DNA from: Macrocystis pyrifera
Taxonomy: Eukaryota; Sar; Phaeophyceae; Laminariales; Laminariaceae
Direction of reading: 5' to 3'
Assembly (NCBI GenBank): GCA_031763025.1
Contig: JASSKH010000011.1
Location: 248,001 to 312,000 of the forward strand
DNA length: 64,000 bases
Each line of letters opens with the position of its first letter. The stretch's first letter is position 1. The position numbers and the translations under genes were made by a program. A model generated the notes under the pieces. The model did not search any database and had not been told where the DNA came from. It saw nothing but the letters and a program-made list of their open reading frames with translations. Positions 1 through 64,000 of this stretch are shown here, one piece after another.

Positions 1-310
1 ACAACACCTGTCGCGGGAGGCCGCCAAGCACAGACAGTGCCTCCAGGGTCATGAGCCGGTAGAGGGGCGTCGCCCATTGTTCCTCGGGGGGTATTACTGG
101 AGAGAAAAAATGCGTCATGATTCGTGAGCTTGTTGTCGTGAATTATGAAATTAAAAATTAACACTATCAATGACAAAAACCTCATGAATTGCGTCATTGT
201 TCGTTGGGAATGGGCCGTTCCCAACAAAACGAAAAACAAATCACGGTCCGTGTCTTTTTCGCATGACAAACTATCCCTAAATTACTGACATTTCATTCCT
301 AACGAAAATA

Positions 311-772
311 TGTCACAGTCTCGTGGCGTGCATGTACCAGTTCTGGTAGAGCAGTCACAATTCCGGCATTCCAAATGCTCAAGATAGGAGCTACCGCTCC
401 GGGGTCCTGTCGGCGCCATGTAACAAGCGCCTGTTTTCACACCATAGTTTGTATTATTTCCCAGAGTTCTAGCCCGCTCTATGCTGGGCGTTCATGCCGC
501 GCTCACACTCTGCCCAAGTTCATGCACAGACTGACCATTGTACCATGCAGCCTGCGGGTCTTGTTGGTGAGCCCTCGTAAGCGCTGTCCTAACCGGTGCT
601 CTTTTGGTGTAGTACAACGCCGAGGGTAATAGACAAGGCTACGTAGGGATCTGGTTGTGGGCAGCATCGGCCGCACATCCTTTCTCCGGGTTTGGTCACA
701 TCACCCCCCTTCGAATAATACGTCCATCCACTTCTCTGAAAACCCTCGGACCCTTGGAAAAACCGCTGTAAC
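311..772. repeat. dispersed repeat, copy A
   Basis: About 460 bp closely matching 6674-7170: both start TGTCACAGTCTCGTGGCGTG, share TCTAGCCCGCTCTATGCTGG, and end GACCCTTGGAAAAACCGCTG. The sharp left boundary (unrelated flanks) suggests a mobile element or its terminal repeat; family not determined. No intact gene inside. Confidence 0.65.
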
Positions 773-1465
773 ATCCTCTCCAGCTGATTGGCCGGACACG
801 AACAGTCATGCGATATCCTAAGCGGTGGATCCGAGATACACTATGCCAACCGAACTGAGGAGAAAAACATGGCATTTCCGATAGGAAAACCCTTCCCCAG
901 CACGCACACTCGTGCGCCGCCGTACTTACTAACGCGGTGAACGGGGCGCCCTCTGAAGTTTAGGACCTTCCCGGACGCTCACCGCGCGCCTTCTCTACGG
1001 AGCCTCCCCGGTTGCGATCGCGAACAGGGGGCTCTCGCTCTCGTGTAGTGACACAACACGAAATCCGGACAACCCCGACAAAATCCAGAATTGCGAAAAC
1101 ACGAGCAAGATAATAAACAAAAAACGAACGAATCAACCCTACAGGCCAAGCCACTCCTGTGGAAACGCTCGGATCCTTAGAAAAGCCGCTATAACATCCT
1201 CCCCCGCTAATTGGCCGGACAAAGGCAGTCACGCGATGTCCCAAGCGGAGGATCCGAGATACACTATATCAATCAAACTAAGGAGAGCAAACCCCGCCTT
1301 TTATCGGATAAAAACTCCTCCCCAGAATGGCCACTTAGTCGTAACGCGGTGAACAGGACGGACGCCCTCTTAAGACTAGGATCTTCCTGAACGCCCACCG
1401 CGCGGCCTCTTCACGGAGCCTCCCCGGTTGCGATCTTGAACAGGGGGCTTCCGCCTCGTGCGTAT
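745..1465. repeat. tandemly repeated ~420-bp block
   Basis: Two direct copies, about 745-1045 and 1166-1460. Shared landmarks: ATTGGCCGGACA, GGATCCGAGATACACTAT, TAACGCGGTGAAC, CGGAGCCTCCCCGGTTGCGA and GGGGGCT. Minus-strand open frames in both copies are similar because of the duplication; their product is not recognised. Confidence 0.6.
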
Positions 1466-4160
1466 GGACAGAACGCGAGATCCAGTCAACCACGCCAAAC
1501 TCCAGAATTGGGAAACTCCCCTTAAGATCAAAAAGTTAAACAGAAGGAATCGAAGTACACCCTCTTGCGCCGAACCGCGCCAACCCATTTCCGTAAAACT
1601 CCTTGTGCTGTGGGAAATCAGTTCAACCCTGAAGACGAACTGTGAAGCCAGCATGCATGAAAAACAAATACACCGCCCGGAGGGATGCTACTGCTTCCGC
1701 AAAACCAACAGAAACCACCCCGGGAGGCATACCACGACATTCCTCCGGCGTCTGTTCTCCCCATGCCTGAACAAGTCAATACCCAAAAGAAAACATACAA
1801 AACCACAAAACAGAGAAAATTAGAACAGACAAGAACAAGAACGAATGTTGATTGATCTCTAAAGGTATAGACGCAGCTGGCACAGGAACGCGTGGTTGAC
1901 TCCAGACAATAACACGGACCTCCTCTCATATTACATCCGAGCTATCGAGTCGAATCGCCTCATATGGAGCTACACTAACGAGCAGCATTGATGGGCGCAC
2001 ATCACCCCAATTTCCCGATACCCCATTACCAGAATCCCTTTTCGGCATGAAACTCCTCAATCTACGATGGCTCTTGTATGTCGTGTTCCTGAGTACAGGC
2101 AACATCCCCCCTACCCATTATACACGACCATGCTGATATCCTCCCTGCTCCAGTGCCTGACCACATCAATATTCCCCACAACTCTGTACATGAAAATGTA
2201 CGACATCGCACGGATGACATATGTCAATATTATGATCAACTCATATCAAACCCAGAAACTCAAAAATCCAATGTGCAACTCAAAAATCAAATTATCGAAT
2301 CAACACTCAAATCCTCAAATCAGTATTCAAATGCTCAAATCCACGGCCTCTCTGTCGCAAACATATAAAACTCTCGAAATCCAATGCCAGGTAAAAAGGC
2401 GTTCTTCTCGGATTCAGCCAGGTAAAACGGCATTTTCCGCGGGATTGGCCCAAATATATTCGTCCACTCTGCAGAACAAAAGCACAAATTTTCGTGAACC
2501 AAAAAAATCAAACTCTCAATTTCTGAAGTACGGCCCAAACCTTCCAAGTCAGAAAACATTTAATATGGACCGCACACGCCCCCAGGCGCTTCATTATATT
2601 CTTCCAGCCCCATCGAAAACCTCTCCCTCTATTTCGTAAGAAATTAAGGCGAATCATGGAAAACATCACAGTAGTCATGCTAATCAAAAGTAAAAATAAA
2701 CCCAAGAAATTTAATGCGCTAGAGAACGCAAGGAACCTCGTTCCTCCGGACAAGAGTCTCCCCTTATACCTTACTCCCGCCATAGGTACACAGATCGCGA
2801 CGGTTTTAATGCGAGATAGCATACGTCCCTTCACATATTTTTTTTACCTCGCCAACAGCAAGCATTCAGAAATCACACAAAATGCAACACAACCCCCCCG
2901 AGAGGCATGCTACTCCTTCCACGAACTACACAAAAAAACTTCCAATAGCCCCCCAAAAAGAAAACGCAAAAACCGCACAGGGGGGCATACCCAAACACCC
3001 CCAACCATACAAAAAAACACCATCTACGAACCACGCGAGAAAAACATCTCAAACACGCAAGAAGGGCATCCAAGAGTCACAGCAATGATATATACCACAG
3101 GGTCCCCTCCCCAGCGTCTGTCCTCCCCACGTTAGAAAAACACATCAAAAAAACACCCAATACAAACATCCTAATAAGTACGCAGGGGGACGTACCACAA
3201 CAACCTCCCCGAACGTATATCCTCCTCATGCCGGGAAAAGCATCCGACATCCACTCAAAAATATAAAAGAAATGAACTAACAAACGCGAAACAACATATC
3301 CTACAAAGCCACACAAACATCATCCGGGAATAACGCAGGCAAAACCGTCTAAAAACCCACACAACATATCCCCTTCGCCGGGGGTCCATCCAATACCCCC
3401 ACGTGGGGCATACCACAATACCACATTGGATAAACATTGTAAATAACACAAACATAACATCCACAAACCACTCAGGAAGAAACACCACACGACCACCCCT
3501 CAGGGTCTGTCCTCCCCAAATCCGAAAAATCTTCCAGCCACCCTCTCGCCAAGAAAATTCATGGCCTCGAGAGCTCGAGCACACTGTCGGCCAGGGGGTC
3601 TAATGGCTCTCGTGAGGGAGCCCACTAATCCTCCAAATACCCTCGCCAAAATAACGCATGGCCCCGAGAGTTCGAGAAAACTGTCGGCAAGGGGGTCCGG
3701 TGCCTTCCTTGAGGGAGCCCCCCCCTCTCCCCCTTCTCCCCCCCGGTGACAACGAAGGCCAGTGTGCAGGTGCTACGTGCTTCCGTACTCGATTCCGGAT
3801 TCTGCGCCGTAGAGAGAGACGGCGGGAGGGCCAGAAAGGCGCGGGATCGGGGCGCTAGAGAAACGCGCGCCAATTCATCTGTCACCGGAGCCGGACGAGA
3901 GAGGGGGAGAGAGGGAGGGACGAGAAAAGGGGAGAGAGAGGCACGACGCGGGGGCAGGAGCACGCCGGCACGAGTACGACAACCGACGCGGCTCGAAAAC
4001 AAACGCATCCATCCTCGGCGAGGCGCAGAGAGAGGGAGGGGAAGAGAATGAGAGAGAGATGGAGACCGCGGGCATCCATCCTCGGCGAGGCGCAGAGAGA
4101 GGGAGGGGAAGAGAATGAGAGAGAGATGGAGACCGCGGGCCTCGCGGCTCTCTGTCACCT
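1461..4160. other. repeat-rich non-genic stretch
   Basis: Degenerate A-rich sequence with recurring GGGGCATACC and GTCTGTCCTCCCCA motifs (about 1680-3520), a ~105-bp tandem duplication at 3560-3725 built on GAGAG(C/T)TCGAG(C/A)A, and a near-exact 67-bp tandem duplication starting near 4006 (CATCCATCCTCGGCGAGGCG). No gene seen; open frames in the purine-rich 3.7-4.15 kb part are compositional. Confidence 0.5.
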
Positions 4161-4959
4161 AGCAATGAAGCGTGCGCGCCGGTACTCAATTAACACCAAT
4201 ACTCGACGATCGACTTGATGCATATTTAGCGGGTCACTCCTGCGCCTAAAGCGGTATTGTATTGCAATCAAAAGCGGGACGTGTCAGCGTAAAAGTTTGT
4301 TCGGTGTGCCACCCTCAGCGCTATACGTGTGACTTCCCAATCTACACTGCCTATATCATAGGGTCCAAAATGTGTGGTATGAGTGTTTGTATACCTGCAC
4401 TAAGCCGTGCTGAAATGGACATGATGTGCAGTCTTTTTCACAGTAAAATGCCGTACCAAATCTGGAGTTGTAACCCGATCACTCTTGTTTCCTCCTGACA
4501 CGAAATAAATCAGCAATAATGCACCACAAGGTGGGTCCTCGCGGCTATGCCAGCCGCGCAATCGATTGATGGTGCTGCAAGCGACCATATCGTCTGCCGA
4601 AGCACGAAGAACTGCCGGCGTCGATCGCCCATCATGGACGTATGACTAAATCAGACAATGTATGTTGGCCACAAGGAAGACATAACTACTATTAATACGA
4701 CTCCTTCATAAATATATCAATCCGACCTCATCACCACACGGCTGCTGCAGCACACGAACCTATTAATAGCGTCAAGCACCTAAAAACGTACCCACGTACC
4801 TGGTGAAATATAGGCAAACATATTTTACATACGCCCGCGCCAACAAGCGTCGAGCGTACCTGCCCACATGCCAAAGTATTTGGTTTTTATGACCATGCAG
4901 TCGATTGACCGGGAAACAAACATGCACCCAACTCATGACGAGCAAATGACAGGTGTGGC

Positions 4960-5540
4960 ATGATCACACGAGATCACGGAGTTGATTTGACCGCGGAAGC
5001 CATAGGTGGGCTAACTACTTGAACGCCTCCAGTTTGATCACAAGCAAGCGTGGAATCGATTAGACCACGGCCAAATATGGCTGTGGCTACTAGCATACAT
5101 CTCCAGGTTGATCACAAACATCTCTGGACTTGATTCCAAAGAACCAGCGTGCCATGGTCACACGGGACCATGGCGTTTATTTGACTACGATGAACATAGG
5201 TGTGATCAGTAGTGATCGCCTCCAGCTTGATCACGAGCAAGCATGGAGTTGATAGCAAATCACAGGCAGGCGTACGATAGTCACACGGGATCACGGATTA
5301 TAGCTGACCACGGAAAAACATAGGTGCGCTCACTACTTGAACGCCTCCAGCTTGATCACAGGCTAGCGTGTAGTCGATTAGACCCGGCAAAACATGGCTG
5401 CAGCTACTAGCAAACACCTCCAGGTTGATCACAACCAGCTCTGGACTCGATTGCAAAGGACCGGCGCGCCATGGTCACCCGGGATCATGGTGTTTATTTT
5501 CCTACGGGTGTAGTCAGTAGCAAACGCCACTCAGTCTAAA
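4960..5540. repeat. satellite-like tandem repeat, ~317-bp period
   Basis: Sub-units contain (C/T)CTCCAG(C/G/T)TTGATCACA and TGGTCACACGGGA. The block from about 4968 to 5175 (CACGAGATCACGGA ... CATGGCGTTTATTT) is repeated at about 5285-5500 in the same order, giving the longer period over smaller ~100-bp units. No gene in 4160-6240 apart from this array and AT-rich sequence. Confidence 0.6.
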
Positions 5541-6673
5541 CCTGGTCCCCGAGAAAGTATCTTCAACGTGATCGGAGGCAACCACAGGGCTGGTTTGCTA
5601 CCTTGAGCATCAATTCTTTGAACAAACCTAGAGGATGTGCGAGAATTAATAGACAACCTGAGCGCATTGCGCACCTAACTAGCGATCCATGTATAGGCCG
5701 ATCAGGCATCATGTTAGAGTTCTGCACGGGCATCGGGCAAACCAGGTACATGCATTCAATGTATGTATAAATAATACTCACACCAGCTAGATACCATCGT
5801 ACCGGTTCTGATGGGAGTCCAACATCCACGACCATCAAACAGCCGCCATTTATATATATATCAACGGGCCTTGAGTTATATGCTGTGCATAAGGTGTACT
5901 GCTGCTGTACCTGCTAGGTATATATTACCAATATAACTGTATAGATGAGCAGGCACGGTGCATTATATACCAAGCGCTACGAGCGTCGTGCCTCCATGCA
6001 AGTCTAGCAACACCCCTACTGTGGTACCCTGACTCTACCTGCCTGTCTGTATTACTGTACGAGTATATACAAGCGCTGTGGTCACGGCCACGATATATTT
6101 GTCTGCACTACATTCAACGCAACAGCAAAAGAGTAGAAGATAACGTCAAACCCTGAGAAACGCCACAGACAACGAACAATAAAACAACACGACGACCAAA
6201 CAAGGACATCAACTGAAACCAAGGTGACTCTGCAAGTCTTGTAGGAAGCAATGATATTCAAAACACATGGGTTGGGCTAGGGGCAGCCGCTCAACTTCCA
6301 GGTCAGACTCCCTCTCTTTTTTTTTCCTTATTTTTTGTTGCTGTACGTTTGTTCCTCTTTAGGAAACAGTGATACTCAAAATACGTAGGATTGGGCTAGG
6401 AGTAGCTGCTCGACTTCCAGGTCGGTATCTCATATATTTCTCTCCCTTTCTTTTTATTCGTTGTTGCGCGTTTGTTGCTCTTTATCCCATTCATAATCTC
6501 GCCCTTCTTGCTCCTCCTCCCTTTATAATGGTCTTGTTTCAGATCTGGGGGCACTAAAAAGCTCTTCTTAGCCCTCCCCACTACGGTATGTGTATTGTCT
6601 TTTTAACGCCACAAGACCCCCAACCCTTTCTTCTCTCGTCGAAACCCGAAATCGATTCTCGGATTGGACACCA

Positions 6674-7170
6674 TGTCACAGTCTCGTGGCGTGCATGTAT
6701 CAGTTCTGGGAGAGCAGTCACAATTCCTGCATGCTAATAGCTCATGATAAGAGCTACCGCTCCGGGTCCTTTCGACACCATATAACAAGCGCCTGTTTTT
6801 ACACCATGGTTTGTGTTATATAAATTTCCCAGAGTTCTAGCCCGCTCTATGCTGGGCGTACATGCCACGCTCACACTCAGCCCAAGATCATGCACAGACT
6901 GACCACTGTACCACGTAGCCTGTGGTCCTTGTTGGTGAGACATCGTAAGCGCTGTCCTGACCGGTGCTCTTTCGGTGTGGTATAACGCCAAGGGTAATAA
7001 ACAAGGCTACGTAGGGGAGCTACGAGAGGTTGTGGGCTGCATCGGCCGCACATCCGGTTGTGCTGGCAGGCGTTTATCTCCGGGTTTGGTCACATCACCC
7101 CCCATCGAATACTACGCCCATCCACTTTTTTTCTGGAAACCCCCGGACCCTTGGAAAAACCGCTGTACCA
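6674..7170. repeat. dispersed repeat, copy B
   Basis: Second copy of the 311-772 repeat, same orientation, with small insertions and many substitutions. It is preceded by a ~120-bp tandem duplication (about 6243-6480) built on TTGGGCTAGG(G/A)G(C/T)AGC(C/T)GCTC. Confidence 0.65.
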
Positions 7171-7254
7171 GGTAAAAAATAGCCGATATGTCATGTTTGA
7201 CGCCACGTTCCTTGATATTTCAAATTGTGAAACATCGAATATTTCAAATCTAAC

Positions 7255-7460
7255 GATCTTAGCGGGGGGGGCGAACCCTCGCGTGTGGGGCGCGGTCAAG
7301 CCGGGCCGGGCCGATTGCGCCCGGCCCGGCCCGTGATATATCCAAATCAGGTGGTTGAAACCTGACCCGGCCTGCAAGATTCCAATATCACGCGTCGTCG
7401 GCCAGGCCCGGTGCACGAAATACGAATCGCACTGGTCGTCTGCCCGGCCTGGCCCGTGAG
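7255..7460. repeat. GGCCCGG-rich palindromic stretch
   Basis: GCCGGGCCGGGCCG is followed by CGCCCGGCCCGGCCCG, then further GACCCGGCCTG, CCAGGCCCGG and CCCGGCCTGGCCCG, able to pair within itself. It could be an element terminus. The sequence up to 9490 holds no gene I can support; a 30-A run lies at about 8043-8071. Confidence 0.4.
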
Positions 7461-8040
7461 GTTCTCAGATTTTGGTCGCTCCTTCTTCGCGCTGTGCCTC
7501 CTCTCCTCCTCGAGGTTTCGAGGTCGCAACGTGCTCGCGCCAAGCGGTTTGGTTGGGCAGCTGCTCATTGTCCACAATCAGCGTACGAAGCAGAGTCTGG
7601 CGTCCTCCTACCCTGGCCTTCGGATGCCACTGGTGCCGCGTGGGTTACGTGGTGCTTTGATCAGGCGGATTTCGAGTCACGATGAAATGTCACCATTCGT
7701 TGTTTGGTTTTTTATAGGGAAAGCTAAAAAATGGCGTCATGATTCGCGAGGTTTTTGTCGTGAATCGTGACGCAGAAAATAATGATCCATTAGAATCGCG
7801 ATTATTTCGTTCGTTAGGAATGGCCCTTATAATACGCCCGCTCTCAAGAACCAGCCGAAGATCCAAAACAGTCAAAACTAAAAGGGGGTCGACTAAAGAG
7901 GTCCGGCAAGTTCATGACATGAACACTGGTGGAGTGTCACGTTAAAATCTGTGTTCTACAGGTGGACAAGAGCCGGTACACAAATAAATAAGAAAGTGTG
8001 TTGGGCGTAAGCTTTTTTTACCCAGATCTCCAAGGAGGAT

Positions 8041-8072
<32 letters not shown>

Positions 8073-9516
8073 GTCAAAACAGCGACTCAAGATAGCGGCG
8101 CAATTGATCCACCGGAAAACATCTGCCACTCCGTCCAAAATGCAAATGCCAATAAATACCAGTGGTAGTACTTTGAATACAAATAATATTAAAAAATACG
8201 ATTATACTTTGGGACAGAGTGGTGAAGGGTGCAGCGGTCTTCCTGGATACTCCGCGGAAAATCTCAGATCCCCACGCCGTCACGAACCAATAAACCACAA
8301 ACCCCAGAAAACAATCAACAGCAGCAGGACCTACCTGTTGTACGTAGTATAACCCGAGTATGGAGAAAATGAAATGGAAGGCAAGAATTATCTGAACTGG
8401 CTTGGAAAGCAACTATTTATTAATAACTTCTCTTCTAAGACTTGTTCAGAAGTCTTGTTGCTGCGCTGTTGTCTTAGACTAAGTCCTCTTAGTGATGAGA
8501 GATAGCAGGGAGCTGTTGAGAGTGATTCGATAGGGGCTTTGACTCTGCTCTCCTTCCTTAACCCGCCAGACGGGTGAAGAGGAAGAACTTTCCTCGGGCG
8601 CTTGTCTACTCATCTCATATCGCCTATCCTAATCAATGTACTGCAAGCGAAACTTCAGAGCCCTGGGAATACTCCTCGGGTGTTACTGCGCTTTGATGCT
8701 ACGACTGGCTATCCCCGCCGATTGTTATTTGTCCAATAATACTATTAATATTCCATATCACACAGGGCAGAGCACCGACCGGTACTTCTGGAGTAGTGCC
8801 TTCCACAAGCAAGCGCACACAGTTGACATGATACTCTTTTTAGCCGTTTTTGACGACACTGTCCGTGAAAACTTGCCAAATTGCCAGTTTTTGGAAATTT
8901 GGACTTCCAAGTCGCGAACACCTCACCACCGATTGGGTCCGGAAAAAGTTTTCCTCCCCCTCTGCCACAGTGAGCGTCGTCGCCCGCCTCGCGTGAAGCA
9001 TGGTGCTCGCTGTGGCCCTTCTTCGCCACTTCGACAAAGTTGGTGCTCAAACTGCATTGAAGTCTCTTTGAAGTTTAGTTTGGTCGCAAAAATAAGCACC
9101 GCTTAAATATTATTTCGCATATCAAAACGACCCTTATATCTCGTATATGGTGCAAGCGGAGCCTCACACAAGGAGGCCAGACAGAGCCCATTCGTGCTTC
9201 CTGCGTGTCTCGAGACACACGCGACGCCTAGCCATGCAAACGGCGACGGCGCTCCTTGCAACACCCCCTCTACCTGCTAGCACCCGCTGACACCCGCGGC
9301 GGCGCCGGGCTCGCCCGCGGTACCGTGTTCTGACTACAAGCACGCGCACGAAACGAAATAAAATGGCTTCAGATTATATATAAGCAACGCTTTACTCGTA
9401 CCTGGTACATACGTTCGTTTGAACACGAGTACACAGCAGTACAAGTACAAGAAGGCGCTTCTATTGACGAACGTAGTGTTTGTTCGAAAATATAAGCTGT
9501 ACCGGGACATTTGTTT

Positions 9517-9815
9517 GTTTGCCAGAAAACGGTATACCTTGACAGAAAATATCATATGACTTGGGTTCGGTGTGCCCTGATCACCTCGTTTGTCTTTACG
9601 TACCGTAAACTGGCAAAAATACGATGGTGTACCGTTTTTTTGGATTTTTTCAAAGTGAGACGGATGGACATGGATGTTTCGCCAAAAAAACGGTATACCT
9701 TGACAGAAAATTCCATCTTACTTGGGTTGGGTGTACCCTGATTCCCTGGTTTGAGTTTTTCGTACCGTAAACTGGCAAAAAAGCGCTGGTGTACCGTTTT
9801 TTGTCATTTTGTCCG
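9517..9815. repeat. ~162-bp tandem duplication
   Basis: Two copies of AACGGTATACCTTGACAGAA ... CGTACCGTAAACTGGCAAAA ... TGGTGTACCGTTTTTT, starting near 9527 and 9689. Also inverted within each unit (AACGGTATACC against GGTGTACCGTT). A poly-T run of about 34 lies at 10001-10035. Confidence 0.6.
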
Positions 9816-10000
9816 TTAGGACAGGAAATTAATTTTGCTTTTAGATTACACTAGGTTAAACCCTAGGGTATACAGAGAGGCGTTCTGTCGCTATTCGTGA
9901 ATTCTCCAGAAGCAAAAAAAGTCTTGTGTACTTGTATTTTATCAAAAAACTAACTCTGAGGTGGAAGATAAAAAAATTGCGCGAAAAAAACATAGAGACT

Positions 10001-10037
<37 letters not shown>

Positions 10038-10097
10038 CCATCACTTTTACTTTCCAGCCCACTCGTAGGAGGTTTTACCCTCGACGATCTTCGGGCC

Positions 10098-10335
10098 ATG
10101 TACATTATTGTCATTTTTCGCGACATGCCGTGGCATGCCGTGGCACGACCTGCGGCAAAACTTCCACGGCATACCACGGAATCTTCCACGGCATACCACG
10201 GAATCTTCCACGGACCCCCACGGCATACCATGGGACCCTAACCCTAACCCTAACCCTAACCCCAACCCTAATGCCGTGGAAGTGCCGCAGGTCGTGCCAC
10301 GGCATGCCGCGCGAAAAAAAGACAATAATGTACAT
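10098..10335. mobile_element. hairpin-forming element with telomeric repeats in the loop
   Basis: About 238 bp. Left arm ATGTACATTATTGTC...CGCGACATGCCGTGG...GCACGACCTGCGGCA; right arm is its reverse complement, ending GACAATAATGTACAT. Between the arms lie short tandem copies of CCACGGCATACCACGGAATC and then four to five CCCTAA units (10236-10272). It resembles a MITE or a stem-loop insertion; no target duplication seen. Confidence 0.7.
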
Positions 10336-10339
10336 CCCT

Positions 10340-13020
10340 GCTTTTCAAGCTGCGCGATGATACGCGGGTCTGCTGCCTTGTGTGTTTTTTTCAGCTTGGA
10401 AGGGCCTTTGGAGGGCTGTGATTGTTGGAAAAAAAGCGCCTGTACAACAAGCACTACTGAATGAACTATACTGCTGTCGCCAGCTGAGTTCCCACTCAGA
10501 CCGCACTGACCGCACTGAGCCACGTACAGCAGCGTTGAAACCTGGAAACTGCGCTGAGTGGAGGTGATGCATGATAAAGGAGCATGTGAGGGAGAAAACA
10601 CTAGCAGTACATGCAGCAGTTACTAGTAGTCGAGAGTCAATGGGAATGACTATTAATAGTGTTAGGGTTATTCCCATTGCCGAGAGTGGTCGGATTGTCA
10701 CATGCTTCGTTCTCTCCCTGCATGAATTTCGTTTTGCGGGATTATTACGCTCCTGTTGTGCTCTCCTGGTCTCCTGCCCTCCTTCTCCATCCGGGCTCAA
10801 TAACATATGTGGCATTCTCAGCCTCGGCCGACTTGACGCGGCCTCGGCCGGCATAGCTCAGTAGCTCAAATCGATCAAATCTGGGATATCGGGGTTTCCA
10901 GAAATATTTGCTTTACGATGGGTGGGGTGTTTGGCGGTTGTATGATCGAGCACAATCCTGGAAGAACACCCTCGGAATCGGATTGTGCAACTCTTGCCCG
11001 CGAGAGGCAGCACTTCGCGGTGCTCCTCTAGCGTTGCTGCTCTAGGAGGATTAGGAGCGAAATCGGGGCTGGACTGGAGGAAATCCTGGGGGTGAGACTC
11101 GCTAACACCACCACTACTATATGCTTGTTCCTGGCCTGTTGTTGATAGGCAGCAGCTTCACCGATGGGAATCTACTTTGTAGTCCCAGCGGGCCAACGTG
11201 TGCTGTCTCTTCTGCTGTAATCTGATCGCAAAGATGGAAAATAACACAGCAACTACCTGGTCTCGAGTACTGGTACTTGTGCACTGCTGTAGTTCGTCGC
11301 GTGCCAACCTACAGCACAGCAGTAGATTGTTGAGCGCGCTTCGGAACAGCGAGGTTTATGGGCAACGCACCAATAGACGGTGTGTTGTGCTGCTGGGTCT
11401 GAGTGTTTGCCTTGTTCATCGGTTGTGTTTGATATCGGTGGGTGTACTTTCTGCTGGTCACCTGTACACGCGTATGATATGTGTAACTACTCCATGTCCG
11501 CGGTCACGACGGGTGGGGTAATGGCTTTGCCGGTTTGGACACATCCCAAAGGTAGGAGACCAAAGGTACGCCGCTCAAGACGCTGCTTTCATTGTCGTCG
11601 TACTACCCTGCGTACACAGATCCCAAATATTCGAGGCGAGTGTGCGGCAGCATGAACCAACTCGGCAGCAAAATCTTGTTGCCTGCCGTCTCCTGTTTGT
11701 TGTTTGGGGAAGCCTCCCCGTTGCGTATAGCTGGTATATATTATCTGGACCTCCCTGCACAGCCAGCTTTGATTTTGCCCAAAAGCCCTCCTGCTGCTGC
11801 TGCTGCTGCTGCTGAGAGGCGGGTCACAGACGACAGAACAATCATTGATCGTGTTGTGGAGAGGGTACAAGCGCAGCCAAACCGCATGGTTTCAGGGCAC
11901 AGAACAGCCAACCTACATACTGATGTACGTGGCTCAAAGATGTAGCAAGAATCGAAGCAATCGAGGGATCGAGGCGACAGCGTAACGTACGTGGAGGCCC
12001 CCGTAGATTATCTGGCATGGGCCGAGAACACATCCTCCGCGAAACTACAGCAGCATAATGCGACGGTTCTACGTACGATCAACGGCATTTTTCTACTGTT
12101 TTCGAATATGATACTTCTGATGTATACGGCGGTATTATATTACCAAGTATTGGCGGACCCTGCAACTACGATACTTCGATGCTTGATATGATAGATGTTG
12201 TCATGTTGACTTCTTCCAGCTTCCAGCATCCTCTGTGTGATATGGACTATTAATACAGAATAGGTACGGGTGTACGAGTATACTTATGTTGATATAAAGC
12301 AATGCTGCAACGCTACGGCATGCTTGCAAAATTGCAGTTATCTCGAGAGTCACCACTCAGACAGCGATCGAGCACGTATACGATATGATAGCAGGTACTA
12401 CTCGCTGTGCTGCGAGTTGGTTCGATTTTCTGTTGTCGGGCATAAACGGCACAAGGTATTGTATTATAGTGTGCACAGTCGAAAGCTGTGGCAACTTGCA
12501 GTTACCCACTCACTGCTCTGTCTCTGCTCAGAGCTCAAGCAAGTGAAAGAACATAGTTCTAACATGCATCATATCGTCCTTTATCACCACAGCAAATACT
12601 GCTACAGAGTACCATTAATAGACTGTACCGATACGAACTGCACTACCCGTATGGATGGATGGATACTTGGCTTAAGATACAACTCCACCGCAAGAAACCA
12701 CCACCGGTGATGAAAAAAACACACGCCCAAAGAGGGAAGAGGATGATGCAGCAGACAGAAATCGGGATCGGCACCGAGAATAATCCGCGGTTTGTTGTGC
12801 GAGATACAATTAATTGGAATAGTTGGGCGTGCTGGTTAGTTAAGATTATGTGCGCTGCTGTGGGCTCCGTTTGAAGACGTGCATGACTTCATGGTAGCAT
12901 GGTACACATTCTGCATTGTTTGGTTGACACGTATATAGCTGGAACTGCCGAGTGGACACAGCACGGCACGGTGCTGTCGGACTGGAAAACACCCGAACAC
13001 ACAATGCTGATTTTCAACCT
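10340..13020. other. no supported gene
   Basis: Mixed-composition sequence with a (CTG)8 run at about 11790-11815 and scattered TACTGCTGTA-like and CTATTAATAG-like palindromes. Open frames are short and give no recognisable protein. Confidence 0.4.
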
Positions 13021-13024
13021 CAGA

Positions 13025-14559
13025 CCTATGCCAATGGAAAAACAGAGTTTCCTTTTAAAAGTTTGAATTCCGAAGATACCCGCCAGAATTTTTCAGGTAC
13101 AGCTTGCTATGAGCACGATTCTTCAAATCGAAAGTTCCAAAAAAAATAAAACCCCGAAAAAAACATTTCTGGTGCCGATGTTGGGCCAAGATCGGCTTGT
13201 GAAAAACTCAGGCGGATGTTTAATTCGAAGCGGCGAGATTCCGAGTCTTCGACAGACGTCGATCGACAAAACCAGCGACTACTTCGTGAATTTTGAACGG
13301 AATGCGCTCGTTAGGGGCTCCGACCCACCCTAGGGACACCGTGTTACACCGTGGGCGGTGATATGTGGTTGGCGCTGGTGTGCACGAAACAGATTGCTAA
13401 ATTTCTGCAAAATATTTTTTTTACAGGTTTGGGAGAAGACCGTAGGACGCCGACGGCAAGCTCTGGCCTCCTAGACCATGGATCCACCTGATATATTTGA
13501 GGCCATCATCTATACTCGTTGGTCTTGCCCGACGCCAAGCGGGTTGGCCGTGGGCTTCGTCTATGTCGAGATGGAGCCGAGCGGGTTGGCCGTGGGCTTC
13601 GTCTGTGTCGAGATAGAGCGTCTATCGTCGCACGAGCTGATTTTTATCAGCGTGTTGACAATTTGCAATAAGAACAAACAAATTGCGCCGCTTGCAGCCG
13701 TTTGAAAAAACTAGGAAAAAATCAAACATTGTTAGACCTATGCCAATGAAAACGCAAAGTTCCCATCAAAAGTTTGAATTCCAAAGATACCCGCCAAACG
13801 TTTTTAGAACACGCTTCCAATGGGCACGTTTAGAAAAAAAAAAGTTCCAAACTTTAGAAAAGCCCGGAAAAACAAATCTGGGGCCGATGTTGGGCCAAGA
13901 TCGGCTTGAGAAAAACTCAGGCGGATGTTTGGTTCGAAGCGACGAGATTCCGAGTCCTCGACAGACATCGATCGACAAAAACAGCGATTGCGTCATGAAT
14001 TCTGAACGGAGTGCGCTCGTTAGGGGCTCCTTCCCACCCTTGGGTCACCGTCTTCACACAATGGCCAGTGACGTGCGGCGGGCGCTGGCCAGGCGTACGA
14101 TAAAAAAACAATTAGCCGCTGGTGTGTACAAAACAGAAGACAAAATTTCTTGATCCGTCTCGAATGGCAAAAAACAGGCTTTTTTTCAAGTTTGGGAGGA
14201 TACCGCAGGACGCCGCCGGCAAGCTCTCGCCCCCTAGCGCATGTATCCACTTCCTATCTTCGATGCCGTCATCTATACTCGTTGGCCTTGCCCGACACAG
14301 CGGGTTGGCCGTGGGCTTGGTATATATCGAGATCGAGCGTCTATCGTCGCAAGAGCTGATTTTTATCAGCGTGTCACAAATTTGCAACGCGAGAAAACAA
14401 ATTGCGCCGCCTGTAGCCGTTAGAAAAAAAAAGAAGAAAAAATCAGACATTTTTTCCCTTTTTTCCCACAGCGGCGGTACGAGGATATTTTCGGCTGTTT
14501 TTTTTAAAGCAATGTTTTTGAAAGAAAACTTTTGGACTCCACGTTTCCATTGGCATAGG
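13025..14559. mobile_element. composite of two tandem copies of the CCTATGCCAATGG element
   Basis: Copy one starts CCTATGCCAATGG at 13025, copy two at 13737; both carry the ATGTTGGGCCAAGATCGGCTT block, then a CGTAGGACGCC / GCAAGCTC block and a TTTTTATCAGCGTGT block. The right end at 14559 is the inverted terminus CCATTGGCATAGG. A further TTCTCGTTCCCAT remnant lies at about 14650. The frames inside are not convincing as genes. Confidence 0.6.
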
Positions 14560-16612
14560 TCTTATCCCCTTTTTTTTGCCCGGCGGCGGTACGAGAATCT
14601 TCGGCTGTTTATTGGAAGCAGTTTTTTTAAAGAAAACTTCCAGACTTCTCGTTCCCATAGTCATATCATAGGCAGCTGAGTTTCTGTTATTTTTTTTCTC
14701 AACGTACGTGTGCATGTAGTACATCACATAGGTGGCACGCGGTTGCACCTGAGCCTGACGTGCCTTTTCTCCCAGCCGCCCACCCTAAATAGTTGGATGG
14801 TTAGCAAGTACATAATAAAGTAGACTACGGAGACACATCTACAGGGAGCAGAGTAACTTAGAATTAACGTTTTGATGGACACAACAAATATAATAAAAGG
14901 CGTTGTATTAACAGCATTCGAGGTACAAGTAACGTGTCGTGCCAAAACAGCACGATGCGTTCTATATTATTATTGTGCTTGCCAACCGACAATGTGTAGT
15001 GTTATTCCAAAAAAGACTGAGGAACATAAAGTGAAGAACTCTCCAGAACAAGAGCGCAGCAGTATCATACGACAAATCAAACCGATGTGACGCACATGAA
15101 GACTACCCTAACCAACATCCCTCCATCTCACCCACCAATAAACGCGCACTCTCCTCCTTACTCCTCAGCCACTCCCTAAGAATCATCTACCAAAGCGTTC
15201 TATATTTAAGTACTGTATCGACAAACAAAAAAGCGAAAAACTTGCTATTTTGCCACGTACTTACTGCTGTAACGTCCTCATGTTTTACTCAATCCCCGTA
15301 GAGCAGGGCTCGCCCTTAATGCAGGACTTACCGACCTCAGCCCTAGTCCTAACCCTAATTTGTTGGGGAGCTTGAGGTCGGCAGGGGCGGTCACGCGGCT
15401 CTGCAACGTATTTGGGTGGCGTTCTTGAAAAAAAAACGGGCGGCCGAAAAAAACAGTATTGACCTATCAGACAAGCAGCCATCACGAAATTCGTTGCAAC
15501 CCCGTCCTGCAAATAGGGCGAGTCGTACAGCAGAGAGCTGACAGATAGCCTATACTCTCTATCGAGGAATAGGCGAATCCAGGCTCAACTCGTAGACCCC
15601 AGAGGCCGACCGGCCTTCCAGCCCGACTTTACAGCCACGTGCACAGGTTGTCCTGAGGAATCTGGGGCGTCTGTTTGGTTGGGATATACATGACCACCAG
15701 CCCGATCCCGTACCCGCGCCCCGTGAAACACCCACTCAAGGTTCGTCACTCACGTCGTCATCAACCCCAAGAGCAGCATCACCTGCTGTTGTCACCACCA
15801 TCGAACCTTCTATTATATCTCCCTGTACTGCTAGGAGTCACTGTGGTGCGAGTCTAGCGCCGCGGGGTGTGGTTTTTACATTTTTATCACCGTGCTTTGG
15901 AGTTAGTGGTTTCAAACAGAACCTTATCTACAAGGTACAGACAGTACGTCACAAATTTCAACATTATAAAATTGATTTTGCCACCAAACAAATTGAGACA
16001 AGTTGGGAAAAAAACGTGGCTCGTGTTTCGCAATTTTGGCAAGTCCAAATTTCAAATTTCGGTTTTCAATTTTCCATGATGCGGCTATCTTGGCAAGTTT
16101 TTGCTGCTTATGTGTCGTTTCTGAGTGTATAGTTTATTTTACAATCACTGTTTCCAGCGGCATACGGGTAGTTATCTCTGTTTTCCCTAAGGAGTGGAAT
16201 GGTGCTGGACCAGTCGGTGTCTCTGTAGTCCGGGAAGCGTACATAGGAACCCCAGACAGTAGTGCAGGGACGGAGATGCGTTTTTGGGCAGGCAAGACAT
16301 GTGGGCATATCACACTGACTACTCACCTAGACATGTCCGCCAGCACCCTAACCCAATCCACAGAAAAGGATAAGAAACCATCAACCCCATCGAAATGTAC
16401 ACAACAAAGGGAAGTTTACCACCGGGGTTCGGGTTAGCTACCACCCCGCTGTGGCGGCAGGTCTTGCAAACAAAACAAACAGCAGTAGTATGTATGTAGG
16501 AGGTATCTATCACATCACCGAACATGTCACGCGGGGTCCACGCACAAAAAACACCGATTGCACCGCTTGTCCAGGTATATGAATAAAAAGGAATGAAAAC
16601 GAAGCTGTGATG

Positions 16613-17207
16613 CCTATGACAATGGGAACGCGAAGTCAAAAGTTTTTCTTTCAAAAGATGTTGCTTTCACAGAACAGCCGAAAATGTCCTCGTACCGTGG
16701 CTATTTGAAAAACGGGGAAAAATACTTAATTTATTTTTTCGTTTTTTTCTGACGGCTGCAGGCGGCGCAATTTGTTTTTTTCCTGTTGCAAATTGTCAAC
16801 ACGCTGACAAAAATCAGCTCGTGCGACGATAGACACTTTTGTTAGATGCCTGGCCAGCGCCCGCCACATGTCACCGGCCATTGTGTGAACACGTTGACCC
16901 TGGGGTGAGTCGGAGCCTCTAACGAGCACACTCCGTTCAGAATTCATGACGCAGTCGTTGGTTTTGTCGATCGATGTCTGTCTAGGACTCGGAATCTCGC
17001 CGCTTCGAACCAAGCATCCGCCTGAATTTTTCTGAAGCCGGTCTTGGCCCAACATCGGCCCCAGTTTGCTTTTTTCGGGGTTTTCGAAAAGTCAGGACCT
17101 TTCCGCTTCAATATTCGTGCTCACAGCAAGTTGTACCTTAAAAAATCTGGCGGATCTCTTTGGAATTCTTTTTGTTTGCCGAAACATTGCGTTTCCATTG
17201 GCATAGG
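16613..17207. mobile_element. inverted-repeat element (CCTATGCCAATGG ends)
   Basis: Starts CCTATGACAATGGGAACGC and ends GCGTTTCCATTGGCATAGG. The interior, read on the minus strand, matches blocks at 13.2-13.35 and 13.88-14.1 kb (TTGGGCCAAGATCGGCTTG ... GTTAGGGGCTCC). Probably a non-autonomous DNA transposon; the superfamily is not set because no target duplication is clear. Confidence 0.6.
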
Positions 17208-18694
17208 CGTGATATCGAAAAAAATGCTTATATATCATCTTTGTAAGCTTGATGTTTTAATTCGATCGGGCGTTCCACGAGGTGTATAGGTTTTTAAGAG
17301 CTGCCGAGCAACGAAATCGTTACCTACCCAGTAGTATGCCATAAAAGCGATTGCTGTAGTTACGACCCCCTGTATATAAGGGTTGCAGCAGGGTCAGCAC
17401 AGGTACAGGTCCAGCCCAGGCCGGGTGCTCGGGTTCGTGCTGCTCATGTCTTGATGCACGTGCGATGACTGAAAATCGCACATGCTTCATAGAACGTTTG
17501 CTCTTCTTTATAGGACAAAAGCATCACCACGGTGCTCACACCTGTGTTGGTAGAACAACGTGGAGGAGGGACAGAGCCCTTCGGCACGGGCGCCTCATCA
17601 CCGTGAAAGACACGTATGTGGCCTCGGCACCGCCTGCGCCCCGACACCGCCTGCTGACGCGACTAAAGCCATGAGCTCAGTCCCGATCGCTTGTTTTCGT
17701 TTTTCGCCCGTCCTCAAGCCAGCTCTCTCTGTCGCATGCGCGGTTGAAGCTCCGACAGCAGTCCTGTGACCCGCCAGTCATGGCAGCAGCGCGTGACCCC
17801 CTTGACGCTTACAGATGTTACGGCTATCAATAGGCTTAGCAGTACAGGTGAAAATATTTCTCCGCGTTGGTATCGCTTCCTTGTTGCCACGCCCCCCTGG
17901 TGCATATGCACCTGTCTGGAAGTGTCGTAGTGTACCAATCGTCCCATCTTGCTGTATCGCCCTCCTCACTGTTAAATAGCACCGCGTCTGCTTCCTGGGT
18001 AGGTGTACGAAACGCACCGCTTTGTTTCCTGTCGTGCAGCTCGTGTCACCCCCCATCGATATCAGCCCCCACTACTATTAATATTAATATTAATAATAGC
18101 AACCACCCTCGGTGATGAGTAATGCCAACTCAAATGAAACCCGCCCTTTATCACGAATGTTATTGGTACTTGATACTTGTATAGGACACCCCACCGCAGG
18201 AAACCACCTCGAGTGATGGAGACATGCTAAGCGTAACCCTACCTACCAACCGGGGTGGTTTCTCGGGCCAGAGACGGCAAAATACTGCTGGGGAACGGAA
18301 TGCAAATTCTACGCGCATGTCTCGGCACAACGAGCCTCGCACGCATGCACCAAAAGTCATTGGAGTCAAGAGGAAATTAGGGGCCACGGAAAATGAGTAC
18401 GTAGGAGTTTCATGCTACGAGGTACCTTGTATGATATATTTCGATGCTATTTTTGCTATTTTATGGGAAAGTACCAAATGCGTTTGTTTTGCACGTGTGG
18501 GTGCTCTTCTTGGTCGCCGCAATTTTTTTTCTCGCACTTCTGGGTTGCGGAGCACGCAAGAGCCCCACCCGCACACTACGGCGAACGGCGAACGCCGGGC
18601 CCCGCCCGAGCTCTGTGGCGCGTACGGTGGGCGTTCAAATTCGCGCGAGGCTCTTTTTTGAGGGGTTACGTTTCGTGACTACCGCTGTGTCGAC

Positions 18695-20135
18695 TAGTGC
18701 TGGATATCGTACCGAAAGTTTCGATATATCGTTCGATATATATTTTTTTTAAATCGAACCGAAAAAGTTCGGTATTTCAATACTAGTTTCGGTAATTCGA
18801 TGAACGATAACGATACGATAAAACGATAAAAAGTCGAACGCCCCCACGGGGGACAGGGGACACGGCAAGCGTAATAGGTTGGGAGATGACACTGTCGATG
18901 CCCTCGTGTTTTTGGACGGTTCGCCCGGATTGGCATGGTCAAGCGGAATCTCGCAGGAGGCGCTCGGCAGGAAGGACAAGAGATGTTTTGCTTTGTGTGT
19001 GGCGGCGATGGTTGGGTTCGTGAGTACGTATACAAGTTCTTCCGAATAGCATTGTGCGGCATTACATACATTTTGGGTTGAGCTGTGGTTGTCGTGGCGC
19101 TCTGGTACTTAACAGCTATACATACCTTCTACTATTACGGGGGGGCATAGTAAATAGGACCAAAAAATTGTTAATAAAAATAAGTAAATGTATAGGTTTT
19201 TGTGTGTACCGTAGGTCCTATTTACTATGGTCCCCCGCAATAATAATACAGCATAATAAACCTGATCAGATGTTTTTTTTCTTTTTTTTTTCATGCACAC
19301 ATGGTACACAATACACAATACCTGGTAGCCAATACCTGTCTTCCTTTTTGTTTTTTGTCTATTAGTCTCTTTTTTGCTTCCCTGGTGGTGTTCTTAGTAG
19401 CGGAGTACATATGTTTGTCTTTTTGTTTTATCTCTGTTCTACACCCCTCGTGTGGTGTGCGAGCTTGCAAACTGCGAAAACATGCGCGTTCTCTCGTTTG
19501 TTTCCTTTCTTGATTTCCTCATGCGTTCTTGCCTGAAATGAACTTTTTATCTCTCGTCCATTTTCGATTTTTGTTTTTTTTTTTTTTCCCCCCAATTTTG
19601 ATTTCGATTTTTCGGCGTCGAGTTGTTTTTTTTCATCCTGTCTATTTCTTATGGGTGGTATGTGGTCTTCTCGGTTTCTGTGGCGACTTGTACAGCCTAC
19701 CGCATGTATCGGATACTTACGTGTGCGGACCTCACTTTTATTTTTGTCTGGGGTGTACATGTGCTTCAGTTATCATGTGTACTATTCTTTGGTTGTTTTA
19801 TTTTTACCGAGGTATTTCTTCCACTCCAGAGTTATGGGAGCTTGTCTGCATTGTATTGTGGCGATGCGTTAATCTGATAACAACAACCTGGCATACGTTG
19901 ATCCTGGGAATCCTCTGCTGGTGTTGTATTCACTTTTATTACGGGTTCTCGTGGTGATGACGCGACCCCCCCAAAAGTAAAGAAAAAGGACCTTTTGCGC
20001 CGGTTTTCGCCTCCATCATCGTTATCGTTATCGTTATCGACTTTTCCGGATTATCGGTACGATAACGATAACGAAATTCGAAGTTATTTTGGCCTTGTCG
20101 TACCGAAACGTTTATGGTTTCGATATCCAACACTA
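18695..20135. mobile_element. hAT-like non-autonomous DNA transposon
   Basis: A 1441-bp element with inverted ends TAGTGCTGGATATCG / CGATATCCAACACTA, followed inward by CCGAAA-type inverted sequence and CGATAACGATAAC stretches. It is flanked by a perfect 8-bp direct repeat GTGTCGAC (18687-18694 and 20136-20143). An 8-bp target duplication and TAGTG-type ends are hAT superfamily traits. No transposase is recognisable inside. It contains a nested MITE (19135-19240). Confidence 0.85.
19135..19240. mobile_element. ~106-bp MITE, copy 1 (nested in hAT-like element)
   Basis: Inverted ends TTACGGGGGGGC... / ...GGTCCCCCGCAA with inner arms ATAGTAAATAGGACC / GGTCCTATTTACTAT. Flanked by TA on both sides, as in Tc1/mariner-type (Stowaway-like) MITEs. 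More divergent than copies 2 and 3. Confidence 0.85.
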
Positions 20136-20721
20136 GTGTCGACTATTTATAGGGCAATGGACACATTTTTTTCCCCGCTTTTTTAGTTTTCGCTCTGCTT
20201 CGGTATCTGCTGTACCACACCGCCCTCAAGGTGTCTATACTTGTGAGGCAACCATGGTGCAACACCAGCCCGGCTTCAAGCTTTTTCCATTTTGACAGGC
20301 ACGAACGGTGTTTTTGGGCGTGTGTGCGTCTGCTTGTGCGGCATCCTAAGCCTCTACATTGTACGAAATGAAACGCAATCCCAAGAAGAGCGGTGCAATT
20401 GCAACTTTACATTAATGTTGTAGTTATTGCTCTGTTGTCTGATGCTGTATTTGTATTACTCCATCCTCCAAGCTCCTTACTTTGTGGCAGCCACGGTACA
20501 AGAGTAAGAGCAGCCGCACTCCAAGGTCTTGACGTGGCGACACCCATAAGCGGAACTTCCGTGTCAGTGTGCGTGCGTGTGTGCATATAACAGGAACACG
20601 ATCTGAACGATTTCATTCATCCCATTTCTACTGTAGTTCCTCTGCAAGTTACATGTCTTTGTGACTACTACTGCTGTAGTTATGATACTATGCACAGTAC
20701 TTCTACTCTGTACGAGTATTA

Positions 20722-20826
20722 TTACGGAGGTCCATAGTTAACAGGACCTATGGTGTACATAAAAAACTATATATTTGCCTATTTTTACTAACAAAATTTG
20801 GTCCCGTTAACTATGGACCCCTGTAA
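20722..20826. mobile_element. ~105-bp MITE, copy 2
   Basis: Ends TTACGGAGGTCCATAG / CTATGGACCCCTGTAA, inner arms GTTAACAGGACC / GGTCCCGTTAAC, TA on both flanks. Same family as 19135-19240 and 36745-36849. The AT-rich centre is shared with copy 3. Confidence 0.88.
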
Positions 20827-21039
20827 TATCATGCGTAGATAGCAGCTTTACACCGTGGGTGCTCAGGTACAACATCGTACCAGGTATGATGTTCCGTCAT
20901 ACATTTTTCACATGTTTCTAGTATGTATTATAAGGTCGTTTTTGAAAACAGGAAAACAAGCCTCTCCGTTGCGTGATGCGCCTGGCTTGCAGTATTTATT
21001 TAGTCCGCCTGATGGAGGTGTATGAATAGTCTGCTCCTT

Positions 21040-21620
21040 TTACCTAAAGCCCGGATACTCGCGGGTACGGTATTATCCGTCCCGCCAATTATCGTCACGG
21101 GTACGATTCGCACTCAATAATCGCTGAATATTTATTATTTGGCCTCCGGATACCCGCGAGTTCCCGGGTACCGGGTATGTACACGCTGTTTAACCCTGCA
21201 AATATCGCGGAGGGCAACTTATTATCCCGGGAATGACGTCCCCTGGGCAGCACTTCGTGCAAAATATCTCCAGGATATACCAGTTTGAAAGCTCTGTCGG
21301 GCGATCGCCAATTTCACAGTAGAGCTATTCGTGTCAAACCCGGGTACCGATACTCGCGGGTATCGATGTTTCATCCTGGAAACCCCGAGGGCAACTTGTC
21401 ATCCTGTCACCACATCCCCTGGGCACCATTTCGTGCCTGGTACGTACACAGCAGTACACAGAATCGAGGAAATCAATTGAAGTATATACGTGGTACCAGG
21501 ATACTCTATTTCCCGGGTACACGGGTAAGCGGCGGGTACCCAGGACCCGCCTAAAGTAGCCGATATTACTCGCGAGTACCCGCGTTTTCCCCCCCCCCTA
21601 AAAAAATGGCGAGTACTCGT
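21040..21620. repeat. GGGTACCCGCGAG-rich repeat block
   Basis: Many copies of GCGGGTA, ACCCGCGAG and CCGGGTAC in both orientations (about 21045-21190 and 21335-21590), arranged as loose inverted repeats, with a C run near 21590. It looks like a decayed inverted-repeat element; boundaries uncertain. Confidence 0.4.
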
Positions 21621-24600
21621 TGGCCATGAGTAGTCGGCGGGGTACACCTGTGCTACTGTGTGTGTCTGTCTGTTTGTCTGTTGATTCGACTGCTGGATAT
21701 CTTGTGTGTGTGTGTCGGCAGCTACTTATTTAACTGCGAGGCCTCTACGTACATGATCAATTTAACCAAACCGAGGCCTACAGAAACGGGTGAGCCTTCT
21801 GTTACCCGGGGGGGCTTGTTTCGCTGCAAGACGTCTCGATTTTGTCGCGGTCCTTTTGGGCGCCTTGCTGCTATGGTGTGTGTGTTTTTTTAGGGCGGCG
21901 GGATTAGTTTTCTATCTCGACTTCGAACGCACACCGCCCTAATGCTGTGTTGGTATGTTTGAAGCAGCCTTGCCTCATTTGCTGGCTTACTGCTGTATGT
22001 GTCAGGCACCCTTGCCTAATTCGAGCGTGCTTCAGAAATGGATACCAGGCGCATAAAAAGAAAAAATCACTACATGAAAACCCAGAGAGTAAATTCCTAA
22101 GAGTATCACAAGTGTTTTTTTTACGGATGGGGCTTCGCCGCGGTGGACTGACGCCCGCCTGCGGTTCCGCGCATGCCCGTAATGGTCAAGATTGGTTAGG
22201 GTTAGGATTAGGGTTAGTAGGCCGAAGCCGCCCCAAAGCGGCTGTACTGCCAAGGGATGTCCTAAACTGCGTCATACAAGGGAGGCTGACTGTAAGTACT
22301 CTGTTTTGAGTTTGTTGAACGGAACAACACCTCCAGCGGTAGGTGTACGATGATGACAGCAGCTGTGTAGCAGCGGAACTTATAGCTACGAGTACCCGTA
22401 CGCTCGCACGTACCATTATATTCCCTCTCTGACACGAATATTCTTGTTTTATTGAGGCGGTACGATCTAGGGGGTGGGATCAAAAACGCAGCAGATTCTC
22501 AAAAGTGCAAAAACAGCACGCCCTGCTGGGACACGGTGAGAACACGGCCGAGACTACCCCCGGCAGAGTCGAGGGAGGCAAGCACTATCAGGCACGAGGA
22601 AGCAGCGGACCCAGATGTGGACCTCATCGCGAGGAAACTTGAAAACGGGTCGGAACCTGGTGTAAAAATATGTTTTCAGCTCTGACAGCAAACCGCCTAT
22701 ATTATCCTGCATATGTTTATACCATAAGTGCACTCGACCACGTGCAGAGCAAATCACAGAGTAGAAACATGTCCGAGATACGAGATACTCATGCTTTGTG
22801 CACAGCGGCTATAGTCATCACAGTTTATATGGTACGAGTATGTACCTCGTTACTGGTATTTACAGCAGGACTGCCTTCCTGTCTTCCTGTTAACCCGAGA
22901 CCCCATCCTTGTCGGGGTTACCCTAGACCATAGACCTCCTAGGGTACCAGAGTGCCAGGGTACTGCATCAATATTCCAGACCGCTGTAGTGCGTAAGTGT
23001 CCCCTGTTGGGCTGTCTTTTTGTGTTATGGTACGATATTATGCAGGTATCATATCGTATGAGATTACACCTGGTATACCGGCATGAAGTGCGTATATACC
23101 TGGTATATGATACCAGGTACATACCGGTACTGCTGTGTTAGGTGTCGTACATAGTGCTGTACGTACTCATATTGTATCATACATATCACCAAAAGTCTCG
23201 ATCTATCAGCTGTTGGTTTCTATATTTATGTTATACCTGGTACGTAGTACACGAGTAGGTATTGCGGCAACTGCACGCCGACAGCCCATGTTGTGGATGC
23301 AGCAGTACTGCTGCTGTACATATCGCTGTGACCCAATCGCTGTATCTGATCACTTTTATCGGTTTTGGCTGCCCCCGGCTGTCCAGGAGTGCTGGCGGTC
23401 CGTGCGCTCACCATGAACACGAGGTCTCCTTCAGCTTCAAGCAGCAAGAGACGTCTCACTCCTCTCACACGTTGGTATTTAACATTCAACCAGTTTAATT
23501 TTTCTCAGCTTGCTGGTGAATGTTGGTGTTAAACATTAAACCAGTTTAAAAATTTTAAGCATGCTGGTGAATGGTTGGTGCTAAGCGTTCTGCCAGCTTA
23601 AATTTCATGCTACTTGTATGTTGTTGAGTAGTTGGCGCCTCTCTCCCCCCCCAGGGAGCATGGTAAAGTCTGATTGGTTTACGCTTTATGCACTTACTTC
23701 CGTTGGATGAGTACTTTCATGACACCAACTTGTACTTGCCAACTTGGTATTATGTAACGGTATGGCATTGTCCGTACTACAGCAGTACTACGACTATTAT
23801 ACCTGTCTACTAGGGCTCCGCATGGTTGCCGGCATGTTGAGAGCACCCACCCATGCTTCGGATAGGAAAACATGCATCGGTGTCAGTTCCGACTACTTCA
23901 AGTAATTATACCTGGGTCGTATAAATATATTGTTATCTCTGCTGTAGTGTCCCACATTCAGGATCAAACCAACGTCACGCGTTGCAGAAGGCAATGTCAA
24001 GTACTGTTTGTAGTACAAGAAAGTGTACCGCGATAGAAATCGCCCTCGCTCAGAGCCTCCTCTCTTGGGCGTGTGTGTCTGTCGTATTTGTCTCTCAGCC
24101 TTATTTGTGAGAAATCCTGTAGTCTCAGTTCTTCGGATATTATTTGTCAGCCACAATTATCAGAGCGTACAGCAGTACCTGGTATCGTTTTTGACATTCA
24201 GTTATCAGTCTAATTTCGTTGTCTCGTGTATGATATATCTGGTATCCAGTATGTTCTCAGTTTGTTTCAATGCTGTAGATGTATTGAGGGTGTATATACT
24301 TCCGATATTTCCGTGTTGCGAATACTTGCAGCATACGAGAGTACTATTAATAACAACCAAAAGAATGCCTGTTATAGCACTATATCCCCAGTACATAACT
24401 CCAGAATATTGACAATACTCTCAGTATCCTCCTAAGTTACTGCGACTTCTGCACACACCTACTATGGTATACGCATCCATGCATAGATGGACCCCACTCC
24501 ACTCCACTCCACTCCACCCCACCCCACCCCCCCCCCATTCCAGCGCGCTGACTCCAGCATATTACGCTCAGTGTCCTCCCAACATACTGCGATTACCGGC

Positions 24601-27600
24601 AGTCATAAGCATCGAATACCGAAATACCCTCTATTAATAGGGGTTAACGCAGTAGCCGCCGTACACACAGGTCCATTTAGGCCGAATACATATAGTATGG
24701 TATGGTATGGTATGGGCAGTATACCATACTATCGAACAACGACACACTGACAGGACTGACAGGACTGACAAGATGAGCGGTGTCGAACCCGGTGAATATA
24801 TAATCAGTTTTCGCAGTACCTCCTCAACATTTCCCGCCGATAATAAGGTACTGAGCGTCTGTGCAGCACATGAACATAGTATTTACATGATTATCGAAAG
24901 ATCAGGACCAACCCAGTAGTTGACCGCAGCAGCACTGTGAAAACATCACCGTACTGTAAAGAACTCCGAGCCAGAAAGAAGGCTGGGCGGACAGAGTCGA
25001 AGGCGATCCGCAAAAATAAATAATGGGCGAAGCGAGGACTCGCGGCACATGAGCAGTATCGAACAATGACATGCTTTTGCCAGTACTCGCAGTATAAATA
25101 AAGCATTGTCGAACCTGATCCTCTGTGCAGCACAGGGGCATCTTTAGTAGGGTCCACAAAAGAAAGGTGGAATTTCGAAGCCAGGCAGAGACCAGCTTTT
25201 CGTAATCGAATCTCGTGTTGTGCCGCTATGTATGTATGATACGAGTACAAGTACCACAAACTAACGAGTCTCGGCCGAATTGGTTATGACGTACCGGTAC
25301 TCGGTGGTAATATTGTACCTCCGTAGAAAAACACACGCCTGCCGAAGGACCAGCTCTGTGCTGCTACTCCAACGCTGACTCTCTCGTGGCCGTCTTTTAT
25401 CTGCTCGTGCCCAGCAAAAAACCCGGTTCGGGGACTCAATCAAAATATTTCGCCGAAAAACAATGATAAAAGAAAACGAAAACCTACGCTAGAACCGGGT
25501 TGTCTCCGTAACATCTCCAGCTCAGCTGTCTCCTGGGCGACGTTCGTGTCGGGGCCGTCACCGGGCCGTCATCAGCGGTTTCCCGCATCGATCGCGCGTG
25601 GGGGAGAAGGCGCGAAGGTGGCCGGGGAGCGCGAACAGCTGGCGACAAAACCAAGGCTAGACACCGAGCCCACGAAATGTCGGTCTGGGGACCCGAACGA
25701 CAAAATTAAAGCAGCAGCAGCAGCAGTAGTTGTGTGTCGTCTTACACGAGTGCCGGTCGGGCACCTACCGACCTGGGAAGCGTCAGGGAGAAACATGCCT
25801 ATTGTCATTACGCATTCCTGCGCACCGTTGCATAATTATATCGACACCGAGTACGAGTACACCCAACGAATACATTAACCCCGATCTGCTGCGCATGAAT
25901 TGCGTCGAATCGTCCAATCGCCAGCACTGTCATGATTGTTGTAGGCCAAGAGGCACACCAACACCAAGCAAAGTTCGCTCAACTTTTCGCTGTAGAAGCT
26001 ACCGAATATCTTCAGGCAGCTTTCCACCCGAACCTTGCTACCTACATCAATCTGCTGTTCTTACCACGCCGAGTGTGCTGTTCTACGCACAGCTATTTGT
26101 ACTTTTACTTTTTTTTGCAACAGATCATTTTCGATCGTCAGAATACTGTCATTCCCAAGGCCTTTCACGGTGCAGCTTTCACGAACCCCACCGAACCGTG
26201 CGTACAGTTTTGCAATATCCTCACCGCACGGCATCGCACCGCACCACGATCCGATTTCCAAAATACACAAGCCGCGCTGCAGTCAGTTATTTGCCGTACA
26301 GTAGATTGCAATGGTTGTTCCTTTTTTCCCACTGATGCGGTGTGATGTTCACACCTTAGCCGCTCTAAGGTACTACGAGTAAGGGCCTTTTTTTAAGACA
26401 CGGTGCAAAGAGCAAACCATATGTCAATTTGGTAAGTTTTACTTCAAGCCCTGAAATGGCGAATAGTTAATTTATAAAAGAAAATTCCAGCGTTTTGTCA
26501 ACAAAGAAGAGAAATGTCCAAAACAAGATATAGCCTCATGTGACTATTTTTCGGCGAGTCCAAAATTCCAAATTCCAAATTTGACCTTTTGATAAGTGTT
26601 TTGCTTTTTTACGTATTGTTACAAAGGACCCTAACCGCCACCTCTTTATCTACGTGAAATATTCCGAGCGCGCAGAGACATTGGATACCAAGGCGGATGA
26701 GAGTTCTAGAGATATCGCTAGAGCAGACCTCAATCGTTTAGCAACTGTTGAACATGAACATGTCGAGACAACGGTGTCTTCTGGCGGGACTCGACCAAAT
26801 TATTGACACTGTTCATGTCGACACGGCAAAAATCGTACCCATCATATCAACCATATGCACCATATTGCCGTATTGCCGCATTGGGGGGAAGGGTGTACTC
26901 ATGTCATCCATGAATCGTGGCACTCTTTTGTTGCTTGCCTTCGTCAGTTGACCATTGACCCAGCATCCCTTTCGAGACGGAGCACCGTTCCTGCTCTTAA
27001 TCGAGACACCTCCAACTTCAGGGGGGGGGGCTGTATGACCCCCGATATGAGCTACAAAATATAGGGAGCTAGAGAACGTAATCCGATGACAATAGATGGG
27101 ATGGGAAAATAATCATTGAAGGGTGTACGAGTAGTTTATTTCCTTGCCTAGTTGAAGACGCTATCCTAACTTGCCGCCTTCCAGCGTTGTTGATACGGAA
27201 ATCCTGCAGCCGACGACCTGTTGGTTGCTTTTCTCGTTTTTTCCATCTCATCAAGAGGTTTTATCGTGAAGCGGTCCACGTCAAGAGACCCAAGGCGCAG
27301 CTGTTTGGTGAGGGTCGGTTTTGGGGAGGCTGAATAGACCCTGGCCTGTTTAATAGCTCCGACACAACGGTTGAAATATCCTAGACTTTCAATGTTTACC
27401 CTAACCTAACCCTAACCCCGACCGCCTGGGAATTTTCTCGGAATGCAAGTCTATCAAAGAGTTAGTGTGGACTGCCACCATTTTGTCGAACCTGAGCGGA
27501 GTCGTAAGCACTATATACTGGATTTGGGCCCCACTTTCACCTTACATGGGCCGATTGACCGCAAGAATGATACAATGTCCTAGTTTGCCTCCCAGGCCAG

Positions 27601-28081
27601 CATACTCTGTGTAGCGAAATTCTTGGTGATGGTACGAGTAGGAGGGTCTCACGCATCATGGACAAAACGGGGGCAATCGATGATTCCATGCTGTCTCGAC
27701 GACGATCAGATGGCCGTGGATTATACAGGTAGTGTGTTGATTAGAGATCTGTCATAGTCATTATTCCGGCCGTATAGGCGTTGGCCCAATTTAGGGTTAG
27801 GGTATGCCCAACTGTGTCGAAGTACGTTTGTGTATTCAGTACCAACGCTGTGTTTCCTACTCTCTCGGAGCTCAGAAAACTACCGTATCAGTGCGGCCAC
27901 TGCCTGGAGTTGGCGTCAACACTTAATTGCTGTTTCGGACAGTCCTCCACGCCCCTCTCAATGTGCTGTTCGGCCTCGTTGAACCGTTGCCCCCTGTCGT
28001 GCACCCTCGGCGTAACTTGCTGTCGCACCTCGAACCCGTCAACTGCAGGTCAATTGATTCACTGTTCAACCTGGCGCTCCC
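21620..28081. other. no supported gene; short repeats
   Basis: Contains TTAGGG-type runs at about 22196-22216 and 27398-27418, CCACT/CCCCA microsatellite at 24490-24535, TATGG repeats at about 24695-24715, a CAG run near 25711, and many TACCAGGTA/TACCTGGTA motifs at 22.8-23.3 kb. A short block at 25.2-25.45 kb is related to 42.6-42.75 kb. No convincing coding exon. Confidence 0.4.
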
Positions 28082-28192
28082 ATGTATCGCCCGAGTTATC
28101 TCGTAGCGTTCGATGTCGCCTGCGAGTTCGTGCCGTTCACCGACATCGTTAGCGACATCTTCCTCCTGGCGTCGGTGTGGCCATCCACAGAG
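28082..28192 (+). CDS. candidate first exon of the membrane protein gene
   Basis: Begins ATG, ends ACAGAG|GTTATC. It encodes MYRPSYLVAFDVACEFVPF and a hydrophobic helix SDIFLLASVW. The style (Asp-containing membrane helix) resembles the helices encoded at 30.8 kb. No intermediate exon was found and the phases do not match directly, so the link to the downstream exons is a guess. Confidence 0.35.
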
Positions 28193-28611
28193 GTTATCGC
28201 TCCTTCCGACGTCGATGGGTGCGACGGCCGGGCCCTCTGGTGAGCGAAATGTGCTACATCAGTACTACGGAAAGCACACGAGCTGATCCAGCTGCACTAC
28301 AGCAATGACACTCACTTAAAGGGGTATGTTGACCGGTGATGCATTGGGTCATGGTTCGTATGCATAATCCTGTTGATCAAGCAATCAACGTCCAGGTGCA
28401 CAACTGTAGATTAACCTGATCTGGTGCATTGCCCAGCCAGCATTGCCGCTCTTCTGTAGTATCGTAGGCATTTTTGAAACCGAGTTTTGAAACAAAGCAT
28501 GGCGAGATTATGTACAAAGATAAGAAATATCGTCAATCGCACATCAATAGCATGGCGTCCAGGTAGCACACGCTTCCACCATGGGCGAAGACGTCGGCGC
28601 CGGCCCGCCCG

Positions 28612-28824
28612 CTATGAAGAGAAGCAGCCTGGAGGGTCTCTTATATTCCACCTGGGATTTATGTACGCCGCTCCGAAAGACGACACGGCTACGAAAATAA
28701 TGTCGAAAACGAACGATAGTAGGGAGATGGCTCTCACAGCCTCTCGCACGATGGAGGACAGCGTTGGAACGCGGAAAGAGTCGCGAACCTGGAGTGTTCC
28801 GACTGCCGCCGATGAGACCCCCAA
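28612..28824 (-). CDS. candidate membrane-segment exon, minus strand
   Basis: The minus frame gives RVPTLSSIVREAVRAISLL, then SFVFDIIFVAVSSFGAAYIN and a short polar end. This could be an exon of another membrane protein. The plus strand is also open across it, so support is weak. It lies inside the gap between the 28.1-kb and 30.8-kb plus-strand exons. Confidence 0.2.
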   Translation of the reverse strand: MGVSSAAVGTLQVRDSFRVPTLSSIVREAVRAISLLSFVFDIIFVAVSSFGAAYINPRWNIRDPPGCFSS

Positions 28825-29189
28825 ACACCACGCTCATTGGCAGGCACTCCACGCAACTAGATCCGATATCCGATAACTAAATCCTCAGTCTGCAGTGCTT
28901 GTTGTCAGCCAACCCACTGCCTGTGTCTCGAATGTGTTGAAGTGCTTGCTGTCAGCCAACCCACCAAACACCTACCAAGCCAGAAAGGGATCCTTCAATA
29001 GCGAACAAACAACTGAATCACTTCTAATTGCATCATCCGGCTCGAATAGTTTGAGCGCGTAGCAGCACAATAAGTACCTCGCTGTGCCCATATCATACAC
29101 CCCTTTCCATTGCTGCAGTGAGGTTATCATGTCTAACGCCCCCCAAGCAAGTAGTGGCCGCAGCTATAGTCGTCATATTTTAGCATCAG

Positions 29190-29720
29190 TCCCCCCCCCC
29201 CCCCCCCCCCCCCCCGTCTATATGATATATACCAGGTATATATATATAAGTTGGATTGGCGTCGATTGGCGACGACGCTGTAAAACACGCCTCTCACTGT
29301 GTGAGCTAGACAACCAGAGTACCTTTCCTTTTTTTTGGCGGTCACAACGGCTGGCGGTCGAGTTAGATTTTTTTTGCGGGGTGGTGAACCTAAACTCCGC
29401 ACAAGGGGAATGATCGTATCACGTAGTGCGTATGTGGTAAGGCACCCACTAGGCAAATACAAAGTATACCCGTTGTCGTCTCTTGGGAGGGGCCACATCA
29501 GAAAACAAATCAATTCATTCGAAGCCGTGATCCTTTGTAAGTCCGCCTGAAAAGCGGTTCTTAGTACGATACAGTCCACCCTTCATGCTCCTCGCCCAAA
29601 ACTGTAGGCGCTTGGTGCAAGCAATGTCTGCTTGGTGGGTGAAAACCCGGCGTGCTCCGTCCTGGCATTGTAGGGATGCAAGGGGCTATGGTCATACGGC
29701 TACGGTCATGCATGACATGA
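29190..29720 (-). repeat. reverse copy of the 47-kb dispersed repeat
   Basis: Starts with a run of about 27 C (poly-G on the minus strand), then TATATACCAGGTATATA, TTTTTTTTGGCGG, AACGGCTGGCGGTCG, and ends near GGCTACGGTCATGCATGACA. It matches 47550-48108 in reverse complement over its full length, including the homopolymer end, which fixes one element boundary. A more decayed relative may lie at 26880-26990. Confidence 0.7.
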
Positions 29721-30782
29721 GTGCACGCTCTCCCTCCGCCCGAAGTCCTTGATCTAGCCCGAGCAAGTAGACGAAGACCTTCTGCTCTTGCCGTGCCCAA
29801 GGATGGCATCGTTTTGATCATCCGCTTCTCTGAATCATAAAATAGAAGGCGCGATGTTTTGAGCAAGTCGCCGAAACACACTACCTAGTCTAACGTTTAA
29901 CCGCGAGTACTGGGCCACCTCGTGTTGGCTTTTTCATGTCCTGTTCGGCTGACGAAGACTATAGTGACTAGCCGAATGTATGCTGTCTCGAAGAGTCACG
30001 GAAATAGCTTTTGTTTTACAGCACGCAGTGGGCGACGTTATCACACCGGCACGCTGCGTGCAACGCTAACAGTGTACACGGGTGTGGTTTGACACCGTCA
30101 GCCGGTCCAATTTTTTTCCTGGTATGATACGAACCGACGCTAAAGGCATTGACTGAACTATACCTTCGAAATGCCGACAAACGGGAGACGCTTTGAACAG
30201 TTCAGTATTAATAGCAGTGTTGAAACGTTGCTTTTCCCGGTTTTTCGGTGACAACCGTTGTTTACGTTGTGCTCCCATGTACTGGAAGACGGGGCGACAC
30301 GAACGAACCTGAAATTTTCCATGCTCGTTTTTTTCGTTTACTTCCCGGCGATTGGGTAACCCGTCCTTAACCTACCGATCGTGTTCTTCAGTTGGCAGCA
30401 GCGCATTGGTCGGGCCATAGTTTTTTTATGTTCGTTGCTCGTTTCGACCAATCGGCGACTTGTCATGGCCTGCAAGTATGCAGCCGTTAGCCCCCTTGGC
30501 ATTACGTAGTGCTTCCCATAGGGTTTGGTTTTGGCGCACGATCCTCTCCTATCGTACCGACCGTGAGCGTCAAGCGAACGAGTTGACCCTTCTTTCGATG
30601 TGCGCTGCAGATACCACCCGCCGGCGGGTGGCCTCTCTTTTTTGGGGTATGTTTGGCGGTTGTGTTTCGAGCGACGCACCCTTCGGCGACACATATTTCT
30701 ATCGCTGCGTAGCCGAGCTAACCACCCCACCCCCTCCCCCCCCCGTGACACTTTGCGTCTGCTCTTTTGGTGCACGCTACAG

Positions 30783-31978
30783 GTACCTCGCCTTGTCCCT
30801 CACAGTAGTGGGCACGCTGGTCGACCTCGTTCCGGAAATGTTGCTGCTGACCGAAATAATCATGCACCCCGGCGTCACCGCCGACTACAGCTCTCTGGGT
30901 ACTATCCTGAGGATGATGTTCAGCGACGGTAAACCGGTCATCGTCTTCGCCGCCACGGAGGACCACGATAAGCCGCTGAGCCCTTCGCTCCTCCTAGTAC
31001 GAGACTCTCTCCGCCGACGCCTGGCATCGGTGGCGGCAAGCTTGTTTTTGCGCGATGGCTGCTTCGCTAACGCAACGCCAAAGTGGACCTACGCCGGCCT
31101 CGTCGGAGTTCTGGTCGGGGGAGAGTTTCTGACAGCAATTGGCGCGTGCCTGTTTTTTACGCATTGATTTCAGTTGGGCGGCCGTCATCTCTCTGGTGGC
31201 GAGTGTTGTGGCGCTGCTGGTGTCCGTGCGGTGCCACATGAGGGCTGTCGGCGAGATAGAGCTCCACACGTGCCATGCGTCGCCGTCAGACAACGGTGGC
31301 CGCCTCATCGAGTTCCTCCTGCCGGGCCCGGTGACGCTGGCCCGCTTTTTGCTCATAGTCCCCGTTTGGCCCATGCTGCTGGTGTACTCGGAAAGTGCTT
31401 CGTTTTGGCCGTTCTCCATGGCGAACGATGGAGACCACTCTTTGCCTAGCTCTGACGACGCGCTCTGGGTGTCCCCGAAGGACTGGCTCAGGGTTGGCAA
31501 GCCCACCCTCAGCGTTTCTGATAACGACAGCCCCCTGAGCTTCCTGTACTGGACAATTGTACCGCATCTTCTGTGGACCCTCGTAAGTGTGGTCTGGGTG
31601 GGCTTGCTTGGACTTTGTCGGATATTTTGCTGGTACTTTGGGCACACGGAGGATTGGTCGGCGCACCCATGGGGTGTTTACTTCGCCAGCCAAGAGTCGC
31701 CGTTCCACGTGTGGTCGCGCAATATCCAAGGAGCGTTGGGGCTAGGTCTGACCACGTGGATAGCGAAGGACTTCAAGCGCCTGCTCGTGTTTTCTGCTGC
31801 TCTGGCGGGCCTGCTCTTTGAAAGCAGCAAGCACGGAGCATGTTTGGAGCAAGAATGGGCTTTCGTGTTTGCTCATGCGGCGTGGTGGGCGATGATACTG
31901 ATGGGGCACGCCGCTAGAAAGAAGAACGTCTTTAAGGCCGCGCCCCCGACAGATGGCGCCAGGGTGGCCGATCGCTGG
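30783..31978 (+). CDS. polytopic membrane protein, family not recognised (internal exons)
   Basis: A long coding stretch follows a pyrimidine-rich tract and acceptor ACGCTACAG. The first part (30783 to about 31125) has hydrophobic segments LALSLTVVGTLVDL and TYAGLVGVLVGG. The reading frame then changes between about 31125 and 31173, where TTGATTTCAG looks like an acceptor; a very short intron of about 49 nt would join the frames, otherwise this is a +1 shift. The second part holds at least five more likely membrane helices, e.g. WAAVISLVASVVALLVSV, LARFLLIVPVWPMLLVY, WTLVSVVWVGLLGL, LVFSAALAGLLF and FAHAAWWAMILMGHAA, with a polar loop near WSAHPWGVYF. The in-frame TGA at 31979-31981 overlaps a good donor (CTG|GTGAGG), so the coding sequence may continue. 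Function unknown; probably an integral membrane protein with seven or more helices. Confidence 0.6.
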
Positions 31979-32741
31979 TGAGGACAAGGAGAGGGAGCTA
32001 GAGGGATCGCTGTTTGAGCCCACTGCTTTATGTTTATGACAGAGTGCAAATAGAAGCGTCTGTGGACGCTTCGATGCCCATGGCGTTTTTAGCTCATCGG
32101 CCCATCAGTAGGGCCGGGGTGTTCACACGATTGCGGTAACGTGGCCCGTGTGCAGTGATAAGCGACACACGGTAGATCGGGGAGGACGCGTGCATATAGA
32201 GCAGTGTTCCTATTTTGTTTTTATTCTACGGTGCTATGAGCGGAGGGATGCGCAAAGGAGTGCGTATCTTGTCGGAATCCGAGTAGTCGGTAGGACTTGC
32301 GTGCATGCTGATGGTACAGTCGACAGACTTCGCGCGATTGTTTTAGGAAAAATTCTTGTTTCTCGGTATTTTACGGTGACGTACGTGGCCCATAATCTAT
32401 GTGCCGATGCGTCATTGCTTTGAGCTATCGCAGTGAGTGCTTGCTTGTATAATTGTGGTGTGTTTCTCACAGTTTGCTTGAAATTGAAGGCAAGTCTGTT
32501 TAATTGGTCGCGGAAGGTTCTCCGTCATAGTTGCTCGTGAAAAATGCCACAATTATATATTGGGGTCTGTCGTGTGTTGGGGTGTATTTGCTGGTGGTGT
32601 GTTGGGTGCATATTTTGTTTTGTGTGCGGTAGCCCATATGGCCATGTATTATATTTATGGGTTCTTTACGATAGGTATTCAGGTGGATGACTTGTCTCTG
32701 CCAGTATCTGGAGACAGAAGGACAACTAGTTTTGTTGTAAG

Positions 32742-33028
32742 TTTTCGTGGTGCCGCTCGTTCCTTATTTGCCGGAAGCCGATGCGACGGCATGGTACTTT
32801 TTTTATACCCATGTCCTGCTGCTACTGTGTGCGCCTGCTCACCACACGTACGACCGCTGCGGCTGCTGGTGGTGCAGTTGTTGTACACTAGATTCCTGCT
32901 GGTGGTGGTTCTGTTGTAGTACACAAGAATATACCTCTCACGCACACCGGAAGAACAAGGCCGCGGCCACGGCCTGTGCCTTTGACGCCATTGCGTTGCT
33001 CGTTGTTGCCCTTTCGCTTGCCGCATGA
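32742..33028 (+). CDS. candidate 3' exons of the membrane protein gene
   Basis: One frame reads VVPLVPYLPEADATAWYFFY, then THVLLLLCAPAHH; the same frame closes at 33026-33028 after ACAFDAIALLVVALSLAA, a good terminal membrane helix. The Cys/Trp-rich stretch between (about 32870-32935) looks non-coding and may be a short intron. It starts after TTGTAAG. The phase does not fit the donor at 31977, so it could be a separate gene. Confidence 0.3.
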
Positions 33029-33949
33029 CTGTCGAAGCTGTTGATACGTGGGTAGGCGCGATATGTTGGTGTTTTCTCTTGCATTTGTACCCGGACATAT
33101 TTTACGCGGATTCGGACTTCGCTACGACATCTTTTTGGGACGCCTTGTACTGCTTTTACATAATACGTATACGTTCCAGCAAGTAGTTATGATGGTGCTG
33201 CAATTCTAGTAGTAGACACGTACAGCAGTCTTGTTTTTTGTAGCAGATGTAAACACAGAGAACTTGAATGAACCCGTTCTCTTGACCGCGTGGTGGCTGG
33301 CTTGGTGGCTGGCTTGGCGTGGGGGTGATCACCCGGATCGACGACTTGTCCCTGCCCCGATCAAGCATGTGGCTGTTGAGTATGCAACGTTCATCTTCAA
33401 TCATTTATGTAATATCCACAAGAAGGCAGGATAGTCGCGAGAGAAGAGGTGGGCATGAATCTTGAAAAAGCCCTTGCGTCCCGACAGTCCTACAGTATTG
33501 CACGGGGTGACGGACAGGTTCAGTGAGGAACGGAAGTCGAACGAAAGATAACTACAGCACGCGACAGCCGTCAACAATATGCTGTTTCGGCTAAGACTCG
33601 CGGCTTACTGTGATGTGAACGTTGAGCATAGGTTCTGAAACGCTATAATATTCCAGGTACCTGGTAGGAATTAGAGTGGCGTCCGTCGCTGAGCACAAAT
33701 GCTAGTCATAGCTGAAAAATCGTAGATTTCTCAGTTTGTAGAACTGAGTCTCTGTTTTGGTAAATGCAAATCTGTCTGTCTGTCTGTCTGTCCGCAAGGC
33801 TTATTATATGTTTTCGAACACTTTCCAATGGCCGATATATACGCTCGTTACAGATGATATTCGTACGACGTATTCGACCCTTACGGACCTTATATACTGA
33901 AATATACCGTTCCACCAGGCAAATTTAGCCAAATAATACATCCACGATA

Positions 33950-34118
33950 TCGTACCATGGTACCATACCGCAAACGTACCATACCATATACTGTGTTTTT
34001 TCCGTACCATACCGTCAACACATACCATACCACATACGGTGGTTTTCCCATATTCCCATTTACCATACCACCAACATGTCCCATATACCATACCACCAAC
34101 ATATCCCATATCCCATAC
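33950..34118. repeat. CCATACC-rich tandem repeat
   Basis: Irregular copies of CATACCATACC, ACCACCAACATGTCCC and CATATCCCATACC. Open on both strands for that reason. A (TCTG)5 microsatellite lies just upstream at about 33772-33792. Confidence 0.6.
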
Positions 34119-34299
34119 CGAGTTGGGAGAGACGTCTATACACCAGACCAGGTGCCTGCTACTGCTGTAGTGCTGTCTTGTTGTGCAAGGGTGGCGATGA
34201 ATACAAGAATTGGCTCAGACGTTTGGGTCCTACGCTCAGTGCAGCGCATTGGCCACTGGTGTGCACGAAATACATGAAAAACATTATCTACGAGTACTA

Positions 34300-35860
34300 C
34301 TGCTGCTGTATCCGTCTCGAATGGCAAAAAATGGTTTTTTTTTTTTTTCAGTTTTGGGAGGATACCGTAGGACGCCGCCGGCAAGCTCTTGCCCCCTAGA
34401 GCATGCATCCACCTTATTTCTTCGAGTCCGTCATCTATACTAGTTGATTTTCCCGCCACCGAGCAGGTTGCCCGTGGGCTGAGTCTCTGTCGAGATCGAG
34501 CGTCTATCGTCGCATGAGCAGGTCTTTTACAGGTACTGTACAACAAACGTCTATCGTCTGTCGTCGCACGCAGGTCTTTTACAGTACAACAAACGTGTCG
34601 AATGACAAAAAATGGGCTTTTCAATTTTGGGAGGATACCGTTGGACGCCGCCGGCAAGCTCTTGCCCCCTAGAGCATGCATCCACCTCATGCCCGTCATC
34701 TATACTAGTCGAGCTTGCCTGCCACCGTGCGGGTTGTCCGTGGGCTGAGTCTCTGTCGAGATCGAGCGTCTATCGTGTATCGTCGCACGAGCTGAAATAA
34801 TACTTTTTTGGTGTACTTCGCGTTTCCATTCGCATACTATAGCAGGTCTTTTACAGTACAACAGGAGTGGATTACTTTTTGTGCCACAGCAAAATTATCT
34901 ACGAGTACTACTGCTGTAGTGCTGTATCCGTCTCGAATGGCAAAAAAAATGCATACTATCGCAGGTCATTTACAGCAGCGAAAGGCAAAAAATGTTTTTT
35001 TTTTTTCAGGTTTGGGGGGATACCGTAGGACGCCGCCGGCAGCAGCAGTGGACTACTTTCTACTTTTCGCCTTTATTTGTTTGCGATCCTCATCGGATGT
35101 TTTGGTGCTCGCAAATAATAATCCGCCAGTTGAAAATACATGTCAATCTGTCGAATCTGTAACAACCCACAAACTGTTTTTCATTGGCCAACAGAGCGTC
35201 GTCATTTTCATACTATAGCAGCAGTAGAGCCTGGTATCAGTATAGGGCCACCCTATATATACCCCCTATACGATATGATATTTCCATAGTACTTAGTCAT
35301 GTTTTTTGCACCCTAGAGTATGCATCTACCTCATTTCTGATTTGGCCAACAACAACTTCGCATACTATAGCACAAGCAGGTATTTTACATTACAACAACA
35401 CGAGTGGATTACTTCTTGTGCGACAACAAAATCATCTACGAGTACTATTAAAAAATTGCATACGGACTATCGCAGGTCTTTTACAACAACAGCAGTTATT
35501 AGTTGATTACTTTCTACTTTTCGCCTTTATTTGTATTTTGCGATCCTCGTCGTATGTTTCGGTACTCGCAAAAATAATGACCCAAAATTGCATACTATCA
35601 TCGTAGGTCTTTTACAACAGCAGTGAAGTTGATTACTTTCTACTTTTCGCCTTTATTTGTATTTTGCGATCCTCATCGTATGTTTCGGTACTCGCAAAAA
35701 TAATAACCCGGCAGTTGAAAATACGTCAGTCTGTCGAATGTGTAACATCGCACAACAAAAAATGGGCTTTTCTCAGGTTTGGGAGGATACCGCAAGACGC
35801 CGGCGGCAAGCCCTTGCCCCCTAGAGCGTGCATCCACCTCAGCTCTCATTGCGCCAACAA
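34300..35860. repeat. degenerate tandem fragments related to the 13-kb element
   Basis: The block GGGAGGATACCG(T/C)A(G/A)GACGCC ... GCAAGC(T/C)C(T/C)TGCCCCCTAGA recurs at about 34355, 34629, 35015 (partial) and 35780. It also occurs at 13430 and 14190. Between them sit repeats of GCATACTATAGCAGGTCTTTTAC and TTTCTACTTTTCGCCTTTATTTG (shown in part). Non-coding decayed repeat cluster. Confidence 0.6.
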
Positions 35861-36599
35861 CAACTATTTCGCGGTACAGAGATCTCTTGTCAATCTGTCG
35901 TTTACTTGTTGTAATAAACAACCGACATGTTTTGCTTTGGCCAAGAGAGCGTCGTCAGCTTTCGGACTGATTGTTGGAGATCTCTCCCCGTTCATGTTTC
36001 GTTTTTCATTGGCCAACAGTCTTGTATTTAGCCCTACAACCCCAATTACACCTCAATGATATCGATCCCATTGCTGTGGTGCTGGTGCGGGTGCTCGTTC
36101 CGTCTTCGTGTGCTGCTGCTGGATATATGGCCCCGCCGAGTACTATAACAAGTGGTGCCGATAGTCAACAAGTAGACGCTCTGCCTGAGCCGAACACAGC
36201 ACTCTGGGGTTCCGTCTGTGCTGGTCCCGACTGGTCTCTCCCGTCACTCTCAACAACTCCACCTGCGACTTCACAAAAAAAGAGACAAGCACACCGAGAA
36301 CAGCGCTCGAATGCAGTTCATCGAGGGCAATAACAATAAATAGTATCCTATTTGACTAATCGGCGCCTGGAATGAGCCCCAAGCCCGACACCAAAATTGA
36401 ATTTACTGTTGCCATGAGAATAAGCTCCTGCATTACGAGACACCCGGCGGCGGAAGAAATCACTGGGACCGGTTGCGTATTTCTCGTACGCTTGGCGCGC
36501 AACCAGGTACCAGTGAAGTTGTATCCCTCCACAAAAGGATGCCCATTATTTGACTTTTTAGTAGCGCGCCTTGGCAAGGCATATGGGTTACCGTCGGCC

Positions 36600-37610
36600 A
36601 TGGCGCTGTCGCGGCACGTGCCATGGATATCGCCGTGGTGATTGCCATGGCATCCCACGGCAAGACCCGCGACGGCGATGTCCGCGGCAAGACATGAACT
36701 AAACGTCACATTACGCCTTTGTTCGTCAGTATTAATTAATAGTATTACGGGGGTCCATAGTTAACAGGACCAAATATTGTCACTAAAAATACCTAAATAT
36801 ATAGGCTTTTATGTATGCCATAGGTCCTGTTAACTATAGACCCCCGTAATAGTCACATTGTGACACTTCCTAAGGTAGCTGCTGTAGTAGCGCACTGATT
36901 GGCTAAGGGGCGTACTGTGAGCAGCTCAATCGACCTACTGTAGAGTATTTCCAAACCACAGCATCCCGAGTCGGCCAAATCAACCTCAAGTGTTTCCAGG
37001 CATAGCATTCTAGCCGGCCAAACCAACCTATAATATGTAATACTTCGGTATATTAGTAGAGTCTTACCAAGCACAGCGTCCAAGCCCTGATCACTGGCAT
37101 GGGGTTTGGGTTTAGGTTCGGATCGGGGGATCGGCTTCAGGCGCCAAGCACAAAACCTCCGTAAATCTTAACTACCAAGGGGTCACCACGTCTCTTCTTC
37201 GTCCAGATCGTTGTGAACTTGGATAGATTAGATTAGTTTGCCGCCAGCGTTTTCGCGGGTCATGTGGGGTGGACATTGTCGCGGGACCTGCCTTGGGGCT
37301 TGCCGTATTGGACTTGCAGCGGGTGTTCGTAGGAGCCCCGCGGGTTTGGCCGTGGCGGCTTTCCGCTGGCCTTGCCGCGAGTCTTGCCGAGGACATGGCC
37401 GTGGGCTTGCTGCGGGGCTTGCCGTGGCTATTGGCTGGGTGTTGCCGTGATATGCCGTGGACATTGCCGTGGTGTGCAGTGGGGCTTGCCGTGACGTGCC
37501 GTGAGGGTAGTCGTGGTGCTTGCCGTAGGACTTGCCGCAGCAGTCGTTTCACGGCATGTCGCGACAAATGTCGTCGCATGCTATGGGTACTGCCGCGGCA
37601 CTGCCACGAA
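36600..37610. repeat. GCCGTGG-rich arrays
   Basis: Stretches at about 36600-36690 and 37250-37610 consist of loosely repeated GCCGTGG / CCATGG / CTTGCCG motifs, the same motif set as the arms of the hairpin element at 10.1 kb. All three frames stay open on both strands because of the GC-rich repeat, which explains the long open frames here without a gene. The third MITE copy lies between the two stretches. Confidence 0.5.
36745..36849. mobile_element. ~105-bp MITE, copy 3
   Basis: Ends TTACGGGGGTCCATAG / CTATAGACCCCCGTAA, inner arms GTTAACAGGACC / GGTCCTGTTAAC, TA flanks. The two arms are nearly perfect inverted repeats of about 29 bp. Confidence 0.9.
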
Positions 37611-38732
37611 AAACGGAGTTATTTGATTTTATTATGCTTTGGGTGTGTTGCGATTACCCGCCGGTTTACGTTTGTAGCTGTTCTCGAAATCGTGTTTGGG
37701 ATGGAATACTGCTGTGAAGCATTAAGCAAGATCAACTCTTTTCGACGTCGTTCCTGTAATCGAGAGCGCCTGCTTGTTTTTCCTCGCGATGGTGTCAGTC
37801 TACCCCCGCGTACACCACATAGACTTGACCGCATGACTTTGTGAGCATATATGCACGGATTGCCAGCTCGGCTGGCTGTACCTTGCTGGGGGCAAAGCGG
37901 TATGTGGCGTATGTGCGGCTGGCTGTCCGGCTGCAGCAACAGCCAGCGGCGCAAGATTTTTTCGGGGGAAAGATGTTTGTTGTCCCCGGACAGTAATTCT
38001 AGCCACAGGTGGTGGAAACCCTATAAAATCAAAAATACAAAATACACGACCATGCTGACCAAAATCGACGATGCCTACGAAGTCCGCCATGGTGATTTCA
38101 CCGCGTCTACAGGCGAAGGAGTTGGCCAGGCAGGATGAGGTGAGGCCACCCTCGACTTTGTTCGTTCTGGGCTGTAGAAAATGACATACACACTTCGATT
38201 TTGGCGGGACCTAAAATGTGCACGAACGAGCAACGTATTTTGTATTTTGTGTTCGTTTTCAAGTTGTTTGGAAAAGGTCAACCCTCGCTGTCGCTGTCGG
38301 CATGCCTACGGCATTCTCTACTGATCTACTGGTACCCGGAACCGGGTATGCGTCATGATAGGAGAGAAAGAGAGGCAAACATACGAGTAAGAGGTTGTGT
38401 TCCACATGACACCGATGCTTCCTAGAAAGCGACCTCTTTGGGCATGATGAATCACTTCTTCTGTACTGATCGTCTCATTCAATTCCTCGTGTTCTTGCTA
38501 AATGATTTTGAGTTGGCATCTGGTACTCGTTGACTCGTAATACGCTGTCTCGTACCTGTGGCAGTGGTACCTGGCATGTATGTGTACGACACTTCCACCC
38601 TTGAGTGGTATAATTTCAAAGTACGTAGCTCAGGGTACGTACAATAGACAGCAGTGCTCCTGTTTAATAACCTGTGTGCATGACATCTGGCAAGATTTCA
38701 AGGAAGTAATGTGGGAACATCATCATCAGTGC

Positions 38733-40246
38733 CTCAGGCCGTTTCCTATGCGGTTCGATTTTTGACCTTCAGATTTTGAGCCGATCGCATTTTCAGATAT
38801 GAACGTGGCAAATCGAAAGGGTCTTCCCATGCAGAAAAATCAGATTTATTGTGCGTGTAGAGACTCCAGCAAACGCCGAGACCAACTGCTGTTATTGTGG
38901 TTTGGCGCCGCGAAGAGACGCGCTGGGTGCGCTGCCCTGCGCGTAGGATCCAAGCGTCCGAGCCCACGCTGACTGCCTCTGGTCTGGCGGCGAAGAGACG
39001 TGGCGAGTGCGGTAGAGTCAACCTGTCTTGGTATTTTGTGTTTCGTTTTGTGACTGACTGCTGCTGCTGCTGCTGCTGCTGCTGTACAGCAGTCTAGTCT
39101 ACACGAGTACGTATCCACGGAGAGGCGCGTGCCGAGTGCGCTTCTCTTGGTCTCTAGGCCCGAGCCCGCGCCAGCCGGCTCTAGTCTGGCCACGGAGGGA
39201 CGCGCCGTCCACGCGTCGGGCGTGAAGCAACGTCGTTTTACAGCTGTATGACCGTCCAACTCATCGATCGTTCTGCTGTTGTTTGCTGTCGTGGATAAGA
39301 TCTTGAATTTATACAGCATGCCATTTTTCGATTTGAAAAATCTGATGACCCAGGTCGTCGGATTTTGGGCCAAAATCCGACGACTTGGGTCATCGGATTC
39401 TCAAATAAAAAAAAATCCGGTCGGATTTTGCATATTTGGACTGCATAAGCAGGGCAGGCTGTTTCCTATGCGGTTCGATTTCGAGCTTCAGATTTGTATT
39501 TTTCGATCTCAAAAATGAATGACCCTGCTTACGCAGTCCGAATATGCAAAACCCGACCGGAAAACAAGCGATTTGAGAATCTGATGATACAACCCGTCGG
39601 GTTTTGGGCCAAAATCCGACGACTTGTTACGTAGGTCATCAGATTTTCAAATCGAAAAATGGGATGCTCTCTAAATTCAAGATATTATCCACGACCGGCA
39701 AACAGCGGCAGAACGATCGATGAGTTGGATGGTAATACAGCTGTATAGCGACGTTACTTCGCGCCCGACGCGCGGTCGGCGGGCGGCGCGTCTCTCCGTG
39801 CCCAGACTACAGTCGGCTGGCGGGGGCTCGGGCCTAGAGACCAAGAGAAGTGCACTCGGCGCGCACCTCTCCGTGGATACGTACTCATAGACTACATACA
39901 CTGCCTTACAGCAGCAGCAGTCAGTCACATTGTGAAACCCAAAATACCAAGACAAGTTGACTCTAGCGCACTCGCCATCTCTCTTCGCCGCCAGACCAGA
40001 GGCAGTCAGCCTTAGCTCGGACGCTTGGGTCCTACGCGCAGTGCAGCTCACTCAGCGTTGTCTTCGCGGCGCCAGACCACAACAACAGCAGTTGGTCTCG
40101 GCATTTGCTCGAATCTCTGCATGCACAGTAAATCTGATTTTTTCCGCATAGGAAGACTGTTTTGATGTGCCAAGTTCACATCTGAAAAGGCTATCGGATC
40201 AAAAACCTGAAGCTCAAAAGTCGAACCGCATAGGAAACGGCCTGAG
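38733..40246. mobile_element. long-armed palindromic (foldback-type) element
   Basis: About 1.5 kb. It starts CTCAGGCCGTTTCCTATGCG and ends with the reverse complement CGCATAGGAAACGGCCTGAG. The left arm (to about 39450) is largely mirrored by the right arm (from about 39520): both carry the CTG/CAG run, the rearranged GCCCGAGCCC stretch, the GATCGTTCTGCTG / CAGAACGATC pair and the ATCCGACGACTTG blocks. No clear target duplication and no transposase. All open frames inside are arm shadows. Confidence 0.8.
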
Positions 40247-40319
40247 AGTAAAGTAAAGTAGGTTTCCGAAAGACCTACTTCAGGCACTTCATGTACTCCG
40301 AGTATTTGGGCTGTTATGC

Positions 40320-43300
40320 ACTGCGGGGTACTGCGAGCACTCGCAGTATTTCGAGATTCTGTACTGCGGATACTGCCGTACTGTAGGAGTACTCGCATTG
40401 TTTCGGGGTTCCATACTGTCTGTACGTGGAGTACTTGTGTGCTATGAGTACTTTAGGGTTCTGTACTATAGGTACAAGTACTGGCAGTATTTCGTCCGTC
40501 GGTGCTGCGAGTAACGAGAGTACCCGGAGTAACAATTCGGATTACCAAAAAATGCTCTCAATACAAGGGCTCCGCACGGGTGCCGGTAACCACACTCCAT
40601 TCACGTTCGAAAAGCCGGCAGAATGCTGACGATCACTTGCCGATCAACCGAAAAGCGGCGGAATCCTAGAAGGCAGTGGAACTTCCAATTCAGGGAGTAC
40701 GCGATGACCGACACAGCGCAGCTCCGTAGAAAAGTGCCGTCACAGCAGCTGCTGTAGCAGTATTGCTGTATGTAGCTGTATACAGTAATACATCTCCGCA
40801 GCCACGTAGTACAGCTCCACTGCACCTGACGCTGTACGATAGCGTACACACGATAGGTGCTGCTGGCTGTAGGTGACATGCGATATCTCTCTCATATATC
40901 CCCGGTATGTTTTTTATGGATAGCAGTTCTCAACTAGACCTGGGTGGCATGTCCTATCGGGACGTTCCATCGATGTCCCAGATACAGCCACCCGCGCAGG
41001 CCCCCACAATGGCGACGCCGGCCGGGTAGCTGACCCTCCCCATGGGTCGGAGGTCGAAGAGGACGTGCCAGAAAGAACGACGCGAATACATACACTCTGT
41101 CGAGAGACCATGGCCCTAAACACTGACATGCTGGGATTTTCGGAGATTCCTTCGTAGATCTCAACGTCAAGGCTTCGCTCGGGCGCCACCGCGCTGAACG
41201 GGCGGGTCCTCCGACGCCGGGCGGTTGAGGCGTGTAGGGGAAACTCCCCGGCGAAGAAACCGCGCGCAAAGACGGTCAGAGGCGGGAGAGATACGCCGAG
41301 CAAAAACGGATCGGATAAGGCTGAGGATCATCATAGGTATATTTACAGGACCACTCGACATGGTGCCAATATTTGCAGTATCAGCCCACATTCCTGTGAG
41401 TACTGGCTGTACGCGCAGTATCGCGCCACGAAATACTCGAGAGTACGGGCGGTATTATCCGCAGTATATAACCAGAGATACTGCGAGCATGAGCAGTATC
41501 GAATACCTCATATCGATCCCAAGACAGAAGTAAACCGCAAAGTGCTGCGAACATAAGCACATAAGCAGTATTTTCATTGTGGAACCCCGAAATACTCAGC
41601 CTTAAAACACATGAAGCACACACGGCAATATCAGAACCCCGACGTACTGCGAGTACTTGCAGTGTGAGCAGTCTCGAACCCTGAAGTACCGCCAGTACTC
41701 GCAGTACCTCCAGTATTGCTCGCCAAGATACTTGTACTTATTACCCCTCTCTATTGTGAACATCTATCGCTGCGGCAGTCAGTAGTAGAAGTGTACCAGG
41801 TATGCGATTTTTTTAGGAGCGAACCGAGACTCAATCGCGAAAATAAAAAATACCCGTAACTTGCCGAGAATTTTCTTATTTACTGATTTTTGCTGGTTGT
41901 GGTACTCGTATCCCAACCAGCTCCTAACCACGCGATTCCAGCCGTCAGATCGTGCAGCAGACAACTCTAAAAGTATACGTTCACTTGGCCTCTCCGCAGT
42001 TTTATGGTTCGTCTGTGTGTTGAACTCACAGTATCACATTTCATCTGTACGACGCGAGCAGTTATGCGTGTTGTAGTATTGTAGTGTACCCATACGACTG
42101 TAGTCTGATTTTTGACCGAAAAAAAACACGGTTTCTCGTATATTGATCTGTTCTAAATTCCAGATAGTCTTTGCCGAGTTGGACGAAAGGACACGCATAC
42201 TGATGCTAACCCTAAGTACTACTCGACTACGAGTATGCGTCGTAATGCTACAGTAGTTTCCGTATCGTTTTGAACCATGAATAACCCTGAGAGTCATTCG
42301 GTCCAGACAGGCGCCGAAGAAGGCAAGACCGAGGAGTCGAACAGGCCGAGGGCGCCCCGCGAAGGCAAGCGAGGGAGTCGGGATAAAACGGTAGCAACCC
42401 CTTGGCCGAGAGGTGGAAGGAGATAATCGACGTTCGCAGCATCAACACGAAACAAACCTCCAGCAACCTCGATGTAATATTTGCCGAATATCACTTGAGC
42501 AGCTAGGTGAAGTACGTACTGCGGCTGTAGTAGCCCTAACCAAGATCTACCACGGAGAGAGAGGTTCAACGCCGCCGAGGTGGTCGAAGCAAAGCGATGG
42601 ATCGAAGACGGCCCGCAAACAAACGTGGAAAACCACAGCTTTCGTAGTCCCGTGTTGTGCCGCTGCACTCGGATGGTACGAGCACCAGTGAGTGCAAGTA
42701 CAGCAAACGAAACATTCTCGGCCGAATTGTTACTATGATGTACTCGGTACTACTCCTGCAATTTGGTAGACCGCAATCTACGACGAAGCGGAGCGTTCGA
42801 GGTACTTGTATCGAATAAGACCGTCAATCTCCCTCATGCAGCTGAGAGTAGTACCGAGCCTCGATCTACCACAGAGAGCGAGGTTCGACGCGGCAGCGCT
42901 CGGCGCTCTCGGGGGCGCCTGCGAGGGTGCGCGGCGACGAAGGTGCGGTGGAGGCCGCGTCTGGCGACCCGCCAAGAGGGCGGCCGAGAAAGCGAGGGCT
43001 AGCCGCCCAGCCGAACGCATCCGTGCCCGGGGGCCCCAACTCCAGTGTACAAAGCCGGAGATTTCCACCGCGCGCTCAGGCTCTCTCTGGAAGGGTCGTC
43101 GTGGCTCGAGATTGATTTTGCATATGTTTATGCGCAGTATGCTCGGAGTATGATATATACTTCGACCATCTGTGCACCGTTCGATAGTTTCATCCTCATT
43201 TCATCGCAGAAAACACTCACGGATGGTCCCTGGAGTGAGAGTTGGAGAAAATTACTTTCGGGCAAGGCAACTGGAGTACTCAAGGATACTGGCAGTATTT

Positions 43301-44890
43301 CGGGAGTACATATTGCGAGTACTCGCAGTATTTACCGGTTCAAAACTATTGATGTTTTGACCCCTCTGGGTGTTTTTCTTTTTCTCTTTCTTTCTTACTT
43401 TTGTTTTCGAGTGTACATATAATACCATGGATATATTCTTGGCGTTTTTTGGTTGCAAGTGATACGGGATGGTATACCACAGCTCACTAGTACGGTTTCC
43501 CTTACGTACTGGTATGATACTGCCGTGCGCACTATGTTTGTTTACTGCCGTCGAGATGCATTTTTTGGTACAGTTTTGTGACCACAGACGCGATTTCAGC
43601 GAAGTGGGCTATTGACACAGTAGTGTGTGATGATATCATCGTCATACTCTGAGTACTCCACGAGTTTCGGATGTTTGTACTACGGGTAGTGCTTGTACTC
43701 GGTGATGTGCACTGCTTGTAGTCCTACAGTAGTTCTCGCAGTGCTTGGGCCTTGAGTGCTGCTCATACTCCCAGTCTTCGCAGCAGATAGGCCCACAGTT
43801 ATGCACTACTCTCAGTACTCTCGAATACGATATGTACTCGATACTCCGAGTATACTCGGAGTATGAAGTATACTGGGAGCATCTGTGGTTTAGTACATAC
43901 TCGCACTTGCTGGCGTACTTGTTTGAGTACTGGCGTACGTGTGCTCCCTTGGGCTCTCAAGCTGGAAGCTCTGCACGAGTACACGTTGATGGTGAAACTT
44001 GGTCCAGGGATTGCGTGGCTCTGGTTTTACTTCAATACTACGGTAGATGAGGTGTCGGCGGTTGTCCGTGCTGCACGAAACTCCATAGTGTATACCTACT
44101 GGTATTACTGGTATTACTGGTTTTCAGTACGAGAGCTCTACTTTTGACGACGCCATGAGCCTTATCGGCTTGCCGGCCCCGTTAGGGTTAGGCTTACCGG
44201 GTACTACTGCTGTATCATACGAGGTACCACAGCAACATTGTGGCAAGTGCTCTTTATGTGTCGTATGACACTGGTATATGTATGATGCAGCAGGTGTACG
44301 AACAGCAGTACGTGTCTCCTCTGGTGTATGAGTATTGTTAGTACGAACTTTATTTGGCAGTACCTTTTGGTCGTGAAGCCTGTAACATACCTGGCAAAGT
44401 GTGACACGGAGAGGACACTACGACGCCTCGTACGAAGAATCAAGTATATGTACTTCAGGTATATATACTGCCCAACCGCTAATTGCGGTTACTGCTGGTG
44501 CTGCTGCTACCGAAAATAAAATGGACACGATGACGTCATTATCTGTATACCGTTATACAGTATACTGGTACAGCAGCAGCTGCGTGACAGCGTACTCGCA
44601 GCAATTGCAATTGCGGTACGTACGTAGGTCTTCCTAATATCAATACTGCACACGTGCCCCCGGTATACTTTATACTGTAAGACTACTCGGAGTACCGAGT
44701 TCGTTTCGTACTGCGAACATTGAAACTATTGCAGTGCTGGCGGCCGAAATACTGTGGGTACTGGGAGTATTAGCAGTACTGAAGGCTAAATTCTGCCAGT
44801 TCTGGGATTATGAGCATTACAGAACACCGAGTACAAGCAGTACCCGTACGACAAACATCCGAAGTACTTGCAGTACTCAGCTCGGAGCCC
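40320..44890. repeat. GTACTC/GCAGTA-rich dispersed arrays
   Basis: Loose ~30-40-bp units built on GAGTACTCGCAGTATTTCGG occur at about 40325-40530, 41395-41510, 41640-41720, 43260-43335, 43650-43930 and 44680-44880. Between them lie GC-rich stretches (40.93-41.33 and 42.85-43.1 kb) with long minus-strand frames that I cannot assign; these could hide exons. No gene is supported in 40.25-45.58 kb. Confidence 0.5.
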
Positions 44891-45586
44891 AGGGGGAGTC
44901 ACACGGGGCTAGAACCATACCTGGTATCAGCGAAAAAGTAGACGTTGAGCTGCAACTCCTCTTTGTTGTCATCCTATTCTGTAATGTATTATTTCTACTT
45001 GTAGTACTATTAATTATTGTTATGTCATTGTTTTCAGATGTAAGCACCCTTAATTTCCCCGCCCTTATGATATCCAACTGGCGACAAATATGTGTGAGTA
45101 CGAGTCAGCAACCCCAGCAGAACGATCACTACACCGTAATCCACGAACCATGCCGTAGTCGAAGGTATCAGGGCAGGAAAGTACATGGAACGAAGAATGC
45201 CAAAGCCGAGTATACCCTCGCACATGACAAGCCTTTCTTATACCAGGTGGGTCGTAATTTCGGTAGAAAATCTGCGTGACAGCGTCTGCTGTGAACAAGG
45301 ACTCTAGCGAGCTCCTTGTACAAGGACATTTTTCCTATGAAAACATAATTTTAACGCCTTACGCCACAGCCGTGTAGCAGTATCTGCGACGACTTACGGA
45401 TGTGAAGGTGCTCAAGCAACCAAAACAACCCTCTAAGCACCGAATGCCCTCACGCCACTTCGGCCTTCTACGACGGCGACGATCCTTCACTTTACCGCGC
45501 GTGTGCTACTACATGCATTGTACCTGGTATAATACTGCACACTGCGTACTACATACTGTATACTGTACTACAGGCAGAGCGGAAGG

Positions 45587-48500
45587 TGAGAGAGGAAAAC
45601 CAAGGCAAGAAGCGCAAACGATCAGCCGCGGCACCAGCGGCCACACCCCGCAAGACCTGCTCCGAAACGGATGAAAGCGGGCAAGGCTAGCGGTTGTGAC
45701 AGGCGCAAGCGACCGTCGCGGGCAAAGGAAACGGCGACAGGGCCACGTCGAGAGACGCCCAAGGTCGCTGTCAAGGGCGCCGACAGCGCGAGAGAGAAGG
45801 AGCGGGCGAAGGGAAAGGCGAAAGGGCTAAATGGACAAACGCCCAAGATCGCTGTAAAGGACGCCAATAGTGCCAGAGAGAGGGAGCGCCAGAGGAAGAG
45901 GACCGGTGCTAGGCGGCGAGAAGAACCCCGTGCGGCCACCCGGCAGAGGGCCCCGGACGATTACCACAAGGTTTGCTCACGATACCAATGCTCTTCACCG
46001 TCGGGTGGGTATGCTTACTTGTTGCTGCTGTTGTTCCTGTCTTCTTGAGAGGCCAGATGGCAGCCTTATGGCAACCTTATGGCAGGCTTGGTTGACCACA
46101 GTTTCCAAAGGGACAGGTTCACTCTCGAGATGTTGTATGATGTACATCTTGCGGACAGAGTCGGGACGCTTCGCGATCGCTTAAAGGTATTATGCAGTTG
46201 TTTTGGTTCAACCGACCGAGTAGCCAACGAGGCAACTGTACATCGGTCGAATCTCATGGCCCAGGTATGTTCAGCCACCAAACCAACCCGTCTGACAACA
46301 TTTCTGCGCTTCCAAAAAGTACCCAATCAAGCAATCGTCTTTATCCCTTTCTGGTCGATCGATCGGTAGAGAGACGCTGAAGGTGTGTGGACACAGCAAA
46401 AAGCTTGATTGGTACTCACCAATAACCAACCGGAAACTGATATTCGGAGCGATATTTTTCTTTCCGGTACCTGGAAAATTAATGTTTTTGTATCCGATAT
46501 TTCCCATATGGTGAAATTGATTTCGATGGGAGAGTTGCGAGTGCTGAGAAAACCATGGTCATCGTCTCCCTGGTGCCACCCATGGCGATGGCTTCATCGG
46601 CAGTTACACGGGGTATTGAACACCTTGGGTGGAGCGGTATGATTGGTCAATGATACGTTGCGGCGAAAATCCCCCCGTATCCAACGCCTTCGCTTTCGAT
46701 GAATCTCTCTTTTGGTCCAACACAGGCAGCGAAAACTGTCTTGTCAGTGCGAATGAGCAAAGGCAACAAAGGACACGCACCAAACGTGGCGGCTTCCAAG
46801 CACTCGCGTCGCCGGAAAGAGTTGTTTAAATCTCCGGGATCGCGAGATCGGAAGGCGTTCAAGCTGAGCAAGGTGATTCCGTCGGCTGACTTGCTTGCAA
46901 TGGGGTATGGGGGAGGTGTACTCATTATCATGCATGGCCGTAGTCGTATGACCATAGACCCTCGCATCCATACAATGCCGGGACGGAGCACGTCGGGTTT
47001 TCACCGCCCGTGCAGACATTGCTTGTACCAAGCGCGAAGCGCCGTAAAGTGTTGGGCGAGTCGCATGAAGGGTGAGCTGCATCCTACCAAGATTTTCTTG
47101 CATGTGGATGGCAGCATCCATGAATTGATTTAATATCTGGTGTGGCCACTTCCAGAGACAGCAATAGGTTTACTATGTAACTACCTCGTGGGTGCCTCAC
47201 CATATACACACTAAGTGACACGATCATCCCCCTTGTGCGGTGTATGGGTTCTCCCCGCGCAAAAATGATCTAACTTGACCGCCAGCCGTGGTAACCGCCA
47301 AAAAAAAAAAAAAGGGCGGGGGGGGGGGGGGCGTATTCGGCGCCCCACGGTTAGAGCTTCCATTTGCGAAAGTTTAGGGACTGATTCGTATCGAGAAGGG
47401 CTGTCTATCTGCAGTAAGTCATGGCGTCATGGTGTATTTTGCACGTTTGCGGTACTGACCGGTGTGTACCGTAACCCTCCCCGCACAAAAAATGATCTAA
47501 CTTGACCACTAGGCGTGGTAACCGCCCCCCCCAAAAAAGGGGGGGGAGGGGGGTGTACTCGATAGGAGAGATGTACTCGATCTCATGCATGGCCGTAGTC
47601 GTATGACCATAGACCCTCGCATCCCTACATTGCCGGGACGGAGCGTGTCGGGTTTTCACCGACCAGGCAGACATTGCTTGCACCAAGCGCGAAGCGCCGT
47701 GAGGTGTCCGGCGAGTCGCATGAAGGGTGAGCTGCATCCTACTAAGAACCGCCTGTGAGGTAGACTTGCATATGTATGACAGCTTCAATGAGTTTGTTTA
47801 ATTTCCGGTGTAGCCACTTCCAGAGACAGCAATGGGAGTACTATGTAACTGCCTCTTGGGTGCCTTACCTTGAACACTACGTGATACGATCAATTCCCTT
47901 GTGCAGAATAAAGGTTCTTTACTTCGCACAAATGATCTAACTAGACGACCAGTCGTGGGCGATCGCCAAAAAAAAAAAAAAAAAAAAAAAAAACCCCTGG
48001 ATGTCTAGCTCACGTTGTGAGCGGCATGTTTTACAGTGTCGTTGCCAACCGACGCCAACCCAACCCATATATAATATACCAGGTATATAATAGGGGGGGG
48101 GGGGGGGGGTATTCGGCGCGCCCCGGTTAGAGCTTCCATTTGTGAAAGTTTAGAGACTGATTCGTGTCGAGAAGGGCTATCGATCTGCAGTACGTCTTGG
48201 CGTCATGGTGTATTTTGCGCGTTTGCGGTACTGACCGGTGTGTACCGTAACCCTAAGCCGCCACCCTCCTAGCGCGTAGCTGCAATAAGATACGAAACTG
48301 ATCTCGTTCAGACGGCGGCACTCAAACGGCATGCTTTTCGTGCCGGAGCACCACCCCTCACCTTCTGTAAGCTCTCTCATACGAGAAGTTAGGGAATGCA
48401 GTATGACCATGTTTTCATGGCACCGGAGTTGACCTCCTGGCGGTTAGTTGAGGGCACGCAGCACTCCCTTGAGGTTAATGTGACCATACTCGCAGACGCT

Positions 48501-48779
48501 GCGCCGACTCCCACACGTCTGAAGGACGACGCCGCGGTAGAAAAAAATGTGTTTTAACTTTGATTTCCGGCAGGTTGTCATGAAAACGTGATTGCGGTTG
48601 TGAAGGGGATAATGCTTTTTTTTTTTTTTGGCGGGTGCCATTGATACTGAGCGGGTTCTAGGGGGATGTGTCTGGTGACGGTTTCGGAAGTACAGCAGTT
48701 GGGGAAGCTCGTCCCTGTGCTGTGTGAGGTCCGCTTTGACCACCTGCACTATCGCTGGATGCTAAGAGCACGTATAACC
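45587..48779 (+). CDS. possible N-terminal exons of the SET gene
   Basis: Three candidate exons keep phase 0 throughout: about 45587-45970 (very basic, Lys/Arg/Ala/Glu-rich, ending before GTTTGC), 46726-46872 (acceptor CAACACAG, donor AAG|GTGATT; basic, SRRRKELFKSPGSRDRKAF), and 48696-48779 (acceptor AGTACAG, donor ACC|GTATAA; contains VRFDHLHYRWMLRA). A fourth piece at 46102-46186 looks coding but is out of phase. No recognisable domain is seen. They could instead belong to a separate small upstream gene; the start codon is not fixed. The intron between 46872 and 48696 holds a tandemly duplicated repeat block. Confidence 0.4.
46915..48258 (+). repeat. tandem duplication of an unclassified dispersed repeat
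   Basis: Copy one is 46915-47332, copy two about 47550-48108. Both contain CATGGCCGTAGTCGTATGACC, then CGGGTTTTCACCG, GCTGCATCCTAC, CTTCCAGAGACAGCAAT and AATGATCTAACT, ending in CGCC followed by poly-A and a poly-G run. Each is followed by a ~150-bp unit starting GTATTCGGCGC and ending GTGTGTACCGTAACCCT (47333-47488, 48109-48252), so the whole ~0.65-kb block is duplicated. A reverse copy is at 29190-29720. Short open frames here are repeat-derived. Confidence 0.75.
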
Positions 48780-49648
48780 GTATAACTGGTCCAATACAGC
48801 AGCTATTGTTGCTGGTCCGCCGATATGTTTGAGGTTGTTTCGTAACGTCTTTCTGCCACGGTGAGCATCTTACCTTGCAGTCCGTAATGCCCTACGCCTC
48901 ATGACCCCTCGCACTGTAGACAGCCGTAATACCGATATTCTGGCCTTGCGCAGATGCATACGAGAAGGTGGGGTAGGGTTTCACAACTTGCGATGCGCTT
49001 TTCTTTCGCCGTTGAGGGTTGGGGTATAGACGTGGTTCGTTCTCGACCACTCGAGGTTTTCCCTCGTGACTGTGTTTCTCCCGCCATGCCACGCCTCGCC
49101 ATCGCTTGGTTTAACTAGTGTAGTCCCGCTGTATTGGCCCTAACCCTAGCCCATGACAACGCTGTTTTTTGTGCGCCTAACCTCTCAGTGCTGAAGTTAC
49201 TCTATTCGGAGTTAGGGTTAGCTATCATTATCCACGATGGGCCCGAAAACTATGTATCCCGGAACGTTCACCCATACCACTTTTGGTTCTGGTCACATGT
49301 ACCTGCTGCTGATTTTATGTAGTATGTTCGCCCGCAATAGTAGACTCTTCAACTTGGTTAGGCCCCACTCGTCCAATGGCATGGCTATATGCTATACCAG
49401 GTACCAAGTACACAGGCGTGGCGTAAAAGCTGGATGACACATCGCAGTGCATATTTATATCATTGCCAAGGCCCTATCATCAGGCGTCAGATAATAAGTC
49501 ACAGCACCATGCCTGGCTCTACACATGGTGGACTGTGGAACTCCCTGTCTGCCGTACACGCACCTGCATCAATGCCCGTGTATTGATTGACGCCTGCGTG
49601 GTGTTTGGTCTTTGGATCTGCCGCCCGTCTGTGCCTGTGATGTCCTAG

Positions 49649-49768
49649 TCGCTGCTGCCGTTGGGAGTGTGGCCTTCGAATGAGCGAGAGGAGTTCGATC
49701 TGCCCCCGGAGTGGAAGGCCAACACGCTCAAACGTTACGAGCACCCGCCGTCGTACAGAAAACTGAAG
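49649..49768 (+). CDS. SET gene exon: pre-AWS segment
   Basis: Forty codons between acceptor CCTAG and donor AAG|GTCAGT. The peptide ends in PPSYRKLK, like the P-x-Y-x-x-(I/L)-K segment found just before the AWS domain in NSD/SET2-type proteins. Phase 0 at both ends, and it joins cleanly to the next exon. Confidence 0.75.
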
Positions 49769-52700
49769 GTCAGTCTGATGCCATCTTTTGTCGAAAAGTG
49801 ACGTTGTCCTTCTGCGTTGAGTTGAGAGTTGCCAATCGTACCGTAGTCGTAGGTGCGGTATTGGTAGTCGTGGCCGCTGCATTTTCTTATATGCCATTAG
49901 TTTGTGCGTGTCCGACCCGACTTTTAGTTTCGTGGGGGAAATCAATATTCGAGGCATGTCAATTTCCAGCATCCCACGCAGAATGCGCAAAGTGAAACCT
50001 GGCTAGCTTACGAGGTGTCGTTTCGTGTCGTTTCCAACCCGTGAACAAAGAGTGCAGTACTGCCACGTCATCCGCTGTATCCACCGGGCAATGCTGGACC
50101 ATGTATGCTTGGTGTATCGCGAGAGAGCCTTGAGTCGTCGTGAGCGGCTTGTCTTGTCTCGTGATTTCGGTCTTGGTATTGATGTTGGTGTTGGTTGTTT
50201 TGTTGTTGATTTTTATGTTGAACGCCCGAGTCGAGCCTCTCGTTGCTTTCTTTGAGCCGTAGTCTATGAAGAGCGAGCACGACACCCAAGACCCACGGCT
50301 CTGCCTGGTTTCCGCCGATCACTTGAATGCAGTGTGACCATGGTGTTGATTCAACCGCGTTCCCCCCTGGCTTTACTCCCTTGGTTTTGCAGGCCAACCG
50401 CTATGCGGATAGCTCTTTGAGGGGCCTCGTGCCAATAGACGAGATCCCGCTGTGCCACTGCGATGTGGACTATGGATGCGACGCGGACTGCATCAAGTGA
50501 GATCACGCCACTTTTGGCGTTTGCCGTCGTACGTACAGAAGACATGTGACCGTTGGACATACTGAAGATACATGACCGTTGGACGTACTGAAGATACATG
50601 ACCGTTGGACGTACTGAAGATGCATGACCGTTGGACGTACTGAAAATACGTGGCCGATGTACAGACTATATGTACGTAGCCGTTTTACGGGGGGAAGATA
50701 CATGGCCGCTATGTGTACTGAAGATACGTGGCCGTTGTATGTACGATCTTGCGACACATAACCGTTGTACGTGCGGAATCTGACGTGACCGTTGTATCTA
50801 TGTACTTGAGGTACATGACCGTTGGACGTGCTGAAGATAAATGGTCGTTGTACGTACTTAAAATGCATGACTGTTGTACGTCCGAAATGTGGCCGTTGTA
50901 CGTAATCGAGATACGTGGCCGTTGTACGTAATCGAGATACGTGGCCGTTGTACGTACGGAATATACTTGGCAGTTGTACGTACTGAAGACACGTGACCAT
51001 TGTGCTTGCTTGGACTACACGACCGTAGTACATAGGAACTTGAGATACATAGTCATTGCACATGCGGGAGATACGTGACCGTTTCACGGACCGAAAATAC
51101 ATGCCTGTGGCGGATCCCCTGTCAGAGTCAGAGTTGGGGTTAGGGTGCCGTCAGTGGTGGGCTCCAGCGTCCATTGAGAGGGACAGACGATTGTGTGAGA
51201 TACATAGACAGATCATTTGTACGTTGCGGCAGCGTAGTCTGCCGGAGGGATCTCCCTGTGAGGCAGTAGATGCTTAGCGAAGCCAATCGCATGATAAATG
51301 CCGAGAGGTTAGTGTCTCTGCTGGCAAGCGCTTGGACCAAACGAGCTGTTGCCTTTTCCCTCTCTACGAGTCGGACATGTTGCTGGCCGCCGCTGTCCGG
51401 TCTATTCGCGCCAGGTTTGACCGATGTCAGATGTTTTCGAAGTGTCCTCTTCGCGTTCAACGTGGCTTGCTTGCGCTCTACCCTCGCGTGATGTTATCTC
51501 AACTTGGCCGTGCAGTCGCCAGCTCCTTATGGAGTGCGCGCCCGGACGCTGCCCGACGCTGCAGGGGAACGCCAAGCACTGCCTGAACAACGCGATTCAG
51601 ACCAGATCGTTTCCGTCAACAGAGGTGAGGCAGCTCAAGGGGGTACAGTAGACCTTTCAGTCTGTCTTACCTCGCTTCTTAGGCTAGCCCATTCATCTTC
51701 GGAGTGCTGTTGCACCGTACCGCTCGAGGCATTTCCACGTATCGCTGTCGTTCGATTGGATCATCTGACCGAACGAGAGGAAGTGAGAGAGGGGGGCAGA
51801 ATTGTTTCCATCATTTTTTTTTTTGCCAATTTGGGCATGGGTGCGGAAAGCGTCTCTTTCCCCTGTTGGTGCACGGCGGCATCAAGCGTCTAGCCCGTCG
51901 GATTCGGTGACCCCTCCCCTGGTCATGTTGAGGTGGAACACTCGAGTTTATTTGAGGTCGCTACCTTTGCCTGTAACGAGTTCAAGTAACGAGTGTTGGT
52001 CTTGCTCGAAACCGCTACTCTGCTGAAGACATGATATCGTGCTACGCTCATGATGTAGAGCACCCGCGACTTTAGACCTCATCTGACATTGTCGGTGTTG
52101 GTCCAGTTGTTGCTCGTTTTACCAGTATTGGGTGCCGTGGAGAGGATGCGTCTATTGGGTTAGGGTTAGGGTTGGCGTAGGTGTCAAAAACATATATTTT
52201 TGAGCCACACAAAGGGCCTCGTGCAGCCCTATAAACCAGTACCAGGTATTAGTTCAGCGTTTTTCTTGACGCCACGGGCGACCCAAGATGGAACGAAACA
52301 TGATGGCTCGTTGCACGACCTAACCTTTTGGCTTAAAGTTGCTGTGCACTGCGGGCGGGGTTAGCTAAAGTGCCCGGGATACACTGTTGTACAGGGACAC
52401 ACTCTAGCGGTAGCGCTTTGCGGGTAAAACAAGACTTGGTGGCTGTGGCGCAGTGCTGTAAGTATGTTCGTAGGGACTACTCGTGGAGATGATGCGTATT
52501 GCGGGAAGAGGAACACTAGTGGCCTTGACTCGGTGCTGTGGATTTGGTCGTGAGCAGCTTTTTTCCCGATCACGGCAGCTCGGCTGTCGCATCGCTGTAG
52601 CAGCAAGTGCCTTTCGGAGCTCATCAACTGTGTTATATTGTCGCCAGGATTGTCAGTGCGAATGTTGTTCTGGCCCAGTGGGGTGCTGCCGTTCAAACAT

Positions 52701-55700
52701 GTCCAGCGCTCGTACGTTATTTGACGGTCGGATTTATTCGTGTGCAAACTGTTATTTTTTATTCGTTTGCAAATTACTGTCCGTTTAGTACGAGTCGGGA
52801 TGCCGACGCAGCCTAAAATTTGTATGGGTTTGGGTTGGCGTCGAAGTAGCCCACCTTACAGGCATGGAATAGACGCGCATGTTGTTTTAGTCAAGCATAA
52901 TGCCAGCCGCGGACGTAAGCTCAACTTTAAGAAGTTTTTCAGCCGATTGCCCTCAATAAAAACACCATCATATCCCAATACAACAAGCAGCTCCCCGGGA
53001 ACTGTTCCACGGTCAACATGTTTGGTTTCGAGGCAGACGACTGCAGATGTTCTACTTCTCGGTCGTGACTTATGTTATATGCGGACATCCAACGCTTCGC
53101 CGCTTGGTTTTATTCGACGTGGACAGATTTTCCGCACAGTCGAAGGCAGAGGATGGGGTCTTCGGCTGTCGGACGAGAAGGGGGCGAAGGCGGGGACGCT
53201 GCTCCACGAGTACCTTGGGCAGGTGAGGCCATTAACGCCAGTGTGGCAGCAACAAGGTTGCGGCAGTGGTGTGCTGATGTGCCGCGACGCGGGTATCGTT
53301 TTATTGCAGCGGAAGGGAGCGGTGGCCTCGTCTCGTCTCAGGCAGTAGCGCCCATTTATTCGGGTCATATGAGACTACGACTAACTAGACCATTGGTGCT
53401 GAAGCGCATCAGGGACGGTGTGAGGTAGCGGAAGAGACCCACTTGCCGTGTTCGTGATAACAGTACAGCGGATTGTTTGGTTGTCCTTGAGTTGTGCTGC
53501 AGAGGAACTGGTTGAAAGCGCTCGAAGCTGGACCACGAAAAGCAGAAGCAGTCGTTTGCATGTATACATTCGTGTTGGTAGTCTCGCTTGACGGCTGTGG
53601 AAGCAATACCAGCGTCATTGCGCGGAGTTCGTCTTCGTCGCTGGTTCAATCCTATCCGCCGTAGCCGCAGACCATGGTACCTACTGTAGCGTACCAGGCG
53701 GTGGCCAGCACCGGTTGGAGTTTGGAGTAGTGGGTTGGCTTTCGCATATCGACCCTCGTTCCCCGGCACAGGTGATCGGGATGGACGAGTGCCGCAAACG
53801 GCTGCGGAAGGTGGGACGCAAAGGGGTCGAGGGCTCCAGCAGCGACTTTTACTTCGCTTCTTTGGACGGGAATCTCGTCCTCGACGCCGGTGAGGCATGC
53901 CGCTTGCTATGGTAGTTGTGGGTGGGTGTGGTGCTATGGTTGGTGGCAGTGGGCGTGGTGCTATGGTTGACGTGAGTGGGTGTGGTGCTATGGTTGGTGG
54001 CAGTGGGCGTGGTGCAATGGTTGACGTGAATGGGTGTGGTGCTATGGTTGGCGACAGTGGGCGTGGTGCTATGGTTGATGTGAGTGGGTGTGGTGCTATG
54101 GTTGGTGACAGTGGGCGTGGTGCTATGGTTTGATGTGAGTGGGTGTGGTGCTATGGTTGGTGACAGTGGGCGTGGGGGTTTTGCTTGGTTTTTCTGCGAT
54201 GGTAGCTTCGAAACCTAACATGCATGTCCAATCACTCAGTGCCCAGTGTTTTCCCTTCCCGCCTGCCCGCGGCTCTGGTACGCAGGCCCTATGGGCAGTG
54301 AAGCTCGTTTCGCGAACCACAGCTGCGCACCCAACTGCATTCTACAGAAGTGGAGCGTGCTGGGCGAGACTCGGGTCGTCCTCGTCGCTGCGAAAGACAT
54401 TTCTTATGCCGAGGTGGGATAAACGACGAGCTATTTGTAGGCGAAGGTCGGGTCCATGGTCGGTTTCCGTGTGCGCATGTACCCGTAAAGCGCTTTGGTT
54501 TGTGGAGAGGTGCGATCGTTTCTTGGCGCTAGGTTTGTCGACAGCGGGTTGTGGTTAGGGTGCCAAGCTGGATATTGCACTCTCGGGCAGCTCTCGAGCG
54601 GATATTTTTGGGAAGGGACAAGTGGCCTCGTCTCGTCTAAGGCAGCTGCCATTTTTGAATTCTGTCATATTGGGGCGAGAGCATTGGTGATGGACGCACC
54701 AGGGACGGTGTCGGTCGGGTGGCGTGTCGGGTGGCGGAAGAGACATACTTGCCGTGTTCGTGATAGCAGTACAGCGAATAAATTGCATGCCGTTGAGTTG
54801 TGATGCAAAGGCGCTGGCTGAAAACGCTTGAAGGTGGACCATGACAAGCAGAACGAAAAAATTGTACTTGTAGTAGCCTCGCTTGAAGGCTTTTTTATTG
54901 GTCGTAATGCTCGGCGTCGACTGGGGCTATCATGCTACCATCCGCGCGCGCCGCAGCAGACGATGGTAAACGGGCTTTGTGACTGACCCCGTCTTCGACT
55001 GTCCGTCCAACGCAGGAGCTCACGTACAACTACCAGGCGGACACCTTGGAGGGTTTCGTAGAGAGGCAAAGGTGCCTGTGCGGGGAGCCGCAGTGCTCAG
55101 GCTTCATCGGGGGCGAGGTGAGACCGGTGCAAATCCTGTCCTTTGGCGTGCGGTTGCGAACCCTATATGTTGCTGAGAGGCAGCTTAAGGTCGGGATATG
55201 TCAGCTGCAGTAAATAGCCGTGTTACCTTCCACGTCTCTGAGTGGAATTGATTCAGCCCAACACGGCGTTGTGCCGGTGCGGAGAACGCAGTCTTGAAGA
55301 CATTTCTATCTCGCAGTAAGTGCGGTTGGAAACAAATACGTGCGCCTTTCTCATTTCGGAAGACTCTGCCTATACTAGACCCTCAAGGCTAAATGTACAT
55401 CGAGCCCATACAACAAACATACAGTATGCTGGCATGATGCGCTCTGAACAGAACAGCCGAGTGTGGTACCGCAGGCTGCCCTCTTTTCTCACCGATTGAA
55501 GGTATTTTACGGCTATTGGTTGGACATACTCCCTAGATATTTTTAGCAGCAGAGACTGACCACGTGCCCAGCCCCTGGAAGTGTAAAGCTGGGCTAGAGT
55601 GGGTCATCTCGGAGAACTCAAGGCTTGAGAAGGGCTGTTCGGACTGGCGGCAGCTTTTTGTTGATTTTTTTGGCCGAGACCGAGGCGATCTCTCCGTCGG

Positions 55701-57247
55701 AGAGCAGCACATTCCCCGTTTTTTTTCTCTTGTAAATCGGAATTGGTGGTGGTTGATCATTATCATTGCCACATTCCAGCCCTTGTCGACCATGTATTGG
55801 CTCGTCGCGTGTCAACAGTACCAGTAGCCTTGCGCAGTGAAGGCTAATCGACGGCTACTGCACGGGTGGTACAACTGACTGCGGATGTCCCTGTGGGTCG
55901 GCAGTGCCCAATCATACATCTTTGTGGGGATATTATTGGGGAGACGGCTCTGGGGGTAAGGTAGACGCTTTTTTTCTCGCATTCTGGCATTGTTGCCGGC
56001 GATCTTCCTTATCAAGGATCGATCTCGTAGGTGCTGAATTGCTTCCTTGCGGCCGTACGGAGGAGGGTACGTCGACGCGCAAGGGATGGGCAAGGCGCAA
56101 CGAGCCGTACCGACCCGGCTTTCTTCCTCGTTTGGCTTCCATCCGCTCGCTGCGTTGCTGTGTTCTTACACAATCGATTGGGTTTCCCATCACTGATGTG
56201 TCACTCCCTTCGCCAAGGCACTCACTGCCTGTTGTTGAAAACCCTCATATTTGTATCCTATTCCTGTACAATGTTAGCTGGTGGCGGTGAAGGCAGACGA
56301 GTGGCGGCGGCGAACGTCGAAGGTGATGGGCCAGGCAAAGCCACAGCTGAGGCTCGTCAGGGAATTGTTCAACGAAGGCCGGGATCTGGGTTTCGAAGAA
56401 CCAGGTGATTTGGAGATAGACTACCGTTTTAGGTTTTGGACGACTTCTATATACTGTTTTTTTTTACCTTACGTGTTTGTTTATTGTCTTTCCCCCGCTT
56501 GTAGTGCAGGAGTGGGTAGTGTCCGCAGCCGATCACGCAGTCCGTGGCGGGGTCGTGCGAATAAGCTCTGAATGCAATACTGGAAACGGCGCTCGACCAC
56601 GTCAATAGGTTTAAGTGGGCCAACACCCAGCCTGTGCTCGACGCCTCTCTGTGCGTTCGTTTGGGTATAGTCGAATGGTTGATTTTGAGTCATTTTTTCC
56701 TGTCTTTTTTCTGGCCTGGTTTCGCTACAACGCGCCACCTTCACCTTCTCCGTCCAATTCACAGGGCCATCTTGTCGGATCGAACTTTGGGGACACGTGA
56801 CCCCCGCTTGATCAAATGGATCAAATAGACGCACAGCAAAATGGCGAGCCCCCTCATTTTGAACCCTATCCCCTCCCCAGGTGAAGACGGAAACGTTTGC
56901 TACCGGGGACGCGAGATGGAGTGCCTCTCCACGATGCTCAAGGAGGGCGATGATTGGCTAGCGCAGCTCGCAGAAGTGCTTGAAGGGACCCCAGCCAAAC
57001 CCACCACCGATCCCTCACTCCCACCTTCATCACAAATACTAGACTCGAAAGTGCCTGCCGCGGATGCTTGCGGCGCGGATGAGGTCACCGGCAGGCGAGG
57101 TGGAGGTACCTGCGACGTGGCTGATGGCCGACGGACCAGGTCGAGAGCGCATTCTGCGGTCGATGGGAATGGAAGCAGAAGTGCCGAGTGTGAGGCTTCC
57201 GCCGGCGCCGGTAGCAGCAGCACGAGGTCAAGCAAACGCGGCAATAT

Positions 57248-57284
<37 letters not shown>

Positions 57285-60200
57285 AGCAACGGGAACCGGC
57301 CCGAGATGATCGGAAAGGTGAAGAGCGTTGACACTGCTGTCGTCAGGAAATCGTGCCAGCCGGAGGTCAAACGTGAAAGTGGAGCACCGAACGGAGGTGG
57401 GAAATCACCTCCCGCCGCTGCGCGGGGCGGTGCCGCGGCTTCGTTAGGACGCGGGAAGAGAGCGACAGGGTGTTGTGCTTCTGAGCGCAAGAACCAGCGT
57501 GGCGAGGGCGGCGATCGGCTTTTTCCTCGACAACAAGGGGCAACGCTTGCTCCGGTGAGTGGCACGCACTCGAGGGTTTCGCGGCGAAGCTCTCGTGGCG
57601 AATTACTGGTATTGTGTTGACCGTTTTGGGACCCAGGTATGGCGACCTAAAACCAACAAGTGTCGTATATCTTACGAAGCAGCTATCACTAGGGAGACCA
57701 ACTAGGGAGAGGGTGCAGCAGTACGAGTTAAGTGGTACCTGGTACTAGCATCAATATTCGACTCAACACGACAGTCACTACGGTACTATGGTCCATACTG
57801 TCCATACTGTAATCAAGTCCCAAGGCGGTGAAGGTGTCGGTCTCTTTTATAGGTGGTAGGTGTTCTCCTGTGCTATCATACGCTAGATTTTGGGTCGTTT
57901 ACCTTCGTTTGGTTGGGTTTTGTTTGCCCTAGTATGAAGGCGCAATGTGGTTGCCTTGGCCAGGCGCTCCATTTAGAGAGCAAAGCATGCACACATTGGA
58001 CAGATCAGATTATCTGCTCTACTTCTTTCGGGGTAGATTATGATGCCTATGATCTGCAAGATCTACATTGTGTTTTCCGGTTGGGATCTGCTTGGCATGG
58101 CTCTCTCTTGCGCACGTGTTTGGCGGGGTACGATCTGCATGATCTGCATGATACAGATCTTGCGCTCTTGCACAACCTCTCATAACGGAATATATACATA
58201 GTGTAGTATACCGGTAGATCTCGTACCCGGTATGTTGGCTTCACTTGCTTTGCCCTTGAATTGGCGATTTTTTTTTTTTTTTGTTTTTCTGTCTCAACAG
58301 TCAGTGACCACATGGTTATTACCAGGTATCATCTAGGATGAGGAATCAGGACGGACACCGGGTGCACTGATGTAGCTGGGTAATTGTGAAGACAACACAC
58401 ACGCGTTGTCACTGCGGCCGCCCTAAGTACTGTGACGCACAGCAGATTTGTCGATTTCCACTGATGCAGAGTAAATGAGAAGGGGAAGATGCCTATAAAC
58501 GCACGATTTTGCCTGTTTCCCGTCATGCAGAGAAACACGAGGGGGAAGATACATTGAACGTACTTTCTGTCGAAGGCCCTTCGTGCAGCGTAAAACTAAG
58601 CTGCATTTATCATACAGGTTTTGTCGAGTTTCCTTCGTACACAAAGGGGGGGAAGATGCATCCAACATGTAGTTTTGTCGAATTCCCTTCATGCAGGGCG
58701 AAGAAAAGGGTGGACAGGCATTGAACGCTCAGTTTTGTCGCGTTTCTTTCGCGCAGATCGAAGGAGGGGGGGGAGAGAAGACAGATGAGCCGGCTCCGTG
58801 CGCGGTGGACCTGATGAGGCTCGAGCGGGTACTCGAGAGGGCGCCACCTGGGCTGCAGATGGTCGAAGCCACCAAGGCCAAAAAAAAACGGCGACGAGGT
58901 AAATTTGTTGCTTTTTTTTACGAGCGAATGCTAGTTTCTGTTTTTGACGCGCCACAAAAATAGAGACCCCTTTGAATTTTGTCCACGCCGGCCTTAACGC
59001 TCCCAAAAGGCAAAAGCCTATTTGTGGATTTTTCCCAAATATCGTTCTGAGAATTTTCTACCATCGTACACAAGTTGACGACACTCACAAACGCCTGGCT
59101 GAGCGAGTTCCTACATAGCGACAGCTTATTGATAATGTTGTATCCTCAGGCGGATGGGTGAGAATACCTGGTGCAGTTTATTCTCACCACACGTCCACGT
59201 AGGAAATTCATGTCGTGGTTTAACTGTGTTTCAGTATATATCGTTGTTGAAGCATTGCACTATTGGTATTAATATTATCAGTACACAACGGTGCTATCGT
59301 GGAAACGTTATTCTGATGGTATCGTTGGATAGCTGGCTTGGCCTCGGACGCGTAGGAGTATCGACTCGTGCAGAGCGCAGCAGAAGCGCGTCGGTGTGTG
59401 TGCTGCCTAAGGCGGGATTCAAGAACCGAAACAAGAGTCCAACCGGATTGCCTCCCGCTCTGTGACATCGGAGGGAATGGCGTTTCTGGGACAAGGACGC
59501 TCGTCGCGAGTGCGTTGGCGGCGAGATTGCCGCTCCCCCTCTTCTTACCCTTGCTTCCGGGGGACACATGCTCATACACTATAGCTGGCTGCAGTTTTTG
59601 TTGTAGCTTTGAGCCCTAGGTTTCTAGCTACTTGTAGATGGCAGTGACGCTTGTATGATACCACAACGGTTTTCGCCGTACGCCAACGACGCCACAAGTC
59701 ACCAGGCGACGGCCAGCGCGTACCATCTGTGGCATACCAGGCACATACGGTATTAAAATAGACGGCTGACATTGTTAGTTCATCTTCGCCCCGCTAGCTT
59801 AGCGACCTACTACTGGATCGTGAGCTCTCTTTACGGCAGGCTATTCGTCGCGACAACTTCGTCGTTGCCCACGTCTCCAACCCTCGCCGCCCAAAACATT
59901 CTCGACACCGTATCTCTACGATATTTAATTTTGCCGTTCCTTGATTCATTTCCCTTGTGTGTGCATCACAGGGCCGCCCACGTGGCGAGAACGGTGTGGG
60001 CCCTATTGGATGCGGCGTCTAGGTATGGTCTGGACGTCCTCGTCCCCGAGCAGCGACCACTGCTCTTCCAGTCCGTCAAAGCTGCGGCGACGAATCGTAC
60101 GGCCGGGCATTCCCCCCACCCAGACGCGAGGGGCAAAGCGCGGGCGTCGGAGGCGGGTAGGAAAGGAAGAGGAGGTGCCATCGCAGTCGGCGCTGCTGTA

Positions 60201-63200
60201 CCGGCGAGGCGGAAGGGTGGAGCTGGTGGAGATGGGGAGGAGAGAGCCGGGGCCGGGCAGGAGGTTGACGACTCGGACGGGGCAAGGAGGAGCGGTAAGG
60301 CTGGCGAAAAGGGCGTCGAAAACGAGGGTGATGGCATGGACTTGTGTGCAGAGGGAGTCACCAGAGGCCAACTTGGTCATGGTCATGGTGGTGCTGCAGG
60401 TGACGGTGACGGTTATGCTGGAATGGAGTCGAGAAGAGGCGTGGGCGACGATGGCGCGGATGTGGTCTCTGCGGAGGCGCATTCGGAAGCCCGAAGCGAA
60501 CTGCACGACGAGCCGACGCGTGGTAGTGCTGGCGCAGCTGGTAGCTTTGAGAATGGAGATACGTCGATGGGCGATACCGGGTCGTCATGGACAGAGAATG
60601 GGGCAACCACACGCGTGGCGCCTTGTCCGGAAGTTGTCGCGGTTGCGGTCACCACTCGAAGCGGAGGGAAGAAGCACACGTCGGCGTTGGTCGCCGAAGA
60701 GGAACAACAGATTGCGCCGCCGCCACCGCTAGTTGCCGGGGAGGGTGGAGAATGTTCAGCCCTACCGCCCAAGCCCAAAATGTCGCAGGTGATCTACTGC
60801 GGTATTCTGCCTGTTGGCACCCTCTTCGCACGCTTTAAACCCCATCGTGCAGGGGCTATCTGTAGACACGAGCTTGTGGTGAGAGGAGATTTCACAGGCC
60901 CGACGCTATTATACTGTGTTTGATATTTCTGAGGGTTAGGGTGAGGGTTTACAGAATAGTGGTGGTACTGAAAACGCGAGCTACGATAGGGATTAGGTGT
61001 GACACTTTTTGGCCGAAATTGTACTCGTTCCGTCCGACGGAGGTCCTCAACTACAGTAAGGAAGTACCCCTAACTCTAACCCTAAGTAAGGTATGTCATT
61101 TGTCGTTTGTGCAGATGTTACAGAGTAACATTCTTCTGGAGTCTACTGATAGCCCATGCGAGTGTTCATCGAGTTGAGTCCACACGTCTTCTGAAATGTT
61201 GGGTGCTACGGCAGATGTTGAGGTATTGAAGCATGGAGCTGTTCAAGTAAGGAGGCTCAGAAAATGTTACTACTGATACTTCTATAGGTCCGATGTACAG
61301 TGTATGCAGAATGCTGTTGTTGTTGTTGTTGTTCTCACATTAACTCTGCTATCAAGGAGTCCGTGGTCACCCAAAGCTTTAAGGTGCTGGAACCCTAGGA
61401 AGATCCGAAAAACCATTTAAAAAAAAACAAAATTCGTCTGGGAAGCACGACGCTTACCACCTGAACATACACGAGACGAAGAATGCGCACACAAAAAGAA
61501 ATCAAGGTGCAAACTGAACTGACATGGCCGCGGGTATCCACTCAACAGCATTGTGCTCCCCCCCGTTCCCACAACTGACCAACTCGCGGCGACTGACTAC
61601 AGCGATTGCTGTCTAGAGTGCTGCCTGCACCGTACGAAATCCACGGTAGTCGTGAACACAGAGAGGAACACGCCTGCTGTCTGAGGTGCTGTCAGAGTGA
61701 CGGCTCGTCAACATGCAGTTAAAAAAGAGCGATCGCGCCAAAAACCACCATACTATTAATAGTATCAACGATCGCCATGTCTTCCCGGGCTGTCTGACAC
61801 AAACGCAAAAGATGCAGCACAGCTATGATACTACGTCCCTGACATTTGCGGGGGTCATTCCCCATGAAGGGTATACAACTCGCCAACTCTACAAGGACCA
61901 AGAAACAACAGGTACATACTGCTGCTCGCGTGATGGTGTGCGCGCTGGTGGTGGGTCTCCGTGTGCCGTCCTGCTGCCGTTCTCCATGGCCGCCTCATCG
62001 CCTTAGACTAATCGACCCGCTCCTTCGCCCGTGCTCTCGTTGCCACTCCCTTCCAGTCGGTTCCCCTTCTCCCCCGTCCCGAAAACAACATGGTCCTCGC
62101 ATGTGCGGTTCTGATCTGAAAAACTAAATTTCTCGCCCAGGGTGAGTTCAATCCGTCTCTTTCCCGCTCGTCGACGCTCTGTCTCCCTCCTCATCCAGCC
62201 TCCTGCCGGCGCAGTTAGACTGTGCAGTAGATTGGCCTGTGGTGGCGTCTACCTCCGCGCACGGACATTCCGATAGAGCATTGCTGCTCTGCCACTGCTG
62301 CCTAAAAAAAGGCTCGCGAATCGTAGGTTTATGTGCCTGACGCACCACGTACGACCCAACTCTACTGCCACGAGTATGCCTCGCGGCCACACGCAGCACC
62401 AAGAAGATATCACTCGATGAGGGTGAATCCAGCCTTACCCTTACACCCGCCAGAAAGACCTACCGCACTCGCTCTAAGCCTGATAGGACATGCCTCGCAG
62501 CATGCCCCGCCGAGGCAGCGAGGTGAACGGAGGCATGTGTACACATTGCTGACCTGTAAAGTCCTAGTCCTTCTACACGCTCGCGTCTGCAAACAGCTCG
62601 CAGCCCCATCGGCTAATACGTGTTCCGAATTTTTGCTGTGGGTGCATTGCAAGGATAGCGACACATGCATACCATGGTACCTGGTAGTGCTTTCCAGGTA
62701 CATGTTATATCAGGTATTATACACAGTTTTCGGTGGGGCCCCGGATATCAAAATTGAATAACCTTCAAGATATATACTACCGCCGCGAGAGGATGCAGCC
62801 GCTGGGCGTGGTTCTGTCGTACGGATAGTTAACGCTTAGTGCTAGCTTTGTGGCAGGTAACGGCAAGACCATGTTGTGTTGGCCATTAGGCCTGATCCCG
62901 GAGCGCGTGATTGACCACCTGTGATAGCGTCTAGAAGCCTGAGGTTGCTGGTTGTACCGTCGTACGTGAGTTCGAGTCAAGACAGGGGTGCTCTCGTTGA
63001 AGGATATCGATCGAGACACTGTAGCAGTGCTACCGTGTGAACCCAAAGTATTCTGCTGTGACAGGTTCTGCTCGAATTGTGGTTTGCGACACGGGCGGCG
63101 TTCGTTGTTTGGTGTGGTGCGCAGGTTTACCAGGCGATTCGAAGCTGCAGAGGTCTCGCTCCCGTCTTTATCCCGGGAGCTTCCGAGCTGGACAAGCTCG

Positions 63201-63995
63201 TGGCTTCTGCCGAGGCTTGGGCGTCGAAGGCGTGCGAGGTCTTGAAGATCAAGGTAAGCAGCTTCTCTAGTGCTCTGCGGCCTGCGCGGGGGCCACTTAC
63301 GTGTTGACGCCAGAGTAACGTTTGACCGTTCGCGCGGGCTGTATAAGAGGGGTGTATTTTCTCCACGTGGTGTTTCTCTTGCATGGGAGTTTCGGCCTGG
63401 TTTTTGCCGCTGCACCGCTGTTGTGACTGGTACGTACCCTTCTTCCAATCATAAAAGAGCTAGAGGCCGCACGCATTAACGTGTCACTTTTGCAGTTTCG
63501 TCAAGTAAATACCGCATGATTTGGCAATGGGTTGACCTTCAAAGCCGACTGCACATGGTACGAGAGTGCTTGTTTTGTGTCGGCGGCAGTTATGTAGCAT
63601 CTGCAGGTCACGAACTCTTACCATTTGAGCCACGGCTGAACACACTTGCAGTAGCCAAATCCCGATTCTTAGTTCTGTTTTTTCCCGGTAGGTTGTCTTA
63701 CGGGCTCCCCGTCATAGCTCACCACGTATATATATATGCACGTCTTGTGCTGTCGATATGCTTTGTTTCTGTTCCATCTGAACAACAGTTCCTACGGAGA
63801 ACTCCAAAGTTTGCCTCGTTCAAAACGTTGCATACGCCCGGCCTCACCATACCACCGAGTTGTCATATTTCGGAACGACACAGGACCCCCCCCCCTCGCC
63901 CCCAAGGCTACCGCTGCAATCCACGTCAGAAAAGGAGCTCTTATCGCGGTGGTCTTCGCCGAGATCGCGAGGAACTTCGGTCAGCGTGCGCCTTG
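49649..63995 (+). CDS. AWS-SET-post-SET histone lysine methyltransferase with PLU-1-like helical region (multi-exon, 3' end outside window)
   Basis: Likely a nuclear histone lysine methyltransferase using S-adenosylmethionine. Exons: 49649-49768, 50393-50496, 51283-51307, 51565-51624, 53127-53222, 53772-53889, 54286-54413, 55016-55117, 56278-56404, 56566-56664, 56881-57554, 58757-58898, 59972-60788, 63125-63253, 63930-63995; about 936 visible residues, counted from 49649. Cys at about 61, 63, 69, 73, 81 and 89 form an AWS pattern. The SET domain follows: GRGWGL (110-115), HEYLGQ (130-135), DFYF (160-163), [11 protein letters not shown] (182-192), ELTYNY (218-223); then post-[11 protein letters not shown] (237-244). 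From about 252 on, Leu-rich helical segments resemble the PLU-1-like region of KDM5/JARID1. AWS plus SET plus post-SET is typical of SET2/NSD/ASH1 (H3K36) enzymes; the substrate is inferred. Splice phases agree at every junction except 58898/59972, where a small exon or another splice site is probably missed. All key SET residues appear intact. The true start is upstream or unknown. Confidence 0.88.
50393..50496 (+). CDS. SET gene exon: AWS domain, first Cys cluster
   Basis: Acceptor TTTTGCAG, donor ATCAA|GTGAGA. It encodes [16 protein letters not shown] when joined to the next exon, the C-x-C-x5-C-x3-C-x-N pattern of an AWS (associated with SET) zinc-binding domain. It ends in phase 2; the Asn codon after the last Cys is split by the intron. 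Confidence 0.85.
50525..51110 (+). repeat. intronic ~30-40-bp minisatellite
   Basis: About 17-18 degenerate copies of CGTACTGAAGATACATGACC followed by GTTG(G/T)A, in the intron between the first AWS exon and the 25-nt microexon. Unit length varies because of small insertions. Long minus-strand frames here are repeat-derived. Confidence 0.8.
51283..51307 (+). CDS. SET gene 25-nt microexon (AWS Cys)
   Basis: Only 25 nt long. With the 2-nt carry-over from the previous exon it reads N-QSHDKCRE and ends in phase 0 before GTTAGT. This supplies the Cys expected after the C-x-N motif of AWS domains and restores the frame for the next exon. A nearby acceptor (TTAG at 51273-51276) would give another reading that breaks the frame, so this one is preferred. 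Confidence 0.6.
51565..51624 (+). CDS. SET gene exon: AWS domain end
   Basis: Twenty codons from acceptor GCTGCAG to donor GAG|GTGAGG. The peptide [20 protein letters not shown] matches the C-x-N-x-x-(I/F)-Q-x-R stretch that closes AWS domains and leads into SET. Phase 0 at both ends. Confidence 0.8.
53127..53222 (+). CDS. SET gene exon: SET domain N-terminal part
   Basis: Thirty-two codons after acceptor GGACAG; donor CAG|GTGAGG. It begins [14 protein letters not shown] and ends [12 protein letters not shown]. The G-x-G-W-G-L motif (SAM binding) and the E-Y-x-G motif are both in place, as in canonical SET domains. Phase 0 at both ends. Confidence 0.92.
53772..53889 (+). CDS. SET gene exon: SET domain middle
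   Basis: Acceptor GGCACAG, donor GCCG|GTGAGG. It encodes MDECRKRL (residues 139-146), a charged loop, then [16 protein letters not shown], the usual D-F-Y-x-x-x-L-D-x-x-x-x-x-D-A-G segment. It ends in phase 1, the last Gly codon being split. A 27-bp minisatellite starts about 34 bp past the donor. Confidence 0.92.
53924..54178 (+). repeat. 27-bp minisatellite in SET intron
   Basis: About nine copies of a 27-bp unit starting GGGTGTGGTGCTATGGTTG, alternating in two types (GGCAGT and GTGAGT endings) to give a 54-bp higher-order unit. It starts about 34 bp after the splice donor at 53890. The length is a multiple of three, so it is open as a Gly/Met/Val-rich peptide, but it is intronic by phase. 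Confidence 0.85.
54286..54413 (+). CDS. SET gene exon: NHSC catalytic motif
   Basis: Acceptor ACGCAG, donor GAG|GTGGGA. The 2-nt carry-in rebuilds Gly and the sequence continues [17 protein letters not shown], the R-F-x-N-H-S-C-x-P-N-C core that forms the SAM pocket in SET enzymes, then a strand-rich stretch ending AAKDISYAE. Phase 0 at the end. Confidence 0.93.
55016..55117 (+). CDS. SET gene exon: SET C-terminus and post-SET
   Basis: Thirty-four codons from acceptor CGCAG to donor [20 protein letters not shown] holds the conserved catalytic Tyr region; [15 protein letters not shown] is a complete C-x-C-x4-C post-SET zinc motif. Phase 0 at both ends. Confidence 0.93.
56278..56404 (+). CDS. 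SET gene exon: PLU-1-like segment 1
   Basis: Begins after acceptor ATGTTAG and ends CCAG|GTGATT in phase 1. Peptide motifs [13 protein letters not shown] and [19 protein letters not shown] are amphipathic, with the L-x-x-L-(L/F)-x-E-G-x-x-L pattern of PLU-1-like repeats. It follows the post-SET exon in phase. Confidence 0.7.
56566..56664 (+). CDS. SET gene exon: PLU-1-like segment 2
   Basis: Ninety-nine nt with phase 1 at both ends; acceptor AATAAG is weak, donor TTGG|GTATAG. It encodes [16 protein letters not shown] (Ala codon split) and ends SLCVRLG. The frame upstream of the acceptor is closed by stops, so the exon edge is well bounded. The helical pattern fits the neighbouring segments. 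Confidence 0.6.
56881..57554 (+). CDS. SET gene exon: PLU-1-like segment 3 and low-complexity linker
   Basis: Acceptor CCCCAG, donor CTCCG|GTGAGT (consensus). It starts in phase with the previous exon: [16 protein letters not shown], then a helical stretch ending [10 protein letters not shown]. About 190 residues of linker follow, rich in Ser, Gly, Arg and Pro, with a run of 12 Gly encoded by a GGC repeat near 57250-57282. The linker has several basic patches and is probably disordered. Confidence 0.75.
58440..58756 (+). repeat. ~80-bp intronic repeat carrying acceptor-like sequence
   Basis: Four to five degenerate copies of TTTTGTCGA(A/G)TTCCCTTC(A/G)TGCAG followed by GGGGGAAGATGCAT and AACG. 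The last copy ends CGCGCAG, which is the acceptor used for the exon at 58757. Confidence 0.7.
58757..58898 (+). CDS. SET gene exon: PLU-1-like segment 4
   Basis: Acceptor CGCGCAG, donor ACGAG|GTAAAT, phase 0 in and phase 1 out. It encodes an acidic Gly-rich start, [18 protein letters not shown] (helical, Leu-rich) and a basic tail KAKKKRRR that could act as a nuclear localisation signal. The acceptor lies in the last copy of an intronic ~80-bp repeat. Confidence 0.7.
59972..60788 (+). CDS. SET gene exon: PLU-1-like segment 5 and long charged linker
   Basis: Acceptor CATCACAG, donor TCGCAG|GTGATC. It begins [19 protein letters not shown], a PLU-1-like helix, then about 220 residues rich in Gly, Ala, Glu, Asp, Ser and Arg, with Pro-rich stretches near the end. 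The entry phase (2) does not match the exit phase (1) of the exon at 58757-58898, so a short exon or another splice site lies between them. Confidence 0.68.
63125..63253 (+). CDS. SET gene exon: PLU-1-like segment 6
   Basis: Forty-three codons, acceptor TGCGCAG, donor AAG|GTAAGC, phase 0 at both ends and matching the exon before. [18 protein letters not shown] has the L-x-x-L-x-x-x-A-x-x-W-x-x-x-A pattern typical of PLU-1-like repeats. The 2.3-kb intron before it is the longest in the gene. Confidence 0.78.
63930..63995 (+). CDS. SET gene exon at window edge
   Basis: Twenty-two codons between ACGTCAG and CCTTG|GTAAT, phase 0 at both ends. It reads [13 protein letters not shown], a likely helical piece continuing the repeat region. 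Two other frames are also open here, so the call rests on phase agreement. Confidence 0.5.
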
Positions 63996-64000
63996 GTAAT

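Follow-up and report, generated by a model that had tools for sequence, protein, structure and literature searches.

A Predicted Gene of Macrocystis pyrifera Joining an NSD/ASH1-Class SET Module to PLU-1-Like Repeats and PHD Fingers

An Intact AWS-SET-post-SET Module

The window analyzed here (the whole stretch of 64,000 nucleotides, part of contig C191) carries seven GT-AG exons of consistent phase on the + strand between 49649 and 55117, which splice into an intact AWS-SET-post-SET module:

49649-49768, + strand: exon of the pre-AWS segment (..PPSYRKLK), partly aligned to NSD1 just before AWS
50393-50496, + strand: exon of the first half of AWS (Pfam AWS, 1.1e-7 over the spliced module)
51516-51624, + strand: exon of the second half of AWS (Pfam AWS on the spliced module)
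53127-53222, + strand: SET N-terminal exon with GRGWGL and HEYLGQ (Pfam SET; solved-structure alignment)
53772-53889, + strand: SET middle exon with DFYFASLD (Pfam SET; solved-structure alignment)
54286-54413, + strand: SET catalytic exon (Pfam SET; solved-structure alignment; genome-wide SET match)
55016-55117, + strand: exon of the SET end (ELTYNY) and post-SET (Pfam SET; solved-structure alignment)

Since the first of these exons has no ATG, the start of the gene lies further upstream. A complete module had been proposed in a sequence-only reading of this DNA, and the spliced translation bears this out, with both Pfam domains above their cut-offs: SET (PF00856) scores 60.3 bits against 22.4 (E 2.8e-16, profile positions 10-105 of 105) and AWS (PF17907) 32.2 bits against 23.3 (E 1.1e-7). 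ELTYNY at the end of SET and CLCGEPQC in post-SET are present in the translation, the catalytic motifs of SET and the zinc-binding motifs are intact, and the post-SET cysteine cluster aligns to NSD1 (CKCGAPNCSGFLG). A genome-wide search with the SET profile gave a match at C191:302285-302404, corresponding to exon 54286-54413. The equivalent AWS search, carried out without splicing, found no AWS anywhere in the genome and is uninformative because this domain is split over two exons.

Among solved structures, NSD1 is the best relative of the catalytic module (1e-51), followed by ASH1L (1e-44) and SETD2 (8e-34). Judged by its sequence, the module is of the NSD/ASH1 class of SET methyltransferases, and the enzyme is most likely an H3K36 methyltransferase, a prediction taken from its best relatives only.

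Candidate Tail Exons and Extent of the Predicted Gene

Candidate exons with PLU-1-like helices follow the post-SET exon within the window:

56278-56404, + strand: first PLU-1-like helices, weak (phase 0 after the post-SET exon; Pfam PLU-1 sub-threshold at 10.8 bits)
56881-57554, + strand: second PLU-1-like helix with Trp, then a long low-complexity linker (phase; repeat model)
58697-58898, + strand: possible bridging exon of low confidence (gene finder only)
59972-60788, + strand: weak PLU-1-like helices at the start, then a low-complexity linker (repeat HMM 4.1-6.0 bits; 5' junction tentative)
63125-63253, + strand: PLU-1-like repeat exon (repeat HMM 7.2-12.4 bits)

The nine exons from 49649 to 57554 splice in phase across all eight junctions. 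Exon 56278-56404 has an in-frame stop just upstream and no ATG of its own there; taken together with exon 56881-57554 it scores 5.1-6.4 bits with the repeat HMMs, a weak first PLU-1-like hairpin. Counted from the window start, the predicted gene extends on the + strand as far as 78.0 kb or further, at least 14 kb beyond the window end, and this portion holds a first PHD finger (PHD1), a clearer PLU-1-like repeat at about 71 kb and a second finger (PHD2). In the predicted exons, Pfam detects PHD1 at 8e-7 and PHD2 at 2e-9, and the fingers stand after PLU-1-like repeats, an order as in KDM5-type proteins. PHD2 is best matched by CFP1 (1.6e-14) with Spp1 next. The 49 solved matches of PHD1 include no KDM5 finger. 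For a C-terminal query, the nearest match outside C191, and the best one of PHD2, was the last PHD finger of a PLU-1 gene on another contig of the same genome, C196 (1.3e-7).

A decayed or chimeric locus, either a pseudogene or an assembly join, would fit with the minisatellites in the introns and with a genome known here from one assembly only. We regard this as extremely improbable given the intact catalytic and zinc-binding motifs, the eight phase-keeping junctions and the size of the contig (14.9 Mb).

Pfam scans of single reading frames, in which stop codons were treated as X, are too blunt for short exons and could miss split ones. They gave the SET piece above its cut-off and two PHD pieces below theirs; between 49 and 64 kb only the SET piece was returned. 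No PLU-1, AWS, bromodomain or BAH was found in these scans. For bromodomain and BAH this covers the + strand frames of 49-84 kb, with scans that also missed the AWS domain split over two exons. PWWP was not found in the frames of 39.7-84 kb, where split exons could escape, nor were JmjN and ARID in those scanned around the C191 locus. Exon-level searches gave seven JmjC matches and one C5HC2 match genome-wide, none of them on C191. On C196, neither SET nor JmjC was found by exon-level searches or in the frames of 5006001-5020202. No relatives turned up in the viral-contig and genome-contig collections searched.

Evidence for PLU-1-Like Repeats

The Pfam PLU-1 profile (PF08429) does not reach its cut-off of 28.5 on the spliced translation; its score of 10.8 bits (E 0.28) falls at 56.3-57.0 kb. 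Genome-wide, this profile matched only C196, and C191 had no match. On C196 lies a genuine PLU-1 gene (6.4e-53) that also encodes two PHD fingers. From its repeats we built two repeat HMMs, one from 11 and one from 9 sequences. Five segments of C191, chosen by eye beforehand, were compared with 2000 shuffles each and with 3463 background ORFs. With either model, the scores of four of the five were reached by no more than 8 of the 2000 shuffles and no more than one background ORF. Three of these four outscored every one of the 3463 background ORFs under both models; for the 60 kb segment this holds when the 9-sequence model is used, and under the 11-sequence model it holds for every ORF except one. 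As a negative control, the SET module had its repeat score reached by 293 of 2000 shuffles. Seven of 15 overlapping segments gave no repeat score, namely the SET control and the tail pieces e11_rest, e17, e17_C60, e18, e20 and phd2. A helical segment at 74 kb that appeared PLU-1-like by eye failed the repeat-model test.

Two C191 segments are clear (at 63 kb and just after PHD1) and two are weak (at 56 and 60 kb). Scores vary with the training set: the repeat after PHD1 has 13.1 bits with 11 sequences and 8.3 with 9. Among 2800 ORFs in a region of 104 kb, that of 63125-63253 ranks first with the 11-sequence model; with 9 sequences it comes third, after two that lie outside the gene model. In this region such outside ORFs reach 7.2 bits (11 sequences) or 7.8 bits (9 sequences). 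The segments at 56 and 60 kb fall below these values, and under the 9-sequence model the 63 kb segment does so too. C196 repeats kept out of training score 1.7-26.0, and those of C191 lie towards the weak end of that range. An hhalign comparison of the repeats with a certified PLU-1 protein gave a probability of 52% (P 1.5e-4). At least six in-phase PLU-1-like segments had been proposed for the window; we find signal at three places (56.3-57.0, 60.0-60.1 and 63.1-63.3 kb), of which only the last is clear, and the proposal goes too far for the window.

One possibility is that the gene is fused as predicted, with helical segments that are a generic alpha-helical linker and not PLU-1 homologues. 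The sub-threshold Pfam score, the stray ORFs that match the weaker segments and the C196 repeat profile, which has no significant solved structure (best E 0.058) and hence offers no structural reference, are consistent with such a linker. Against it, four C191 segments stand out under both repeat models, from composition-matched shuffles as well as from almost every background ORF, and the SET control does not score. Overall, a generic linker appears rather improbable. Because a solved-structure search with a human KDM5 tail segment matched nothing, an apparent residue-level likeness to human KDM5 was dropped as evidence and kept as a lead only.

One Transcript or Two

The SET module and the PLU-1/PHD tail likely belong to a single transcript, as favoured by phase and by gene-finder score on exons called from DNA. 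The gene finder was trained on 12 exons of the C191 locus itself, with start and stop penalties set by us. Its path scores are 410.8 for one gene, 397.4 when a break is forced at 55.2-56.3 kb, and 400.4 when the break is placed at 57.6-59.9 kb; they still include at least one wrong exon, that at 53916-54079. This minisatellite exon was proposed instead of 54286-54347 and was rejected in favour of the exon with the SET motif.

Alternatively, two neighbouring + strand genes may be present, a compact ASH1/NSD-like enzyme ending at 55.2-57.6 kb and a PLU-1/PHD gene beginning at about 58-60 kb. A transcript break at 57.6-59.9 kb is possible: the splicing of 57554 to 59972 is tentative, a break there costs just 10.4 gene-finder units, a gene start with an ATG at 58691 is possible, and both clear PLU-1-like repeats, at 63 and 71 kb, are found past this junction. 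The C196 gene, with neither SET nor JmjC detected, also shows that a PLU-1/PHD gene of this kind occurs in the same genome. However, the one-gene path scores higher than both forced breaks, exon 56278-56404 is in phase with the post-SET exon and lacks an upstream ATG, and the weak PLU-1-like signal at 56.3-57.0 kb sits on the SET side of the junction. No alternative first exons were found in 55118-56277, a weak test given that comparable introns yield 0, 1 and 8. We consider two genes unlikely.

A Proposed Writer with an Eraser-Like Tail

A single large + strand gene is the explanation that we favour with some confidence: a putative NSD/ASH1-type writer of the H3K36 type with a KDM5-like PLU-1/PHD tail. 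The gene would begin upstream of 49.6 kb and end 14 kb or more beyond the window, with all exons in one transcript, and the C-terminal half of its product would consist, in order, of PLU-1-like repeats, PHD1, a PLU-1-like repeat and the CFP1/Spp1-like PHD2. PHD2 may read H3K4me3 and the PLU-1 repeats may serve as a rigid spacer or docking scaffold. The protein could then act in an ASH1L-like manner: its reader would keep it at chromatin methylated on H3K4, and SET would methylate H3K36 in the vicinity. The proposal that a writer carries the scaffold of an eraser holds for the writer half, by Pfam and NSD1; the PLU-1 half is seen through the C196-derived models only, with two clear segments and no Pfam pass.

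More tentatively, and with rather more doubt than confidence, we suggest that the KDM5 architecture has been split in this lineage: the JmjN/JmjC/C5HC2 half would be by itself on contig C126 and the PLU-1/PHD half by itself on C196, and on C191 a copy of the latter would have been joined to the H3K36-type writer. The reader-scaffold of an eraser would then steer a writer to H3K4-methylated chromatin.

Brown algae are described as having lost DNA methylation and PRC2 in a passage of PMC13076208, and an excerpt of PMC7784034 reports that many Ectocarpus methyltransferases have novel domain structures and that their targets need functional tests. If our reading is true, the C191 protein would be a specific candidate for a link between H3K4me3 and H3K36 methylation in brown algal chromatin. 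It would also mean that the PLU-1/PHD half of KDM5 can be carried from protein to protein as a module that does not depend on demethylation, and it would provide a second context for testing the function of PLU-1 repeats.

Comparison with Known Systems

NSD1, NSD2 and NSD3 are the best-scoring catalytic relatives. NSD proteins have PWWP domains and PHD fingers around SET and are not known to carry PLU-1; the predicted C191 gene has a PLU-1-like tail, and no PWWP was found in its frame scans of 39.7-84 kb, which could miss split exons. ASH1L, or Ash1 (KMT2H), has the same class of AWS-SET-post-SET module and likewise a PHD finger. Behind its SET domain stand a bromodomain and BAH, whereas in C191 this position is taken by PLU-1-like repeats and two PHD fingers, with bromodomain and BAH not found in frame scans of 49-84 kb, which could miss split exons. 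The PHD finger of ASH1L binds H3K4 methyl peptides, according to an extract of PMC9399681.

C191 resembles KDM5/JARID1 in its C-terminal order of PLU-1 and then PHD, but no JmjN-JmjC-C5HC2 cassette was found and catalysis would be by SET, the opposite reaction. With the C196 gene of the same genome it has PLU-1 repeats and two PHD fingers in common; the repeats of C196 are more numerous and clearer, and neither SET nor JmjC was found there. Another stramenopile, Phaeodactylum tricornutum, joins SET and JmjC in one protein, as described in a portion of PMC3145265. On that description, writer and eraser parts are likewise united in one protein, yet the diatom protein keeps the catalytic domain of the eraser, while C191 has only the non-catalytic PLU-1/PHD part. 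PMC3145265 also names Esi0016_0129 and Esi0000_0259 as ASH1/WHSC1 candidates of Ectocarpus. We found no described SET and PLU-1 protein in the literature searched, and a SET writer with PLU-1-like repeats and two PHD fingers seems to be a new combination.

Catalytic module

Seven exons, all with GT donors, AG acceptors and consistent phase, were placed by eye and script within 49649-55117. Pfam found AWS (1.1e-7) and SET (2.8e-16, spanning profile positions 10-105 of 105) in the spliced product, which bears out the AWS-SET-post-SET module proposed in the sequence-only reading. Among the best 60 of 113 distinct matches to solved sequences, the module was aligned with NSD1 (1e-51), NSD3 (5e-47), NSD2 (1.5e-46), ASH1L (1e-44) and SETD2 (8e-34). 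The identity of the locus as a writer is certain. Since the first exon has no ATG, the gene should start further upstream; a scan of the three plus-strand frames across 39.7-49.6 kb gave no Pfam match. The genome holds no near copy of the SET module, and its relatives outside this contig (C191) lie on contigs C131 (42% identity) and C219 (39% identity).

Several repeats were observed around the module. A minisatellite in a SET intron (53905-54175; 54-base unit, 5.0 copies, 94% matches) is open in one frame and misled our gene finder, and the AWS intron carries a 26/52-base tandem array (50523-51003). Upstream of the gene, at 46907-47747 and 47318-48254, there are three families of direct repeats in two copies each (113-186 bases, 82-93% identical, spaced 655-776 bases), possibly remnants of mobile elements.

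Continuity of the SET and tail exons

The sequence-only reading joined this writer to PLU-1-like repeats of the KDM5 type in one gene. Exon 56278-56404 follows the post-SET exon in phase 0, and exon 56881-57554 follows in phase 1. An in-frame stop lies just upstream of 56278-56404, so that, in the absence of an upstream exon, the PLU-1-like part would have no start. Read-through of the post-SET donor adds 31 codons with a coding score of -1.6 before a stop. A search of 55118-56277 for a lone first exon that has an ATG and ends at a usable phase-0 donor came up empty, a result that says little because the same count is 1, 8 and 0 in three introns elsewhere. Our gene finder scored one gene at 410.8 versus 397.4 with a break forced at 55.2-56.3 kb and 400.4 with one forced at 57.6-59.9 kb, gaps that hinge on penalties we set ourselves; it is a simple program of our own, trained on 12 exons of this locus, including exons under test. 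The join is weakest between 57554 and 59972. Here the phases agree only if a further short exon is added or a different acceptor is used; nine single-exon bridges are candidates (best coding score 1.6). From exon phase and gene-finder score, a single transcript spanning SET and tail is probable.

Tail and PHD fingers

The tail was traced in the 40 kb of C191 beyond the window end at 64 kb. The gene finder, which preserves phase by construction, extends the frame from 59972 to the second PHD finger (76.8-78.0 kb) and beyond with no clear end; some small tail exons are doubtful. The junction leading from PHD1 into the repeat that follows was checked by hand. Coordinates below refer to L006 and L007, sequences of C191 past the window.

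L006:2281-2548 and 6225-6333, + strand: PHD1 (Pfam 8e-7)
L006:7202-7313 and 7867-7968, + strand: PLU-1-like repeat after PHD1
L007:2773-3028 and 3787-3996, + strand: PHD2 (Pfam 2e-9)

The closest solved relatives of PHD1 are PHF2 (1.3e-8) and PHF8, with no KDM5 finger among its 49 solved matches. It shares the Trp of PHF2 but not the first Tyr and, judged from this alignment, is expected to read something other than H3K4me3, or nothing. Among the best 60 of 69 matches, PHD2 is closest to CFP1 (1.6e-14) and then Spp1, and also matches fingers of KDM5B (2.7e-5), KDM5A (1.4e-4) and ASH1L (4.9e-4). CFP1-type PHD fingers read H3K4me3. In the alignment of PHD2 with its matches, the Tyr in YCIC and the Trp in EWFH/EWYH are common to both sides.

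Relation of the tail to PLU-1

Directly, the tail scores 10.8 bits against Pfam PLU-1 (E 0.28), under the cut-off of 28.5, and the genome-wide search reported a gene on contig C196 as sole PLU-1 match and not C191. Scanned by itself, the C196 gene matches PLU-1 at 6.4e-53 over four stretches and PHD over two. Two models built from its repeats, one from 11 and one from 9, were used to score five C191 segments, named by position, against 2000 shuffles each and 3463 background ORFs from 129 kb.

Shuffles (of 2000) and background ORFs (of 3463) reaching the score of each segment
Segment: shuffles with 11 repeats, with 9 repeats; ORFs with 11 repeats, with 9 repeats
post-PHD1: 0, 2; 0, 0
63 kb: 0, 0; 0, 0
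56 kb: 0, 7; 0, 0
60 kb: 5, 8; 1, 0
74 kb: 1434, 645; 1315, 509

By these counts four of the five segments pass, figures that flatter the PLU-1 case since the segments were picked for looking right. The 74 kb segment is rejected as a PLU-1-like repeat, its score being reached by 1434 and 645 of 2000 shuffles. An earlier run covered 15 overlapping segments: for eight of them 0-5 of 2000 shuffles equalled the score, and seven failed, with counts of 293 for the SET control and 138-1775 for six pieces of the tail. Speaking against the PLU-1 reading, stray ORFs outside the gene model in a 104 kb region score as high as 7.2 bits under the 11-repeat model and 7.8 bits under the 9-repeat model. Both values exceed those of the 56 and 60 kb segments (4.1-6.4 bits), and the second also exceeds the score of the 63 kb segment under the 9-repeat model (7.2 bits; untrimmed ORF 5.5). 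Among 2800 ORFs, the one at 63 kb takes first place under the 11-repeat model; under the 9-repeat model it is third. The clear segments are 63 kb and post-PHD1, while the segment spliced to SET is weak. Comparison of C191 and C196 repeat alignments by hhalign gave a probability of 52% (P 1.5e-4), and C196 repeats held out of training score 1.7-26.0, placing the C191 repeats towards the divergent end. By direct match the tail is barely PLU-1, by its similarity to the C196 repeats it probably is, and a PLU-1-like tail on the predicted gene is likely.

Possible KDM5 parts elsewhere in the genome

PLU-1 repeats are numerous in the C196 gene (C196:5020119-5028079; L011 from 7119, L012 to 5079), which also has two PHD fingers. 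Exon-level searches, which split exons can escape, found no JmjC or SET exon on C196, nor did either appear in three frames of C196:5006001-5020202. Nearby, predicted exons at L013:816-3476 (C196:5033816-5036476) look DEAD-box helicase-like by eye. The sole C5HC2 zinc finger match in the genome (one of 12 candidates) is on contig C126. The gene predicted there also carries a JmjC exon, JmjN at 26.5 bits (cut-off 26) and a KDM5 helical match under cut-off (16.6 versus 27.1 bits); C126 had no match in the PLU-1 search. These two genes on different contigs are possibly a split KDM5, which suggests that the KDM5 halves are separate genes in this lineage.

The window (C191:248001-312000) belongs to a eukaryotic genome of 537 Mb with at least 150 matches to the EsV-1-7 Cys motif (150 of 150 scored candidates; 1585 candidates in all). 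The gene family with this motif is described as expanded in brown algae (PMC7457493), and the organism is accordingly presumed to be one.

Comparison with known systems

A SET and JmjC protein has been reported from a diatom, and Ectocarpus ASH1/WHSC1 candidates are listed in the same paper (PMC3145265). A study of brown algal chromatin describes two SET families specific to brown algae; its main text contains no KDM5, ASH1 or NSD, and "plu" only within two occurrences of "plus" (PMC13076208). In the largely non-subscription literature we found no description of SET and PLU-1 in one protein, while a database entry may exist. The predicted gene joins domains in a new combination that stays within known kinds; it is no new kind of system.
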